Source: Stenotrophomonas sp. SAU14A_NAIMI4_8 (GTDB lineage: Bacteria; Pseudomonadota; Gammaproteobacteria; Xanthomonadales; Xanthomonadaceae). From it: a DNA stretch of 64,000 nucleotides. Location: the NCBI RefSeq assembly GCF_003086695.1, contig NZ_CP025999.1, positions 2,211,680 to 2,275,679 on the forward strand. Reading direction: 5' to 3'. Below, in pieces: positions 1 through 64,000 of this stretch. Positions within the stretch are counted from its first letter, which is position 1, and each line of letters starts with the position of its first letter. A program made the translations under genes and the position numbers. A model generated the notes under the pieces. The model saw nothing but the letters and a program-made list of their open reading frames with translations, was not told the DNA's origin and ran no database searches.

Positions 1-3000
1 CAGCGCCAGCTCGAACGCCACACCATCACCATCCGGGTCGGCACTCGGGATCTGGTTCCCAAACACTTCGCTCTTGTTGCTCCACTCCCAGACCGCCACA
101 TCCCGCACTGGGTCGATCACCACACGCGGTGTGCCCAGGTGATCGGGCTGGATGTAGGCGAGCTCCGGCACGCCCGCAGCGGGCACGTTGATCAGCGCCA
201 CTGGATAGTTGTCCAGCCAGATGGCCTGCTGCTGCGCATCACCACTGGCGCTGTAGTTGCCCAGCCATTGCCCTGCTTCGTCATACAAGGTGATCTGCGC
301 AGTACCGCCCGCCGGGGTACGCAGCACGCGCTCACCGCGATGGTTGTAGGCATAGCTTTCCAGCACCGCGTTGCCCTGCTTCACCGCATTCATGCGGTTG
401 GCGTCGTTGTAGGTGAATGCCTTGCTGCCAATGTTGGTGGTATTGCCCGCCGCATCATGGTCACGTACTTCGCCGTCCACCGCGATCAAACGATGGCTGC
501 TGGCGGGATAGGTGTAGTTGGCCACACCGGTCGCGGTGGTCAATGCAGTGCGGTTGCCGGTGGCATCGTACGCATACGTCTCAATCGGCGTGCCCGTCGT
601 ACCGTCCTGGGTCTGGGTCAGGCGACCCAGCGTGTCGTAGGCATACGTGGCCAACACGGTTGAGCCCGCACCATTCTTCAATTCGGTGATGGAGCCCGCC
701 GGATCGTACCCGTAGCTCAGCGACAGGCCGTCGGCGGCCGGGTCGTGTACTGCCTGCGGGCGGTAATCCAGATCCAGCGGACGCTGCAGTTGGCGCCCAT
801 TGCCGTAGCTCCATCCCGTCGCGGGGCCGAAGGCGGCGTAGGTCACGTTGTCGACCACCACCTGCCGCGCTTGCCCCGGGCGGGTCAATCCAACCTGGCT
901 GATGCGCCCCAAGGGGTCGCGAACATAGTCGGCCACACTGCCATCGGGATAGGTCAGCGCGGTCAGGCGGCCCGCCTTGCTGTAGGCATAGCGCACGATG
1001 CTGGACACACCGTTGATCGTCTGTACCTTGCGGGTGATCTGGCCGAAGCGGTCGTGGCAGTACTGGGTGCTGCCATTGGCATGCAGTACCTGGCCCAGGC
1101 GCCCCTTGGCGAAGCGCTCGTCGGCGGCACAGGCAGCCGGCGCCACATCGTAGCTGTAGCCGATATCCAGATTCGGATCTGGGTACGCAACACCGATCAA
1201 GCGATTGAGCGCGTCGTAACTGTAGGTGGCCGTAACGCCACGTGCATCGGTGCGGGTCTTGCGATTGCCCGCCGCATCCACGGTGAAGCTGCTGGTGCCG
1301 CTGTCGGGACTGACCTGGTCGGTCAGGTCGCCGAATCCATTGTAGGCATAGGTGGTGTGCAACCCCTTGGGATCGGTCACCTGGGTAACCTGATCCAGCG
1401 CGTTGTACTGGCTACGGATTTCGGCCGCCACGCCGCCAACGTCCTGCAGAGTCTGCGCCAGCCGGTTCAGCGGATCGTACTGCAGACTGGTGACGCGCTG
1501 AAGCGCATCGGTCACCGTCTGCGGGTTGCCGTTGCCATCGTAGGTGAAGCTGGTGGCGTGGTTGCTGGCGTCTTTCAGCGCCGACAGCTGCCCGAGCGTG
1601 TTGTAAATGCGTGCCAAGGTGCGCCGCAGGGTGCCACCCGCATCCACCGTGTCTTCCTTGAGACGATTACCGGCGTTGTCCAGCGTGTAGTGGACGGTGT
1701 TTCCGGCGCTGTCCTCGATATCGGTCAGTCGCAGTGCGGCGTCATACACGTAGGTCACGCTGCCGCCATCCGGCTCGGTGATCTGCTGCACCTGGCCTGT
1801 GGGCCAGTAGCTGATCTGGGTGGAGCGATCCTCTGCGGTGGTGGCCCCGCGTACGGTCACCGAGTTGGGCCAGCCGCGAGCATGGTAGGCGTAGTCGGTG
1901 ACCACGCCATTGGCATCCTTCACTGACAGCGGCCGCCCGTAGGCGTCGTAGGCCAGCGTCTCCACCGTCTGACCGAGTGCATTGGTGACGCTGCGCAGGT
2001 CGCCCTTGCGATAGGTGCAGGCACCATTGGTCGCGCATCCGGCGTCGTCTCCGGCGTAGTAGGCATAGGTGCTGACGTCAGGCACGTCGGTGCGCGCGCC
2101 ATCCACAGTCTTCAGCAGTCCTTCCACCGGGCAACTACCTGCTGCGGCCACATCCGCGGCCTCACAATAGGCATACGTGGTCGTACGTGTCTGCCCAGAC
2201 GCCAGATCCTTCTGGGTCACGCTTACTGGTTGCCGGCGCGCATTGTAGGTGGTACGCGTCTCACGCTGACCGATGGTCGTAGCCAGCACCGCATTGGTCT
2301 CGTTGTCACGCACGGTCTGCACTACACGCTGCTCAGGCAGGCCCACCGCATCGGTGATGGTATGGGTGTTGACCGGTCGGCCCGTCACCGCATCAGTGCC
2401 TTCGCTGTAGGTGTGCTTACTCTGGACGCCGCGCCGGTCCGTATAGGTATCCAAACGTCGGCGGAAATCAATCGCGCCGTCATAGTAGGTGCGGCTGATC
2501 GAACCCTGGGCATCGGTGGTGCCCGACACCTTTCGGGGAGGCGCGCTGTCACCGCCGGGCGTCAGCGTGTAATCGGTCTGATGGCCCAATGCGTTGGTGA
2601 CCACCGCGCCGCCGTTGGGACTGTAGACCAGAGTTACGCCATCGGCACCGCCTGCATGCTGGCTTGAAATGACGCGACCGTCGGTGTCGTAGGTAAAGGT
2701 GCTGTAGCGACGCCCGTCCTCAGCGGTAATGCCGGTCAAGTGCTGAGGAAACGCCACGTTCTCGTAATGATAGGTGCGCACCCCGCCGCCGGCGTAGGTG
2801 ACCGTAGCAACCTGGCCATATGCAGTGTACGTATAGCTGGCCTGGGGCACACCCGCGACCAGAACGGAGCTGATCAATGCTTCGTAGTCGTTGGATTGAT
2901 AGAGGAACTCAAGCGTGCGGCCGCTGCTGTGCACGACGGCAGCGAGGCGCTGGCTGGCATCGTAGACGAACGTGAGCGAAGTGCCATCCACGAAGCGCTT

Positions 3001-4134
3001 CGAGGTGAGCCGACCCGCTTCGTCGAACGTCGAAATAGTGTCGGACGTAGACAGGGTCCAGTTTCCACTCAGGACCAGGCGGTCGCCACTGCTGTCTGCG
3101 GCCTCGTACACCTGGCCGACCTTCTTGAAGGCGCGCTGGAAGCCCGTGGCTTCAACAATGCCTGCACCACCCGCCCCATCCAGTGCTAACTGCGCGCCAA
3201 GCGAATGCGTCCAACCGTAGCCAAAGCCTCCCGACGAGGTGGATATTCCCGAATGGTAATAGCGCGTGAGTGCAATCCAGCCGAGATCGAAATCCTGCGC
3301 GATCTCGTACTTCTCGCCGGTTTTCACATCGCAGGGATTGCCTACGGTGCCGTCGCACGGAGGTTCTTGCGATGGTGATGTGTTTGAAGCGATCGGACTC
3401 AAACCGCTCATGGCAGCGCTGCCTGAGGCAGGGCAGCTGCCGTTACCGCCGTCCTTGTCGCACTGCTTGGACTTCGAGGTAATTGTCGCAACGAACTCTT
3501 CGCTTACGCAGGCTTCATGCTTGTTGGACCACTGTGTAAAGGGGAGTGGGCAGTTCAGGCGACGGGTCCGCGTCATGACGGCTTCGCTTGGATAGGGCAT
3601 ACATGGCGAATCGGCCGTGTTGTTGCCAGTCATGTAGATCACTTCAAGATCGCGCGTCTCGATGGTTCCTTCCATATCAGGGCTAAGCGCGTACCACTCG
3701 CTTGTAGGCGTGACGGCAGCACCTTGGCAAATGGGATTGAACGCCTGGATATCAGCAAGATAGGAGGCAACCATGGCCTCCTCAGTCGGGAACTGCGCGG
3801 TGCTTAGATACGTCCAATCAGGGTCGGATGGTTGAGACTTGCCCATCCAGTACGTGATTGAGGTATTACCCTCCAAGTCCACGACCTTCGATTTGATTGA
3901 GTTGACAGATTGCCAGCCGAACTGGAACTCAGGCGGGAACGGACTCGGCGCTGGCAGGCTTTTGATCGCTTGCACCGCCGCTTGCTGAGTCTTGTATTGG
4001 GTCGAATTTCCGCTTGGCTGGGAGATACGCCAAGTCGTCTTGCTCTCCTGAGCCTGCGAAGCAATGGGGGCAGCGCAACCCAGCGCGACGATCATCAACG
4101 CAAGACAAACCCGCTTCAATTTCCGTCCGAACAT
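1..4134 (-). CDS. RHS/YD-repeat protein, exported, C-terminus cut by window edge
   Basis: One uninterrupted frame of 1378 codons runs from ATG at 4134 off the left edge. AAGGAGAA lies just upstream of the ATG. The N-terminus is a signal peptide (basic MFGRKLKR, hydrophobic stretch, cleavage near ASQA). About 200 residues of unique sequence follow, then a DUF6531-like entry (motif GNPCDVKTGEKYE) and a long series of YD repeats (YTYTAYGQ, YAYDTLGRL, YDATGNR types). The last visible part, DHLGTPRVVID followed by WEW, is the usual end of the RHS core. In this family the core forms a shell around a variable C-terminal domain, often a toxin. That tip and any immunity gene would lie left of position 1. 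Toxin function is inferred from the family, not seen. Confidence 0.93.
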   Translation of the reverse strand, partial: MFGRKLKRVCLALMIVALGCAAPIASQAQESKTTWRISQPSGNSTQYKTQQAAVQAIKSLPAPSPFPPEFQFGWQSVNSIKSKVVDLEGNTSITYWMGKSQPSDPDWTYLSTAQFPTEEAMVASYLADIQAFNPICQGAAVTPTSEWYALSPDMEGTIETRDLEVIYMTGNNTADSPCMPYPSEAVMTRTRRLNCPLPFTQWSNKHEACVSEEFVATITSKSKQCDKDGGNGSCPASGSAAMSGLSPIASNTSPSQEPPCDGTVGNPCDVKTGEKYEIAQDFDLGWIALTRYYHSGISTSSGGFGYGWTHSLGAQLALDGAGGAGIVEATGFQRAFKKVGQVYEAADSSGDRLVLSGNWTLSTSDTISTFDEAGRLTSKRFVDGTSLTFVYDASQRLAAVVHSSGRTLEFLYQSNDYEALISSVLVAGVPQASYTYTAYGQVATVTYAGGGVRTYHYENVAFPQHLTGITAEDGRRYSTFTYDTDGRVISSQHAGGADGVTLVYSPNGGAVVTNALGHQTDYTLTPGGDSAPPRKVSGTTDAQGSISRTYYDGAIDFRRRLDTYTDRRGVQSKHTYSEGTDAVTGRPVNTHTITDAVGLPEQRVVQTVRDNETNAVLATTIGQRETRTTYNARRQPVSVTQKDLASGQTRTTTYAYCEAADVAAAGSCPVEGLLKTVDGARTDVPDVSTYAYYAGDDAGCATNGACTYRKGDLRSVTNALGQTVETLAYDAYGRPLSVKDANGVVTDYAYHARGWPNSVTVRGATTAEDRSTQISYWPTGQVQQITEPDGGSVTYVYDAALRLTDIEDSAGNTVHYTLDNAGNRLKEDTVDAGGTLRRTLARIYNTLGQLSALKDASNHATSFTYDGNGNPQTVTDALQRVTSLQYDPLNRLAQTLQDVGGVAAEIRSQYNALDQVTQVTDPKGLHTTYAYNGFGDLTDQVSPDSGTSSFTVDAAGNRKTRTDARGVTATYSYDALNRLIGVAYPDPNLDIGYSYDVAPAACAADERFAKGRLGQVLHANGSTQYCHDRFGQITRKVQTINGVSSIVRYAYSKAGRLTALTYPDGSVADYVRDPLGRISQVGLTRPGQARQVVVDNVTYAAFGPATGWSYGNGRQLQRPLDLDYRPQAVHDPAADGLSLSYGYDPAGSITELKNGAGSTVLATYAYDTLGRLTQTQDGTTGTPIETYAYDATGNRTALTTATGVANYTYPASSHRLIAVDGEVRDHDAAGNTTNIGSKAFTYNDANRMNAVKQGNAVLESYAYNHRGERVLRTPAGGTAQITLYDEAGQWLGNYSASGDAQQQAIWLDNYPVALINVPAAGVPELAYIQPDHLGTPRVVIDPVRDVAVWEWSNKSEVFGNQIPSADPDGDGVAFELAL

Positions 4135-4991
4135 CCGTGTTCTCCTTCCTGGGCGAGTACCGCACCGGGAGGGACGAAGGCGCAAAAGCGGATTCCCGCT
4201 TCATCGCACCTTACTTCGGATCGTCCCTGTTCCGGAATGCGGCAGGACCGCATGAGCGTGTTATCTAGCAAACCGCTCCGGCACGCAAGATGCATATTCG
4301 GCAGTCCATCACATATTGGTGCTTGGGCGATAACGTCGGCCGGCGTCGGCCTCAGATTTCGTCTCCCCGCTTGACGTCGCCTGCGCTCCTATTGGAGAAG
4401 CCTGGCGGTGGCGGGGACCAAGGCCCGCTGTACCCAGTGGTCAGGTTTTGCGTTGGCTTCCGTCGCCGGGCTGGGTCGGGGGGGGGGCGTGCCTCAGCTG
4501 TGGTGTTGAGGGCGTTGATTGGGATTGGTTCTGATGATGGGGGGGCGGGGGTTTAGTTGTGAAAGCTCGACTCCACTAAGGCGCGACCCTGCCAGATCGG
4601 CCAGATCCATACTCGACCCAATTTGGGAAAAGTCTGATGCCCGGCATTTCACGCCAGCCCTAGACTTCACCAGCCTTCAACTGGAGCCGCCGACCATGGA
4701 TCAGGACCCGTACCGGGCAACCCTTCCCTTCCGGATCGAGCAGCAGGCCGCTGGGTGATTGAGATCCCAGGCCCCATCACTCGCCCCATCACGTACATGC
4801 AGCTGATGCTCAGCCGTGCTGAGCGCCATCTCGCGTGCTGCAGCGATGACGCTGCGAACTGTCCGCGGCATGACCGCCATCTATGCGTTCCATTGACTAC
4901 TGGCGATGCGTACCGGCGGTCGCCCGGCCAGCCATTGAGTAGCGACCCGGCACTTGTGGGGAAGCCGGACGCTTAGAGGGACACCGGCGGC
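4135..4991. other. Gene-poor intergenic stretch
   Basis: About 860 bases with no convincing gene. The short frames lack ribosome sites and recognisable sequence. It contains the RHS ribosome site at its left end, a run of ten G at 4478-4487, a second G-rich patch at 4538-4552, and a half-copy of the GTAG palindrome near 4563-4576 (AAGCTCGACTCCAC). It looks like decayed DNA between the RHS gene and the truncated efflux gene. Confidence 0.5.
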
Positions 4992-6017
4992 TCAGTCGAG
5001 CAAGCTCGACTCTACGGGGGCGTTGCCGATCGCTTTGTTTATGGCGACGTACCGGGTGCCCAAGCGGCCTTGGCTGGCGGTCAGATCGCGGCGCGCCTGC
5101 AGGTAGCTGCGCTGCGCATCCAGGACCAAGGTGAAATCGGTGATGCCGCCGTCATAGCGTGCCTTTGCGAGCTGGTAGGCATCGGCCGCGGCATCGCTGC
5201 GGGTCTGCAGCTCGTTTGCCTGCCGCTGCTCGGCGCCGTAGCTGGACAGCGCATCGTCGATTTCCTGCCAGGCCCTCAGCACAGCCTGCTGGTAGTTGAT
5301 GGCTGCCTCCTGCTGCTGCAGTTCGCGCAGCTGCACGGTGGCCTTGCGCCGGCCGTGGTCGAAGATCGGCAGGTTCAGGCTGGGGCCGATGGACCAGGCA
5401 CGGCTACCCCAGTCGGAGAATTCACCGCTCAGGTAGGACTCGTAGCCAAACTTCGCGCCCAGCCGGATGCTGGGGTAAAGGTCGGCCTTGGCGATGCCGA
5501 TGCTGGCGCTGGCGCTGCGCAGTCGGGCTTCGGCGGCGCGGATGTCGGGCCGGCGCTGGGCAACCTCCGAGGGAAGCCCCAACGCAAGATCAGGCAGCGC
5601 CACGGCGGCATCGGTATCGCGCGGCGCAAGTTCGGCCTGCAGCGCGCCGGGACGCTCACCCGTCAGCAGGGCAATCTGGTTGGCGCTGGCCGTTTCCTGC
5701 GCCAGCAGCGGTGGCAACTGCGCGCGCAACGCAGCCAACTCGGCGCGTTGCCGCTGCAGGTCGGTATGGTCCAGCACCCCGCCTTCGACGCGCGCCTGCA
5801 GCAGCGCGGCGCGGTCCTGCAGTGCGGCGATATCCTCGCGCATCAGGCGGACCTGGCGTTGCGTGGTGCGTAATTCGATGTAATTGCGTACCAGGTCGCT
5901 GGCCAGGCTCAGGCGCGACCCCGCGCTGACCCGATGCCTGCTGAGCGTGATCGCGCCCTGCCTGATGCTTGTGGTGGGCGGGCGCAGTTTCCCGGGGCCG
6001 CTGCAGGAGGTCTTCAA
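4992..6017 (-). pseudogene. 5'-truncated outer-membrane efflux factor (OprM/NodT type)
   Basis: The 341-residue frame matches the C-terminal two thirds of outer-membrane factors of RND-type drug efflux pumps. Family motifs from about residue 40 on include LVRNYIELR, QRRPDIRAAEARLRSASASIGIAKADLYPSI, and GPSLNLPIFDHGRRKA, with the coiled-coil helices between. These proteins usually have 450-500 residues. Here the signal peptide, lipobox and first hairpin are missing, and the first 35 residues look like junk read through from neighbouring DNA. No membrane-fusion or RND pump gene is adjacent. The last seven residues (VESSLLD) and the TGA stop are read from the GTAG repeat at 4994-5015. Most likely a remnant that cannot reach the outer membrane. 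Confidence 0.8.
4994..5015 (-). repeat. SMAG/REP palindrome (GTAG head)
   Basis: Palindromic element GTAGAGTCGAGC...GCTCGACT read on the minus strand. It supplies the last codons and TGA stop of the truncated efflux gene. Confidence 0.9.
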
Positions 6018-6018
6018 G

Positions 6019-6117
6019 ATGTCGCCTGACGCGACGGCAGAGCATCTCTACCAGTTTGCTATTGGGGGACTGGACGTGATCTCCCGAGAGTATGCAGAGC
6101 AGACCGGGATTCGATAG
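6019..6117 (+). CDS. Small ORF (32 aa) or gene remnant with strong ribosome site
   Basis: ATG at 6019 follows AGGAGG at 6005-6010 with 8-base spacing. It encodes a 32-residue peptide starting MSPDATAEHLYQF and ending EQTGIR. The composition looks like ordinary protein rather than noise. It abuts the broken 5' end of the efflux remnant, so it may be the surviving end of another gene at the same recombination junction, or a genuine small gene. I do not recognise it. A GTAG palindrome follows within 20 bases. Confidence 0.3.
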   Translation: MSPDATAEHLYQFAIGGLDVISREYAEQTGIR

Positions 6118-6133
6118 CGGTGCTGCGTACGAC

Positions 6134-6155
6134 AGTCGAGCAAGCTCGACTCTAC
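6134..6155 (-). repeat. SMAG/REP palindrome
   Basis: Exact copy of the GTAG palindrome in the gap between the efflux remnant and the fasciclin gene. Confidence 0.9.
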
Positions 6156-6360
6156 GTGGAGTGGCTGGCGCCCATTCGTCACACCGTCCCAATGTGGTTG
6201 AACCATTCAGAAGATAGCTCATGTTGGGCGCATCCAACCTCGGCTACCGGCACGTAGGTAAGTGGACAGCGCGCCAGAGCCGCCCGCACTGGAGCGTGAT
6301 CCGCAGGATTGCCTGCACCCATCCAGAGGCCTGATGGCCTCCGCAAGCGAGGACACACAC

Positions 6361-6921
6361 ATGCGTACCCAGATTCAGCGTCTTGTCATTGCCGCCGGCA
6401 TCGCAGTTGCCTGTGCGGTACCCAGCGCGTTTGCCGCCGATAACCCGATGGTGGGAGGCGTGCCGATGTATGCGAACAAGACGATCGTGGAAAACGCGTC
6501 CACCGCCAAGGACCTCAGCACGCTGGTAGCTGCGGTGAAGGCCGCCGGCCTGGTGGAAACCCTCAGCGGCAAGGGGCCGTTCACCGTATTCGCGCCCACC
6601 AACCAGGCGTTTGAAAAGCTTCCTGCCGGAACGGTCGATACGCTGCTGAAGCCGGAAAACAAGGCCAAGCTGACCAAGGTGCTGACCTATCACGTGGTGT
6701 CGGGCACCTATACGGCCGCGCAGCTGACCGCGGCCGCGCGCGGTAACGGCGGCAGCAGCACGCTGAAGACGGTACAGGGCGAACCGCTGACCGTGAAGCT
6801 GCAGGACGGCAAGGTGTGGGTTATCGACGCCAAGGGCGGCAAGGCATCGGTAACTACGGCAGACGTAAAGCAGTCCAACGGCGTGGTGCACGTGGTGGAT
6901 ACCGTGCTGATGCCGAAGTAA
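6361..6921 (+). CDS. Exported fasciclin (FAS1) domain protein
   Basis: A 186-residue protein with a signal peptide (MRTQIQRLVIAAGIAVACAV..., cleavage near AFAAD) and one FAS1 domain filling the rest. The H1 motif (GPFTVFAPTNQAFEKLP) and the H2-like end (NGVVHVVDTVLMP) are both present. FAS1 proteins are small secreted or periplasmic adhesion-type proteins; the bacterial ones have no assigned reaction. ATG at 6361 was chosen because the signal peptide starts there; GAGGA lies about ten bases upstream. The reading frame extends further 5' but those residues are not signal-like. It is a single-gene unit followed by a hairpin. Confidence 0.92.
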   Translation: MRTQIQRLVIAAGIAVACAVPSAFAADNPMVGGVPMYANKTIVENASTAKDLSTLVAAVKAAGLVETLSGKGPFTVFAPTNQAFEKLPAGTVDTLLKPENKAKLTKVLTYHVVSGTYTAAQLTAAARGNGGSSTLKTVQGEPLTVKLQDGKVWVIDAKGGKASVTTADVKQSNGVVHVVDTVLMPK

Positions 6922-6933
6922 ACCGTTTGCGCG

Positions 6934-6960
6934 GCGCGGCGGGACAGCCTCCTGCCGCGC
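6934..6960 (+). terminator. Likely terminator of the fasciclin gene
   Basis: GCGCGGC at 6934-6940 pairs with GCCGCGC at 6954-6960, with extra inner pairs including one G-U, 12 bases after the stop. There is no T tract. Confidence 0.5.
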
Positions 6961-7057
6961 CTGCGCGCGCATTTCCCAGCGCAACCACGCAAGGCCTTTG
7001 GATACATCAAAAGTCACGGGGTGGGATCGATTCGGGTGATGGGGTGCTGCGCAGGGC

Positions 7058-7079
7058 AGTCCAGCAAGCTCGACCCTAC
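7058..7079 (-). repeat. SMAG/REP palindrome, diverged
   Basis: Same element with two changes (GTAGGGTCGAGC... and TCCAGC in the other arm) in the gap before the acetyltransferase. Confidence 0.85.
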
Positions 7080-7148
7080 GGATGCAGGTAGTCATATCTC
7101 CCCTGTGCCGGTAACGTGCCAGCAGGCGCGTACGCCCAAGGAGACCTT

Positions 7149-7574
7149 ATGCCCAGCCAGGAAGGCATTGTGCTGATGCCGGCGGCACCAGAAGACGTCG
7201 AGTCCCTCTGCACTTCGCTACAACAGTTCAACCGCCCCTTCACCGGTGACAGCCGGGAATCTGAGCTGAGAATGGTCGCGCGCGACGCACAAGGCGTCCT
7301 GCTGGGTGGCGTGCTGGCGGATGTGGCGCTCGGTTGGCTTGAGATCCACGTGCTCTGGGTGGACCCCGCCCAGCGATCCACAGGAGTAGGTGCCGCATTG
7401 ATGGAGGCGTGCGAGCGTCAGGCGCATGAGCTGGGCGCGCACTCTGCGCGCTTGGACACCTTCAGTTGGCAGGCCGAAACGTTCTACGCGCGCCATGGCT
7501 ACGCTGTCTATGCACGGCTTGAAGATTACCCGCCGGGGCACGAGCGGGTATTCATGAGCAAGCGGTTGGCCTGA
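7149..7574 (+). CDS. GNAT-family N-acetyltransferase
   Basis: A 141-residue protein with the GNAT fold. The acetyl-CoA-binding motif is seen as VLWVDPAQRSTGVGAALM, followed by the helix EACERQAHELGA and the C-terminal SWQAETFYARHGYAVYARLEDYPPGHERVFMSK typical of small free-standing acetyltransferases. Substrate is unknown. ATG at 7149 is preceded by AAGGAGA at 7138-7144; a GTG at 7116 is in frame but has no comparable site. The gene stands alone between the fasciclin gene and an AraC regulator. Confidence 0.9.
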   Translation: MPSQEGIVLMPAAPEDVESLCTSLQQFNRPFTGDSRESELRMVARDAQGVLLGGVLADVALGWLEIHVLWVDPAQRSTGVGAALMEACERQAHELGAHSARLDTFSWQAETFYARHGYAVYARLEDYPPGHERVFMSKRLA

Positions 7575-7661
7575 GCATCCGCAGCCACAGCAAGATTCCG
7601 CAAACGCCCTGCCCCGCCCTGCGCTAGGCTTCCACCCAGTCACCGACACGGAACAGGCGCC

Positions 7662-8486
7662 ATGGGAGCGGCACGCAAGGCCTTGTGGTACATCGAAAGC
7701 CACTTTGCCGAAAACCCCTCGCTGGCGCAGATTGCCGAGGCGGTCGAGCTTTCGCCGTTCCACCTGTCCCGACTTTTCCAGGTCAGCACAGGTACGTCGA
7801 TGGCGCGCTACCTGCGTGCGCGGCGCCTGACCGAAGCGGCACGCACCCTGGCGGCAGGAAGTGAGCCTATCCTTGATGTCGCCCTGGCCGCTGGCTATGC
7901 CTCGCATGCTGCCTTTACCAACGCCTTCACCGAACAGTTCAAGCTGCCGCCGGAACAGGTCCGCCGAAAGGGTCTGCACGGCCTGGCGCTGGTGGATGCC
8001 CTCAAGCTCGACGCCCCACCCCTGCCCTGTGCGGCGGAGCCGGTACGCCGCCGGCAGGGCCCGTTGCGGGTGGCCGGCATCTGCGCCCGCCATACCGCCG
8101 CGACTGTGGCGTCCATTCCCTCGCAATGGCAGCAGTTGGCGCTGACCCGCGAACTGGGCAAGGACATCGCCTTCGGGGTCTGCTGCAACCGTGATGGCGA
8201 GGGTGCGTTCGATTACATTGCCGGCATGGAAATCGGCGCGACCGCCGCGCTGCCTTCGCCATGGCAGGCCGTTTCCATTCCGGGCCGGGACTATCTGGTG
8301 GCGTGGCATGCGGGCCACATCTCGACCATCCGCTCCACCTGGTACTGGCTGTTGAACGACTGCCTGCCCCGATCCGGCCTGAACCTGGCCGAAGCCCCCG
8401 ACTTCGAACGCTACGACGCCCGTTTCGACGACCGCACCGGCAACGGCGGCGTGGAAATCTGGCTGCCGCTGTCCGACCCGACATGA
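7662..8486 (+). CDS. AraC-type regulator with GyrI-like effector-binding domain
   Basis: The 274-residue protein begins with two helix-turn-helix units (ESHFAENPSLAQIAEAVELSPFHLSRLFQ and VALAAGYASHAAFTNAFTEQF) in residues 1-105, the reverse of the usual AraC order. Residues 120-274 resemble the GyrI/Rob effector-binding fold, ending NGGVEIWLPL. This is the Rob/SoxS-like layout that binds small hydrophobic ligands. The next gene, an exported hydrolase, starts within 20 bases of its stop and is probably co-transcribed. The ligand cannot be told from the sequence. Confidence 0.88.
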   Translation: MGAARKALWYIESHFAENPSLAQIAEAVELSPFHLSRLFQVSTGTSMARYLRARRLTEAARTLAAGSEPILDVALAAGYASHAAFTNAFTEQFKLPPEQVRRKGLHGLALVDALKLDAPPLPCAAEPVRRRQGPLRVAGICARHTAATVASIPSQWQQLALTRELGKDIAFGVCCNRDGEGAFDYIAGMEIGATAALPSPWQAVSIPGRDYLVAWHAGHISTIRSTWYWLLNDCLPRSGLNLAEAPDFERYDARFDDRTGNGGVEIWLPLSDPT

Positions 8487-8503
8487 ACCAAGGAGCTTTT
8501 TCC

Positions 8504-9586
8504 GTGCGCGCCCTGCCCTACGCCTGCATTCTGCTGTCCTGCCTGTTTGCCCCGCTGGCCTGGGCGGCGGGGCCCTCACCCGCGGTGGGCGAAACCCATG
8601 GCGTGGCGCACACCCCCAGCGCCGCGGTGCGCGATGCCGGGCACAGCGACGCCGTGCGGTATACGGTGTGGTATCCGGCGCAGCCCGGTGTGGGAGAGCA
8701 GCCGCTGGCGATCGGGCCGCCGGGGGAGCCCCTTTTCGTGGCAGGAGCTGCTGGGGTTGATGCCCCCGCTGCGCCGGGCCGCTGGCCGGTGCTGCTGCTG
8801 TCGCACGGCAATGGCGGCAGTGCCCGCATGATGGGCTGGTTCGGCACGGCCCTGGCACGCTCGGGCTACGTGGTGGTTGCGGTTGACCACCCCGGCAACA
8901 ACGGCGTGGACGCCATGACCGAGGCCGGCAGCATCCTGATGTGGAACCGGGCCGATGACCTTGCCGCGGCGTGGGCGGCGGTGCAGGCCGACCCCGAACT
9001 GGCGCCGCATCTGGATGCAGGCCGGCTGGGGCTGGTGGGCTATTCGGCCGGCGGGTTCACCGCGCTGGTGGCGGCCGGCGCACGGCCAGACATGTCCAGG
9101 CTGGCCGCGTTCTGCAAGGCATCGCCGAGGGATGGGGTCTGCCTGCCGCAGGCGGAGAATCCGGGGCTGACCTTTGAGCGGCGGATGGCGGCGGCCGCTA
9201 CGCCGGAACTGGCGCCGTGGGTGGGCAAGTCTGCAGAGGATCGGGCTATTCCAAACGTTCGTGCGGTATTCCTGATGGCGCCGGCAATCGTGCAGGCGTT
9301 CGAGCCGGGCGAGCTTGGGAGGCTGCAGGCGCCGATATCGGTGGTGGTGGGTGAGGCTGATGCGATTGCCTCGGCGGCCACCAACAGTAAGGTGATTGCC
9401 GAGGCGTATGGCAATGCGAGAGTGCAGGTACTGCCCTTGGTGGGGCACTACGATTTTCTGGCGGAGTGCACGGAGCTGGGGCGTAAAGTCGTAGGAACGT
9501 TGTGCGAGGTGAAGGCCGACAAGGTGGAAACGCATCAGGCTGCGATTCAGGAGGCTCGGGTGCTGTTTGAGGGTGCGCTTCGGTAG
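8504..9586 (+). CDS. Exported alpha/beta hydrolase (predicted dienelactone-hydrolase type)
   Basis: About 360 residues with a signal peptide ending LAWAAG. Alpha/beta-hydrolase features are the oxyanion-side HGNGG, the nucleophile elbow GYSAGG (Ser), the acid region VVVGEADAIAS, and the catalytic His in GHYDFL. This matches the predicted secreted dienelactone hydrolases (COG4188 type), whose substrates are mostly unknown. GTG at 8504 was chosen because AAGGAG lies 8 bases upstream; an ATG at 8483 overlapping the AraC stop is the alternative and adds seven residues. A decayed copy of its last 60 codons lies at 14638-14827. Confidence 0.88.
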   Translation: MRALPYACILLSCLFAPLAWAAGPSPAVGETHGVAHTPSAAVRDAGHSDAVRYTVWYPAQPGVGEQPLAIGPPGEPLFVAGAAGVDAPAAPGRWPVLLLSHGNGGSARMMGWFGTALARSGYVVVAVDHPGNNGVDAMTEAGSILMWNRADDLAAAWAAVQADPELAPHLDAGRLGLVGYSAGGFTALVAAGARPDMSRLAAFCKASPRDGVCLPQAENPGLTFERRMAAAATPELAPWVGKSAEDRAIPNVRAVFLMAPAIVQAFEPGELGRLQAPISVVVGEADAIASAATNSKVIAEAYGNARVQVLPLVGHYDFLAECTELGRKVVGTLCEVKADKVETHQAAIQEARVLFEGALR

Positions 9587-9593
9587 GTCGTGC

Positions 9594-9615
9594 AGTCGAG
9601 CAAGCTCGACTCTAC
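9594..9615 (-). repeat. SMAG/REP palindrome
   Basis: Exact copy. The TAG in its GTAG head is the stop codon of the minus-strand gene ending at 9612. Confidence 0.92.
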
Positions 9616-10379
9616 GGATTGGCGGCGGCGCGAACGCGTTCGGCCGCCTCCCGGCTGACGAGGCCTTCAAGGACGTCGGCCAGCTTGGACAGCTGCTCAC
9701 GCCGCAGGCCAATGTTCATGCTGATGCCGATGTGGGACTTCAATTGGGGCTCGACCCCGGACATGGCGGCCAGCATGCTGACGGTAGCCAGCTCGCGGCT
9801 CTGCCAGTCCAGATTGTCGCGCTCGAAGATGTCGCCGAACAGGTGGGTACGCAGGTACTGATTTGCCTGCGGCGCAAAGTCGAACAGCGGCCCGGAGACC
9901 GGTCCACCGGCCAACGTGGTCTGGTTTGCGGTGCCTGCAGCGAGCAAGGCGTCGCCCGTGGGAATGGGCTTGCGCGGCTCGCGGCCGGGGTCATCCTGGA
10001 TACCCTGCTGCCTGCGGGCATCGGCCACCTTCATCAGCTCGCCCAACGCGTTCAAGCTGCGCGGAAACCCGGCATACGCGTAGACCTGCAGCAGGATCTC
10101 GCGCGTTTCAGCCACGCTGAGGCCGGCGTCCAGGCCCTGGTTCAACGCCTGCCGAAGGCCATCGATGTTGCCCGCCGCCGCAAAGGCGCCGATTGGAATG
10201 ATGGCTTGCTGGCGCGCGTCCAGTTCAGTTGTGAAAGCGTGGTTTGCGTTGCTGTTCATGGCTGCTCCTTCGTTTGCGAACGCCATCTGGCCGGGGGCGG
10301 CAGCAAGCATCGCCGCCCCCAGCAGAGTGGCGAGATGGCGGATTCGCGATGTGCGGTCACTTTGCTTCGTACTGGGCAT
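9612..10379 (-). CDS. Exported carboxymuconolactone decarboxylase-like protein
   Basis: A 255-residue protein with a signal peptide (hydrophobic segment ATLLGAAMLAAAP, cleavage near AFANEG) and two CMD-family helical units: residues about 60-125 (LNQGLDAGLSVAETREILLQVYAYAGFPRSLNAL) and about 170-245 ([23 protein letters not shown]). There is no CxxC, so it is not an AhpD-type peroxidase partner. ATG at 10379 lies inside the end of the cupin gene (23-base overlap) with GGAGAAGG just before it, so the two are translationally coupled. In LysR island C the same two domains are joined in one frame. The stop codon is supplied by the GTAG repeat. The reaction is unknown. Confidence 0.88.
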   Translation of the reverse strand: MPSTKQSDRTSRIRHLATLLGAAMLAAAPGQMAFANEGAAMNSNANHAFTTELDARQQAIIPIGAFAAAGNIDGLRQALNQGLDAGLSVAETREILLQVYAYAGFPRSLNALGELMKVADARRQQGIQDDPGREPRKPIPTGDALLAAGTANQTTLAGGPVSGPLFDFAPQANQYLRTHLFGDIFERDNLDWQSRELATVSMLAAMSGVEPQLKSHIGISMNIGLRREQLSKLADVLEGLVSREAAERVRAAANP

Positions 10380-10848
10380 CGGTCACCTTCTCCATCCAGG
10401 TTACGTTCTGGCCATCGCGCACACCGGTAACCGCAAGGTGGGTCATGGCGGTACCGGGGGCAGCGCCATGCCAGTGCTTCACCCATGGCGGGCACCACAC
10501 CACATCGCCGGGACGAACGATCTGGACGGGCTTGCCCCACTCCTGCACGCGCCCAACGCCCGAGGTGATCAGCAGGCGCTGGCCGGCGGGATGGGTGTGC
10601 CACGCCGAACGTGCACCCGGCTCGAACGTCACCAGCCCGCCCGAGGCGGTGATGCCGGCGTCGGCAGGCCAGACCGGGTCGATGCGAACGTTGCCGGTGA
10701 AGTGTTCCGACGGGCCCTGCGTGGAAGGTTGATCCCCGGCCGCCGTGATCTGCTGTTCGGGCGCTGCGGCTCCGGCCGCGTGTGGAAGGCCGAGCAAGGC
10801 CCACAATGAGAGGACCAGGATGCCTCGCACTGATGTTCGCAACAGCAT
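10357..10848 (-). CDS. Exported cupin-domain protein
   Basis: A 163-residue protein with a signal peptide (VLSLWALLGLPHAAGAAA) and one cupin barrel. Cupin motif 1 is seen as PGARSAWHTHPAGQRLLITSGVG (metal-binding His pair HTH) and motif 2 as [19 protein letters not shown]. The ATG has an excellent ribosome site (GTAGGAGGGAGC). It overlaps the CMD gene downstream and probably acts with it in the periplasm. Cupin-CMD pairs occur widely in bacteria, but their substrate is not established. Confidence 0.9.
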   Translation of the reverse strand: MLLRTSVRGILVLSLWALLGLPHAAGAAAPEQQITAAGDQPSTQGPSEHFTGNVRIDPVWPADAGITASGGLVTFEPGARSAWHTHPAGQRLLITSGVGRVQEWGKPVQIVRPGDVVWCPPWVKHWHGAAPGTAMTHLAVTGVRDGQNVTWMEKVTDAQYEAK

Positions 10849-10965
10849 CTCAGCTCCCTCCTACGGTGTGAGCCGGTTCCAGCCCTTTGACGGATGCTTG
10901 GGTGCCCGCGTGATTGATATCCATGGGATTCACCTCGCTGTGGTGGATAGGAGTGCAGCCAACTG

Positions 10966-11313
10966 CTAGAAAGCCTCAATGCGGGCCCTCACCGGCCCCG
11001 CAGCACGAAGGATCTGCAGCCCGCCGTCGATGCGGCCCAGCCGTATAAGGCCCTTTGAATAGCCGAAGGGCTTGTGAAAGATCGCCAGGTTTCCCCATGG
11101 CGCGTAGAAGGCGATATCGCCTGCCATTGGCGTGATGCCCTCCGGCTCGCCGGTCACGCTGAGACGGCGCGGAAGCTGTGCAATCTTTTCGGTCGCCGCG
11201 TAGTCCTCAAGCTGCAGCGTCAGCGGTAGCTGGGCGATGAACTCGCGTGCGGGGATGCTGTCTTCCAGGGTGGCGGTGAGCACCTGATCGCTGATGATGA
11301 TTTTGATTTTCAT
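10966..11313 (-). CDS. Cyclophilin-like fold protein
   Basis: A 115-residue protein starting MKIKIIISDQ, with the cyclophilin-like small-protein pattern: ATLEDSIPAREFIAQLPLTLQLEDYAATEKIAQLPRRLS followed by MAGDIAFYAPWGNLAIFHKPFGYSKGLIRLGRI. It has no signal peptide. Families of this shape often accompany flavodoxins and oxidoreductases, but no reaction is assigned. GGAG lies ten bases before the ATG at 11313; an in-frame ATG at 11352 overlapping the MFS stop (ATGA) is possible. It is the third gene of the operon led by the hydrolase at 13615. Confidence 0.82.
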   Translation of the reverse strand: MKIKIIISDQVLTATLEDSIPAREFIAQLPLTLQLEDYAATEKIAQLPRRLSVTGEPEGITPMAGDIAFYAPWGNLAIFHKPFGYSKGLIRLGRIDGGLQILRAAGPVRARIEAF

Positions 11314-11348
11314 GGAGCGAGACTCCGCAGTGGTCGATGTAGATCGCC

Positions 11349-12560
11349 TCATGAGCCCTGCGCCCCCATGGCGATAGCCGGCCGCGAGGTGGATGCGGCA
11401 TCGCAGGCGGTGACATAAGCCAACAGCGCGGCAAACAACAACAGACCGGCACTGGCCACGAACGTGCTGGCAAAGCCGAAGCCATCGAACAGCAATCCAC
11501 CCAGGGTGGCACCCAGCGCGATGGAGCACTGCACGACAGCGACCATCAGGCCGCCGCCGGCCTCCGCGTTGTCGGTGAAGGTGCGGGCCAGCCAGCTCCA
11601 CCAGCCCACCGGCGCGGCCGTGGCCAGCAGCCCCCATGCCGAGAGCAGTGCAGCCGTCGGCCATAGCCGGGGCCCCAGCAGAACCAACGCCAACGCAATC
11701 AGCGCCATCACGGCCGGAATGCTCACCAGCGTGCGGTACAGACCGCGCTTGATGAATGCTCCAATGGCAAACGTGCCGAGCAATCCACTTGCACCGATCG
11801 CCAAGAGCACCAGCGGAACAGCGCTGTCTGCTGCATGTGTCACGCGTTCCAGGAAGGGCCGCACGTAGGTAAACAAGGCAAACTGCCCCATGAAAAAGGC
11901 ACCGCAGGCCATCATGCCCAGGGCCACCACGCGCCTGCGCAGCAGTGCAAACACCCCGCTTTGTGCGCGCCGCCGTTCTGCGGCCATGGATGGCAGGCCT
12001 ACCCATTGCCACGCAAAGGCCACCGCAGCGACCGGCACCAGGCACAGGAATGCACCGCGCCACCCGATCACACTGCCCAGGTAACTGCCCAATGGCGCCG
12101 CAACCACGGTTGCAAGCGCATTGCCACTGTTGAACATCGCCAGAGCGCGCGGAACCTTTGCCGCGGGCACCAAGCGCATGGCCGTTGCGGCAGACAAGGA
12201 CCAGAAACCGCCGATCACCACGCCAATCAGCGCACGGCCGGCCATGTAGACCGGATAGTTCGGGGCCAACGCCACCACCACGCCCGACACCGCCATCAAT
12301 GCGGTGAGGAACAGCAGCAGCGTTCGCCGGTTGATGGTGCCCGCCAACCGCGAAATCGACAGGCTGGTGAGCACTGCGAACGCACCCGAGATGGCAATCC
12401 CGTAGCCCGCAAGGCCCTCGCTGACCCCCAGATCTTCCGCCAGCGGAGTAAGCAGGCTCACCGGCATGAATTCGGAGGCGATCAACGCGAAGACGCACAG
12501 CGTCATCGCGAACACCCCGCCCCAGTAGGCGCGACCGGCCGTGCTGTCGGCCTGGCTCAT
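11349..12560 (-). CDS. MFS efflux transporter (AraJ/YdhP type)
   Basis: 403 residues with about twelve hydrophobic helices. The Major Facilitator pattern is clear: first helix GGVFAMTLCVFALIASEFMPVSLLTPLAEDLGVSEG, then the loop 2-3 region RLAGTINRR. The FALIASEFMPVSLLTPLAEDLGVSEG signature is that of DHA1-type drug or arabinose efflux proteins. Its ATG overlaps the stop of the upstream hydrolase (ATGA at 12557-12560), and its own stop overlaps a possible start of the cyclophilin-like gene, so the three are coupled. The substrate is unknown; the setting suggests export of the compound handled by the hydrolase. Confidence 0.9.
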   Translation of the reverse strand: MSQADSTAGRAYWGGVFAMTLCVFALIASEFMPVSLLTPLAEDLGVSEGLAGYGIAISGAFAVLTSLSISRLAGTINRRTLLLFLTALMAVSGVVVALAPNYPVYMAGRALIGVVIGGFWSLSAATAMRLVPAAKVPRALAMFNSGNALATVVAAPLGSYLGSVIGWRGAFLCLVPVAAVAFAWQWVGLPSMAAERRRAQSGVFALLRRRVVALGMMACGAFFMGQFALFTYVRPFLERVTHAADSAVPLVLLAIGASGLLGTFAIGAFIKRGLYRTLVSIPAVMALIALALVLLGPRLWPTAALLSAWGLLATAAPVGWWSWLARTFTDNAEAGGGLMVAVVQCSIALGATLGGLLFDGFGFASTFVASAGLLLFAALLAYVTACDAASTSRPAIAMGAQGS

Positions 12561-13615
12561 TGCGCGGCAAGACCACGCTGGAAGAACGTCGTCAGTTTCT
12601 CGAAGGGAATCAGGTTCGTGCGGTCGTACAGATCCACGTGACCGGCACCCTTCACCCAGTACAGCTCCTTCGGCTGACCGGCCTTGCGGTACGCGTCCTC
12701 GCTGAATTCACGGGAATGCGCGGTGTCGCCAGAGATGAACAGCATCGGCCGGGGCGAGATGGTCTCGATATCGTTGAACGGATAGAAGTTCATGAACTTG
12801 ACCAAGCTGCTGAAAAGCGGCTGGGTGGTCAGCTCCGCGGTGTCGCCCTTCGGTGTGTAGGCGCCGCGCGGGGTGCGGTAGAAGTCGAAGAACTCGCGCT
12901 GGATGGCAGGCGTGTCAGCATCGAGTTTGTTCACCGTGCCCGGCACGTACACTGCGGCCCCGCCCTTGAATTCAACCAGGCGCTGGTCGGTTGCGGACTG
13001 GATGACTGCCTTGCGCTGTTCCAGCGATTGCCCGTTGTTCAGCCCCTGCCGTGCGGCGGCCCCCATGTCGTACATGCTGACCGTGGCAATGGCCTTGATG
13101 CGCGGGTCGATCTTGGCGGCACTGATCACGAAACTGCCGCTGCCGCAGATGCCCAGCCCGCCGATCCGATCCGGGTCCACGAACGTCTGCGTGCTCAGGA
13201 AGTCCACGGCCGCACTGATGTCGTCCGAATAGATTTCCGGCGCCACCAGGTGCCGCGGCGTGCCGGCACTTTCGCCCCAGAAGGAAAGATCGATCGCCAG
13301 CGTCACGAAGCCCTGCTCGGCCAGCTTCTGCGCGTACAGCTGCGAGCTCTGCTCTTTCACCGCGCCCATGGGGTGCCCCACCACCACGGCGGGAGCGCGA
13401 CTGCCTTCAGGCAGGCCCTGCGGCCGGTAGAGCGTTCCCACCACTTCCATCTGGTATTGGTTCTGGAAGGTGACCCGCTCCCCCCTGACCGTGGGGCTGC
13501 GGTAAAAGTTGTCGGCCCCCTGCGGACGGGAGGCCGTCGGTGCATCAGCGGCCATGGCCGAAGCCGGAAGGGAGAGGCTGGCGAGCAGCGCCAGCAGCAG
13601 CGTGGTGCGTTTCAT
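12557..13615 (-). CDS. Exported alpha/beta hydrolase with Cys nucleophile elbow
   Basis: 352 residues with a signal peptide (LLLALLASLSLPASAMAAD). The elbow is GICGSG, so the nucleophile is Cys, as in dienelactone hydrolase and YcjY-type proteins. HPMGAVKEQ forms the oxyanion region, ISGDTAHSRE the acid region, and GAGHVDLYD carries the catalytic His. Three close relatives occur in this window (31717, 32660, 48670). It is the first gene of an operon divergent from the LysR gene at 13726, which is the likely regulator. Substrate is unknown. Confidence 0.9.
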   Translation of the reverse strand: MKRTTLLLALLASLSLPASAMAADAPTASRPQGADNFYRSPTVRGERVTFQNQYQMEVVGTLYRPQGLPEGSRAPAVVVGHPMGAVKEQSSQLYAQKLAEQGFVTLAIDLSFWGESAGTPRHLVAPEIYSDDISAAVDFLSTQTFVDPDRIGGLGICGSGSFVISAAKIDPRIKAIATVSMYDMGAAARQGLNNGQSLEQRKAVIQSATDQRLVEFKGGAAVYVPGTVNKLDADTPAIQREFFDFYRTPRGAYTPKGDTAELTTQPLFSSLVKFMNFYPFNDIETISPRPMLFISGDTAHSREFSEDAYRKAGQPKELYWVKGAGHVDLYDRTNLIPFEKLTTFFQRGLAAQ

Positions 13616-13725
13616 GGGCGTATGGCCTCGGTCGGGATCTCAGGTCGCCACGATAGGCCGCACCCGGTACGCCGATAAGCCGGCTGAAAGTTGATGCATT
13701 GCTGAGTTGAGCTCACAATTGGCCC

Positions 13726-14619
13726 ATGAGCACCGTGAAGACCAACGATCTGCAGGCGTTCCTGGTGGTGGCGCAGGAGCAGAGCTTCACCAAGGCGGCC
13801 GTTCGCCTTGGGGTCACGCCCTCGGCGCTGAGCCATTCCATGCGGCTGCTGGAAGAGCGCCTGGGCATCCGCTTGCTGGCGCGGACCACGCGAAACGTGT
13901 CCCCCACCGAAGCCGGCGAGCGCCTGATGCGCTCCATTGCGCCGCACTTCGAGGCCATCGGTGCAAGCGTGGAAGCCTTGGCCGATCTGCGCGATCGCCC
14001 GGCCGGAACGCTGCGGATCTCCTGTACGGATGATTCCATGGAGACCGTCATCCGACCGCGGCTTGCCGGGTTCCTGGCCGAGTACCCGGACATCACGCTG
14101 GAGTTCTACGTCGATTACGGCTTCACCAATGTGGTGGAGCAGCGCTTCGATGCCGGCATCCGGCTGGGTGAGGCGCTCAGCAAGGACATGATCGCTGTCA
14201 GGGTCGGGCCGGATTGGCGCCTGGTGGTGGTCGGTTCGCCTGAGTACTTCAGGAAACATCCCCAGCCCCGCAAGCCTGCCGACATCACCCGGCACCGCTG
14301 TGTGCACATCCGGCACCGACCCAACGGTGCCATCTATGCCTGGGAGTTCGAGGAGAAAGGCAAGGAGTTCACCGTGCGCGGCGACGGACCCCTGGTCTTC
14401 AACAGCATGATCCACGTCATCAATGCCGCACTGGACGGGCTGGGCTTGGCGTACGCGCCAGAGCCGATGGTGGCCGAGCACATCGCGCAGGGAAGGCTGG
14501 TGGCGGTGCTGGACAAGTGGTGCGTTCCTTTCCCCGGTTACCACCTGTACTACCCTAACCGTCGGCAGCCCTCGCCTGCGTTTGCGGCGCTGGTGGCGTG
14601 GCTGAGGTTGGATCAGTAG
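13726..14619 (+). CDS. LysR-type regulator, island A
   Basis: 297 residues. The N-terminal winged HTH (FLVVAQEQSFTKAAVRLGVTPSALSHSMRLLEERLGIRLLARTTRNVSPTEAGERL) is followed by the periplasmic-binding-like effector domain. It is closely related to the LysR at 45445: both share RTTR-VSPTEAGE, GFDAGIR/RFDAGIRLGEA and the end PFPGYHLYYPNRRQ. It faces the hydrolase-MFS-cyclophilin operon across 110 bases, the classic arrangement for a LysR controlling a divergent target. The inducer is unknown. Confidence 0.93.
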   Translation: MSTVKTNDLQAFLVVAQEQSFTKAAVRLGVTPSALSHSMRLLEERLGIRLLARTTRNVSPTEAGERLMRSIAPHFEAIGASVEALADLRDRPAGTLRISCTDDSMETVIRPRLAGFLAEYPDITLEFYVDYGFTNVVEQRFDAGIRLGEALSKDMIAVRVGPDWRLVVVGSPEYFRKHPQPRKPADITRHRCVHIRHRPNGAIYAWEFEEKGKEFTVRGDGPLVFNSMIHVINAALDGLGLAYAPEPMVAEHIAQGRLVAVLDKWCVPFPGYHLYYPNRRQPSPAFAALVAWLRLDQ

Positions 14620-14637
14620 AGACAGACGCGACCGAGG

Positions 14638-14827
14638 TTGCCAATGAGAATGGCAACACGCGAGCGCAGGCGTGGCCCTTGGTCCGTCAGTACGACTTTC
14701 TGGCGGAATGCACGGAACTGGGGCGTATTCGGGTTGGCGCTCTGTGCGAGGTAGAGGCCGATAAGGCGGAAACGCATCAGGCGCGATTCGACAGGCTCGG
14801 GTGCTGTCTGAGGCTGCGCTTTGGTAG
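14638..14827 (+). pseudogene. Decayed copy of the 3' end of the hydrolase at 8504-9586
   Basis: The translation PLVRQYDFLAECTELGR...GALCEVEADKAETHQA matches PLVGHYDFLAECTELGR...GTLCEVKADKVETHQA at the end of the exported hydrolase. After ETHQA one base is missing, shifting the frame; the bases still align to the stop TAG and on into the GTAG repeat that follows both copies. Only about 60 codons remain, the catalytic His is replaced (GHYDF to RQYDF), and no 5' part is present. It is a duplicated fragment, not a gene. Confidence 0.8.
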
Positions 14828-14834
14828 GCAGTTC

Positions 14835-14856
14835 AGTCGAGCAAGCTCGACGCTAC
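14835..14856 (-). repeat. SMAG/REP palindrome
   Basis: Copy with GTAGCGTCGAGC head; it lies at the same distance after the hydrolase fragment as the copy at 9594 does after the intact gene. Confidence 0.9.
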
Positions 14857-14911
14857 GCTGTGGTGCTGTATAAATGGGCGCCGATCCGGCGTACGCGGAT
14901 ACACCCTTCAG

Positions 14912-15412
14912 ATGCCCATAGGCTATGTGCTGGTTCTGATCTTTCCCGTGCTTGCGGCGGTGTTCCGCATTTGGGCCAGTGCGAGTGTGGATGGGAGCGC
15001 CCGGATCTCCGCGTGGGACTGCGCCGTAGATCTATTCAAGGGCGGGGCCCTTTTCTTGGCGTTGGGTCCGCTGGTGGGCACACTGGCTGCCTTTCTCGCC
15101 GTCTCACTGAAAGCGGGCACCGTGCTTAACCCCTTGGCCGTGCTGTTCCTGCTGTTGTTTGCCTACCCATTGGGTGCCATTCCTGCGATGGCGACGGGCG
15201 CCTTGATGGGTGCCTTGAAGCCCTGGCTGTGGGGCTGGCGGGCCTTGGTATTGAGCAGCGCGATGGGGGCGCTGCTTTCATCGATTCCGTCACTTGCTGC
15301 GGGCAGTGCGCGCGGATTGAGCGATGCTGCATTGTTCGCCGCCTGCGGCGGCGTTGCGGGATTGGCTTGTGCGCGTTTGTTCTTTGGGGCGCCTGGCAAG
15401 GCAAGCGGTTGA
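14912..15412 (+). CDS. Small integral membrane protein, unknown function
   Basis: 166 residues, mostly hydrophobic, with about four to five membrane helices (VLVLIFPVLAAVFRIW, GGALFLALGPLVGTLAAFLAV, PLAVLFLLLFAYPLGAIPAMATGALMGAL, ALVLSSAMGALLSSI, ALFAACGGVAGLACARLFFG). The sequence is Gly/Ala rich without a recognisable motif. It stands alone, convergent with the CDF gene. I do not recognise the family. Confidence 0.7.
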   Translation: MPIGYVLVLIFPVLAAVFRIWASASVDGSARISAWDCAVDLFKGGALFLALGPLVGTLAAFLAVSLKAGTVLNPLAVLFLLLFAYPLGAIPAMATGALMGALKPWLWGWRALVLSSAMGALLSSIPSLAAGSARGLSDAALFAACGGVAGLACARLFFGAPGKASG

Positions 15413-15433
15413 TTGGGGATTGGCGGGACATTC

Positions 15434-15455
15434 AGTCGAGCAAGCTCGACTCTGC
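15434..15455 (-). repeat. SMAG/REP palindrome, GCAG head variant
   Basis: Same palindrome with GCAG instead of GTAG. It lies 15 bases downstream of the CDF gene's stop. Confidence 0.85.
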
Positions 15456-15470
15456 GGGTGGGGCGGGTGG

Positions 15471-16097
15471 CTACTTTGAAGGTGCACGTATCGCGGGCCA
15501 TGCCTCGCCAATCACGCCAAGTGCAGATTTCAGGAACAACAGGGCGATCACCGCGCCTGCTGCGATGTCCGGCCAACCCTTTCCGGTCAGTGCAACGCCA
15601 CCGGCAGCCACCAGTACCCCGATGTTGGCGGCGACATCATTGCGGGAGCACTCGAAGGTGCTTTTCATGTTGATGTTGAGCGCGCGGAACCGCCACAGCA
15701 GCGCCAGGCACAGCAGATTGGCCACCAACGCAATGGCGCCGAACCCCAGCATCAAGCCGCTGGCAGGCGGCACGCCGTGGACCAGCTTGTTGACCACCTC
15801 CACCACGATGAAAGCAAAGAACGCCAGGATCAGCAGCCCCTTGGCGAGGGCCGCACCGGCCTCCCAGCGCGCCCCTCGGTTTACCGCCCACAAGCTCAGG
15901 CCGTACACGATCGCATCGCCCAGCATGTCCACTGCATCGGCCTGCAGAGCGCTGGAACGCGCCACGATGCCTGCACCGAACTCGATGAAGAACATCGCCA
16001 GGTTGATGATCAGTACCGCCACCAGTACGCGCCGCTGCGCACTGTGGAGGGCCAAGGCTTCCAGTTCCTGGCGCTTGTGGCCGCAGCAGTGGTCCAT
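15471..16097 (-). CDS. Cation diffusion facilitator-type metal transporter without cytoplasmic domain
   Basis: 208 residues with six membrane helices and no C-terminal cytoplasmic domain (normal CDF proteins have about 300 residues). The N-terminus carries a possible metal site, MDHCCGHKR. The helix-2 signature is SSALQADAVDMLGD, with Asp in place of the usual His of the DxxxH/HxxxD site, and helix 5 carries SRNDVAANIGVL. This is the short CDF class that exports divalent metal from the cytoplasm. It is divergent from the MerR gene, with a MerR-type promoter between them (16147-16176), so metal-induced export is the likely role. The metal is not certain; Zn, Cd, Pb or Co are candidates. Confidence 0.87.
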   Translation of the reverse strand: MDHCCGHKRQELEALALHSAQRRVLVAVLIINLAMFFIEFGAGIVARSSALQADAVDMLGDAIVYGLSLWAVNRGARWEAGAALAKGLLILAFFAFIVVEVVNKLVHGVPPASGLMLGFGAIALVANLLCLALLWRFRALNINMKSTFECSRNDVAANIGVLVAAGGVALTGKGWPDIAAGAVIALLFLKSALGVIGEAWPAIRAPSK

Positions 16098-16146
16098 GGG
16101 TGTCTCCCGCCCGGTAAGCCGGGCTTGAAAAGCGGTGGGACAGTCG

Positions 16147-16176
16147 TTATTAACCCTGTAGCCCCTACAAGGTCAA
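16147..16176 (-). promoter_or_regulatory. MerR-type promoter/operator for the CDF gene
   Basis: On the minus strand: -35 TTGACC (16171-16176), then 18 bases, then TAATAA (16147-16152). The spacer holds a dyad at 16153-16173 (ACCTTGTAG with inverted ACCCTGTAG, 8 of 9 matching). Over-long spacers with a dyad are the hallmark of MerR-activated promoters. Confidence 0.75.
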
Positions 16177-16180
16177 GCCC

Positions 16181-16591
16181 ATGCCCACCCACCTCACCAT
16201 CGGTCAGCTGGCCCGCCAGACCGGCACCAAGGCCGAGACCATCCGCTATTACGAAAAGATAGGCCTGCTGCAGCCGCCGCTGCGGTCGGAGGGCAACTAC
16301 CGCTACTACGGCAGCCAGGACCAGAGACGTCTTTCGTTCGTGCGTCGCGCCCGTGAACTGGGCTTTTCGATCGAACAGATCCGCGAATTGATTGCCTTTG
16401 GTGAACAGCGGGAGCACGAATGCAGTTCGGTGGACGATGTGGTGAAAGCGCATATCGCTGAGATCGGTCGCCGGATCCAGGACCTGCAGGCGCTTCAGGC
16501 CGAACTTGAGCGGATGATCGGCAACTGCCCGGGCGGCCGCGTGGCTGACTGCAGGGTGCTGGAGGCCCTTCAGCCGCAACCTCGCGCTTGA
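16181..16591 (+). CDS. MerR-family metal-responsive regulator (ZntR/CadR/PbrR type)
   Basis: 136 residues. The N-terminal winged helix (TIGQLARQTGTKAETIRYYEKIGLLQPPLRSEGNYRYY) is followed by the dimer helix and a C-terminal metal loop. Cys81, Cys116 and Cys124 have the spacing of the Zn/Cd/Pb-sensing branch (ZntR, CadR, PbrR), with His79 nearby. Members twist an over-spaced promoter into an active shape when metal binds. Two such promoters flank the gene: one for the CDF transporter on the left, one for the TonB receptor on the right, the second overlapping its own stop codon. Which metal it senses is not decided by sequence alone. Confidence 0.92.
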   Translation: MPTHLTIGQLARQTGTKAETIRYYEKIGLLQPPLRSEGNYRYYGSQDQRRLSFVRRARELGFSIEQIRELIAFGEQREHECSSVDDVVKAHIAEIGRRIQDLQALQAELERMIGNCPGGRVADCRVLEALQPQPRA

Positions 16592-16618
16592 CCTTGTAGC
16601 CGCATCAAGGTTTACAAC
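16588..16618 (+). promoter_or_regulatory. MerR-type promoter/operator for the TonB receptor
   Basis: -35 TTGACC (16588-16593), a 19-base spacer, -10 TACAAC (16613-16618). The dyad ACCTTG...CAAGGT at 16591-16611 shares ACCTTGTAG with the CDF operator. The -35 overlaps the MerR stop codon. Confidence 0.78.
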
Positions 16619-16663
16619 GCCGGGCCACTTCGCCACCGCGCGGCCTTGCCGCCCTGACGACCC

Positions 16664-18640
16664 ATGACCCTGCTGCCCCACCCGCTTGCTCTGGCGCTGA
16701 GCGCTACCCTGCTGTCCACCTTTGCCCCGGCCAATGCGCATGAACCGCCCGCCGCGCACGACGACCACCACGATGAGGCCGTGGAGCTGGATGCGGTGAT
16801 GGTGCAGTCAACCCGGTCAGGGCGTCGCGTTTCCGACGAGCCGATCCGGGTAGACGTGGTATCGCAGGAGGAGATCGAGGAAAAGCTGCTGATGTCGCCC
16901 GGCAACATCTCCATGCTGGTGGCCGAAACGGCGGGCGTGCGGGTGCAGAACACCTCGCCGGGCATGGGTGGATCAAACATCCGCATCCAGGGGCTGCGTG
17001 GCCGCTACACGCAGTTGCTGGCCGATGGATTGCCGCTGTACGGCGGTCAGTCATCGTCCATCGGACTGCTGCAGATTCCCCCGACCGACCTTGGCAGTGT
17101 CGAGATCATCAAGGGCAGTGCATCGGCCTTGTATGGCCCAGCAGCGTTGGGTGGCGTGGTGAACCTGATATCGCGCCGACCCAAGGAAACCGCCGAGGCC
17201 GAAATGCTGCTCAACGCCACCAGCCGTGGTGGGCAGGACGTGACGGGCTATGCCGGCGGGCCGCTGACCGACCACTGGGGCCTCTCGGTGGTGGGGGGTT
17301 ACCATCGCCAGGACCGCCAGGATCTGGACGGGGACGGCTGGGCCGACATTCCCGGCTACGAGCGTGCCACGATCCGGCCGCGGTTGTTCTGGGAATCGGA
17401 AAATGGCGCGCGTGCGATGGTGACAGCAGGTGCAACGCGCGAAAGCCGCTGGGGCGGAACCCTGCCCGGTCGCCTGGCGCCCGACGGGCAGCCTTTCGCG
17501 CTGACACAGCGCACGGAGCGCTACGACGCCGGGGCAGTGGTGGATGTTCCAGTGCGCGAGAGCGACCGGCTGCAGCTGCGCGCATCGGCCATGTCCACCC
17601 ATCACGACCACGGGTATGGCCCCTCGCAGGACAGCGACACCCATCAGACGGGTTTTGCGGAAGTGAGCTATGCGTCCGGCGTTGGCGCCACCAGTTGGCT
17701 GGCGGGCATCGCCGCCCAGCAGGACCGGTTCCGTTCTGACCGATATTCCCAGTTTGATTACCGATACACCGTACCTGCCCTGTTCGTGCAGGCCGAGCAC
17801 ACGCTGCGCGATGACCTTACGCTGTCCGGCAGTGCGCGCTGGGATGACCACAGTGCCTATGGCGGGCACTTCAGCCCCCGCCTGTCGCTGTTGTTCCGCC
17901 CTGACCCATGGACTCTGCGCGCCTCGGTTGGCAGGGGCTTCTACGCACCAACGCCTTTCGTCGAGCAGATCGAGGCAGCTGGCCTGTCACGGCTTGAGCC
18001 GCTCTCCGGACTTCGCGCGGAGATTGCTACGACCGGGTCCATCGATGCAGGGTACGTGCATGGCCCCTGGGAACTGAACCTCAGCGTGTTCGCGTCCAAC
18101 ATCGACCATGCGGTACGCCTGGTGGACGCTGCGACCGCCCCAGGTGAGCGCGTGCAGTTGGTCAATGTGGACGGCGTTACCCGCACCCGTGGCAGTGAAC
18201 TTCTGCTGCGCTACCGCTGGCGGGACGTTACGGTTACTGGAAGCTATGTCTACACCGATGCGCGCGAGCCCGGTGAAGCAGGCACCCGCCGGCGCCTGGT
18301 TTCACTCACCCCCCGGCACAGCGCAGGGCTGGTTGCCATGTGGGAGCAGCATGGCCGTGGCCGTGTGGGCCTGGAAGCCTACTACACCGGCATCCAGGCG
18401 CTTGATGACAATCCCTGGCGTCGGCGCAGCCGGCCGTATCTGGAAGTGGGTGCCCTGGGCGAGATTGTGCTGGGAAACATCAGCCTGTTCCTCAACCTGG
18501 AAAACATCCTCAACGTACGCCAGAGCGGCTACAACCCGATGCTGCGGCCTCGCCGCGCCAATGATGGCCAGTGGACGGTGGACGCATGGGCGCCGCTGGA
18601 AGGGTTCGTGGTCAATGGTGGTGTGAGGATGAAGTTCTAG
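16664..18640 (+). CDS. TonB-dependent outer-membrane receptor with His-rich N-terminus, MerR-linked
   Basis: 658 residues. A signal peptide (LALALSATLLSTFAPANA) leads to a metal-ligand-rich start, HEPPAAHDDHHDE. The plug domain follows (VELDAVMVQSTRSGRR as TonB-box area; NIRIQGLRGRYTQLLADGLPLYGG; VEIIKGSASALYGPAALGGVVNLISR), then the 22-strand barrel ending in Phe (NGGVRMKF). The His/Asp cluster recalls the zinc receptor ZnuD. Import receptors for zinc are normally repressed by Zur, yet this gene sits behind a MerR-type promoter that would be switched on by metal. Either the true substrate is a chelate or other compound made under metal stress, or the receptor has another role. Confidence 0.9.
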   Translation: MTLLPHPLALALSATLLSTFAPANAHEPPAAHDDHHDEAVELDAVMVQSTRSGRRVSDEPIRVDVVSQEEIEEKLLMSPGNISMLVAETAGVRVQNTSPGMGGSNIRIQGLRGRYTQLLADGLPLYGGQSSSIGLLQIPPTDLGSVEIIKGSASALYGPAALGGVVNLISRRPKETAEAEMLLNATSRGGQDVTGYAGGPLTDHWGLSVVGGYHRQDRQDLDGDGWADIPGYERATIRPRLFWESENGARAMVTAGATRESRWGGTLPGRLAPDGQPFALTQRTERYDAGAVVDVPVRESDRLQLRASAMSTHHDHGYGPSQDSDTHQTGFAEVSYASGVGATSWLAGIAAQQDRFRSDRYSQFDYRYTVPALFVQAEHTLRDDLTLSGSARWDDHSAYGGHFSPRLSLLFRPDPWTLRASVGRGFYAPTPFVEQIEAAGLSRLEPLSGLRAEIATTGSIDAGYVHGPWELNLSVFASNIDHAVRLVDAATAPGERVQLVNVDGVTRTRGSELLLRYRWRDVTVTGSYVYTDAREPGEAGTRRRLVSLTPRHSAGLVAMWEQHGRGRVGLEAYYTGIQALDDNPWRRRSRPYLEVGALGEIVLGNISLFLNLENILNVRQSGYNPMLRPRRANDGQWTVDAWAPLEGFVVNGGVRMKF

Positions 18641-18646
18641 GCCTTC

Positions 18647-18668
18647 AGTCGAGCAAGCTCGACTCTAC
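18647..18668 (-). repeat. SMAG/REP palindrome
   Basis: Exact copy between convergent genes. TAG of the GTAG head is the stop codon of the minus-strand gene ending at 18665. Confidence 0.92.
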
Positions 18669-19201
18669 GGGCGGGGCTGGTGGATGCGTGCTCGCACGGC
18701 TTCGATCAGCTCGGCCAGGTTGTCGTAGCGCGGCACACCATAGCGGTCGCCGGTGATGTCCAGGTTGCCCTTGCGCCAGAACCCTTCCGGCGCGGCAACC
18801 AGCAGCTTGCCGGAGCGCGCGTAAAGCCCGAATTCCAGCAAGGTGATCGGGCTCTGCGTGCCCGGGGCGAAATACATCAAAACAATGTCCGCCTTTTCCA
18901 GGGCGGCAAGCTCCCACTGCACCTGTTGGCGGAAGTTCGCGTCGCTGTCGCTCGGCTTCCACGCCGGATTCCAGTCTTCCCGCCGCGGGTTGAGCATCAG
19001 TACGCCGTCATCTGCCAGCGCCTGCTGCACCTGTGCCTGCCAATCGCCGGCCTTGCCCATCTCGATGCTGCCGGCCAGGAACACTGTCACGCGGCCATCC
19101 GATGGCGGGAGCGGCGCCGGTGAAGTCACCGTCTGCGAGGGCGACGCCCAGCAGGTCATGGGCACGATCAGGGACAACAGAAAGGCAAGTCGAAGTTTCA
19201 T
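18665..19201 (-). CDS. Exported nucleoside 2-deoxyribosyltransferase-like protein
   Basis: 178 residues. ATG at 19201 starts a signal peptide (MKLRLAFLLSLIVPMTCWAS). The mature part shows the deoxyribosyltransferase-like pattern VTVFLAGSIEMGKAGDWQAQ, LNPRREDW, QVQWELAALEKADIVLMYFAPGTQSPITLLEFGLYA, where the conserved Glu of LLEFG is the family's usual catalytic position. Known members are cytoplasmic and act on nucleosides; an exported copy is unusual. A longer frame upstream to 19423 has no signal-like or conserved sequence. The stop codon is part of the GTAG repeat. Role in the periplasm is unknown. Confidence 0.82.
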   Translation of the reverse strand: MKLRLAFLLSLIVPMTCWASPSQTVTSPAPLPPSDGRVTVFLAGSIEMGKAGDWQAQVQQALADDGVLMLNPRREDWNPAWKPSDSDANFRQQVQWELAALEKADIVLMYFAPGTQSPITLLEFGLYARSGKLLVAAPEGFWRKGNLDITGDRYGVPRYDNLAELIEAVRARIHQPRP

Positions 19202-19304
19202 GGGTAGGCGGTACGGACAGGCAGACGGCATTGTTGCATCTATTGATGACAGCCGAACCGGGTCGGGCGCCCTGCCCCATCCTTTGCCGCATCGAAATTG
19301 CCGG

Positions 19305-19769
19305 TTATTCGCTACCCGGGCCGCACACGGCCAGCCCGACCTTGACGCGTTCCAGCACCGGTAGGCTTCGATAGCTTTCCACCAGCGCGTTGTCTGCGAA
19401 CAGCCGCTCGGCCAGGCGTCCATAGGCTTCCAGGTCAGGCAGCAAGGCGATGAGGATCAACCCGCCGTTGCCGGTGACGTGGTAGCACTGCTGGATCTCG
19501 GGTGCGGCCAGGAAAGCATCCTTGACGGTGCGCACCACGCTGGACTGGTCGCTGACCAGGTGCACTTCTACTACGACCGTAACCAGCGCCCCGACCGCGC
19601 GCGGGTCAACCACCGCGATGTTCCTTTCGATCACGCCGGATTTCATCAGCGCCGCGACCCTGCGCTGTACCGCAGCGGGCGACAGGTTCACCCGCTCCGC
19701 AATCACGCGCTGTGGCGTCAGGTTGTCGTGCTGCAGAATCTGAAGAATGGCGAGGTCGAACTTGTTCAT
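19305..19769 (-). CDS. Lrp/AsnC-family regulator
   Basis: 154 residues. N-terminal HTH (LAILQILQHDNLTPQRVIAERVNLSPAAVQRRVAALMKSGVI) and the C-terminal ligand-binding AsnC domain (VTVVVEVHLVSDQ, IQQCYHVTGNGGLILIALLPDLEAYGRLAERLF). ATG at 19769 gives the normal Lrp N-terminus MNKFDLAILQ. It is divergent from the rhtA-like exporter across about 100 bases, the usual arrangement for an amino-acid-sensing regulator and its exporter. Confidence 0.93.
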   Translation of the reverse strand: MNKFDLAILQILQHDNLTPQRVIAERVNLSPAAVQRRVAALMKSGVIERNIAVVDPRAVGALVTVVVEVHLVSDQSSVVRTVKDAFLAAPEIQQCYHVTGNGGLILIALLPDLEAYGRLAERLFADNALVESYRSLPVLERVKVGLAVCGPGSE

Positions 19770-19868
19770 GTCGCACGCTCGTTTAGTGGATCTGGCAGAG
19801 TAATTTACTCGGGCTGCCTGGTGAAATGTGCGAAACAACCCGCGGGCGCGCGGCTAGCATGGCTTCCC

Positions 19869-20759
19869 ATGAAGAACGACCTTGCCCAGGCAGCTGCGGC
19901 CGCCGGAATCGGTGCCATCGCGCTCTCCCTAGTCAGCCAGAATGTCGGCGCGGCCTGCGCGAAGCACCTGTTCGGCGCCATTGGCGTGGAGGGCACCATC
20001 GCCCTGCGCATTGGCCTGTCGGCGCTGGTGCTCATGGTCCTGCAGCGCGCCTGGCGCCATCTGCCAGGTCGCGGCCAGTTCGGTGCAGTAGTGTTGTACG
20101 GCCTGATGCTGGGGGCCATGAACACCCTGATCTATCAGGGGTTCGCGCGAATTCCCATGGGCGTGGCGGTGGGAATCGAAGTTCTGGGCCCGTTGGCCGT
20201 CGGCGCCCTGGCGGGCCGCCGGCTGATGGATCTGCTGTGGTCGCTGCTGGCACTGGGTGCCCTGTTTCTGCTGCTGCCACTCGGCCAGGCCGCGCACGGC
20301 GCGTTGGATCCGATTGGCGTGCTGTGCGCGATCGGCGCGGCCGTTGCCTGGGGGCTGTACATCCTCGCCGGCAAGCGCGCTTCGCACCTGCAGGGCGTGA
20401 ATACGGTCGCCTGGGGCATGGTGGCGGCGTCAATGCTCGCCGTCCCCGTTGCCATCACCAGCGGCGACACCCGCTTTGCCTCCCCTGCCTTCCTCATTCC
20501 AGGGCTTGCTGTGGCCTGCCTGTCGGGCGTGCTGCCGTATGCGCTGGAAATGTGGGCGATGCGGCGGCTTTCTGTTTCTGCGCTTGGGGTGGTGCTGTCG
20601 GCAGCGCCGGCCGTTTCAGCGGTGGTGGGCTGGTTGCTGCTGAGGCAGCGCCTGAGTGCGATGCAAGCAGCGGCACTGGGGCTGATTGTGGTTGCAATGG
20701 CAGGGCATGCGCTTACGCGGTCGCGCAGAAGCAGAGCGCGGGTTGCGGCGACGAAGTGA
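19869..20759 (+). CDS. rhtA: RhtA-like threonine/homoserine exporter (EamA/DMT family)
   Basis: 296 residues, the length of E. coli RhtA, with ten membrane helices in two EamA repeats. Shared patterns include GGAS-type NVGAACAKHLF, GAMNTLIYQGFARIPMGVAVGIEVLGPLAVG, LFLLLPLGQ, WGLYILAGKRA and LPYALEMWAMRRL. RhtA exports threonine, homoserine and amino-acid analogues. The divergent Lrp-type gene at 19769 probably controls it. Confidence 0.88.
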   Translation: MKNDLAQAAAAAGIGAIALSLVSQNVGAACAKHLFGAIGVEGTIALRIGLSALVLMVLQRAWRHLPGRGQFGAVVLYGLMLGAMNTLIYQGFARIPMGVAVGIEVLGPLAVGALAGRRLMDLLWSLLALGALFLLLPLGQAAHGALDPIGVLCAIGAAVAWGLYILAGKRASHLQGVNTVAWGMVAASMLAVPVAITSGDTRFASPAFLIPGLAVACLSGVLPYALEMWAMRRLSVSALGVVLSAAPAVSAVVGWLLLRQRLSAMQAAALGLIVVAMAGHALTRSRRSRARVAATK

Positions 20760-20780
20760 CCGCGCGCGGCGTGAGATGTC

Positions 20781-20803
20781 TAGTCGAGCGGGCGCCTCGC
20801 TAC
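20781..20803 (-). repeat. Diverged SMAG/REP palindrome
   Basis: GTAGCGAGGCGCCCGCTCGA read on the minus strand: same GTAG head and outer arms, different stem centre. It lies 20 bases after rhtA. Confidence 0.65.
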
Positions 20804-20811
20804 TGGGTTGC

Positions 20812-20840
20812 TTGCACCATCGAGATTCATGCTGTATTAA
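20812..20840 (+). promoter_or_regulatory. Candidate promoter of the peptide operon
   Basis: TTGCAC (20812-20817), 17-base spacer, TATTAA (20835-20840), upstream of the first gene of the operon. The match to consensus is modest. Confidence 0.35.
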
Positions 20841-20874
20841 TCACACTCACTCGCACCGAAGGATCGGAACGCAG

Positions 20875-20946
20875 ATGAAGTCACGGATAGACCGGATGTT
20901 CTTCCCAGCTGCAGCACGCAGCCAACTCCATAGCGCCAATTACTGA
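20875..20946 (+). CDS. Possible 23-residue leader or small peptide
   Basis: ATG at 20875 encodes 23 residues starting MKSRIDRMFF and ending HSANY, between the candidate promoter and the ABC gene at 21042. Only GGAAC precedes it, a weak ribosome site. A small hairpin follows (CCACGC at 20957-20962 with GCGTGG at 20970-20975). It may be a regulatory leader, an unmodified peptide, or chance. Confidence 0.25.
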   Translation: MKSRIDRMFFPAAARSQLHSANY

Positions 20947-21041
20947 TTTATCGCGCCCACGCCCTGATCGCGTGGTCGTTGTGCTGTGCAGCAGTCCTGA
21001 GGTAAGCCGATCAAGCCAATCTCGTTGGGGATGCGTTTCCT

Positions 21042-21755
21042 ATGCTAGTGCTTCGCGACGTTAGTAAGCTGTATCGCACGGGAGGTGTGGAAACCACTGC
21101 GCTACGTGCATTCAATCTGCACGTGCACGCGGGTGATTTCATCAGCGTCACCGGGCCGTCTGGCTCGGGAAAATCCACGCTGCTGAACATCATGGGCCTG
21201 CTGGAACTGCCCAGTACAGGCGAATACCTGATCGATGGCGTGCCGTCGCAACGGCTCTCGGACCGCGAGCGTTCGCACCTGCGCAGCGAGAAATTCGGCT
21301 TCGTATTCCAGGGATTCAACCTGCTGCCGGACCTGTCGGTGTTCGACAACTGCGATATGCCGTTGCGCTATCGCCCGATGAGCGCCCGCGAGCGGCGTAC
21401 GCGTATCGAGGATGCGCTGGAGCGCGTCGGCCTTGCATCACGGATGCGCCATCTTCCTTCGCAGCTTTCCGGTGGCCAGCAACAGCGCGTCGCCATTGCC
21501 CGGGCGCTGGCCGGTTCGCCGCGCGTGCTGCTGGCCGATGAACCGACCGGCAATCTCGACAGCCAGATGAGCGAGGAAATCATGGCCATGCTGGAAGGCA
21601 TCAACCAGGCGGGCACTGCAGTGCTGCTGATCACCCATGACCGCGCACTGGCTGCGCGCGCAGACCGCAACATCCGCATTCTGGATGGCATCGCAAGCGA
21701 AATCCGCGCAGGCGATGCGGCCGATATCGCACTCGCCCCGTCCGAACTGGCATGA
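21042..21755 (+). CDS. ABC transporter ATPase (LolD/MacB type)
   Basis: 237 residues with all ATPase motifs: Walker A GPSGSGKST, Q-loop FVFQGFNLLPDL, signature LSGGQQQR, Walker B VLLADEPTGNLDS and H-loop LLITHDRALAARAD. PTGNLDS marks the LolD/MacB/FtsE class that drives mechanotransmission through FtsX-type permeases. It overlaps the first permease by four bases (ATGA). It is the first clear gene of the peptide operon. Within the cluster it may export the product or confer self-protection. Confidence 0.94.
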   Translation: MLVLRDVSKLYRTGGVETTALRAFNLHVHAGDFISVTGPSGSGKSTLLNIMGLLELPSTGEYLIDGVPSQRLSDRERSHLRSEKFGFVFQGFNLLPDLSVFDNCDMPLRYRPMSARERRTRIEDALERVGLASRMRHLPSQLSGGQQQRVAIARALAGSPRVLLADEPTGNLDSQMSEEIMAMLEGINQAGTAVLLITHDRALAARADRNIRILDGIASEIRAGDAADIALAPSELA

Positions 21756-23089
21756 CGATGCCGATGCTCCGCCCTGCCCTGTTCGGCTACTACCTGCGCA
21801 CCGCACTTGCCAGCCTTCGCCGCAACATCCTGTTGACCGCACTGATGATCGGCGCCATCGGCATGGGCATCGGTGCGGCCATGACCACCCTTACGGTGTT
21901 CAAGATCATCAGCAACGACCCACTGCCGGATCGCAGTGCGCGCGTGTTTCATCCGCGCCTGGATGCACAGGGCATGTCGGGTTACGTGCCCGGTGCAGAG
22001 CCGCACGACCTGCTGACCCGCTACGACGCCGAGCAGCTGCTGCGGGACAAGCGTGGCGTGCGGCAGGCCATGATGTACGCAGGCAATGCGGTCGTGCAGA
22101 GCGACGCCGCGGCCGACATGCCGTTCCGGCAGCGCATCCGTTACACCTCGGCTGATTTCTTCCCCATGTTCGCGGTGCCGATGCGCTATGGCCAGGCATG
22201 GAGCGCCAACGAGGATGCGGCCGAGGCTCGCGTGGTGGTACTGGGCAGCGCGCTCAACCAGCGCCTGTTCGGTGGTGCCAACAGTGTGGGCAAGCGCCTT
22301 CGCATCAACGATCAGGAATTCAGCGTGATCGGCGTGGCGGCGCCGTGGCACCCCCGGCCCACGTTCTACGACCTCAACCGTGACGGCGGGTTCGCCGAAC
22401 AAGAACAGCTGTTCATGCCATTCGCCACATCGCGTGCGCTGCGGATGGGCTTCGCCGGCAATCTCGACTGCTGGGGTCCGATCGACAAGGACACCGGGCA
22501 GCTCGGCCTGAACGCCCCCTGCGCATGGGTGCAGTACTGGGTGGAGCTGTCCAGTGCGCAGGACGCGGCCGACTACCGCACCTATCTGGAAAACTACTCA
22601 AGCCAGCAGCGCCAGCGTGGTCGTTTCGAGCGCCCGGTCAATGTCCGCCTGGACAACATCCCCCAGTGGCTTGACTACAAGCGCGTGGTGCCCAGCGATG
22701 TGCGGCTGCAGACCTGGCTCGCTTTCGGCTTCCTGTTCATCTGCCTGCTCAACACCACTGGCCTGTTGCTGGCCAAGTTCCTGCGCCGGTCGCCGGAGAT
22801 CGGCCTGCGCCGGGCGCTGGGTGCGCCGCGCAGTGCTGTGTTCCAGCAGTGCCTGGTCGAGGCAGGCCTGATCGGCATGGGCGGTGGGTTGCTGGGACTG
22901 CTGCTGGCCTGGTGCGGCCTGTGGCTGGTGCGCCAGCAGGCCGCCGGCTATGCCGCGCTGGCAGGAATGGATGCCAGCACCCTGCTTGGCACGTTGGCAC
23001 TGGCGCTGCTGGCCAGCCTTGCAGCGGCGGTGTTTCCCGCCTGGCGCGCGTGCCTGGTGGCACCGGCCAGCCAGTTGAAGAGTCTGTGA
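21752..23089 (+). CDS. FtsX/MacB-type ABC permease 1
   Basis: 445 residues. A first membrane helix (LLTALMIGAIGMGIGAAMTTLTVF) precedes a large periplasmic MacB-like core domain (residues about 50-300), then three C-terminal helices around SPEIGLRRALGAPRSAVFQQCLVEAGLIGMGGGLLGL, the FtsX domain signature. It is coupled to the ATPase gene by a four-base overlap and followed after four bases by a second permease, so the working transporter is likely a heterodimer. Confidence 0.92.
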   Translation: MTMPMLRPALFGYYLRTALASLRRNILLTALMIGAIGMGIGAAMTTLTVFKIISNDPLPDRSARVFHPRLDAQGMSGYVPGAEPHDLLTRYDAEQLLRDKRGVRQAMMYAGNAVVQSDAAADMPFRQRIRYTSADFFPMFAVPMRYGQAWSANEDAAEARVVVLGSALNQRLFGGANSVGKRLRINDQEFSVIGVAAPWHPRPTFYDLNRDGGFAEQEQLFMPFATSRALRMGFAGNLDCWGPIDKDTGQLGLNAPCAWVQYWVELSSAQDAADYRTYLENYSSQQRQRGRFERPVNVRLDNIPQWLDYKRVVPSDVRLQTWLAFGFLFICLLNTTGLLLAKFLRRSPEIGLRRALGAPRSAVFQQCLVEAGLIGMGGGLLGLLLAWCGLWLVRQQAAGYAALAGMDASTLLGTLALALLASLAAAVFPAWRACLVAPASQLKSL

Positions 23090-23093
23090 GCCC

Positions 23094-24326
23094 ATGACCG
23101 ATATCGCCCCCATCCTTGCGGCACTGCGCCGCCACAAGATCATTGCGTGCCTGGTGGTGCTTGAGATCGCCTTCACCTGTGCGGTCATCTGCAATGCCGG
23201 CTTCCTGATCGTCGAGCGCATCGAGCGCGTGCAGCGCCCCTCGGGCATGGCCGATGACATGCTGGTGCGGCTGCAGCTCAGTGCGGCCAAACGTGGCGAT
23301 CAGGACGCCCTTGCACAGACGCGCACCGATCTGGCCGCGTTGCGCGCGATCCCCGGCGTTCAGTCGGCAACGGTGATCAGCCAGATTCCCTTCGGCGACT
23401 CTTCTTCGAACAGCGGCGTGAATCTGCGCCAGGACCAGGAAACGCCAACCCTGGATGCATCGGTCTATCTGGCCGGCCCCGATGCGCTGCCCACGCTTGG
23501 GCTGACCTTGGTGGGTGGTCGGGACTTCACCGCCCACGATTACATCGACTGGGTGCCCGGCACCAACCCGGGGGAACTGAATATTCCCGCGGCGATCATC
23601 ACCCAGGCCATGGCCGAGCGCTTGTTCCCGGGTGAAAGCGCGGTGGGCAGGCAGTTCTACAGCTGGGGTGGCGAGCCGACGCGGGTGGTGGGGGTCGTGC
23701 AACGGCTTACCCGCCCCAGCGAAACCGATGATCCCAGCGACATGGACTACTCGATGCTGTTCCCGGTTGCAGTTCCCTATACCAGCGGCGCCAACTACCT
23801 GCTGCGTGTGGCGCCCGGGCAACGCGAGACCGTGCTGGAGCAAGCGACGGCAGTACTGCGCCAAAGCGGGCCGCCGCGCATCCTGGGGGTGAACAACGGC
23901 ACGATCGAGGCCCTGCGCGACCGTTACTACCGCAATGACAAGGCCATGGCGGGGCTGTTGGCGCTGATCTGCGTCCTGCTGCTGGCCATCACCGCCACGG
24001 GCATCATCGGGCTGGCCAGCTTCTGGGTGCAGCAGCGCACACGGTCGATCGGTATCCGCCGCGCACTGGGCGCAACGCGGCTGCAGATCCTGCGCTACTT
24101 CCAGACCGAGAACCTGCTGCTGACGCTGCTGGGCTCGCTGTCCGGCGCCATGCTGGCGGTGGCGCTGAACCTGCTGCTGATGCAGTTCTACGAGGTTCCC
24201 CGGCTCCCGCTGGGCTACCTGCTGCTGGGCCTTGCCGTGCTGGTGCCGCTGGGCCAGCTCGCCATTCTCCACCCCGCCCTGAAGGCCACGCGGGTGGCAC
24301 CGGCCACCGCCACCCGCAGCGCCTGA
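23094..24326 (+). CDS. FtsX/MacB-type ABC permease 2
   Basis: 410 residues, same layout as the preceding gene: N-terminal helix (IIACLVVLEIAFTCAVICNAGFLIV), a periplasmic MacB-like domain, and C-terminal helices with TRSIGIRRALGATRLQILRYFQTENLLLTLLGSLSGAMLAV. With the ATPase at 21042 and permease 1 it completes a heterodimeric MacB-like transporter. No membrane-fusion protein gene lies beside these three. It is followed by 160 bases before the precursor gene. Confidence 0.92.
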   Translation: MTDIAPILAALRRHKIIACLVVLEIAFTCAVICNAGFLIVERIERVQRPSGMADDMLVRLQLSAAKRGDQDALAQTRTDLAALRAIPGVQSATVISQIPFGDSSSNSGVNLRQDQETPTLDASVYLAGPDALPTLGLTLVGGRDFTAHDYIDWVPGTNPGELNIPAAIITQAMAERLFPGESAVGRQFYSWGGEPTRVVGVVQRLTRPSETDDPSDMDYSMLFPVAVPYTSGANYLLRVAPGQRETVLEQATAVLRQSGPPRILGVNNGTIEALRDRYYRNDKAMAGLLALICVLLLAITATGIIGLASFWVQQRTRSIGIRRALGATRLQILRYFQTENLLLTLLGSLSGAMLAVALNLLLMQFYEVPRLPLGYLLLGLAVLVPLGQLAILHPALKATRVAPATATRSA

Positions 24327-24487
24327 ACTCGGATTCCGCCCGTGCCGCAGCCGCGGCATGTGGCGACAACGCGCACGCACCGGGTGCATCTGCCCGGTTG
24401 CTGCGAAAGGTCGGCGCAGGATAAGCCGGCACGAAGGAAGTAGAAGGAATGAGAAGTTCCAATCAACGTCAAGACAATGGAGGTTTC

Positions 24488-24700
24488 ATGGATAGCAAGC
24501 TCAAAGGGTTGGCCGATCGTCTGAAGTCCCGGATCGACGGTGCTGCAACGCCCTTGGTTGGTGCCAGCGACATGACGGATCTGATCGACGCCCATCTGGA
24601 CCTGGTCAGCGCCGCCCACGGCTCGGGTCATACCTCGGGTCACAAGTCCGGCCATGCTTCGGCCGGCACGGGTGACAGCGAGGTGGAGATCAAGGGCTGA
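24488..24700 (+). CDS. RiPP precursor peptide with tandem H-x-S-[GA] core
   Basis: 70 residues from ATG 24488, behind a clear GGAGG. Residues 1-43 look like a leader: charged helix MDSKLKGLADRLKSRIDG, then DLIDAHLDLVSAA. The positions before Ala42-Ala43 fit the double-glycine leader pattern (Leu at -12, Leu at -7, Val at -4), with AA instead of GG. The predicted core starts at His44 and reads HGSGHTSGHKSGHASAG: four tandem H-x-S-[GA] units with His at 44, 48, 52 and 56, then an acidic tail ending EVEIKG. The neighbours are a radical SAM maturase, a HExxH enzyme and a C39 exporter, the expected machinery for a modified exported peptide. It resembles in concept the F-x-S and H-x-S precursor families but has a four-residue period. 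Not known to me by name. Confidence 0.8.
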   Translation: MDSKLKGLADRLKSRIDGAATPLVGASDMTDLIDAHLDLVSAAHGSGHTSGHKSGHASAGTGDSEVEIKG

Positions 24701-24720
24701 TTTCAGTTGGTCTGACGTCT

Positions 24721-24746
24721 GGGCACCGGCGGTTTCGCCGGTGCCC
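24721..24746 (+). terminator. Hairpin between precursor and maturase genes
   Basis: Perfect 11-base stem (GGGCACCGGCG / CGCCGGTGCCC) with a GTTT loop, 20 bases after the precursor stop and 75 before the radical SAM start. There is no long T tract, so it is probably a partial terminator or mRNA-stabilising stem that lets the precursor be made in excess over the enzymes. Confidence 0.75.
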
Positions 24747-24820
24747 TCTCACCCGCAGCGCGCTCATGACAGGCCAGTACGGACGGCCTGATCCACAGCG
24801 CAGCCACAGGAAGTGCGCGA

Positions 24821-26044
<1,224 letters not shown>

Positions 26045-26061
26045 CTCTGCGGAGATACTCG

Positions 26062-27267
26062 ATGGACGTGTTCCGCGCTTTATCGACACCGTTGGAAGGA
26101 GACCACCGCTGGCTGGCCGCAGAGTTGGCGACGCTGCATTACGCGGCGTTCTGCAAGCGCGTGATCGACCGCAAGGGCGGCGGTGATCACGCAGCGCTGG
26201 CAGCCGAACTGTTGGCGCGGGTCAGTGCCCGGGCCCCGTCGCTGGGCTACTGGACACCGGAGGCCAGCCTGGTCTTCGCGGGCATCAAACCGCCCGGCGC
26301 GGTGCCCGGACATATCGCCAGCGACGACTGGCTGCGCGCCCAGCTGCTGTTGAGCGGGATTGCCGTAGGCGTGCTGGATGACCTGAGCCTGCAGTTCGAC
26401 GTGGACGATCCACTGCTGCTGTGCGGGCGCAGCCTGCCGGGGCGGCTATCGGTGCGCGCTGCGGGCCGACGGATCACCGTGCGACTGCCCGATGGCGGCC
26501 ATCTGCACTGGTCCGCAGTGGGTGAGCGCGATGGAGCACCCGTCTGGAACGACGAACGTGCGCCCGACACCTTCGTGATGCTTGGCGGTCAGCCGGCTAT
26601 CCGGCTGACCGGCTCGGGCTGGCATGAAAGCCCGTGGATCCGTGACACCTTCAGAGTGCAGGCACCCACGCCGGAGATGGCCCCCCAGGTGGCATCGGCT
26701 CTGGCATTGCTTGAGCGCGTGGCCCCGGCCCATGCCGCTTGGGTGTGCAGCGTATTGAAGGAGATCACGCCGCTTGGCCGGCCAGCAGCCAATACGATCG
26801 CCAGCAATTCATCGGCACTGCGCATGGGCGGCATCGATCTGGCCGTGCCCGCCGATGCATTGGAGACCGCCGAAATGCTGGTGCACGAGTGCACGCACCA
26901 GTACTTCCACATGGCCAGTTGGCTGGGCCCGACGGTGGTCCCCGAAGCCGGCTCGTACTATTCGCCCCTGAAGGGCTGCCATCGCCCCCTGGACCGCATC
27001 CTGCTGGGGTACCACGCCTTCGGCAACGCGATGATGGTGTTCGACCGTCTGGCGGCCGACGGCCTGCAGGCCGATATCCAGGTGCGCTGGGAGACGGTGT
27101 CGGGTTATCTGCGCGAGCTCGCCGTTCCGCTGCGCGATGGGGAGGAACTGAGTGAGCTGGGCCAAGCCTTGTTCGATCCGCTGCGGTCCCAGTTGGCCAC
27201 GCTGGAATATCCCGGTCCCCGCCCGACGGTCGGGGCTGTTTCTGACGCGGTGCTTGAACGCGCATGA
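26062..27267 (+). CDS. HExxH-motif peptide-modification protein (proposed aKG-HExxH beta-hydroxylase type)
   Basis: 401 residues from ATG 26062 behind GCGGAGA. The metal motif HECTH lies at residues 275-279 (EMLVHECTHQYFHM), followed by EAGSYYSPLKGCHRPLDRILLGYHAFGNAMM, a pattern of the HExxH putative peptide-modification family found beside, or fused to, FxsB-type radical SAM proteins. Members were long annotated as inactive proteases and have since been described as alpha-ketoglutarate-dependent peptide beta-hydroxylases. No signal peptide. Both HExxH histidines and the Glu are present, so it should bind metal. Hydroxylation of a core His, Asp or other residue is the working guess. Confidence 0.85.
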   Translation: MDVFRALSTPLEGDHRWLAAELATLHYAAFCKRVIDRKGGGDHAALAAELLARVSARAPSLGYWTPEASLVFAGIKPPGAVPGHIASDDWLRAQLLLSGIAVGVLDDLSLQFDVDDPLLLCGRSLPGRLSVRAAGRRITVRLPDGGHLHWSAVGERDGAPVWNDERAPDTFVMLGGQPAIRLTGSGWHESPWIRDTFRVQAPTPEMAPQVASALALLERVAPAHAAWVCSVLKEITPLGRPAANTIASNSSALRMGGIDLAVPADALETAEMLVHECTHQYFHMASWLGPTVVPEAGSYYSPLKGCHRPLDRILLGYHAFGNAMMVFDRLAADGLQADIQVRWETVSGYLRELAVPLRDGEELSELGQALFDPLRSQLATLEYPGPRPTVGAVSDAVLERA

Positions 27268-27291
27268 GTACTCCCGACAGGAAGCGGGCCG

Positions 27292-27777
27292 ATGCGCCCT
27301 GATCCTCTGCACAACCGCCCGTTCTTCCGGCCAGAGGCGGAGGCGTACCGGCGCTTCCGCCACCTGGGTGCCATTGCCCTGTTCAGGCCACTGCCGGTGC
27401 GGCTGCTGGCCGTGGTGCCGCTGATCGCATTGGCCGTGGCCGGCATGGCGGCGGTGTCGCTGACGCTGGTGCCCCGCGCGGAGCTGCGGTCCGCGGCGTG
27501 GGGGGGCACGGCGGGCGTGCATCTGGTGATCGATTCGGACAAGGCACCGTACTTTCACACAGGTGACGAAATAGAACTGCTGCGCGACAACCAGATACAG
27601 GGCGTGGCGCGGATCGAGGCCATCGTGCCGATGGTCTGCCCCACCGGGTCCAGTGGCACTGGGCGAGGCCATTGCCTGCAGATCCGTGCGCGCAGCCACG
27701 CCTCGATCGCACCGGGCACGCCGCTACCCACCAGTGTGCGTGGCGCGCCGCGCCGCTATCTGCTATCCAGAGTATGA
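27292..27777 (+). CDS. Very short HlyD/RaxA-like membrane fusion protein
   Basis: 161 residues. The N-terminus FFRPEAEAYRRFRHLGAIALFRPLPVRLLAVVPLIALAVAGMAAVSLTLVPRAE is that of HlyD/RaxA-type adaptor proteins for C39 exporters: short cytoplasmic part and one membrane helix. The usual long coiled-coil hairpin that reaches the outer-membrane channel is absent; only a small beta-barrel-like region remains (VHLVIDSDKAPYFHTGDEIELLRDNQIQGVARIEAIVP), about 160 residues against the normal 400. Genes on both sides are closely packed and the frame is intact, so it looks like a true mini-form. It likely assists the exporter 10 bases downstream without spanning the periplasm. Confidence 0.72.
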   Translation: MRPDPLHNRPFFRPEAEAYRRFRHLGAIALFRPLPVRLLAVVPLIALAVAGMAAVSLTLVPRAELRSAAWGGTAGVHLVIDSDKAPYFHTGDEIELLRDNQIQGVARIEAIVPMVCPTGSSGTGRGHCLQIRARSHASIAPGTPLPTSVRGAPRRYLLSRV

Positions 27778-27786
27778 CTGTCCGAT

Positions 27787-29916
27787 ATGAAATTCCGCGC
27801 ACGTAGCGTTCCGATGATCTACCAGGCAGAGAGCAGCGAATGCGCGCTGGCGTGCCTGGCCATGGTGGGCGCCAGCCATGGCATGGACATTCCGCTGCTG
27901 GAATTGCGCGAGCGCTTCCCGATCTCGCTGAAGGGGTCGACCCTGCGCGACGTAGTCGAACTGGCCGACAAAATGCAGCTGGCCGCGCGCTCACTGCGTT
28001 GCGAGATGGCTGATCTGCCGCGCCTGCAACTGCCCGCGCTGCTGCACTGGGATTTCGAGCACTTCGTGGTGCTGGTGGCCATCAGTGGTGACACGGCGAT
28101 CATCCACGATCCCGCCCACGGCGTGCAGCACCTGCGGCTGGCCGAGGTTTCGCACCACTTTACCGGCATCGCCGTGGAGCTCACGCCCCGCCCTGCCTTT
28201 GCGGTACAAAGGGTCGACAAGCGCTTCACGCTGGCGGCGCTGCTACGCACCAGCCGCGGGGTATTCGGCTACGTCGGCCAGGTTCTGTGGATCACGCTGT
28301 TCCTTGAGCTCTTCGCCCTGCTCAGCCCGTTGCTGTTGAAGACCGTGATCGACACCGGGCTGGCGCACCGGGACATGGATTTCATCACCGCAATCACGGC
28401 GGGCTTTGCCGGTGTCGCACTGCTGCATGGCATGGTGGCGTTGGCACGTGACTACGTGCTGCTGCACTTCGGCACCCGCTTCAATGCCCAGTTCATGGGC
28501 GCGCTCATCCAGCGCATGATGCGTCTGCCACTCGGCTTCTACAGCAAGCGCTGCATTGGTGACCTGGTCGACAGGTACCAATCCACGAATGCGATCCGGC
28601 AGACGTTGACTGGTGCCCTGCCGCGGGTGCTTCTGGACGGGCTCATCGCGCTGGCCGCGCTGGGCATCATCGCGGCGATCTCGCCGCCCATGGCCGGCAT
28701 CGCACTGGCCACGTTCCTGATCTATCTGACCGCCAGACTGTGCCTGTTCCAGCGCACGCGTCGGTTTGCAGAGGATGCCGTGAAGGCGCGCTCGGAGGAA
28801 AACTCGCATGTGATCGAAACCCTGCGTGGCATGCAGCCGATCAAGATCTTCGCCAAGGAGCACGAACGGCTGGGGGCATGGACCAACCACTACAGCCGGT
28901 TGGTGAATGCAGACATGCGCGCAGGCATCATGGCGTCCGCGCAGGGCGCCGCCAAGGTCACCCTGCTTGGGCTGGACATGGCCGCCAGTGTGTATGTGGG
29001 CGCCCTTCTGGTGGCCAACGGCAGCATCAGTCTGGGCTTGCTGTTCGCGCTGTTCGTGTACAAGGCGCACTTCGCCGCCAAGGCAATGGCACTTGCAGAG
29101 CAGGTGATGGAACTGCGCCTGGTCGGCCTGCACATGGACCGGCTTTCCGAGATCGCCGTTTCGCCGATCGAGCAGGACCCGGCCGACAGCCGTGGGGTTC
29201 CCGAGGCTGCCCGGTACGATTTCCGCATCGAACTGGACGGTATCAACGCCCGCTTTGCGCCGCAGGAAAAGCTGGTGCTGCGCGATGTCTCGCTGAAGGT
29301 ACAGCGCGGCGACTTCATCGCCCTGACCGGACCTTCCGGCAGTGGCAAGACGACGTTGTTCAAGGCATTGCTGGGCCTGTTGGATCTGGAGTCCGGGCAG
29401 ATCCGCCTGAACGGCGAGGACATTCAAGGCTACGACCTGCAGCAGTACCGCCGCCTGTTCGGCGTGGTGATGCAGGAGGACATGCTGCTGACCGGCAGCA
29501 TCCTGGACAACATCGCATTCTTCACCTCCAGCCCGGATGAAACGCGGGCCCGCCAGTGCGCACAGACGGCGTTGATCCTGGACGACATCGATGCAATGCC
29601 AATGAAGTTCAACAGCCGCATCGGTGACCTGGGTTCCGCGCTGTCGGGCGGCCAGAAGCAGCGGATCCTGCTGGCCCGCGCGCTCTATCACGAGCCCCGC
29701 ATCCTGCTGCTGGATGAAGGCACGGCCAATCTGGACGAAGCGTTGGAACGGCGATTGCTCGACAACCTGGTGGCCTTGGGTATCACCTGCGTTTCCATTG
29801 CCCATCGCCCGGAAACCATCCGGCGCGCCAATCGTGTTTACCACGTGGAGGCAGGCACGGTGCAGCAACGCGCTGTGGCGTCGCCCTCCCCCGTGATCCC
29901 CTGCGCCATCCATTGA
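27787..29916 (+). CDS. C39-peptidase-containing ABC exporter (RaxB/CvaB type)
   Basis: 709 residues in three parts. The C39 peptidase (residues 1-130) has catalytic Cys19 (SSECALACL), oxyanion Gln13, His92 (EHFVVLV) and Asp108 (HDPAHG), so it appears active. A six-helix membrane domain spans about 160-430. The ATPase has Walker A GPSGSGKTTL, signature LSGGQKQR, Walker B ILLLDEGTANLD and H-loop IAHRPETIRR. Such proteins cut double-glycine-type leaders and export the core. The precursor at 24488 has a matching leader. No outer-membrane channel gene is nearby. Confidence 0.95.
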   Translation: MKFRARSVPMIYQAESSECALACLAMVGASHGMDIPLLELRERFPISLKGSTLRDVVELADKMQLAARSLRCEMADLPRLQLPALLHWDFEHFVVLVAISGDTAIIHDPAHGVQHLRLAEVSHHFTGIAVELTPRPAFAVQRVDKRFTLAALLRTSRGVFGYVGQVLWITLFLELFALLSPLLLKTVIDTGLAHRDMDFITAITAGFAGVALLHGMVALARDYVLLHFGTRFNAQFMGALIQRMMRLPLGFYSKRCIGDLVDRYQSTNAIRQTLTGALPRVLLDGLIALAALGIIAAISPPMAGIALATFLIYLTARLCLFQRTRRFAEDAVKARSEENSHVIETLRGMQPIKIFAKEHERLGAWTNHYSRLVNADMRAGIMASAQGAAKVTLLGLDMAASVYVGALLVANGSISLGLLFALFVYKAHFAAKAMALAEQVMELRLVGLHMDRLSEIAVSPIEQDPADSRGVPEAARYDFRIELDGINARFAPQEKLVLRDVSLKVQRGDFIALTGPSGSGKTTLFKALLGLLDLESGQIRLNGEDIQGYDLQQYRRLFGVVMQEDMLLTGSILDNIAFFTSSPDETRARQCAQTALILDDIDAMPMKFNSRIGDLGSALSGGQKQRILLARALYHEPRILLLDEGTANLDEALERRLLDNLVALGITCVSIAHRPETIRRANRVYHVEAGTVQQRAVASPSPVIPCAIH

Positions 29917-29931
29917 ACAAGGAGTTGTTTC

Positions 29932-30552
29932 ATGGGCTTACGACGTATTGCTCCGCGCGCGCACAATCGCTCCGATCAGGTCGATCTGTTCATGCGCCTG
30001 TGGGACGTGCCACTGGATGATGCACAGATGCGCCACATCGGGGAGCATGCCCCCATTTCGCAGAAGCGCTCGATCTTCGGCAACATGAATCACGAAGGCG
30101 CACCGTACCCCGCCAGCAGTTGCCTGGCCTCTCGCTTCCATCCCGATTTCCTTGCCGTGGTGGAGCCCGGTGTGCGCGACTTCCTGGTGGCCATTGCCGT
30201 GGACCACAACCTGGTGACGTATACCAGCTGCGAAGGCCATGACTACCGGCCCGATGGCCGGCGCCCGGACGAGCGCCACGTCGGTCTGATCCCGCGCAGC
30301 GCCGAGGAGAGCGCCCGGGCGATCGCGGTGTTCGAGGCGGTGGGCCGGACACTCAATGCCATGCCCGCCTCGCCTGCCGTGGAGGTGGCGTTGATGCTGA
30401 ACGAGGTGCATGACGGGCAAGCCGTCTATCCCACCATCGACCTCTATCTGAGCAAGCACGCCGATGCGGACTGGGACGACTACTTCGCGGGCGTGGACAT
30501 GGCGACCGCGCAGCTGGTTGCCGCGTTGGAGAGCGAGCAACCGATTGCCTGA
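29932..30552 (+). CDS. Unknown protein, last gene of the peptide operon
   Basis: 206 residues, soluble, no signal peptide, strong ribosome site (AAGGAG) 10 bases before ATG, 15 bases after the exporter. Notable conserved-looking patterns are GAPYPASSCLASRFHPDFLAVVEPGVRDFLVAIAVDHNLVTYTSCEGHDY, HVGLIPRSAEE and TIDLYLSK. The SCEGHDY segment with Cys, Glu, His and Asp could be a metal or catalytic site. I do not recognise the family. Position and spacing place it in the peptide operon, so modification, immunity or regulation are possible. Confidence 0.8.
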   Translation: MGLRRIAPRAHNRSDQVDLFMRLWDVPLDDAQMRHIGEHAPISQKRSIFGNMNHEGAPYPASSCLASRFHPDFLAVVEPGVRDFLVAIAVDHNLVTYTSCEGHDYRPDGRRPDERHVGLIPRSAEESARAIAVFEAVGRTLNAMPASPAVEVALMLNEVHDGQAVYPTIDLYLSKHADADWDDYFAGVDMATAQLVAALESEQPIA

Positions 30553-30581
30553 TGCTGGGCGAGGGGTCTGGGGGCATCCGT

Positions 30582-30603
30582 AGTCGAGCAAGCTCGACTC
30601 TAC
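30582..30603 (-). repeat. SMAG/REP palindrome
   Basis: Exact copy between the convergent peptide operon and LysR gene; its TAG is the LysR stop codon. Confidence 0.92.
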
Positions 30604-31595
30604 AGGGGCTTGGGGCGGCTTCCGTGCCGCTTCTTTACGCGGCGGTCTTCGGTTGCCACGCGCTTGCGCTGGGGCGAGGCCAGCGCCTCGCGCCGCTCGA
30701 TCAGGAAATCCATCAGTGCCCGCACCTTAGCCGGCATCTGGGCGCGTGATGGGACGTACAGGAAGAAGCCGGGAAAGGGGCGACACCACGGCGCCAGCAC
30801 GCGCACCAGTGCGCCACTGGCCAGCTGTTCGCGCACGCACAGATCGATGTGGCGGACCAGGCCTACGCCCTGCAGGGCGGCTCGCAGCATGCTGTCATCG
30901 TCGTTGAACACCGCGTTGCCCTGCGGCTCGAACACCAGCTTCCGCCCGTCCTCGCCCGGCGCGGTGAAGGTCCAGTGGTCGATCGTGCCGCTGGAGGTGA
31001 ACCGATACGCCAGGCAGTTGTGACCGATCAGGTCTGCCGGAGTCTCGGGGATCCCATGGCGCTCGAAGTAGGCGGGTGACCCGACGATGGCCATCTCCAG
31101 TGGCGGCGTGATGGGCACCGCCACCATGTGCTCGTCCAGGCTTTCGCCCAGGCGGATGCCGGCGTCCAGACCGTTGGCAACCAGATTGGAAAAGCCATCG
31201 TCCATGATCAGTTCCAGCCGAAGCTTGGGGTAACGCGCCAGGAACTCGCCCATGTGCGGTTCCAGCAGCAATCGCGAGGCGATGCGTGAGGAGTTCATGC
31301 GGATCACGCCCGAGGGCTCTGCGTGGACCTCGCCCAGTTCACCCACGGCCCTCTCGATGGCCGCCAGTGCCGGCTGCAGCACGCCCAGCAGCTGCTGCCC
31401 CTCTTCGGTAAGCGACATGTTGCGGGTCGTGCGATGCAGCAGGCGCACATCCAGCCGCTCCTCCAGCGCCTTCAGGTGCTGGGACAGTGCCGCCCGGGTG
31501 ATCTCCATCTCCGCCGCCGCCTTGGTGAAGCTGCGGTGCCGGGCGATATGGGCGAACCAGGTCAGGGCCGTTACCAGGGAAGGCTCGAGGGGCAT
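30600..31595 (-). CDS. LysR-type regulator, island B
   Basis: 331 residues. Winged HTH (WFAHIARHRSFTKAAAEMEITRAALSQHLKALEERLDVRLLHRTTRNMSLTEEGQQLL) and the effector-binding domain, with the LysR hallmarks LDAGIRLGES and PFPGFFLYVPSRAQ. The C-terminal 30 residues are unusually basic (QRKRVATEDRRVKKRHGSRPKPL end) and may be a recent extension ending at the GTAG repeat. It is divergent from the hydrolase-oxidoreductase operon starting at 31717 and is its likely regulator. Confidence 0.93.
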   Translation of the reverse strand: MPLEPSLVTALTWFAHIARHRSFTKAAAEMEITRAALSQHLKALEERLDVRLLHRTTRNMSLTEEGQQLLGVLQPALAAIERAVGELGEVHAEPSGVIRMNSSRIASRLLLEPHMGEFLARYPKLRLELIMDDGFSNLVANGLDAGIRLGESLDEHMVAVPITPPLEMAIVGSPAYFERHGIPETPADLIGHNCLAYRFTSSGTIDHWTFTAPGEDGRKLVFEPQGNAVFNDDDSMLRAALQGVGLVRHIDLCVREQLASGALVRVLAPWCRPFPGFFLYVPSRAQMPAKVRALMDFLIERREALASPQRKRVATEDRRVKKRHGSRPKPL

Positions 31596-31716
31596 TGTTT
31601 AGCTCTTCTTACGACTCATGTATCCGGAAGGCTATTTATCGCGCCCAATCCGGTCAATAGCATGGGCACCGTCGGCACTCGAGCCGGCCACAGAATACCC
31701 ACCCCGGAGCACGCAG

Positions 31717-32634
31717 ATGCGCAACGTCACGTTCAAGAATCTCAACGGCCAGGGCGTCACCACGGCGGCCACGCTGTACTTCCCCGAAGGCTTTGATGAT
31801 GCCGCGAAGTACCCCGCGGTGGTGGTGTCGCACCCCGGTGGCGGCGTGAAGGAGCAGACCGCCGGCCTGTACGCGAAGAAGCTGGCCGAAGCCGGCCTGG
31901 TCACCATCGCCTTCGACCGTTCCTACCAGGGCGCCAGCACCGGCGAACCGCGGCAGCTGGAAAACCCCTATGTCAGCACGGAGGATGTGAGTGCAGTCAT
32001 CGACTACCTGACCACCCTCCCCTACGTGGACCCGGACAGGATCGGCGCGATGGGTATCTGTGCCGGTGCCGGGTACAGCGCCAACGCTGCGATCAACGAT
32101 CGCCGCATCAAGGCGCTGGGCATGGTCAGTGCGGTGAACATTGGCCAGATGTTCCGCAACGGCTGGGAGAACACGGTCAAGGACGCCGACGCCGTGGGCT
32201 ACCTGGACTTCGGTTCAAATGCGCGCACCACCGACATCGCCTCGGGCCAGTTCGCCACCATCCCACTGGCACCGCTGCGCGAAGAAGACGCGCCCAATGC
32301 CGAGCTGCGCGAAGCCTGGGAGTACTACCACACCCCACGCGCCGAGCACCCCAACGCGCCGGGCTTCGCGCTGACCCGCAACCTCAACCAGATCATCACC
32401 TACGACGCCTACAACAAGGCCGAAGCGTTCCTGACCCAGCCCATCCTGGCCGTGGCTGGCAGCGTTGCCGGCAGCAAGTGGATGAGCGATGACCTGCTGG
32501 CCCGCGCCGCAAGCAAGGACAAGTCCCTGCATGTGGTTGAGGGCGCCAATCACATGTCGCTGTACGACGTACCGAACTTCGTGGATGAAGCGGTCTCGGT
32601 GCTGGCGCCGTTCTTCCAGAGCCGCCTGAAGTAA
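31717..32634 (+). CDS. Cytoplasmic alpha/beta hydrolase, Cys-elbow type (YcjY-like), copy 1 of island B
   Basis: 305 residues without signal peptide. Features are HPGGGVKEQTAGLYAKKLAEAGLVTIAFDRSYQGAS (oxyanion region and strand), elbow GICAGA with Cys nucleophile, and catalytic His in GANHMSLYD. It shares the HPxGGVKEQ/GASxGEPR pattern with the three other hydrolases of this family in the window. ATG at 31717 was chosen for CGGAG upstream and because homologous sequence starts there; the frame runs back to 31618. First gene of the island B operon. Confidence 0.9.
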   Translation: MRNVTFKNLNGQGVTTAATLYFPEGFDDAAKYPAVVVSHPGGGVKEQTAGLYAKKLAEAGLVTIAFDRSYQGASTGEPRQLENPYVSTEDVSAVIDYLTTLPYVDPDRIGAMGICAGAGYSANAAINDRRIKALGMVSAVNIGQMFRNGWENTVKDADAVGYLDFGSNARTTDIASGQFATIPLAPLREEDAPNAELREAWEYYHTPRAEHPNAPGFALTRNLNQIITYDAYNKAEAFLTQPILAVAGSVAGSKWMSDDLLARAASKDKSLHVVEGANHMSLYDVPNFVDEAVSVLAPFFQSRLK

Positions 32635-32659
32635 ACCCCGGTCCAACCAGGAGAACACG

Positions 32660-33595
32660 ATGAATACCGTTTCCATCAAGACGGTCACCTACGCGAACCT
32701 GGGCTGGCAGACTGCAGCCGACATCTACTTCCCGGCTGGTTTCGACGAAAGCAGGAAGTATCCAGCCATCGTCAGCACCCATCCCATCGGCAGCTGCAAG
32801 GAACAGACCGCGGGCAATGTCTACGCCAAGGGCCTGGCCGAACAAGGCTTCGTGGTGCTGGTGCACGATGCCAGCTTCCAGGGCGCCAGCGGCGGCGAGC
32901 CGCGCTTCATCGAAGACCCGTCGATCCGGGTTTCGGATATCCGTTTCGCCGTGGATTACCTGCAGTCGCTGCCGTATGTCGATGCCGGTCGCATTGGTGC
33001 CATCGGTGTCTGCGGCGGCGGTGCGTACACCATCCACGCTGGCATTACCGACCACCGCATCAAGGCACTGGTGTCCATCACCGGCGTGAACTACGGCCGT
33101 TTGATCCGCGAGGGCTTTGCGCAGTTCAAGCCGCGCGAACTGGCCGCCAACATCGCCGGCATGCGCACGGCCCAGGCGCAGGGTGCCGAGCGTGATGTCG
33201 CCAACCTGCTACCGGACTCGGAGGATGCTGCCAAAGCGGCAGGTATCACGGACATCGACGTGCTGGAAGCCACCGAGTACTACAAGACGGCGCGCGGCCA
33301 GCAGCCCAATGGCGCCACCAGCCAGCTGATGTCCTTCAGCGGCGCGGCGATGGGCTGGGATGCCTTCCTCAACGCGGAAGTGCTGTTGACCCAGCCGCTG
33401 ATGGTGGTGATTGGTAACAAGCCCGGTGGTTTCGGCGCCTACCGTGACGGCTGGGAGATCTACAGCCGTGCAGCGTCCGAGAACAAGCAGATCGTCGTCG
33501 CTGAAGGCTGGTCGCACTACGACCTGTACGACAAGCCGGGGCCGGTCGCCATTGCGATGGCCCAGGTGGTTCCGTTCTTCAAGGCAACGCTCTGA
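32660..33595 (+). CDS. Cytoplasmic alpha/beta hydrolase, Cys-elbow type, copy 2 of island B
   Basis: 311 residues, no signal peptide, ribosome site CAGGAGA. Features are HPIGSCKEQTAGNVYAKGLAEQGFVVLVHDASFQGASGGEPR, elbow GVCGGG, and His in GWSHYDLYD. It follows copy 1 by 25 bases and is clearly a tandem relative, though diverged enough that the pair may act on different substrates or as a heterodimer. Confidence 0.9.
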   Translation: MNTVSIKTVTYANLGWQTAADIYFPAGFDESRKYPAIVSTHPIGSCKEQTAGNVYAKGLAEQGFVVLVHDASFQGASGGEPRFIEDPSIRVSDIRFAVDYLQSLPYVDAGRIGAIGVCGGGAYTIHAGITDHRIKALVSITGVNYGRLIREGFAQFKPRELAANIAGMRTAQAQGAERDVANLLPDSEDAAKAAGITDIDVLEATEYYKTARGQQPNGATSQLMSFSGAAMGWDAFLNAEVLLTQPLMVVIGNKPGGFGAYRDGWEIYSRAASENKQIVVAEGWSHYDLYDKPGPVAIAMAQVVPFFKATL

Positions 33596-33643
33596 CAGGC
33601 CGCCAGGTCGCCACGCAGCACGCAATACGCAAAGGAAGTACAC

Positions 33644-34417
33644 ATGAACCCTCTTCTCTCTGGAAAGACCGCCATCATCACCGGTGCCAGCAAGGGCATC
33701 GGTCTGGCCACGGCGAAGCGGTTTGTCGAGCACGGCGCCAAGGTCGTGCTGACCGCCCTGGACCAGGCCGAGCTTGATCCAGTCGTGCAAGACATCCAGG
33801 CCGATGGTGGCCACGCGCTGGGCATCGTTGCGAACTCGGCCGACCCTGCGGCACCGGCGCGTGTCTTCGCCCAGGCCATCGAGGCGTTCGGACAGGTGGA
33901 CATCCTGGTGAACAACGCCGGCTATGGCGACATGATGTCCATCGAGGAATACACCGACGAGCACTTCGATGAAGTGGTGCAGGTGAACTACGCCGGCGTG
34001 TTCCGCTTCTGTCGCGAGGCCGTCGCGCACTTCATGCCGCGCGGCACCGGCGCCATCGTCAACGTGACCTCGGTGAACGGCTCGCTGCCGCTGGGCGGAC
34101 TGGCGTACGTGTCCACCAAGGCAGCGGTGAACGCGATGACCACCAACATCGCCGTGCGTTTCTCGGGCACCAGCATCCGTTGCAACGCGGTGGCCCCGGG
34201 CAACACCGATACGCCGATGGCCCGTGACTGGGCGGCCGGCAAACTCACCGGGGGATCGACGATGGTTCCCTACATCACAAAACACACCGACCAGTCCCTG
34301 CCCTTCACCCAGCCCGAGGACCAGGCCAACGCCATCCTCTACCTGGCCAGCGACATGGCACGCGCAGTTACGGGACGGGTGCTGGTAGTCGACAACGGCG
34401 CCTACATCGGCGCCTGA
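33644..34417 (+). CDS. Short-chain dehydrogenase/reductase
   Basis: 257 residues with a classic SDR pattern: cofactor motif TGASKGIG, NNAG at the fourth strand, catalytic Ser in VNVTSVNGS, YVSTK as the Tyr-Lys pair, and the PGNTDTPM loop after it. It would oxidise or reduce an alcohol/carbonyl using NAD(P). AAAGGAAG precedes the ATG. Third gene of the island B operon. Confidence 0.93.
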   Translation: MNPLLSGKTAIITGASKGIGLATAKRFVEHGAKVVLTALDQAELDPVVQDIQADGGHALGIVANSADPAAPARVFAQAIEAFGQVDILVNNAGYGDMMSIEEYTDEHFDEVVQVNYAGVFRFCREAVAHFMPRGTGAIVNVTSVNGSLPLGGLAYVSTKAAVNAMTTNIAVRFSGTSIRCNAVAPGNTDTPMARDWAAGKLTGGSTMVPYITKHTDQSLPFTQPEDQANAILYLASDMARAVTGRVLVVDNGAYIGA

Positions 34418-34435
34418 CAACACAGGATCACACAC

Positions 34436-35074
34436 ATGAAGAACGTTCTTATCCTCGGCGCAAGCGGGCAGATCGCCCAGTGGGTGATCCGCTCGCTCGC
34501 CGCAGAGGCAGGCATCCAACAGACCCTGCTGCTGCGCGACCCGAAGAAGCTGACCGGCAAGGAGCCGGCCAACGCGAAGGTGGTCATCGGCAACGTGCTG
34601 GACAGGAAACTGCTGAAGGATGCGGTGGCAGGACAGGACATCGTCTACGCCAACCTGACCGGCGACGACCTGGACAGGCAGGCGCAGGCGGTCATTGCAG
34701 CGATGCAGAGCGCCGGCGTGAAGCGCCTGGTCTTCGTTCTGTCGCTGGGGATCTACGACGAGGTGCCGGGCGCGTTTGGCGACTGGAACAACGACATCAT
34801 CGGCGAAGACCTGAAACCCTTCAGGCGTGCGGCCGATGCCATCGAGGCTTCCGGGCTGGACTATACGATCCTGCGCCCGGCCTGGTTGACCGACGAAGAC
34901 GAGGTGGACTACCAGACCACTGAAAAGGGCCAGCCGTTCAAGGGCACCATCGTTTCCCGCAGGAGCGTCGGCGATCTGATCGGCCAGATCATCGTTGACC
35001 CGGCACGCTTCGTCGGGGCGGACCTGGGCGTGAACAAACCCGGCACCGACGGCGACAAGCCCTTCTTCATGTAA
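34436..35074 (+). CDS. NAD(P)-binding (atypical SDR/NmrA-like) protein
   Basis: 212 residues. The cofactor loop is [10 protein letters not shown] near the N-terminus; later motifs are [13 protein letters not shown] and [14 protein letters not shown], typical of small NAD(P)H-binding epimerase-like proteins. There is no obvious Tyr-Lys catalytic pair, so it may be a redox sensor or quinone-type reductase. It lies 18 bases after the SDR in the same operon. The gene at 49856-50506 is a distant relative with the same role in island C. Confidence 0.88.
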
Positions 35075-35090
35075 CCGCGTGATATCGACG

Positions 35091-36251
35091 ATGAATGACC
35101 CGCTGTTTGAACCCTATGTCTTCAGCAACGGCACGGTGCTGCGCAACCGGATCGTGATGGCACCGATGACCACCTGGTCGTCCAACCCGGACCAGACCGT
35201 TTCCGCAGACGAGCTGGCCTACTACCGTGCCCGCGTGCAGGGTGTGGGCCTGGTGCTGACCGGCTGCACCCAGGTGCAGGCCAACGGTGTCGGCTTCACC
35301 GACGAGTTCGCCTCCCATGATGATCGTTTCATCCCCAGTCTGCGCAAGCTGGCACAGGCTGCAAAGAGCGGCGGCGCCCCTGCCGTGCTGCAGATCTTTC
35401 ATGCGGGCAACAAGGCGGTGCCCTCGCTGATACCCGAAGGCGAACTGGTCAGCGCCAGTGCCATGGCGGCACCGAAGGGGCCGTTCAATAGTGGCGAGAT
35501 CATGAGTCGTGCGCTTGACGATGACGAGGTGCTGGCCGTCATCCATGACTTTGGCGAAGCCACCCGCCGCGCGATCGAGGCGGGATTCGACGGCGTGGAG
35601 CTTCATGGTGCGCATGGTTTCCTGATCCAGAACTTCCTGTCGCCGTTGTTCAACCAACGAACCGACAACTGGGGAGGCACCCTGGAGGCGCGAATGCGCT
35701 TCCCGCTGGAGGTGGTACGTGAAGTGCGCCGTGTGATTGCCCTTCGCGCCCGGCGGCCCTTCCTGCTGGGCTACCGGATATCCCCTGAGGAACCGGGCGA
35801 AGGCGCGCTGCGCGTAGGTGATGCCCTGGCCTTGGTGGACGCGCTGGTTGCAGAGGGAAACCTGGACTATCTGCACGCGTCGCTTTACAGCGTCCTGGGC
35901 GGCAAGCCGTCGGATGCAGTGGATGAGAGAACCACCGCCGAGCTGTTCATTGAGCGCGTTGCAGGGCGCCTGCCGTTGATGGCTGCAGGCGGTCTGCGTT
36001 TGCCCCAGAATGCGCGCGCCGCTCTGCAGGGTGGGTTGACCCTTGCTGCGGTCGGGCGTGGCCTGGTGATGGATCCACAGTGGGTGCAGAAAGCGCAGGC
36101 GGCGCACGATCGGGATATCGTGACCGCACTGGCTATGGACGCCGACGCTGGGGAAGCGGAGGTTCCAGAGAAGCTGCTGGACGCGATCCGTTCGAATCCG
36201 GGGTGGTTCCCTGTGCGATCGGTGGGGGTGCTGGAGGACGCAAGCGGCTAG
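35091..36251 (+). CDS. Old Yellow Enzyme-family NADH:flavin oxidoreductase
   Basis: 386 residues with the FMN-barrel pattern: RIVMAPMTTW, LQIFHAGNKA, FDGVELHGAHGFLIQNFLSPLFNQRTDNWGGTLEARMRFPLEVV and LAAVGRGLVMDP. Members reduce activated C=C bonds of enals, enones, quinones or nitro compounds. ATG at 35091 is preferred; GTG at 35079 would add four residues. It is the last gene of the island B operon. With two hydrolases and two NAD(P)-binding proteins, the operon looks suited to dismantling reactive carbonyl compounds. Confidence 0.92.
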   Translation: MNDPLFEPYVFSNGTVLRNRIVMAPMTTWSSNPDQTVSADELAYYRARVQGVGLVLTGCTQVQANGVGFTDEFASHDDRFIPSLRKLAQAAKSGGAPAVLQIFHAGNKAVPSLIPEGELVSASAMAAPKGPFNSGEIMSRALDDDEVLAVIHDFGEATRRAIEAGFDGVELHGAHGFLIQNFLSPLFNQRTDNWGGTLEARMRFPLEVVREVRRVIALRARRPFLLGYRISPEEPGEGALRVGDALALVDALVAEGNLDYLHASLYSVLGGKPSDAVDERTTAELFIERVAGRLPLMAAGGLRLPQNARAALQGGLTLAAVGRGLVMDPQWVQKAQAAHDRDIVTALAMDADAGEAEVPEKLLDAIRSNPGWFPVRSVGVLEDASG

Positions 36252-36277
36252 TCTGCGACCACATTGCTTGATTCACG

Positions 36278-37186
36278 TCAGTGTGACGCCGACGCGTCAT
36301 CCACGACCATGACATCGTCAGGCTTCCTGCGAGCGGCGTACTCGGCCAGTACCACGCCGAACACGGCCATCAAGCCCCCGCCAACAACCCAGGTGTTCAA
36401 TGCCTCGCCCAGCACCAGTACGGCAAGCAAGGCGGTGACGATGGGAACCAGGTTGAAGAATCCGGCAACGCGGGCGGCGCCCAGTCGATGCAGGCCTGTC
36501 ATCCAGGCCAACGGTGCCATGATCGAGGCGCCGACCGCAGCGAATGCGATGCAGCCAATGGCCGCCCCGCCCTGCACGCCATTGCCTGCAGCAAGGCATA
36601 GCGGAAGCAACAGGATCGTTGCAGACGTGGCCTGGAGAAAGAGCGATTCGATCAGCGTTACGGCAATGCGCCACTTGTGCATCAGCAGGTTGTAGGTAGC
36701 AAACGCCACCGCACCGAGCAGCATCAATGCGTCGCCCTTGTTGATGCCATGGGATGCCAGCGCTTCAAAATCGCCGTGAGACACCACTGCAATCACCCCA
36801 ACCAGGGAAATGATCGAGCCGATCACCGCGCCGACGCGGATCGCGTTCCCCATGAAGACGCGTGACAGCCCCAACGCGATCAGCGGAATGAGCGCCTGGA
36901 TGACACCCATGTTGGTGGCAGACGTGAAATGCGCGGCGTAGTAAGCCAAGCATTGGAACATGACGCCACCCAACGCCCCCAGCACGAAGAATCGAGCCCA
37001 GTTGGCCTTGATGACCGCCAGATTGGTCTTCAGCCGTGGCAGCGCGAAGGGCAGCAGGATGATGGCAGCAGCAAGCCAGCGCCAGAAGCTGATGTCCACC
37101 GGGCCGACGGATCCTGCGGCGAGCTTTGTAACGATGGTGTTGGCGCCCCAGAGCAGGCAGGCAAGAAGCGGCAGCAGGTAGTACAT
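36278..37186 (-). CDS. EamA/DMT-family transporter
   Basis: 302 residues with ten membrane helices in two EamA repeats (LLACLLWGANTIVTKLAAGSVGPVDISFWRWLAAAIILLPFAL; GDALMLLGAVAFATYNLLMHKW). Probably exports a metabolite; the substrate is unknown. It is convergent with the Old Yellow Enzyme gene and divergent from the AraC regulator at 37284, which may control it. Confidence 0.9.
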   Translation of the reverse strand: MYYLLPLLACLLWGANTIVTKLAAGSVGPVDISFWRWLAAAIILLPFALPRLKTNLAVIKANWARFFVLGALGGVMFQCLAYYAAHFTSATNMGVIQALIPLIALGLSRVFMGNAIRVGAVIGSIISLVGVIAVVSHGDFEALASHGINKGDALMLLGAVAFATYNLLMHKWRIAVTLIESLFLQATSATILLLPLCLAAGNGVQGGAAIGCIAFAAVGASIMAPLAWMTGLHRLGAARVAGFFNLVPIVTALLAVLVLGEALNTWVVGGGLMAVFGVVLAEYAARRKPDDVMVVDDASASH

Positions 37187-37283
37187 GGCAATCTCGACGA
37201 CTGGAAATCAACGGTCGCCAGCGTAGACTTGGCGTAATTTCGTTACATCCATAATTTGCGTCAATCTTCTTGGCGAATGCGAC

Positions 37284-38066
37284 ATGGCCTTGGATCCCAT
37301 CCCCTCGTTCACTTCCATTCCCGGCGACATCTACGTCCGGCAAGGCACATTGCCCCCTACCGATTGGGACGCCCATGTACATCCCTGGGGCCAGTTCAAC
37401 TACGTCGCACAGGGCGTCATGGAGCTGCAGGCAGGAGACGACTGGATGGTGTCCCCTTCGCACTATGCGATATGGATACCGCCGGGTGTTGTGCATTCCT
37501 CCCGCAATCGCAGCGCGGTGATGTATCGCTCCGCGTATCTTTCCACGGAGGCGTCCGTGAGGATGCCCGGCACCCCAACGGCGTTGGCGGTCAGCGCCTT
37601 GCTGAAAGAAGTCCTGGATGAGCTCGCCCGTCGGGGCATCGATGAAGCCGTAACGCCGGAAGACCGGAGGCTTTGCGCGGTGGCGCTTGATCTGATTCTG
37701 GCTGCGCCGGTGATGGCCAGCTTTCTGCCGCTGGCCCGCGGTGAGATGCTGAAGCGGATTCTGAGGTATGCCGAGGCTTGCCTTCAGGAATCTCCTTCTG
37801 CACTTCAGGTCGCACAGCACCACCATATCAGTGTCCGATCGCTCGAACGCTTGGCCAAGCGGGAGTTGGGCATGGGGTTCGGAGAGTGGCGCAATCGACT
37901 TCGCTTTCTAAAGGCAATCGATGCCTTGGGGTCGGAACGGTCGATTACGCAGATTGCAGAAGATCTGGGGTACGCAAATTCAACGTCGTTCAGTGAGATG
38001 TTCAAGCGCCATGCTGGTCGGACGCCTGATCAGTACCGAAGGGGCGCCGCGCTACAACGGGTATAG
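37284..38066 (+). CDS. AraC-type regulator with N-terminal cupin
   Basis: 260 residues. The N-terminal cupin sensor has HVHPWGQFNYVAQGVMEL and WIPPGVVHSS. The C-terminal AraC DNA-binding domain (about 165-255) reads LQVAQHHHISVRSLERLAKRELGMGFGEWRNRLRFLKAIDAL and ITQIAEDLGYANSTSFSEMFKRHAGRTPDQYRR. It is divergent from the DMT transporter 98 bases away and probably regulates it. Confidence 0.92.
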   Translation: MALDPIPSFTSIPGDIYVRQGTLPPTDWDAHVHPWGQFNYVAQGVMELQAGDDWMVSPSHYAIWIPPGVVHSSRNRSAVMYRSAYLSTEASVRMPGTPTALAVSALLKEVLDELARRGIDEAVTPEDRRLCAVALDLILAAPVMASFLPLARGEMLKRILRYAEACLQESPSALQVAQHHHISVRSLERLAKRELGMGFGEWRNRLRFLKAIDALGSERSITQIAEDLGYANSTSFSEMFKRHAGRTPDQYRRGAALQRV

Positions 38067-38117
38067 CGCGACGCAAGCTGTGGGTTCGCTATTGTTTGCT
38101 GCAGAGGGGATGTTCGC

Positions 38118-38558
38118 ATGAAGCTTTTCCGGATCTTGCTGATACTCGCCCTGGCACTCTTCGTGCCTGGCTGCATGGAAGTGGTGAGCGCTGAATACGC
38201 CGACCGCGATGAGGCCATGAACAGAAACGCCATCGGCGAAGCGAAGTGGCTGCCCACGTGGTTGCCTGCAGATGCGGTCAACATCCGCGAGACCCACGAC
38301 ATCGACACGAATGCGTCATGGCTGGTCTTCCGCCTGCGATCTGGCGCACTTGTGTTGCCCGAGAATTGCAGCAATGCGGCGCGGCCGGAAATGCCCGGCA
38401 AGCGCGTAATGCGCCGGTTCCCATTGTTCGCCCGTGATGCCCGGTCGCGCGCATCGGCTTCCAACGGCACGTTCTATCTGTGCACCGAAGGCGCGACGAC
38501 CCATTGGGTCACGCACGATAGGGAAATGGATCTTGTCTACAGCGCAACAGTGTTCTGA
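38118..38558 (+). CDS. Small lipoprotein, unknown function
   Basis: 146 residues. Signal with lipobox LFVPGC (Cys19), then a soluble domain containing GEAKWLPTWLPADAVNIRETHDIDTNASWLVFRL. Two further Cys (NCSN, LCTEG) could pair in the periplasm. I do not recognise a family. It stands alone after the AraC gene. Confidence 0.78.
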   Translation: MKLFRILLILALALFVPGCMEVVSAEYADRDEAMNRNAIGEAKWLPTWLPADAVNIRETHDIDTNASWLVFRLRSGALVLPENCSNAARPEMPGKRVMRRFPLFARDARSRASASNGTFYLCTEGATTHWVTHDREMDLVYSATVF

Positions 38559-38592
38559 CAGGCCCGCCTGCTACCCATCCGTTGCCCCTGTC

Positions 38593-39000
38593 TCACTGCT
38601 CCCGACAGCGAAGCCATTCGCCCTTGGCAGTGCGTAGCTGCTCCCAACCATTGCTCAGGCGCCGCATGGCCGTGCCACCCAAGCAGGCTGCCCCTACCCG
38701 CTTGGACTCAGCCGTTCCATAGGCCGGCAGGCGGACGACTTCACTGGATGGCGTAGGCAGCCCTTGGCGCCGGGCCTCGCCCTGTACGTAGCCACGCTCG
38801 ATGTCCGCGCAGTACAGCCGCATGCGCGGGTCGATGAACTGATCGCATTTCATCGGCTGGGCACCGGGGTTGTGCGCCTTCGGAACGGATGGCGTGTGCT
38901 TCGGCGCGGGCTGGGGCCCGGTGGCGGAGCGCATCTGCTGGGCGTGTGCCGACGGCGCCAGCGTTATCAGCGCGATGAAGAAACCGATTCTTGCGTCCAT
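38593..39000 (-). CDS. Small periplasmic protein, unknown function
   Basis: 135 residues with a signal peptide (MDARIGFFIALITLAPSAHAQ). A Pro-rich linker (GPQPAPKHTPSVPKAHNPG) precedes a domain with four Cys: MKCDQF, YCADIERGYVQGEA, ACLGG and RCREQ, possibly two disulfides. It ends close to the lipoprotein gene's convergent stop. Family not recognised. Confidence 0.75.
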   Translation of the reverse strand: MDARIGFFIALITLAPSAHAQQMRSATGPQPAPKHTPSVPKAHNPGAQPMKCDQFIDPRMRLYCADIERGYVQGEARRQGLPTPSSEVVRLPAYGTAESKRVGAACLGGTAMRRLSNGWEQLRTAKGEWLRCREQ

Positions 39001-39044
39001 GCCAGCCCCCTGGTGTGTGGGAGGATGGTAGCGGATCGAGGGTT

Positions 39045-39066
39045 TAGTCGAGCAAGCTCGACTCTA
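39045..39066 (-). repeat. SMAG/REP palindrome
   Basis: Exact copy between the divergent 38593-39000 gene and the EAL gene. Confidence 0.9.
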
Positions 39067-39142
39067 CGGCGCCTGCGTCTGCCCCCCCTCCCCCTTGCCC
39101 CCACCGCCCCTTGGCCCCATGCTGGGGCCAGCCCAAGACGCC

Positions 39143-40687
39143 ATGTCGTACAGGGGGCCGTACTTGAGCCTGATTCGAGCAACCGCCCGCCGCCGCGCTG
39201 TTACCGAGGCTATCGTGATTGCCGCGCTGGCCGCCGCCGCCCTGCTGGCCGGGGCGCAGGCCGTGCTCTATTCAGAAGACAATGCCACGTCCGAGCGGAT
39301 CGCCCAGGCAGTCTTGGGCCGCTCGGAGACCATTACCCGCGTGCGCCGCGATGTGATGGACGAGGCGCTGCGGGTACCGGGCACGCCCTGCTCCGCCGAC
39401 GAGTTGGATCGCTTCAAGGCCCTTACCTTCCACTCCAGTTTCATTGCCGATCTGGGGCGGCTTGATGAAGGGCGTTTGACCTGCTCAGCCACCTGGGGCG
39501 ATCTGGCTGCACGGCCGCTGCCACCGCCTACGTTCCACCTGGGAAACTCGCGGGTCTGGCTGAGCGAGGACTTGGCGGGAACCCAGTATGAGGGCACGAC
39601 GCTGATTGCCCGCGACGGCATTTTCAGTGTCTCGTCCACCTCGGCATTCGACGGCATAGACGGGTTGGCCACCAGTACCAGCACGCTCAGCATCGTCGCG
39701 GGCAATCGCAGCTACACCATCAGAAAGCTGCAATCGGGTGCCGGGGCCGCCGCGCAGGTCGCCACCGTGCACAGCCGCACCTGCAGCACGCAGAACACCG
39801 TCTGCGTGGTGGTGGAAACCCCGCGCCGGTCCGTTGCCGGGCTGCCGGCCTGGGTGCTGGCGCTGATGCTGTGCCTGAGCGCGATCGCCGGTGCGGTCGG
39901 CGCCTACGTTCTGGCGCGCCGGCGCAATGCTCAGGATGGCTCGATCCACGCGCGTCTGGACCAGGCCATAAAACAGGGCGAGATAAAGCTGGTGTATCAG
40001 CCGCTTTGTCGTATACGCGATCAGCAACTGGTCGGCTTCGAAGCCCTGAGCCGCTGGCATCCGGACGCCGGCGAGGACATTCCGCCTTCGGTGTTCGTGC
40101 CCATTGCACGGCAGTTCAACCTGACGCCGCTGCTGTTCCGCCACGTGCTGGCCCGGGCGTTGCAGGAACTGGGGCCTTCGCTGCGCCGCCACCCGCAGCT
40201 GTATGTGAGCGTGAACGCAGAACCCCATGATCTGGCCCAGCCCAATGTAGTGCGCTATCTGGATGCGTTACTGCACGAGGCAGGCCTGCGCCCCTCACAG
40301 ATACGCATTGAGGTGACCGAACGGGAGCAACTTTGCGCGGTCGGCAAGGCCAACATCGGCGAGCTGGAGGCGATGGGTTACAAGCTGCTGATCGATGACT
40401 TCGGCACCGGCAGTGCGAACTTCTCGCACCTGGCCGAATCGCCGTTCCAGGGCGTGAAGATCGACCGGATGTTCGTGACCGCCATTACCGAAGATTCACC
40501 TCTGCGCTCGGTGCTGCCGGGGATGTACCAGATTGCCCGCAAGCTGGGGATGGATGTGATCATTGAAGGCATTGAAACGCCACAGCAGGCCAGCCTGCTG
40601 CGTGAACTGGCCGCCGATGCCGTGGGCCAGGGTTGGCACTACGGTTATCCATTACCGACGGCCGACGCTGTGGAAATGCTGGAGTGA
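39143..40687 (+). CDS. Membrane c-di-GMP phosphodiesterase (CSS sensor plus EAL domain)
   Basis: 514 residues from ATG 39143. The first helix (AIVIAALAAAALLAGAQAVLY) and the second (AWVLALMLCLSAIAGAVGAYVLA, about 250-272) bracket a periplasmic CSS-type domain with VPGTPCSADEL; the Cys of this motif takes part in disulfide sensing in related proteins. The cytoplasmic EAL domain follows: GFEALSRW, IEVTE, DDFGTG, VKIDR and EGIET, so the catalytic residues are present and it should hydrolyse c-di-GMP. No GGDEF domain. An upstream ATG at 39119 adds eight unlikely residues. Confidence 0.92.
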   Translation: MSYRGPYLSLIRATARRRAVTEAIVIAALAAAALLAGAQAVLYSEDNATSERIAQAVLGRSETITRVRRDVMDEALRVPGTPCSADELDRFKALTFHSSFIADLGRLDEGRLTCSATWGDLAARPLPPPTFHLGNSRVWLSEDLAGTQYEGTTLIARDGIFSVSSTSAFDGIDGLATSTSTLSIVAGNRSYTIRKLQSGAGAAAQVATVHSRTCSTQNTVCVVVETPRRSVAGLPAWVLALMLCLSAIAGAVGAYVLARRRNAQDGSIHARLDQAIKQGEIKLVYQPLCRIRDQQLVGFEALSRWHPDAGEDIPPSVFVPIARQFNLTPLLFRHVLARALQELGPSLRRHPQLYVSVNAEPHDLAQPNVVRYLDALLHEAGLRPSQIRIEVTEREQLCAVGKANIGELEAMGYKLLIDDFGTGSANFSHLAESPFQGVKIDRMFVTAITEDSPLRSVLPGMYQIARKLGMDVIIEGIETPQQASLLRELAADAVGQGWHYGYPLPTADAVEMLE

Positions 40688-40770
40688 TGGTGCTCACTTC
40701 GTGATGGGCGTCCGAAACGCCAGCTGCAGCCACGAACTAATATGGGATTTCCACAAGGAGAATCCCCCGC

Positions 40771-41433
40771 ATGAGGCAACTGGGCATTCGCAGTATCGCG
40801 TTTTCTGCCGCCGTGGTGGCTGCCACGCTGGCACTGGCGGCCTGCAGCGCAGGCGATGGATCGGCGGCGCTGGCTGAAGATCTGCGCGCTCAGCTGGACG
40901 GATCCAAGGTCTGCGCGATGCTGATTGCCCCGCAATGGCCCATCGAACAAAGCGCGGAGCTGCTGGCACGCCCGGGAATTGACGCCCTGATCGCCGCCGA
41001 CCTGGTGCACCGCGAGGCGATTGAGGATCGCGCCAACGCGACCCCTCGCGCGCGGGTTTCAGTAACTGAAACAGGCAAGCCGTTTCTGCAACTGGATTCA
41101 ATGGGAAACAGCGGCTCGACCGTACCCTATCTGTGTTTTGGCGAGCGGCAGGTCACCGCCATTGCCCGAGGCGAAGATGGCGTGGTGCGCTACCGTTACC
41201 GCATCGTGGATGCCCCGGCCTGGACCGAGCGCCGTGACATGCGCGCGGCTTTTCCCTTCCTGGCACGCCTGATTGACCAGGAGCAGCAGGCCGAAGTGGG
41301 CGCCGTGCTGGAGAATGGCCACTGGCGGATTGCACTTGGCGTGGCGCAGGCCACGGCTGCCGAACTGGGCAACACGGGCTTCTTCCCCTGCCCCTACCCC
41401 GATGCCGCGCCTGACCAGGATCCCTGCCGCTGA
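40771..41433 (+). CDS. Lipoprotein, unknown function
   Basis: 220 residues. Signal with lipobox LALAAC, then a soluble domain with Cys in KVCAMLIAP, YLCFG and FFPCPYPDAAPDQDPC. It is the first of four same-strand small genes (to 42518) closely spaced, a probable operon of envelope proteins. AAGGAG precedes the ATG. Family not recognised. Confidence 0.82.
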   Translation: MRQLGIRSIAFSAAVVAATLALAACSAGDGSAALAEDLRAQLDGSKVCAMLIAPQWPIEQSAELLARPGIDALIAADLVHREAIEDRANATPRARVSVTETGKPFLQLDSMGNSGSTVPYLCFGERQVTAIARGEDGVVRYRYRIVDAPAWTERRDMRAAFPFLARLIDQEQQAEVGAVLENGHWRIALGVAQATAAELGNTGFFPCPYPDAAPDQDPCR

Positions 41434-41453
41434 ATGTCCAAAGGAGCTGTGAC

Positions 41454-41954
41454 ATGAAACCTGCGCTTATCATCGCCCTGCTGGGGTGGGTCATCGCCGC
41501 GAACGCCGCCAACCCGGGCGCCCCGGAAGCCGGTTGGTCGAGGGACCCGGCAAGCGGCTGCCAGTTCCTGCCGCCTCGTTCGCTTCCCTCGGGCCCCACC
41601 TACTGGATCGGCGCCTGCCCAAGTGGAAAGGCCGACGGCCTGGGCGTGCTTCGCCGTCGCGATGGCGCGGACGCTGGCGAGGTGTTCTATGGCGAATTGA
41701 AGGATGGCGTGCCGGTGATCGGGGTGATCGACACCGCCCGCGGAAACCAGGGCGGGCTGATCGCCGGGCGCTGGAAGGACGGCGACCTGGCGACCCGTGA
41801 GGACAGCGTCTGGCAGGACAACACGGACGCCTTCACTGCCGCCAGCAAGGCCGCGCAGGCCGCGAGCGCGGTGTTCAAGGCGCAAAACAATGAGGCATCG
41901 GCCCGCTACTACGCGCAGCAGGCGAAGATGCTGGACGAGCAGATGGACCGTTGA
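41454..41954 (+). CDS. Periplasmic protein, MORN-like short repeats
   Basis: 166 residues with a signal peptide (MKPALIIALLGWVIAANAAN). The middle shows MORN-like segments (IGACPSGKADGLGVLRRRDG, VFYGELKDGVPVIGVID, GGLIAGRWKDGDL), then an Ala-rich helix to the end. AAAGGAG precedes the ATG. It follows the lipoprotein gene by 20 bases. Function unknown. Confidence 0.78.
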   Translation: MKPALIIALLGWVIAANAANPGAPEAGWSRDPASGCQFLPPRSLPSGPTYWIGACPSGKADGLGVLRRRDGADAGEVFYGELKDGVPVIGVIDTARGNQGGLIAGRWKDGDLATREDSVWQDNTDAFTAASKAAQAASAVFKAQNNEASARYYAQQAKMLDEQMDR

Positions 41955-41965
41955 ACCGCCCGGAC

Positions 41966-42259
41966 ATGGAACAGACCGCAATGGAATGGAAATTCGACCA
42001 GGCTCCAAACGTGGCGTGCATTACCAGCCAGGCCGTGCTGGATGGCAGCCCGGTACTGGTAGTGACCCACTACAGTGATGACCACTCATGGGCCTTCCTG
42101 GACGGGGCGGAGGCTGACCCCGCGCAGGCACGCGTGGTTTCGATGGGATCCATCGTGCGGCTGCACCCGGACGTGGAAGCAGTTGCGGACCTGCTGCCGG
42201 GGATGAACGCAGTGCGCTCTGCATCAGGCGCCGCATGGCACAGGGAAGCACACACGTAA
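41966..42259 (+). CDS. Small soluble protein, unknown function
   Basis: About 97 residues from ATG 41966 (TTG at 41951, overlapping the previous stop, or ATG at 41981 are alternatives). It contains PNVACITSQAVLDGSPVLVVTHYSDDHSWAFLDG and VVSMGSIVRLHPDVEAVADL, a pattern of small conserved proteins that often include a DUF2185-like region. No signal peptide. Coupled to the MORN-like gene. Confidence 0.65.
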   Translation: MEQTAMEWKFDQAPNVACITSQAVLDGSPVLVVTHYSDDHSWAFLDGAEADPAQARVVSMGSIVRLHPDVEAVADLLPGMNAVRSASGAAWHREAHT

Positions 42260-42275
42260 TACAACGGATACGGAT

Positions 42276-42518
42276 ATGGCCGAGAAGAACTACTGGTTTA
42301 CCCCGAAGCGTTATGGCTGGGGTTGGGGCTGGCCCTGCGCGTGGCAAGGTTGGGTGGTCTACGGCGTGGCCTTCGCATTGCTGGTAGCGGGGCCGTTCCT
42401 GTTTTCGCCGTTCAGTCGCCCCCTGGCCTTCATGCTGTACACGTGGGCTGTCTCGCTGGTACTGGTGCTGGTGTGCTGGCTGAAAGGCGCGCCGCCTGGA
42501 TGGCGTTGGGGGAAGTAG
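42276..42518 (+). CDS. Small membrane protein
   Basis: 80 residues with two membrane helices (GWVVYGVAFALLVAGPFLF and LAFMLYTWAVSLVLVLVCWLKG) and a Trp/Gly-rich N-terminus (WFTPKRYGWGWGWPCAWQGW). Last gene of the small-protein operon. Function unknown. Confidence 0.75.
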   Translation: MAEKNYWFTPKRYGWGWGWPCAWQGWVVYGVAFALLVAGPFLFSPFSRPLAFMLYTWAVSLVLVLVCWLKGAPPGWRWGK

Positions 42519-42578
42519 CTGCGGCTTTCAACGCGGCGCACGACTGATGACGCACGCCGAGCTGCTTGCTTCTTCAAC

Positions 42579-42941
42579 CTACCTGGACTGAAGTTCGCCC
42601 AGATCGATTTTCCTGGGGGAGACGCGCCGACTACTGATCGGAACTGCCGCGGATTCAAAGCGGCGGCCATCGGCGCATTCAACCGTGAAGCGATACTGCT
42701 TGGGTTCCGGCCCGGCAACAACCATCATCGGGACCGAGAAATGGCTGCCAACGGGCATCGCCGCCACTGCGTCGCCCGAGCCGTCGTGCATGTTCAACTG
42801 GCACTGTCGACCGCCATCGTCACCATGCGGTTCTGGCACGCTTCCGGAGACGCGTACGATCAGATCGCCCCCGAATGTTGCGCATCCGGACTGAAATAGC
42901 AGGAACACACATGCGGCTATGGTACGCGTCACGGTTGCCAT
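42579..42941 (-). CDS. Small lipoprotein, unknown function
   Basis: 120 residues with lipobox LFQSGC (MATVTRTIAACVFLLFQSGC). The mature part has two further Cys (RQCQLNM, VECADG) and resembles a small beta domain. It starts five bases after the stop of the membrane protein gene at 42946, on the same strand. Family not recognised. Confidence 0.78.
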   Translation of the reverse strand: MATVTRTIAACVFLLFQSGCATFGGDLIVRVSGSVPEPHGDDGGRQCQLNMHDGSGDAVAAMPVGSHFSVPMMVVAGPEPKQYRFTVECADGRRFESAAVPISSRRVSPRKIDLGELQSR

Positions 42942-42945
42942 GGCG

Positions 42946-45370
<2,425 letters not shown>

Positions 45371-45410
45371 GGGACCAATCTACGCCGCCCATTACCCCGT
45401 TTGCAGGGGC

Positions 45411-45429
45411 ATAATCGAATATCGCTTAT
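45411..45429. promoter_or_regulatory. Candidate LysR operator
   Basis: Imperfect dyad ATAATCG...CGCTTAT (one mismatch) centred between the divergent flavodoxin and LysR genes, 16 bases before the LysR start. Form and position fit a LysR site. Confidence 0.5.
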
Positions 45430-45444
45430 ACCCGGGGCGCATCA

Positions 45445-46338
45445 ATGGGAATCGAGAATTACGACCAGCTGGCCATGTTCGCCCTGGTGGCGCGCGAGCG
45501 CAGTTTCACCCGTGCGGCCGCCCAGCTCGGCATGTCCCAGCCCGCGTTGAGCCGTTCCATGCGGCAACTGGAAGAGCGCCTGGGCGTGCGCCTGCTGGCC
45601 CGCACTACGCGCAGCGTGTCCCCCACCGAAGCCGGGGAACAACTGCTGCGGGTGATTGCCCCGCGCTTCGAAGAGATCGACACCGAGCTGTCCCTGCTCA
45701 ATGCCTTCCGTGACAAGCCGGCCGGCCGGCTGCGCATTACCGCCGGCGAACACGCTGCGCTGACCGTCATGCCGCCGGTGCTGGGTCGATTGCTGCCTGA
45801 CCATCCGGATCTGAACATCGAGGTGATCGTCGATTACGGTCTGACCGATATCGTGGCCGAGGGCTTCGACGCCGGCATTCGCATGGGCGAACAGGTGGCC
45901 AAGGACATGATTGCGGTGCGCGTCGGCCCCGACCTGCGCATGGCCGTGGTGGGCTCGCCCGCGTATTTCCAAGGCCATGCCAAGCCAAAGTCGCCGCATG
46001 ACCTGACCGGGCACAACTGCATCACCATCCGTCTGCCCACCCATGGCGGCATCTTCGCCTGGGAGTTCGAGAAGAAAGGCCAGGAACTGAAGGTGCGCGT
46101 GGAGGGGCAACTGGTGTTCAACAACATTGCACTGCGCCTGGGCGCGGCACTGGAAGGGTTGGGCCTGGCTTACATGCCCGAAGACCTGGTGCGCCCGTAC
46201 GTGGCCTCGGGCGCACTGGTTCACGTGCTGCAGGACTGGTGCCCCTCGTTCCCCGGCTACCACCTGTACTACCCCAGCCGCAGGCAGTCCTCGCCAGCAT
46301 TCACCCTGCTGCGCGAGGCGCTGCGCTACGAAGGCTGA
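45445..46338 (+). CDS. LysR-type regulator, island C
   Basis: 297 residues. HTH (MFALVARERSFTRAAAQLGMSQPALSRSMRQLEERLGVRLLARTTRSVSPTEAGEQLL) and effector domain (FDAGIRMGEQVAKDMIAVRVGPDLRMAVVGSPAYF; PSFPGYHLYYPSRRQSSPAF). It is a close relative of the island A LysR with equal length. It is divergent from the flavodoxin/aldo-keto reductase pair and convergent with the second reductase operon. Confidence 0.94.
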   Translation: MGIENYDQLAMFALVARERSFTRAAAQLGMSQPALSRSMRQLEERLGVRLLARTTRSVSPTEAGEQLLRVIAPRFEEIDTELSLLNAFRDKPAGRLRITAGEHAALTVMPPVLGRLLPDHPDLNIEVIVDYGLTDIVAEGFDAGIRMGEQVAKDMIAVRVGPDLRMAVVGSPAYFQGHAKPKSPHDLTGHNCITIRLPTHGGIFAWEFEKKGQELKVRVEGQLVFNNIALRLGAALEGLGLAYMPEDLVRPYVASGALVHVLQDWCPSFPGYHLYYPSRRQSSPAFTLLREALRYEG

Positions 46339-46341
46339 GTA

Positions 46342-47496
<1,155 letters not shown>

Positions 47497-47518
47497 TGTC
47501 GTCTCCGTAAGGGTGCTG

Positions 47519-48673
47519 TCAGGGCGAAGGTGGCGGCGTTTGTTCGAGGGCCTGCGCCACGCGGGCAGAGGCGGCGACGTCGCCGCTGTGTGCCAGCAGT
47601 TCGGCCACGTGCTGCAGCTGTGCGCGGCTCAGGCCAACGCGCTGGCTGGCCGCCATGTGCGAGCGCAGCTGCGATTCCACCCCGGGCAGGGCCGCCAACG
47701 CACCCACGGTGGCCAGCTCGCGGCTCTGCCAGTCCAGGCTGTCACGTTCGAAGATGTCCCCGAACAGGTGGGTCTGCAGGAACTGGTTGATGATCGGCAC
47801 GAAGTCCATCAACGGTCCGCCGACCGGCGCGCCCGCGATGCGGGTCTGGTTGGCAATGCCCGCCTCGCGCAGCGCGTCGCCCACCGGCACCGCTGCGGCG
47901 GGCGGCTTTCCGGGCGCGGTTGCCCTGCCCTGCGCCTCACGCGCCTGCACCACGCGCATCAGTTCACCCAGCGCGTTGAGGCTCTTCGGGAACCCAGCGT
48001 AGGCATACAGCTGGACCAGCACTTCCTTGGCCTCGCTCACGGTCAGTCCTGCATCCAGCCCGCGCTGCAACGCGTGGCTGAGCTGGGACATGTTGCCGGT
48101 GGCCATGGCGGCGGCGATCAATGGTATCGCCTGCTGACGCGGCGACAGCAGGCCGGGTACGGCATCGTCGAGGCTGGCGGCTGCCTGCTGGTACTGCGCA
48201 TCGCTGACCTGTTCCAGCCAGTCCACGGCCTTGCCCTCGGCCACCCCGGTCACCGCCAGATGGGTCATGGCGCTGTGCGGCGCAGCGCCGTGCCAATGCT
48301 TCACGCCGGCCGGGCAGACCACTACGTCGCCAGGGTTGATCTGCCGCACCGGCTTGCCCCATTCCTGGGTCAGGCCCACTCCGGAAGTGACGATCAGACG
48401 TTACCCGGCCCGATGCGTATGCCAGGCCGAGCGCGCGCCCGGTTCGAAGCTGACGTACGCAGAAGAGACGGGCACTGCGGCGTCGGCCGCGAACAGCGGA
48501 TCGACCCGCACCGTACCGACGAAGTTCGCGGCCGGGCCGGCAACCGAGGCCTGGCTGCCGGCGCGAGTGATCTGCTGCATGGCTTCATCCGCTGCCCCGG
48601 CGGCGGGCGCCGCTACGCTCAGTGCGGCGCCCAGCAGCGCGGTGCGCGCAGGTGATGTGCGCGGGCCGCTCAT
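47519..48673 (-). pseudogene. Exported cupin-CMD fusion interrupted by a TAA stop
   Basis: The frame from ATG 48673 (signal RTALLGAALSVAAPAAGAAD, then the cupin motif PGARSAWHTHRAG) hits TAA at 48401-48403 and continues in the same frame without any insertion or deletion (RLIVTSG by alignment, [29 protein letters not shown]) into two CMD units ([51 protein letters not shown]) to 47519. In the island A relative the stop position is Gln (AGQRLL), so a single C-to-T change (CAA to TAA) explains it. Intact length would be 384 residues. In island A cupin and CMD are separate overlapping genes. The ATG overlaps the hydrolase stop (ATGA). Confidence 0.88.
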
Positions 48674-49725
48674 GGTGCCAGCGTCCGCACATAGAACGTG
48701 GTCAGTGACGCCACGGCCGCATCCACGTACTTCGGCACCCAGTACGTTTCGATATGAGTGGCGCCGTCCAGCAGCACCAGCTGCTTGTCGCGGGTGCCGA
48801 TCGCCTTGGCATAGGCGTCCTGGGTCATGTACAGGCTGTCGGCCTTGCTGCCGGCGATCATCAACAGCGGCTGGTTGATCAGTTCGATCTGACTGGTGGC
48901 ATCCCAGCGCATCAGATCCAGCAAGCTGCTGGTGGTGTAGCGGAAGGTGGAATTGGGGTGGGCGTGGGTTTTCCAGTAATACTGGTAGCCCTGCCGGTAC
49001 AGGTCGAACGGGAGCTTGGCGATCTGCGCGTCACTCAGGTTGGCATCGCCGGAATACTGCACGTCACCGCCAGCGGCTTCCTGCGCGCGTGCCTGCGAAG
49101 CCTGCTGCAGGCGCTGCTGGATCGTGTCCCGTTGCGAGTCGGCATAGCCGTTGCGGCGTACCCGCCCGGAATTGAACATGCTGATGGTCGCAACGGCCTT
49201 GAAGCGCTTGTCGGTCTGAGCGGCCGCCAGCGAGTAGCCACCGCCGCCACAGATGCCCAGCAGGCCCAGGCGGGCAGTATCCGCACCCGGGTAGCGCGCA
49301 ATGTAGTCGGCCATGCCGTGGATGTCTTCGATGCGGTGGGCCGGGATATCCACGCTGCGCGGCTCGCCACCGCTTGCGCCCTGGTAGGCGGCATCGGCGG
49401 CGATGGTGATGTAGCCCTGTTCGGCCAGCCGCTGCGCGTACAGCCCGGCCACCTGTTCTTTCACCCCGCCGTTGGGATGGGCCACCACCACCACCGGATA
49501 TGCCTTGGCCGCATCGTAGTTGGCCGGCGTATAGACGTTGGCGGCGATGCGGATGCCATCCAGCTGATAGGACACCGGATGGATGTTGACCGCACCGTCG
49601 ACATTGGCGGTGAGTGCGCCGTCATAGACGAGCGTGTAGGGGTTGCGTGTGTAGTCTGCTGCGGACACAGCCCCAGCCGCACACGCGGCCAGCGACAGAA
49701 CGATTGACGTCATTGCGTGCCTCAT
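48670..49725 (-). CDS. Exported alpha/beta hydrolase, Cys-elbow type
   Basis: 351 residues with a signal peptide (MTSIVLSLAACAAGAVSAAD; its AAC is a weak lipobox). HPNGGVKEQVAGLYAQRLAEQGYITIAADAAYQGASGGEPR, elbow GICGGG (Cys), and His in GATHIETYW. It belongs to the same family as the hydrolases at 12557, 31717 and 32660. First gene of an operon with the cupin-CMD pseudogene and the Tat-exported reductase. Confidence 0.9.
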   Translation of the reverse strand: MRHAMTSIVLSLAACAAGAVSAADYTRNPYTLVYDGALTANVDGAVNIHPVSYQLDGIRIAANVYTPANYDAAKAYPVVVVAHPNGGVKEQVAGLYAQRLAEQGYITIAADAAYQGASGGEPRSVDIPAHRIEDIHGMADYIARYPGADTARLGLLGICGGGGYSLAAAQTDKRFKAVATISMFNSGRVRRNGYADSQRDTIQQRLQQASQARAQEAAGGDVQYSGDANLSDAQIAKLPFDLYRQGYQYYWKTHAHPNSTFRYTTSSLLDLMRWDATSQIELINQPLLMIAGSKADSLYMTQDAYAKAIGTRDKQLVLLDGATHIETYWVPKYVDAAVASLTTFYVRTLAP

Positions 49726-49837
49726 CGGTAGTTCTCCTGCTTCGTGCAGGAAAACTACCGGTCGAGGCGCAGCGGAAACAGGGCATCAGCTGGATATCAG
49801 TCATACCCTCAGTGCATGAATCACCTGGGCAACGTCC

Positions 49838-49859
49838 AGTCGAGCAAGCTCGACTCTAC
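49838..49859 (-). repeat. SMAG/REP palindrome
   Basis: Exact copy; its TAG is the stop codon of the gene ending at 49856. Confidence 0.92.
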
Positions 49860-50506
49860 AGACGATGCACGGCCTCGAACACCGGGGTCTGGCCTTCGGT
49901 CAGCTCAATGATGCGGCGGCTGACCTGTGGCTGTTCCACCAACGCCAGCAGCGCGGCCGCCACGTCCGCACGCGGAACCTCGCCATAGGCAATGGCCAAG
50001 CCCGCATGTACCCGCCCCGTACCGGGCGCATCGGTCAGCGTGCCGGGCCGCAGGATCACCCAGTCCAGACTGCTGCTGGCCAGGTGCACATCCGCCGCCT
50101 TCTTCACCGCCATGTAGTTTTCGAACGTATCCGACAAGTGCTTGCCGCGACCGGCTTCGGGGAACGCCGACACCAGCAGGAAGCGCGGCACCTGTGCCAG
50201 GGTTGCAGCGGCCACGGCCAGTTCCAGGCCGCGCCCGTCGATGGCATCGGTCATGGCCGTGCCGCCCTTGCCGCCTGCGCCGGCCGTGAACACCACCACG
50301 TCACTGCCCTGCATCAATGTGGCCAGCGCATCGGCCTGCAGCTGCAGCAGGTCGCCTTGCACGGGCTGTGCGCCCAACGCGGACAGCTCGGCCGTCTGTT
50401 CGGCAGAACGATGCATGGCCACCACGCGGTGTCCACGCGCCGCCGCCTGCTGCACCAGTGCGCGGCCGACCTTTCCAGCCGCGCCAATCACAAATATCCG
50501 GCTCAT
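49856..50506 (-). CDS. NAD(P)H-binding (atypical SDR) protein
   Basis: 216 residues from ATG 50506. The cofactor loop GAAGKVGRALVQQAAARGHRVVAM lies at the N-terminus; further motifs are DVVVFTAGAGGKGG, YMAVKKAADVHLASSSLDWVILRPGTLTD and ISRRIIELTEG-like end. This is the small NAD(P)H-binding family (PF13460 type), reductase or sensor. A longer frame upstream to 50992 is not conserved-looking. The stop comes from the GTAG repeat. Confidence 0.9.
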   Translation of the reverse strand: MSRIFVIGAAGKVGRALVQQAAARGHRVVAMHRSAEQTAELSALGAQPVQGDLLQLQADALATLMQGSDVVVFTAGAGGKGGTAMTDAIDGRGLELAVAAATLAQVPRFLLVSAFPEAGRGKHLSDTFENYMAVKKAADVHLASSSLDWVILRPGTLTDAPGTGRVHAGLAIAYGEVPRADVAAALLALVEQPQVSRRIIELTEGQTPVFEAVHRL

Positions 50507-50618
50507 TGAAGGTCCTCTGCGAAGGCAATGCCACGTAGTGTGCAATGCCAGAATGAAACCAGGCGTGATCACCGCTATGCTGCGCCTTGACCCATCCATC
50601 ACCGACAAGGAAGCACGA

Positions 50619-51233
50619 GTGAGAACGTACCATCGCCATACGCCGCTGTTTGCATTGATGATCGCTGGCCTGCTCCCGGCCGCAGCGCAGGCCTCAGCCC
50701 GCTGCGAAGTGATTGCCGATTCGATGGCTCGCCATCCTGCAGCGGTGGCCGAACTGAAGTATCCCGCCACTGCCCTTGCACCCGCCCACGAGGCGAAGCT
50801 GCGCGTGCAGGTGGCCGCCGATGGCACCGCCAAGGAAGTGGCAGTGGAAAGCCCGCACGATGCGGAGCCGGTGCGTCGTAGCGCACAACAGTGGCGGTAC
50901 CGCTGCGAAGGTAACCAGGGCGGCACCGCCGAGTGGGTGCTTCCTCTTGCAGCCCAGCACTGCAAGGTGGACCTGACCAGCAAGGCACACAATCCGCCCC
51001 GCTATCCGCCCGCCGCATTCCGCGACAACGTGCAGGGCACCGTGCTGCTGGCGCTGCAACCGCAGGGCGATGGCAAGACCGCGCGCCTGGCCTACGTGAC
51101 CCAGAGCAGCGGTTCACCGCTGTTGGACGATGCAGCGCTGGCCGCAGGCAAGCGCTGGACGTTTGCCTGCGGCACAGGATTCGATGCCTCCGAGCCGGCG
51201 CAGGAAGTACCGATCCGTTTCGTGCTGAACTGA
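50619..51233 (+). CDS. Exported protein with two TonB C-terminal-like domains
   Basis: 204 residues from GTG 50619, which AAGGA precedes by 7 bases. Signal peptide (FALMIAGLLPAAAQASA). Two related segments follow: AELKYPATALAPAHEAKLRVQVAADGTAKEVAVESPHDAEPVRRSAQQWRYRC and PPRYPPAAFRDNVQGTVLLALQPQGDGKTARLAYVTQSSGSPLLDDAALAAGKRWTF, each of the TonB C-terminal type. The normal TonB membrane anchor and Pro-rich linker are missing, so it is not a standard energy transducer. A bidirectional hairpin follows. Confidence 0.82.
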   Translation: MRTYHRHTPLFALMIAGLLPAAAQASARCEVIADSMARHPAAVAELKYPATALAPAHEAKLRVQVAADGTAKEVAVESPHDAEPVRRSAQQWRYRCEGNQGGTAEWVLPLAAQHCKVDLTSKAHNPPRYPPAAFRDNVQGTVLLALQPQGDGKTARLAYVTQSSGSPLLDDAALAAGKRWTFACGTGFDASEPAQEVPIRFVLN

Positions 51234-51250
51234 CGGCAGGTTCGCGACGT

Positions 51251-51280
51251 GGCAGGGCCGAGCGCGTGCTCGGCCCTGCC
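51251..51280. terminator. Bidirectional terminator
   Basis: Perfect 13-base stem (GGCAGGGCCGAGC / GCTCGGCCCTGCC) with a GCGT loop between convergent genes ending at 51233 and 51289. Confidence 0.8.
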
Positions 51281-51288
51281 CGCTGTAC

Positions 51289-54200
51289 TCAGTATTTCTT
51301 TTCCAGGTTCAGCTGCACGCCGTGGTCAGTGTCGCTGCTGCTGCCGAACAGGCCGCGGTATTCCAGCCGCAGGCTGAACTCACGCTCGGTCTGCAGCACC
51401 GCGCCCAGGCCGAACACGAAACGGTTGGTCTTCAGGCCATCGATCGCGCTGCGATAGAACGGCCCGCCCGGCAGATCGGCGTAGTTCATGATCACCGTAC
51501 TGTCGTCCTGGAAGTCATGCTGGTATTCCAGCCGCAGCTGCGGCGTCAACGTGCCGACGCTGACCGGTACCCGGTAGTCCATGCGCAGGCCCAGGCTGGC
51601 CGTGGTGGTGTCCACGTCCTGGTCCTGGTAGTGCAGCGCATGAATCGGGTCGCCCTGTTCGGTGTAGGCATCGAGCGTGGCCCGGGCCAGATCCAGGCGC
51701 GCATACGGGGTCAGCGACAGACGGTCGCGCCGGTAGTCTCCGCCCACCGAAAGTGACGCCAGCCACTGGCTGCCATCCCGTTTGCCCTGCACCATTGCGC
51801 CATTGGCCGTCACGTAACGGCGCGAATCGAACGACAGCAACTGGTAGCCCAGCAGGGTGTCCACGAAGAAGTGGTCGCCCGGGTGGTAGCTGCTGTACAC
51901 GGCCAGGGTGTAGCTCTCGCCCTTGCTGCGGGTATCGTTGTGGCCGACATCGGTGGTATCGCGGCCGTAGCCGATGCCCGCACCGATGGCGAAATCGCTG
52001 CTCAGGCGGGTATCGGCACCGGCACTGACACCGCTGGTCTGGAAGTCGAAGCCGGCACTGCCGGAACGACCATCGCGATCACCGTTGTTGATCGAACCGC
52101 CCGTCCACAGCGTCAAGCTGCCGCCTTCGCCGCCACGGTTGCGCGGCGCCGCTGCGTTGCCTGCAGTTGCGCCTGCACCTGCTGCCGTGTCATCGGGCAT
52201 GCCGAGCGGACGGCAGTCGCTGCCCGGCGTACGCCATCCGTCTTCCTGGCAGCGGCGGTCCACGCCGAAGCTCAGCCCGTTCTCGAAGCGTGCGCCCTCC
52301 CCGCCCTGATGCAGCCCTTCCATGCGGCGCTGGAAGTTGCCGATCTGGGTGGTGGCGAAGCGACGCGCGGTGGCCGTCTGCGCGCCCAGCAGGCCCATCA
52401 CTTCGGCATCCTGGGTCGGGTCCGGCCGGCTGATCACATCGAAGGTGACGGTGGCCGGGGCCGAGGTGGTGAACGCATTGGCCAGGGTGAACGTTGCCGT
52501 CGCGGTGCCCGAGAACGCCGCGGCCGGGGTGAACGTCAGGCGGTAGCCGGCATTGGCCCCGCTGCCCGAGGCCGCGATGGTGGCGGTGCCGGCATTCGCC
52601 GGCGACAGCGAGACCAGCGTCGCCGCGGTGAACGGGCCACCGGTCGCGCCGTTGGTCAGTTCCACCACGACCGGCACGCCCGCATTGGCGGTGAGCCGCT
52701 GCGATGCCGCCACCGGCACCGCGTTCACCGTCACCGTGGTGGTGATGGGCGCCGATGCACCGAAGCTGTTATTCAAGGTGTAGACGATGTTCTGCGGGCC
52801 AGACGTGGTGGCCAGCGGCGTGTAGGTGATGATCGTGCCGTCCACCGTGGTGGTGCCGGTGGCCGGTGCGGACACCAGGGTGACCCCGGTGAACGGCCCG
52901 CCGCTGGCGCCCACGGCTGCATCGATCAGCACGGCCTGGCCGGCCAGTGTGACCACGCCTGCGCGCGGCTGACCCACCGGTACCGGCAGTGCATTGACCG
53001 CAATGGCCACGGTCGCGGCGGCCGAACTGCCACCTGGCCCGCTGGCGATGTAGGTGAAACTGTCGGCGCCGAAGTAGTTGGCTGCTGGCGTGTAGACCAC
53101 ATTCAGACCGCTGACGACGGCCGTGCCGTGCGCGGGCGCGCTGGCCACGGCAATCGCCGTGATCACGCCCGTGTCATTGCCCGTGACCGGAATGGTGACC
53201 GCCTGTTGCGCCATCGTGGTGGCCGTATCGTCGGTGGCGACCGGCAACGCCTCGCTGATGACGAGGGTGTAGCTCTGGCTGGCGTTGTAGCCGGCATCGT
53301 CGGTGGAGCGAAGTACGAACGTGTAGCTGCCGGCGGTGGTGGGGGTGCCACTGAGTACGCCTGCCGAACTTAAGGCGAGACCGGGTGGCAGTGCGCCGGA
53401 AACCACTGCGTAGGTGTACGGCGCAATGCCGCCGCTGCTGGTCAGAGTCTGCGAGTAGGCCGTGGCGACCACACCCCCCGGCAGCGTGGCCGGGGCGATG
53501 ACCACGGTGGCCGGGTCAACCAAGAAGGTGTAGACGCTGTCAGCGGTCTGCCCGTTGCCATCGGTCACCCGCACGGTGATGCTGAAGTTGCCATCCGAAC
53601 GCGGAATGCCGGTCACCGCACCGCTGGAACTGAGAGACAGCCCTTGCGGCAGCGCGCCTGCCAGCAGTGCATAGGTGTACGGTGCGGTGCCGCCGCTGGC
53701 AGTGAACTGCGCGCCGTAGGCGAGCGCCGCAGTGCCGTTGGGCAGCGTGGGCGGATCAACGCTGATCGTCGGTGCGGCCACCACGATGGTGTAGTTCTGT
53801 TGCAGGTTGAACGGGGCCCCGGTACCGACGGTGGAGTCCGCCGAACGGATCGTGACGTTGTAACTCCCCGGCATCGTCGGGGTACCGGAAAGAACGCCTG
53901 CCGAACTGAAACTGACGCCCACCGGCAGTGAACCCGTAACCACTGAATAGCTGTAAGGCGCGGTTCCGCCACTCGTGCCGAAGTTGATGGTGCTGGCGGT
54001 CCCGTAAGGCATGAGCAGGTTGCCTGGCGCCGGCGTCATGTTGAGCGTGGGTGCAGCCACCGTGAGCGAAAACCCCTGGACAACGGTGAACGGCCCGTTG
54101 CCAGTGCTGCTGTCGGTGGCGCTGGCATTGAGCGTAAAGGGTCCCGCCGCAGCAGGCGTGCCGCTGACCGTAACGCTGTTTGCCGTCGTTCCGGTGATGC

Positions 54201-56346
54201 TCAGCCCGGCCGGCAGGCCCGTGACCGTGTAGTTGCTGTAGGGCGCCGCGCCCCCATTCCAGGTGAATGTCTGGCTGTAGCTAGAGCCGACCGTGGCGCT
54301 GAACGGACTATTGGCCGAGACGGTAATGGTCGGGTTGCCCACGGTGATCGTCACTGTAGCCGGTGCAGAAGTTCCGGCACTGTTGGTGGCGGTATAGGTG
54401 AAGCTGTCCGGGCCGGCGTAGCCGGCGTTGGGTTGGTAGGTCACTGTCGTTCCGCTGGCAATGGCCGTGCCGTGTGCGGGCGCGGTGCCGATTGCCACCG
54501 AAGTGGCGGCGCCGCCGGTGAGGTTCAGCGTGATCGGGTTGGAGCCACTGTTGTACGCCACGGCTGCCGAAACAGGATTGGTCACCGGCGGACTGCTGAT
54601 GACCTGCAGCACGTAACCGCGCGGTGCCGAGTTGTACGGACCGCTGCCGGTGGCGCTGTCCGTTGCGATTACCGCGAAGTTGAAGGTGCCTGCCGCGGTA
54701 GGCGAGCCGGAAAGCTGGCCGCCCGCCGAAAGCGTGACACCTGCAGGCAACGCGCCAGCCGAGATTGAATAGGTGTAGGGCGCCACGCCACCGCTGGCGG
54801 GGTTGAGCGCGGCACTGTACGCCGTGTTCTGGGTCGCATCGGCCAGGGTGGTAGCCGGAAGATTGACCGTGGGCGGCGCAATGGTCAGCGAATAGGGACG
54901 GGAGCCGGTGTACGGACCGGTACCGCCGGAGCTGTCGGTGGCGGTGAGGGTGAAATTGAACGTGCCTCCGGCCGTAGGGGTGCCCGACATTGTGCCGCTG
55001 GAGCCCAGGCTGAGTCCGGTAGGGAGGGAGCCAGAGGTAACCGCGTAGCTGTACGTGGGCGTTCCCCCTGTCGCCGTGATGACCTGGCTGTAACTGGCGC
55101 CAACCGTACCGTTGGGCAGCGTGCTGGGGTCGACGGCAATCGTCGGCACGTTCACGGTGAGCGTGTACGCACGCGTGCCCTGGAAGCCGCTTGCATCGGT
55201 GGCACGTGCGGTGAAGTTGAAGGTGCCTCCCGACGTTGGCGTGCCGCTCACCGCGCCGGTCGTGGTGTTGAGGGTCAGCCCGGGCGGCAAGGTGCCAGCA
55301 CTGAGGTCAAAGGTGTACGGCGCGGTACCGCCACTGCCGGTGAGCGTCTGGTTGTACGCCACCCCGATGGCGGCAACGGTCAACGAGGCCGGGTTGACCA
55401 CAATGGTGGGCGGCGCCGCCACCACCAACGTGACCGTCTCCACCTCGGCATAGAAGCCGGGGCCGCTGCTGCTGTCGGTCACGCGGATGCCGAAGGTGTA
55501 AGTGCCTTGTGCCGTGGGCGTGCCACTGAGCGTATTGCCACTCAGTGACAGACCCGGGGGCAGTACGCCGCTGGCGGCCTCATGGGCCAAGGTGTAGGGC
55601 GCCACACCACCACTGGGGGTGAAGCTGACCGAATAGGCCACGCCCTGCCCGGCCGGTGGCGGCGAGGCCGGTGCAAGGCTCAGCACCGGGTTGGCAGTGG
55701 TGCCGCTGAACGCACGCGTGCCACTGACGCCGGCGTTGTCCGTTGCGCGCAGGGTGAAGGAGTACGCGCCGCGCTGGGTGGGGGTGCCGCTGAGCGTATT
55801 GCCGCCGAGGGCCACACCAGGGGGCAATGCGCCAGCATCGAGGCTGAACGTGTACGGTGCTGTGCCACCGCTGGCACTGAGGGTGCTGCTGAACGCGGTG
55901 CCCGCCTGCAGGCTCACGGCCGGGCTGGCATCCAGGGTGATGGCCGCGGCCGGGCCGATGGTGACGGTAACGGCGATGTCGCCACCCGAGTCATCCTGGA
56001 TGACGAAGGTATCGCTGGTGCCGTTGTCGCCGTTATGGGTGTAGGTCAGCGGCTGCGCATTGACCGTCTGCTGGCCCACGGTGCGGGTGCCATGAGTAGT
56101 GGTTGCTGTACCTGCAGAAACACCAAAACCGCCGTGGCAATGGTCGATGTCGATGGTCTGCGAGCCGCTATGGGCCACAGACATGCTCAGCGTTGGGCAG
56201 AACGTGGACGGTGCAGCGGCGGCCATCTGCGGCCACAGGCCGCAGATGCACAGCAGTGCAATCGCCAGCCAGGAACCGAACCATGAAACCAGGGCATGCG
56301 GACGCGCACGCGACGCCCCCACGCTGTGCGCTGAAGAAAGTTGCAT
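51289..56346 (-). CDS. Large autotransporter adhesin with Ig-like repeats
   Basis: 1685 residues from ATG 56346 (AGGGG before it; ATG at 56382 is an alternative). A long signal (ALVSWFGSWLAIALLCICGLWPQMAAAA) leads to nine putative-Ig (He_PIG-type) repeats recognisable by LPPGL.L......SGTPT..G.Y.F...ATD. Between and after them are cadherin/Big_9-like units (GPDSFTYTATNSAGTSAPATVTITV; GADSFTYIASGPGG). A linker (residues about 1330-1420) precedes the C-terminal autotransporter barrel (SLTLWTGGSINNGDRDG ... to the end LNLEKKY). It should thread its repeats to the cell surface as an adhesin. High repeat similarity makes it prone to recombination. Confidence 0.93.
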   Translation of the reverse strand: MQLSSAHSVGASRARPHALVSWFGSWLAIALLCICGLWPQMAAAAPSTFCPTLSMSVAHSGSQTIDIDHCHGGFGVSAGTATTTHGTRTVGQQTVNAQPLTYTHNGDNGTSDTFVIQDDSGGDIAVTVTIGPAAAITLDASPAVSLQAGTAFSSTLSASGGTAPYTFSLDAGALPPGVALGGNTLSGTPTQRGAYSFTLRATDNAGVSGTRAFSGTTANPVLSLAPASPPPAGQGVAYSVSFTPSGGVAPYTLAHEAASGVLPPGLSLSGNTLSGTPTAQGTYTFGIRVTDSSSGPGFYAEVETVTLVVAAPPTIVVNPASLTVAAIGVAYNQTLTGSGGTAPYTFDLSAGTLPPGLTLNTTTGAVSGTPTSGGTFNFTARATDASGFQGTRAYTLTVNVPTIAVDPSTLPNGTVGASYSQVITATGGTPTYSYAVTSGSLPTGLSLGSSGTMSGTPTAGGTFNFTLTATDSSGGTGPYTGSRPYSLTIAPPTVNLPATTLADATQNTAYSAALNPASGGVAPYTYSISAGALPAGVTLSAGGQLSGSPTAAGTFNFAVIATDSATGSGPYNSAPRGYVLQVISSPPVTNPVSAAVAYNSGSNPITLNLTGGAATSVAIGTAPAHGTAIASGTTVTYQPNAGYAGPDSFTYTATNSAGTSAPATVTITVGNPTITVSANSPFSATVGSSYSQTFTWNGGAAPYSNYTVTGLPAGLSITGTTANSVTVSGTPAAAGPFTLNASATDSSTGNGPFTVVQGFSLTVAAPTLNMTPAPGNLLMPYGTASTINFGTSGGTAPYSYSVVTGSLPVGVSFSSAGVLSGTPTMPGSYNVTIRSADSTVGTGAPFNLQQNYTIVVAAPTISVDPPTLPNGTAALAYGAQFTASGGTAPYTYALLAGALPQGLSLSSSGAVTGIPRSDGNFSITVRVTDGNGQTADSVYTFLVDPATVVIAPATLPGGVVATAYSQTLTSSGGIAPYTYAVVSGALPPGLALSSAGVLSGTPTTAGSYTFVLRSTDDAGYNASQSYTLVISEALPVATDDTATTMAQQAVTIPVTGNDTGVITAIAVASAPAHGTAVVSGLNVVYTPAANYFGADSFTYIASGPGGSSAAATVAIAVNALPVPVGQPRAGVVTLAGQAVLIDAAVGASGGPFTGVTLVSAPATGTTTVDGTIITYTPLATTSGPQNIVYTLNNSFGASAPITTTVTVNAVPVAASQRLTANAGVPVVVELTNGATGGPFTAATLVSLSPANAGTATIAASGSGANAGYRLTFTPAAAFSGTATATFTLANAFTTSAPATVTFDVISRPDPTQDAEVMGLLGAQTATARRFATTQIGNFQRRMEGLHQGGEGARFENGLSFGVDRRCQEDGWRTPGSDCRPLGMPDDTAAGAGATAGNAAAPRNRGGEGGSLTLWTGGSINNGDRDGRSGSAGFDFQTSGVSAGADTRLSSDFAIGAGIGYGRDTTDVGHNDTRSKGESYTLAVYSSYHPGDHFFVDTLLGYQLLSFDSRRYVTANGAMVQGKRDGSQWLASLSVGGDYRRDRLSLTPYARLDLARATLDAYTEQGDPIHALHYQDQDVDTTTASLGLRMDYRVPVSVGTLTPQLRLEYQHDFQDDSTVIMNYADLPGGPFYRSAIDGLKTNRFVFGLGAVLQTEREFSLRLEYRGLFGSSSDTDHGVQLNLEKKY

Positions 56347-56643
56347 GTTCTGCCCCTGTTGGCACTGCACAGGCGCGAACACTCCCAGGCGTCCGTGCCG
56401 GTACAGCGAGACCCTACCCCTGTCCGCGGACGCCAGGTCGGTGACCCGGGCCGCACCCCTTTAGAACGGCTGCGCCATATTCAAACAGTATTCCAGGGGT
56501 AAAGGGAAGTGCCCCCCTTTCCCGGCTTTCGATATTGCTGCGCATGCACAAAAATTTCACTTGAACCGCCCATGCTGACTGAGCGAGAGTAAATGCGGCC
56601 CGGACATGACGTCCGGCCATCACGCTATCGGGGGAATCAAGGC

Positions 56644-57168
56644 ATGACCGAAGTCTTCCTCGGGCAGATAATGCTCACGGGGTTCTCGTTTGCACCCAAA
56701 GATTTTGCTCTCTGCAACGGCCAATTGCTTTCGATTGCACAGAACCAGGCCCTGTTTTCGCTGCTGGGCACGCAGTACGGCGGGAACGGTACGACAAACT
56801 TCGCGTTGCCCAACATGCAATCGCGGACGCCGGTCGGCGCCGGGCCGTCGGCCGATCCGGGCTGGAATCCACCGCCGTATCAGCAAGGCCTCGTGGCTGG
56901 CGTGGAAAACGTGACACTGATCAGCAACGAAGTGCCCGCGCACACCGCGCAGGCCTACGGCACCACCGCGGCGGGTGCGGTACGCAACCCCACCAACGGT
57001 CTGTACGGCAACGACAGCGGACTTCTCTTCGGCCCGGACAACGGCACGTTGGTTCCTCTGCAAGGCGTTGGCACAGGGGGAGGCAGCCAGCCCCACCCGA
57101 ACCTGCAGCCCTATACGGCGATCAATTTCGTTATCGCAATTCAGGGCATTTACCCCTCGCGCAGCTGA
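56644..57168 (+). CDS. Tail-collar (MdpB-like) protein 1
   Basis: 174 residues. The phage-tail-collar domain fills the N-terminal half: FLGQIMLTGFSFAPKDFALCNGQLLSIAQNQALFSLLGTQYGGNGTTNFALPNMQSRTPVG. The end AINFVIAIQGIYPS is the family's usual C-terminus. These are called microcystin-dependent-protein-like or tail-collar proteins. No other phage genes are near, so it is a chromosomal set of three. The function of such free-standing sets is not settled. Confidence 0.9.
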   Translation: MTEVFLGQIMLTGFSFAPKDFALCNGQLLSIAQNQALFSLLGTQYGGNGTTNFALPNMQSRTPVGAGPSADPGWNPPPYQQGLVAGVENVTLISNEVPAHTAQAYGTTAAGAVRNPTNGLYGNDSGLLFGPDNGTLVPLQGVGTGGGSQPHPNLQPYTAINFVIAIQGIYPSRS

Positions 57169-57198
57169 CCGCGCCGACGACTGCTCAAGGAGCTTCAC

Positions 57199-57729
57199 AT
57201 GAGTACCCCTTACGCCGGAGAAATCCGCATGTTCGGCTTTCAGCGCGTGCCCAACGGTTGGTTTACATGCGATGGGTCACTGAAGTCGATCGCCGAGTAT
57301 GAAGTGCTGTACACGCTGCTGGGCACCACCTACGGTGGCGATGGCATTACCACCTTCGGCGTGCCCGATCTGCGCGGCCGGGTACCGATCCACCAGGGAC
57401 AAGGCCCAGGACTGAGCCGCTACGTGGTGGGCCAGATGGCAGGCACTGAGCAGGTCACCGTGCTTCCCGTGCAGATGCCTGCGCATGCGCCGCCACTGAT
57501 GGCCACCACCGCCCTTGCTACTACCGGCACGGTAGGAAACGGCGTGCTGCCGGCAACGGTGGCGGGCGACAGCGTCTTCGTGAAAGACATCACCGGCGCC
57601 AACGCGGCCGTACTGGCCCCCAATGTGATTGTCAGCCAGGGTGGCAATCAAGCGCACGAGAACCAGATGCCCACGCTGACGGTGCAGTTCTGCATTGCCT
57701 GGGCGGGCGTTTTCCCGACGCAGGGCTGA
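57199..57729 (+). CDS. Tail-collar (MdpB-like) protein 2
   Basis: 176 residues with the same fold as its neighbours: YAGEIRMFGFQRVPNGWFTCDGSLKSIAEYEVLYTLLGTTYGGDGITTFGVPDLRGRVPIHQG and the end VQFCIAWAGVFPTQG. AAGGAG precedes the ATG. It is diverged in the C-terminal half (MATTALATTGTVGNGVLPATVAGDSVFVKD), as expected if the three proteins assemble together rather than being recent copies. Confidence 0.9.
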   Translation: MSTPYAGEIRMFGFQRVPNGWFTCDGSLKSIAEYEVLYTLLGTTYGGDGITTFGVPDLRGRVPIHQGQGPGLSRYVVGQMAGTEQVTVLPVQMPAHAPPLMATTALATTGTVGNGVLPATVAGDSVFVKDITGANAAVLAPNVIVSQGGNQAHENQMPTLTVQFCIAWAGVFPTQG

Positions 57730-57760
57730 ACCCCTCTTTGCATCCGACAAGGAATTCACC

Positions 57761-58294
57761 ATGACCGAACCCTTCTTCGGCGAGATCCAGCTGTTCGGCT
57801 TCAACTTTGCCCCGCTGAACTGGGCCACCTGCAATGGCACGACGCTGCCCATCCGACAGAACACTGCTCTGTTTTCACTGCTGGGAACGAGCTACGGCGG
57901 CGATGGCGTAAACACATTCAAGTTGCCCAACTTCGTCAATCGCGCGGCTACCAGCCAGGGCCAGGGCCCGGGCCTGACACCGCACAGCATTGGCGAGGCC
58001 TTCGGCACCAACGCTGTGGCCCTGACCCAACAGACCGTTCCGGCGCACAGCCATTCGCTGACGCTCTACAACCAGCGCGACAGCAGCAAACGCAATGCGA
58101 CGCCCGAGGCGGGTAATTACCTCGGCGTGCCTGCTACAGGCATGCCCTTTGTGACCAACGCCACGGCCAATGCGCAGTTCAGCCCGAGAATGATCGGCGC
58201 TTCCGGTGGCGGGCAGCCCCATGAGAACCGGCAGCCCTATCTGGCGACCAACTTCTGCATCGCCTTGCAGGGCGTGTTCCCCAGCTTCAACTGA
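57761..58294 (+). CDS. Tail-collar (MdpB-like) protein 3
   Basis: 177 residues: FFGEIQLFGFNFAPLNWATCNGTTLPIRQNTALFSLLGTSYGGDGVNTFKLPNFVNRAATSQGQGPG, then AHSHSLTLYNQRD and the end ATNFCIALQGVFPSFN. AAGGAA precedes the ATG. Its stop is five bases before the acetyltransferase start, so all four genes probably share one transcript. Confidence 0.9.
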   Translation: MTEPFFGEIQLFGFNFAPLNWATCNGTTLPIRQNTALFSLLGTSYGGDGVNTFKLPNFVNRAATSQGQGPGLTPHSIGEAFGTNAVALTQQTVPAHSHSLTLYNQRDSSKRNATPEAGNYLGVPATGMPFVTNATANAQFSPRMIGASGGGQPHENRQPYLATNFCIALQGVFPSFN

Positions 58295-58298
58295 GCCG

Positions 58299-58874
58299 AT
58301 GGCCGCGCCCGCACCGCTCGCCGCGTTTCCGCCAAGCCGCGATGCCTGCCCCACCCTGCCCGCGCTGCTGCTGCAGCGCGGGTATGGCCTGCGGCCGCTG
58401 GTTGCCGATGATCTGCCGTGGCTGCGCGAGTTGTATGCCAGCACCCGCGCCGAGGAACTGGCACCGGTGCCTTGGCCCGACAGCGCCAAACGCCTGTTCC
58501 TGGACAGCCAGTTCGCGCTGCAGCACCAGCACTATCTGGCCCACTTCGGCGACTCGCACTTTCTGGCCATCGAGCACGATGGCGCCGCCGTGGGGCGCTA
58601 CTACCTGCAGTGCGGGGCGTCGCACGACCTGATCGTGGACATCAGCCTGTTCCCCGCTGAGCGCCGTCGCGGTGTTGCCACGGCGTTGATCGCGCACAGC
58701 CAGCACGAAGCCGGCCTGCGCGGTAGCGACATGCAACTGCACGTGGACGGTGCCAATGCAGCCGCGCTGCGCCTCTACCAGCGTCTTGGTTTCGTTGGGG
58801 TCGAGCAGCAAGGCACGCATCTGCTGATGCGCTGGCAGCGCGCCTGCGCACAGCAGACCGGCAAGATCAGTTGA
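58299..58874 (+). CDS. GNAT-family acetyltransferase linked to tail-collar genes
   Basis: 191 residues from ATG 58299. GNAT core: YGLRPLVADDLPWLRELYASTR at the N-terminus, acetyl-CoA loop LFPAERRRGVATALIAHSQ, and AALRLYQRLGFVGVEQQGTHLLMRW at the end. Starting directly after the third collar gene, it may acetylate a collar protein or a partner. The last eight bases overlap the convergent small gene. Confidence 0.9.
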   Translation: MAAPAPLAAFPPSRDACPTLPALLLQRGYGLRPLVADDLPWLRELYASTRAEELAPVPWPDSAKRLFLDSQFALQHQHYLAHFGDSHFLAIEHDGAAVGRYYLQCGASHDLIVDISLFPAERRRGVATALIAHSQHEAGLRGSDMQLHVDGANAAALRLYQRLGFVGVEQQGTHLLMRWQRACAQQTGKIS

Positions 58875-59163
58875 ATACAGCCTGATAAAGGAACCCGGCC
58901 TGTTCACGGGCGATGGGCACCAGGAAGATACCGACCTCGCCTACGTCCGGGTGGCGCATGGGGTAGATCTGCTGCGGAAACAGGAACGCCGACGCGTTAC
59001 GGAACAACAGCGAGAATGGCGCACGTGCGGCGCCCGGCATCGCGCGCGATGCATCCAGGGCGCGGGCTTCCACCAGCACGAACGGCACTTCGCCGTCATT
59101 GATGACGGCCGAGAAGGTCTGATCGACGTGGCGGGCGAAATGATCGAGCGTCAGCAGTTCCAT
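58867..59163 (-). CDS. Small protein, DUF6916-like, tail-collar partner
   Basis: 98 residues from ATG 59163 (GGGGAA upstream): MELLTLDHFARHVDQTFSAVI, VPFVLVEARALD, RAPFSLLFRNASAFLFPQQIYPMRHPDVGEVGIFLVPIAREQAGFLYQAVFN. It resembles the small proteins often found with MdpB-like collar genes. Convergent with the acetyltransferase, overlapping it by eight bases. Function unknown. Confidence 0.75.
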   Translation of the reverse strand: MELLTLDHFARHVDQTFSAVINDGEVPFVLVEARALDASRAMPGAARAPFSLLFRNASAFLFPQQIYPMRHPDVGEVGIFLVPIAREQAGFLYQAVFN

Positions 59164-59259
59164 TGCAGGGTTCCCCAAGGCCGACCTGCATGGTGGGCTG
59201 CGCCAGCGCCGGATGCAAGCGCGCCGCGCGGCGCGCCTGCCACCGGATGACGTGCCCGC

Positions 59260-59994
59260 TTACTTGGCGCCGGCGTGGCGTTCGCCTTCGCCGTTCTGCG
59301 CTGCACTCCCGCGGCTCTGCGCGAACTCGGGGAAGGTTTCGGCAATGGATGCCTTGTCCGGCAGCACGTAGAACACGCCGCCCTTTTCGAAGGTGGACTT
59401 CACCACCTCGTCGTAGAACATCGGCGAGACATTGATGCAGCCGTGGGTCACGCGATTGTCGTCGGGCGTAGCCGACGCCAGGCGCTCAGCGCGCTTTTCC
59501 TTCGACGTGCCCTTGGGCATGGGATGGATCGAGACCGCAGATTCGTAATCGACCCACAGCACGCGGCCGGCATCGATGGACGGCCCGAAGCCGCCGATGA
59601 AACGGCCCGCCGGCGTGGTGCGGTCGCGGCCGGGAATCTCGCGCAGGGCCAGGCCCGCTACGCCGGGGGCGATGTGGTCACCCTTGGCCGAGCCGAACAA
59701 TGCCGGCGCTGCGCCTCGCAGCTTGCCATCGCCACCAAACACCAGGATCTGTGCGGCCGCCTTGTCCATGATCGCAAACGGATAGCCTTGGCTGTCCTTG
59801 CTGGCCACCACCCAACCGGCCAGTTCAATCACCGTGTCGGACACCATCTGCCCTTCGGGCAGTTCATCAACCGCCGAAGACGGTGCCGGTGGCGTGCCGT
59901 TCTTCGCGCTCGCCACACCGGTGCCGGCAAGCGTCAACGCCAGGGCCATGGCCAGCGCAGCGCGCAGCGGCCGGTTTGCAGGGTTGGGGAACAT
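59260..59994 (-). CDS. L,D-transpeptidase (YkuD family)
   Basis: 244 residues with a signal peptide (ALAMALALTLAGTGVASAK). The catalytic motif is present: SIHPMP carrying the upstream His and VTHGCINVSP with the catalytic Cys. Such enzymes cross-link peptidoglycan or attach proteins to it. The C-terminal tail SRGSAAQNGEGERHAGAK is unusually polar. An Lpp-like lipoprotein gene lies 107 bases upstream on the same strand, with a strong hairpin between them. Confidence 0.87.
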   Translation of the reverse strand: MFPNPANRPLRAALAMALALTLAGTGVASAKNGTPPAPSSAVDELPEGQMVSDTVIELAGWVVASKDSQGYPFAIMDKAAAQILVFGGDGKLRGAAPALFGSAKGDHIAPGVAGLALREIPGRDRTTPAGRFIGGFGPSIDAGRVLWVDYESAVSIHPMPKGTSKEKRAERLASATPDDNRVTHGCINVSPMFYDEVVKSTFEKGGVFYVLPDKASIAETFPEFAQSRGSAAQNGEGERHAGAK

Positions 59995-60032
59995 AGGGAT
60001 GGCACGACTCCTTGCTGCGTGTACTACGGGGT

Positions 60033-60066
60033 GGACACCGGTGGCCCGCGAAGGCCACCGGTGTCC
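60033..60066 (-). terminator. Terminator between Lpp-like gene and L,D-transpeptidase gene
   Basis: Perfect 14-base stem (GGACACCGGTGGCC / GGCCACCGGTGTCC) with a CGCGAA loop, 36 bases after the lipoprotein stop. It separates the two genes transcriptionally. Confidence 0.75.
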
Positions 60067-60101
60067 GGGTCAAACAGTACGGGTACTGCGTGGGGGAGCG
60101 A

Positions 60102-60371
60102 TCACCCGCGCGGGGTACGGCGCGGTGCCGATTCAAGCTGCTGTACGCGGCCTTCGATCTGATCCAGGCGCTGGTTGGCCTGCTGTGCCGACTGGTTGGC
60201 CGACTCGGCGCTCTGGGCTGCGCCCTGCACCTTCACATCAAGCGCGTCGAGACGCGAATTGATGGTTGCGAATTCGTCCTTGTAGGTGGCGCAACCACTG
60301 AGAGCGGCGGCGGCGAGGATGGCTACACCGAGCGTGCGGGCCAGGGTCTTGTGTTGCTGGTTCAGGAACAT
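60102..60371 (-). CDS. Lpp-like murein lipoprotein
   Basis: 89 residues with lipobox LSGC, then a coiled-coil helix of Lpp type (INSRLDALDVKVQGAAQSAESANQSAQQANQRLDQIEGRVQQLES). The strong AGGGAG ribosome site fits a highly made protein. Lpp is joined to peptidoglycan through a C-terminal Lys; here the tail is PRRTPRG with no Lys, so covalent attachment in the known way is not expected unless the tail is trimmed. It resembles the OprI/Lpp family of Gram-negative envelopes. Confidence 0.85.
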   Translation of the reverse strand: MFLNQQHKTLARTLGVAILAAAALSGCATYKDEFATINSRLDALDVKVQGAAQSAESANQSAQQANQRLDQIEGRVQQLESAPRRTPRG

Positions 60372-60652
60372 TGCACTCCCTCCTTCGTCTGGGGAAGCCC
60401 GAATATAGCGACCTTTTCGGCAGTTGACCGAGCGCCTTTCAGCTACGGTTGGACGAGGTGGAGGAGGCGTGAAGAAATGTGAAATGGCGTGTAAATGTTC
60501 ATGGTCCAGAGGCTGTTCAAACGCCGGCTGTAATGGCCGCTATTGCTGCAGCCAGCGTTCCTTGTAGCCAAAGCGCAAACGGTTTTCTTCTGCCTTCATG
60601 CACGTTGGGGCGAGGTCTGCCCTATTCAGCCGTCATGTCGGTCATCGGCACC

Positions 60653-61208
60653 CTACGCGCGGCGCAGTTCAATTGCCGCCAGCGCGTACCACGCGAACGC
60701 GAGCAGTGCCGCCAGCCGCTGGGTCAGCCCACGGTAGGCGGCCGGGTCGAACCCGCACACCATCATCCACAGGTACAGCACGCCAATAAGCGAAATGCCG
60801 CGCGAGGCAAGACGCAGCCACGCCGCGCCCCCCCTGCCCGAACTCGCTGATGAACAACAAGGGTGTAAGCACCGAGAACATGCCGATGCCATAGAGCCCG
60901 TGCAGTGGGCTGCCCGTAGTGAAAACCCCGTTGCTGATCATGCAGGCAGCAAACAGTAACGAGGCAAGCGCGGAGCAGGCGAAGCGGCTGCCATGGGCCA
61001 ACAAGGCCACGCTGAAGACCAGGATCGCGGCGCCGTTGATGACGGCGGCCGACCGTTCCACCCACCTCGGCCACCCCTGCAGCAGCCCCAGCTCGCTCAT
61101 GTGCTGGCTGAGCGTGCTGTAACCCGGTACCAGCAGCCCCGCCAGAGCCAGTACCCCCATGGCAAGAAGGGGGACGAACGATACGTGCCGCAGGGTAACG
61201 GTAGGCAT
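60653..61208 (-). pseudogene. DUF998-like membrane protein with frameshift in a G7 run
   Basis: The first frame from ATG 61208 (helices SFVPLLAMGVLALAGLLVPGYS, AAVINGAAILVFSVALLA, ALASLLFAACMISNGVF, GMFSVLTPLLFISEFGQGG) changes from membrane sequence to an Arg-rich nonsense tail at a run of seven G near 60830-60836. Removing one G restores a second frame with more membrane helices (GISLIGVLYLWMMVCGFDP, LAALLAFAWYALAAIEL), giving about 185 residues of DUF998 type. Either a real mutation, slippage-based switching, or a sequencing error. Confidence 0.75.
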
Positions 61209-61345
61209 GGACCAGACATCTACCGGGTGGGGTGTGGTGGGCTTGGATGCAACGGGCCTGCCGATGGTTTAAAGCGTCGCACCGTTGACGCCCTGCATCC
61301 CCGGTCGCGCGCATACTGCTGCCCCACCCCACTGCGGAGCGTTAC

Positions 61346-62029
61346 ATGAAGGTCCTGATGGTTCTGACGTCGCATGATCGACTGGGCGACACCGGCAAGA
61401 AGACCGGCTTCTGGCTGGAGGAGTTCGCTGCGCCGTACTACGTGTTCAGCGATGCCGGTGCGCAGATCACCCTGGCCTCCCCCGCCGGTGGCCAGCCACC
61501 GCTGGACCCGAAGAGCGACCTGCCCGACTTCCAGACCGAACTGACCGAACGCTTCAAGGGCGATGCGAAGGCGCAGCAGGCGCTGGCCAGCACGGTGAGG
61601 CTGGACAGTGTGAAGCAGGAGGATTTCGACCTGGTGTTCTACCCCGGCGGCCACGGGCCGTTGTGGGATCTGGCTGAGTCGAAGGCATCCATTGCGCTGA
61701 TCGAAGCGTTCGAGCGTGCGGGCAAGGCGGTCGGGTTCGTCTGCCATGCGCCGGGCGTGCTGCGCCATGTAAAGGCGGCCGACGGTTCGCCCCTGGTGAA
61801 GGGACGCAAGGTGACGGGCTTCACCAACAGCGAGGAAGCGGCGGTCGAGCTGACCGATATCGTGCCGTTCCTGGTGGAAGACGAGCTGATCGCGCTGGGC
61901 GCTGCGTACGAAAAGGGCGCGGATTGGGCACCGCATGGCGTGACCGACGGCCTGCTGGTGACCGGGCAGAACCCGGCCAGTTCCGAATGGGTGGCCAAGG
62001 AACTGCTGCGCCTGGGCACCGCCCGGTAG
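61346..62029 (+). CDS. DJ-1/PfpI (Hsp31-like) family protein
   Basis: 227 residues with the class I amidotransferase-like fold: KVLMVLTSHDRLGDTGKKTGFWLEEFAAPYYVF, FYPGGHGPLWDLAES and the nucleophile elbow FVCHAPGVL (Cys133, with His after it). Family members act as glyoxalase III, deglycase or chaperones (Hsp31-like). Glyoxalase-type handling of methylglyoxal is plausible but not proven. The TAG stop is shared with the GTAG repeat at 62026. Confidence 0.9.
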   Translation: MKVLMVLTSHDRLGDTGKKTGFWLEEFAAPYYVFSDAGAQITLASPAGGQPPLDPKSDLPDFQTELTERFKGDAKAQQALASTVRLDSVKQEDFDLVFYPGGHGPLWDLAESKASIALIEAFERAGKAVGFVCHAPGVLRHVKAADGSPLVKGRKVTGFTNSEEAAVELTDIVPFLVEDELIALGAAYEKGADWAPHGVTDGLLVTGQNPASSEWVAKELLRLGTAR

Positions 62030-62047
62030 AGTCGCGCTTGCTCGACT
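62026..62047 (+). repeat. SMAG/REP palindrome, plus-strand orientation
   Basis: GTAGAGTCGCGC...GCTCGACT. The only copy in the window with its GTAG head on the plus strand; its TAG is the stop of the plus-strand DJ-1-type gene. Confidence 0.9.
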
Positions 62048-62070
62048 GCAATGCGTGACGGCCAAGAAGC

Positions 62071-62163
62071 ATCCACGCATGGCGTGGATCTACCGCGGCT
62101 ATGCCATCCACGCATGGCGTGGATCTACCGCGGCTATGCCATCCACGCATGGCGTGGATCTAC
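62071..62163 (-). repeat. Tandem array of a second GTAG/REP family
   Basis: Three copies of the 23-base palindrome GTAGATCCACGCC...GCGTGGAT (heads on the minus strand) at 62071, 62106 and 62141, a 35-base period with the identical 12-base link CGCGGCTATGCC after the first two. Confidence 0.88.
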
Positions 62164-62210
62164 CAGGGAGCCATGCATGGGATGGACCGACGACGGCGAG
62201 CCGATCGGCA

Positions 62211-62232
62211 TCCTCGCATGGCGTGGATCGAC
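62211..62232 (-). repeat. Diverged copy of the second REP family
   Basis: GTCGATCCACGCCATGCGAG on the minus strand; head and one arm changed. Confidence 0.65.
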
Positions 62233-62246
62233 AACCGCCGCATCCA

Positions 62247-62269
62247 GTAGATCCACGCCATGCGTGGAT
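62247..62269 (+). repeat. Copy of the second REP family, inverted
   Basis: GTAGATCCACGCC...GCGTGGAT with its head on the plus strand, opposite to the 62071-62163 array. Confidence 0.85.
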
Positions 62270-62282
62270 GGCTTCCATTCAT

Positions 62283-62322
62283 GGGGTCAGAGCCCTTTCC
62301 TCGCGGAAAGGGATCTGACCCC
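62283..62322. terminator. Large inverted repeat between convergent genes
   Basis: GGGGTCAGA at 62283 pairs with TCTGACCCC at 62314, and CCCTTTCC with GGAAAGGG inside, a stem of about 17 pairs with one mismatch. It stands 8 bases from the end of the TonB receptor gene and probably terminates it; related repeats are common in Xanthomonadaceae. Confidence 0.7.
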
Positions 62323-62330
62323 TGCCCGGC

Positions 62331-64000
62331 TTACAGGAAGTCGTAGCTGAGGGTGAAGCGCACGTTACGGCCCGGCTGCGACCAGCGGCCGATACCTTCG
62401 TAGCTGGTGGCACCCTGGAAGATGGCGGTGCCGCCACCGGCGGTGCGCACGCGGTTCCACAGGTAGTATTCCTTGTTGAACACGTTGTAGACACCGGCGG
62501 TCAGGTGGATGCGCGGGGTGATGCTGTAGCTGCCGAACACGTCCAGCAGGGTGTATTCGCGCGCCTTGTAGGCATACAGCGGCAGCACTTCGGCGCCGTA
62601 GCTGGCGTTGGTCACGCTCAGGCCGTAATCGGACGGGTCCTTGCGGTCCTGGTGGGTGACATTGGCGGTCACGCTCCAGCGCCGCGACGGGGCGTTGTAG
62701 GTCAGCCCGGCCACGGCCTTGGCCGGAATGATGCTGGCCAGCGGACGGCCGTCATTGTCGGTGCCTTCGTTATACGAATAGGCCATGCGCGCCAGCCAGT
62801 CGTCGGCCAGCAGCCACAGGCCCTCGGCCTCCACGCCCTTCACCACCACTTCGCCGCGGTTGATCGGCATGGTGTAGGTATAGCCATTGGTGACCGTGGT
62901 GACACCGCGCACGGTGGTGCTGTACTGGGTGCCGGCATCGCCGACGAACTGGGCGGTGTCGATGAAGTTGCTGTACTTGTCACGGAACAGCGACACGCCC
63001 AGGCGCAGGCGATCACTCTGGTAGCGCCAGCCCAGTTCCAGGTTCAGGCTGCGCTCGGCGTCCAGGTCCGGGTTGCTCTTGCCATCGGGCACGGTGACCG
63101 TGGCGCCGTCGGAAACCCGGGTGACTTCGGTCGTGGACGAGGTGCCGTACATGTCGTTCACACCGGGTGCGCGGAAGCCACGGCCCACCTGGGTCCACAG
63201 CGACTGGGTATCGGTGAACTTGAACTCGGCGCCCAGGTTCCAGGTCGGCGCCGCGAACTTCGAGGTGCCCACGCTGCCGCCGTCATCCACATAGCCAGAA
63301 TCACCGTTGCCACCGGCCGAGGTTTCGGGAGTGTACTTGTAGCTGTCGTAGCGCAGGCCACCGGTCAGGCTCAGGCGATCATCCAGCAGGCGCACGCGGT
63401 CGCGCACGTAGGCGGTCAGGTCGGTTTCCTTGGTGTCCGGCCACAGCGACGGGTCGGTATCGCGGGTGAACAGCGCGCCATCGTTGCCCCAGCGCGTATC
63501 CACCGAGTTCCAGTGGATCTTCGCCTGCTGCCACGCTGCGCCGTACACCAGGTCATGGCGCACGCCGCCGGCTTCGATGCTCTTGTCGAAATCCAGCGCC
63601 ACGCGGTTGCGCTTCTGCGTATCCCAGCGGTCTTCCTGGCGCGCACACGGTGCGGCCACCGAGCAGCGCGTGCCATAGGTGGCCGCCGTGCCGTTGGCCA
63701 CCAGCACGTTGGTCTGGCCCTGGATGTAGTTCTTCTGGTGGTCGGCGGTGGCTTCCAGACTGTCGAACAGCGCGTTGTTGGCGCGCCAGGTGTACTTCAG
63801 GCCGTAGCGGTCGCGGTCGCTGCGGTCTTCGGCGCTGCGGAAGTAATACGAACCCACGCCATCGCTGCGGGTCCAGTTGTCCACGTCATTGGTAGCGCGG
63901 GCGCGCTCGTAGACGATGCCCAGCGTCTGCGTGTCGGTGGCCAGGAAGTTGACCTTGGCCAGCAGGTTGTCGCTCTCGCGGTCCACCGGGTCCGGCGTGC
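62331..64000 (-). CDS. TonB-dependent hemoglobin/heme-type receptor, N-terminus cut by window edge
   Basis: At least 556 residues of barrel running off the right edge; the signal and plug lie outside. Features are LRYDSYKYTPE, WTQVGRGFRAPGVNDMYGT, NPDLDAERSLNLELGWRY, the extended VEAEGLW strand, and the C-terminal PGRNVRFTLSYDFL. FRAP..NDMYG and NP.L.AERS are characteristic of heme/hemoglobin receptors of the HemR type. It should import heme or a related iron source, powered by TonB. No Fur site can be judged because the promoter is outside the window. Confidence 0.87.
   Translation of the reverse strand, partial: TPDPVDRESDNLLAKVNFLATDTQTLGIVYERARATNDVDNWTRSDGVGSYYFRSAEDRSDRDRYGLKYTWRANNALFDSLEATADHQKNYIQGQTNVLVANGTAATYGTRCSVAAPCARQEDRWDTQKRNRVALDFDKSIEAGGVRHDLVYGAAWQQAKIHWNSVDTRWGNDGALFTRDTDPSLWPDTKETDLTAYVRDRVRLLDDRLSLTGGLRYDSYKYTPETSAGGNGDSGYVDDGGSVGTSKFAAPTWNLGAEFKFTDTQSLWTQVGRGFRAPGVNDMYGTSSTTEVTRVSDGATVTVPDGKSNPDLDAERSLNLELGWRYQSDRLRLGVSLFRDKYSNFIDTAQFVGDAGTQYSTTVRGVTTVTNGYTYTMPINRGEVVVKGVEAEGLWLLADDWLARMAYSYNEGTDNDGRPLASIIPAKAVAGLTYNAPSRRWSVTANVTHQDRKDPSDYGLSVTNASYGAEVLPLYAYKAREYTLLDVFGSYSITPRIHLTAGVYNVFNKEYYLWNRVRTAGGGTAIFQGATSYEGIGRWSQPGRNVRFTLSYDFL

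Follow-up and report, generated by a model that had tools for sequence, protein, structure and literature searches.

A candidate triceptide-type RiPP operon of Stenotrophomonas with tandem H-x-S units in its precursor peptide

Introduction

Rings in which a radical SAM enzyme ties the C2 atom of His to a C-beta have been described for HaaB and ScaB, where the partner is Ala (C2(His)-Cbeta(Ala)), and for YhhB, where it is Arg (C2(His)-Cbeta(Arg)), and a Phe-Ser ring is formed by MscB (PMC11002830). In the passages of this review that concern His, the rings end on Ala or Arg and not on Ser, which counts against a His-Ser ring. For ChlB/ChlH, it has already been published that a HExxH protein hydroxylates His and Asp of a cyclophane peptide, and the published passages on PflC/PosC indicate that other outcomes exist in aKG-HExxH proteins. 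Furthermore, repeats of the type (Y/H)-N-R have been found beside a radical SAM enzyme, a putative aKG/Fe oxidase and a putative peptidase (Cluster 41), and the corresponding passages also cover the His-Xaa-Ser group (HxsB/HxsC), which is putatively matured by radical SAM enzymes (PMC9062424).

The operon described here is located in the window, i.e. the whole stretch of 64,000 nucleotides from Stenotrophomonas sp. SAU14A_NAIMI4_8 that was analyzed. With XyeA/XyeB it shares a precursor gene followed by genes for a radical SAM enzyme, an HlyD-type adaptor (in our case a possible one) and a peptidase-containing ABC exporter, a GG-type leader and an aromatic-x-polar core, but the XyeA core ..SGGWVNVFARWDKAI contains Trp and Phe in place of His, and the 9 kb covered around the XyeB locus contain no match to the HExxH protein or to the 206-aa protein (p206) of our operon. 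As described for HaaB, YhhB and ScaB, the radical SAM enzyme is proposed to tie His C2 to a C-beta, but the partner would be Ser, and the score against YhhB (NF041707) is 200 bits versus a cut-off of 445. The likeness to ChlB/ChlH lies in the enzymes, a cyclophane synthase and an aKG-HExxH beta-hydroxylase, although both domains are fused in the described protein and encoded by separate genes here. Cluster 41 has His repeats and a similar set of putative enzymes in common with our operon but Arg instead of Ser at position 3, and HxsB/HxsC share the H-x-S motif, but our enzyme does not reach the HxsB family and there is no second radical SAM protein among the nine operon proteins.

As C2(His)-Cbeta rings, a Phe-to-Ser ring, HExxH hydroxylation and (Y/H)-N-R repeats had already been published, the original prediction of a new RiPP system, which was made from the sequence of this DNA, went too far. 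The literature passages cited here, to which the triceptide survey does not belong, describe no His-to-Ser ring, no class of tandem H-x-S precursors served by a separate enzyme branch and no partner like p206. A literature search returned no title or abstract opening on such an operon or on a TYW3-like RiPP enzyme; the H-x-S group may figure in the triceptide survey.

Results and Discussion

The operon comprises nine genes on the + strand (21042-30552), which is also the strand of all features below, and they encode an ATPase, two MacB/FtsX permeases, a 70-aa precursor, a radical SAM protein, a HExxH protein, a 161-aa membrane protein, a C39 exporter and p206. With a 19-kb segment surrounding the L004 copy from S. 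rhizophila as BLASTN query and the window as subject, we identified one block at 21024-30518 with 78.3% over 9,554 columns, and at E 1e-8 this segment had no similarity to any other part of the window. Because there is only one block and it reaches into the p206 gene, the whole cassette (21024-30552) is, judged from this comparison, a unit of transfer that includes p206. The conserved block had been expected to start at 20812, but the comparison with S. rhizophila places its start at 21024, and it ends in the 206-aa gene. The 161-aa protein, p206 and a hairpin downstream of the precursor gene had not been part of the original prediction. A TonB receptor (16664-18640) sits outside the conserved block. 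Within the genus, the radical SAM enzyme was detected in 3 of 91 genomes (E 1e-60 or better) and p206 in the same three; a fourth genome (G022) contains a distant radical SAM relative with 31%.

The precursor gene (24488-24700) starts with an ATG at 24488, which is preceded by a GGAGG site, and the 70-residue product carries the four predicted H-x-S-[GA] units starting at His 44, 48, 52 and 56. Four tandem H-x-S units at a period of four were not recovered in any of 200,000 shuffles of the precursor's own residues, and three units in only 4 of 200,000, so the predicted repeat is well founded. The putative core HGSG-HTSG-HKSG-HASA plus a tail (24617-24697) would begin with His44, directly behind a site of the double-glycine type (..LDLVSAA|H). 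For these 27 residues the calculated monoisotopic mass is 2586.181, which would become 2578.118 with four rings, 2642.098 with four additional hydroxyls, or 2634.181 if four methyls accompanied the rings. In comparison with L004, dN is 0.12 and dS 0.85, and the His and Ser codons differ synonymously.

Homologues of the precursor were found among public genome and metagenome proteins (P0129-P0134) and in S. rhizophila L004, Stenotrophomonas Ste86 L005, G618, Citreicoccus L006, G1022, a Verrucomicrobia MAG (L007) and Myxococcota G1303 (L118). Ten distinct cores with 36 units have Ser (35) or Asp (1) at position 3, ten residue types at position 2 and mostly Gly or Ala (29/36) at position 4, with His at position 1 by definition of how units were counted. 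Adding L118 (HSSY HQNN HSSS) by hand results in 11 distinct cores and 39 units with 37 Ser, one Asp and one Asn at position 3. Tandem His units were present in all eight His-branch genome loci read (the window, L004, L005, L006, L007, L101, L102 and L118). Some of the relatives' precursor ORFs were chosen by motif, which introduces a bias towards the pattern, but this choice is supported by a leader end common to the candidates, [HY]-L-[DE]-x-[IV]-[SA] ahead of the small residues GG, GA or AA. Among 211 radical SAM matches, 120 of which were listed, precursors were read for a minority. In P0134 the units read H-G-S-C, with a Cys in the spacer.

The radical SAM/SPASM peptide maturase (24821-26044) was correctly predicted, and the cysteines C20, C24 and C27 of its CxxxCxxC motif are invariant across 39 relatives. 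XyeB (TIGR04496) is the closest NCBI family with 282 bits, followed by YhhB (200), FxsB (179), the anaerobic sulfatase maturase TIGR03942 as fourth-best (145) and HxsB (TIGR03978, 73). Among the families scored, the enzyme stays below all curated NCBI cut-offs, including those of the XyeB equivalog (450 bits) and of HxsB (370 bits), and its best solved relative by sequence is the cyclophane synthase ChlB (9gm3). On the level of sequence, it is therefore kin of the three-residue cyclophane enzymes but not an equivalog, and together with the aromatic-x-X motif in the precursor core this is the combination seen in triceptides. When 23 radical SAM sequences were placed in a maximum-likelihood tree, the 10 enzymes whose precursors carry tandem His units fell on one side of a branch with a support of 97/94, although two of these (P0040 and P0046) were labelled via a presumed pairing with the precursors P0132 and P0133. 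The tandem-His label requires a single change on this tree, a value reached by none of 500 shuffled labellings, and the His branch spans three phyla.

The downstream gene (26062-27267) encodes the predicted HExxH protein, an aKG-HExxH-type enzyme with the motif HECTH at residues 275-279. It reaches at least 40 bits against TIGR04267 and has a ChlH-like fold, the closest folds being ChlH and SjiH. The accessory set varies between loci, as L118 has three HExxH matches and the 9 kb surrounding a XyeB have none, and this counts against the pathway proposed below.

Both predicted transport systems are present. A DarD/LolD/MacB-like ABC transporter ATPase (21042-21755; NF038007 DarD, 239.5 bits, below the cut-off of 375) and two MacB/FtsX-type permeases (21752-23089, PF12704 77.9 bits and PF02687 51.1 bits; 23094-24326, PF02687 47.4 bits and PF12704 41.2 bits) form the MacB-like part at 21042-24326. 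The ATPase matches that of L004 at 76% and that of L005 at 62%, and no close copy was found in L101. The C39 peptidase-containing ABC exporter (27787-29916) matches PF03412 (106 bits), PF00664 and PF00005, with 420 bits against TIGR03796 (cut-off 853), and the C39 domain is accompanied by a hydrophobic leader that ends in a small-residue pair, as in double-glycine leader/C39 pairs. Next to the exporter gene, the 161-aa membrane protein (27292-27777) is conserved in L004 (51%), L101 (45%) and L005 (35%) and has no Pfam match; judged by eye, it is possibly a shortened HlyD-type adaptor.

Gene content, conservation, folds and the transfer as a unit can be read from the sequences, and from these data we consider it fairly probable that the locus is a triceptide-type RiPP operon with His-Ser rings, HExxH hydroxylation and C39-dependent cleavage and export. 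We infer a pathway in which the leader (..DAHLDLVSAA) guides the XyeB-like radical SAM enzyme, which would couple the His imidazole to the Ser beta-carbon at i+2 and thereby produce up to four consecutive small rings with one small residue between them. The aKG-HExxH enzyme would then hydroxylate the ringed peptide, most likely at the His beta-carbons, and p206 may attach a further group in this branch. Finally, the C39 exporter would cleave after Ala-Ala (Ala43) and export a product beginning with the ring-bearing His, and the MacB-like genes could serve as an efflux or self-protection pump. The rings and the hydroxylation had also been proposed in the original prediction, and they gain indirect support from the XyeB-like radical SAM protein, the ChlH fold of the HExxH protein and the conserved His and Ser at positions 1 and 3. 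A combination of His-ring chemistry and HExxH hydroxylation on one regular repeat would allow ring count, direction and reaction order to be read from one small peptide.

The product is most likely a secreted competition peptide, and metal binding is the main alternative. Four regularly spaced imidazoles with a predicted N-terminal His would suit a peptide that mainly binds a metal such as copper instead of being antibacterial, and noursin, a His-cross-linked RiPP, binds copper. This role is compatible with the chemistry proposed above, but we regard it as somewhat unlikely, given that none of the six block genes with a family match is a metal-linked regulator or uptake gene and that the TonB receptor lies outside the block. 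In any case, consecutive imidazole rings that start from a free N-terminal His would make an uncommon scaffold for binding metals or targets.

The last gene of the operon encodes p206 (29932-30552), which resembles Taw3 in motif and may do so in fold and is thus a possible Taw3/TYW3-like enzyme, but no match to TYW3 (PF02676, cut-off 27 bits) was obtained for any of 16 family members (Pfam, E up to 10, filters on, the two fused domains left out). This previously unrecognised protein may be a new kind of peptide-modifying enzyme. An immunity or regulatory function is the less attractive explanation and in our opinion unlikely, as a homologous domain is fused to the C-terminus of a radical SAM protein encoded by two plasmids of actinomycetes (L112 and L113), both of which also carry a HExxH gene and a gene for a small H-x-S peptide near the fusion. 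Taw3 and TYW3 are tRNA methyltransferases acting on the nitrogen-rich wyosine ring. It is conceivable, albeit speculative and on balance doubtful, that p206 founds a RiPP tailoring class descended from these enzymes, which would act alongside the ring-forming radical SAM enzyme, or as a part of the same protein, and methylate imidazole nitrogens in the His-Ser cyclophanes. In the mature peptide, successive His-Ser rings would then be both N-methylated and hydroxylated, and p206 would bring an enzyme family into RiPP chemistry. The fusion to radical SAM, the H-x-S peptide and the HExxH gene offer a handle to search for more p206 systems.

The strongest case for a link between positions 1 and 3 comes from the candidate precursors outside the His branch, because their aromatic-x-polar motifs form a continuum: Y-x-Q plus one H-x-Q and one Y-x-M (L014), Y-x-[MQ] every five residues (L015), Y-x-R and H-x-K (L013), Y-x-Q with H-x-K (L009 and L012), F-x-K / F-x-R / H-x-S (L008), H-x-Q / H-x-S (L090), H-x-K and F-x-K (L017) and F-D-R / F-N-K repeats (L018), alongside W-V-N and F-A-R in XyeA. 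The spacing alternates between four and three in XyeA and L018, and of all candidate cores read, only those of the His branch keep a constant spacing of four through at least three units, so the four-residue period is indeed distinctive. Rings on some units only, or a radical SAM reaction of a different kind (epimerisation, for example, or a link other than i/i+2), would fit the variation in unit number from 3 to 4 and the exceptional units H-Q-N in L118 and H-L-D in L007, but with a regular period and both residues conserved in nearly all units we think this improbable. Even less credit is due to the idea that the enzyme oxidises each Ser to formylglycine, as anaerobic sulfatase maturases oxidise Ser, or makes another Ser-centred change, with His used for recognition or metal binding: the sulfatase maturase score of 145 bits and 4k36-4k39 among the solved relatives point in this direction, and a mass shift cannot decide since ring and Ser oxidation both result in -2.016 Da, but the scores for XyeB, YhhB and FxsB exceed that for the sulfatase maturase, the best structural relative by sequence is ChlB, and the ring is favoured because the relatives' candidates frequently have Q, K, R, N or M at position 3 yet retain an aromatic residue at position 1.

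An additional feature between the precursor and the radical SAM gene is an 11-bp hairpin (24721-24746), which is likely a partial terminator. In each of the six gaps folded (window, L004, L005, L101, L006 and L102, with the L007 gap left out), the corresponding position holds a stem of about 10-13 bp, whose sequence differs in the five relatives. The hairpin probably raises the level of precursor mRNA above that of the enzyme mRNA.

Additional precursors and neighboring genes

The precursor homologue P0134, which was found by protein search, has a core in which the H-G-S-C unit occurs twice and H-P-S-N once, with Cys occupying the spacer position, and its tail is longer. Three HExxH matches are located in a single cluster of locus L118 (approximately 3748-11709; genome G1303, Myxococcota), and the precursor of this cluster ends C-terminally in NHSSYHQNNHSSS, with the units H-S-S, H-Q-N and H-S-S and His at four-residue spacing. 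Repeats based on residues other than His were found in a candidate precursor from Asticcacaulis (L015, 8660-8905) with Y-x-[MQ] repeats at five-residue spacing, a locus in which no HExxH match was detected, and in one from a Gemmatimonadetes MAG (L018, 3441-3674), which has repeated F-D-R and F-N-K motifs and adjoins a radical SAM and an HExxH gene. Within the genus, the Stenotrophomonas genome G022 harbors a separate, distant XyeB-like cluster (L003) with a candidate Trp precursor (1271-1426) ending in GGDGGWVKVGPIEPAVNQLS.

On linear actinomycete plasmids, a radical SAM protein is fused to a C-terminal domain resembling p206, the 206-aa protein of the transferred block (L112, 5756-7651; L113, 5771-7657), and HExxH genes and small H-x-S peptides are found in the vicinity of both fusions.

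Upstream of the transferred block, and not part of it, the window encodes a TonB-dependent receptor (16664-18640) and a nucleoside deoxyribosyltransferase-like gene (18665-19423); a 1,697-aa open frame is located at 51289-56382 on the minus strand.
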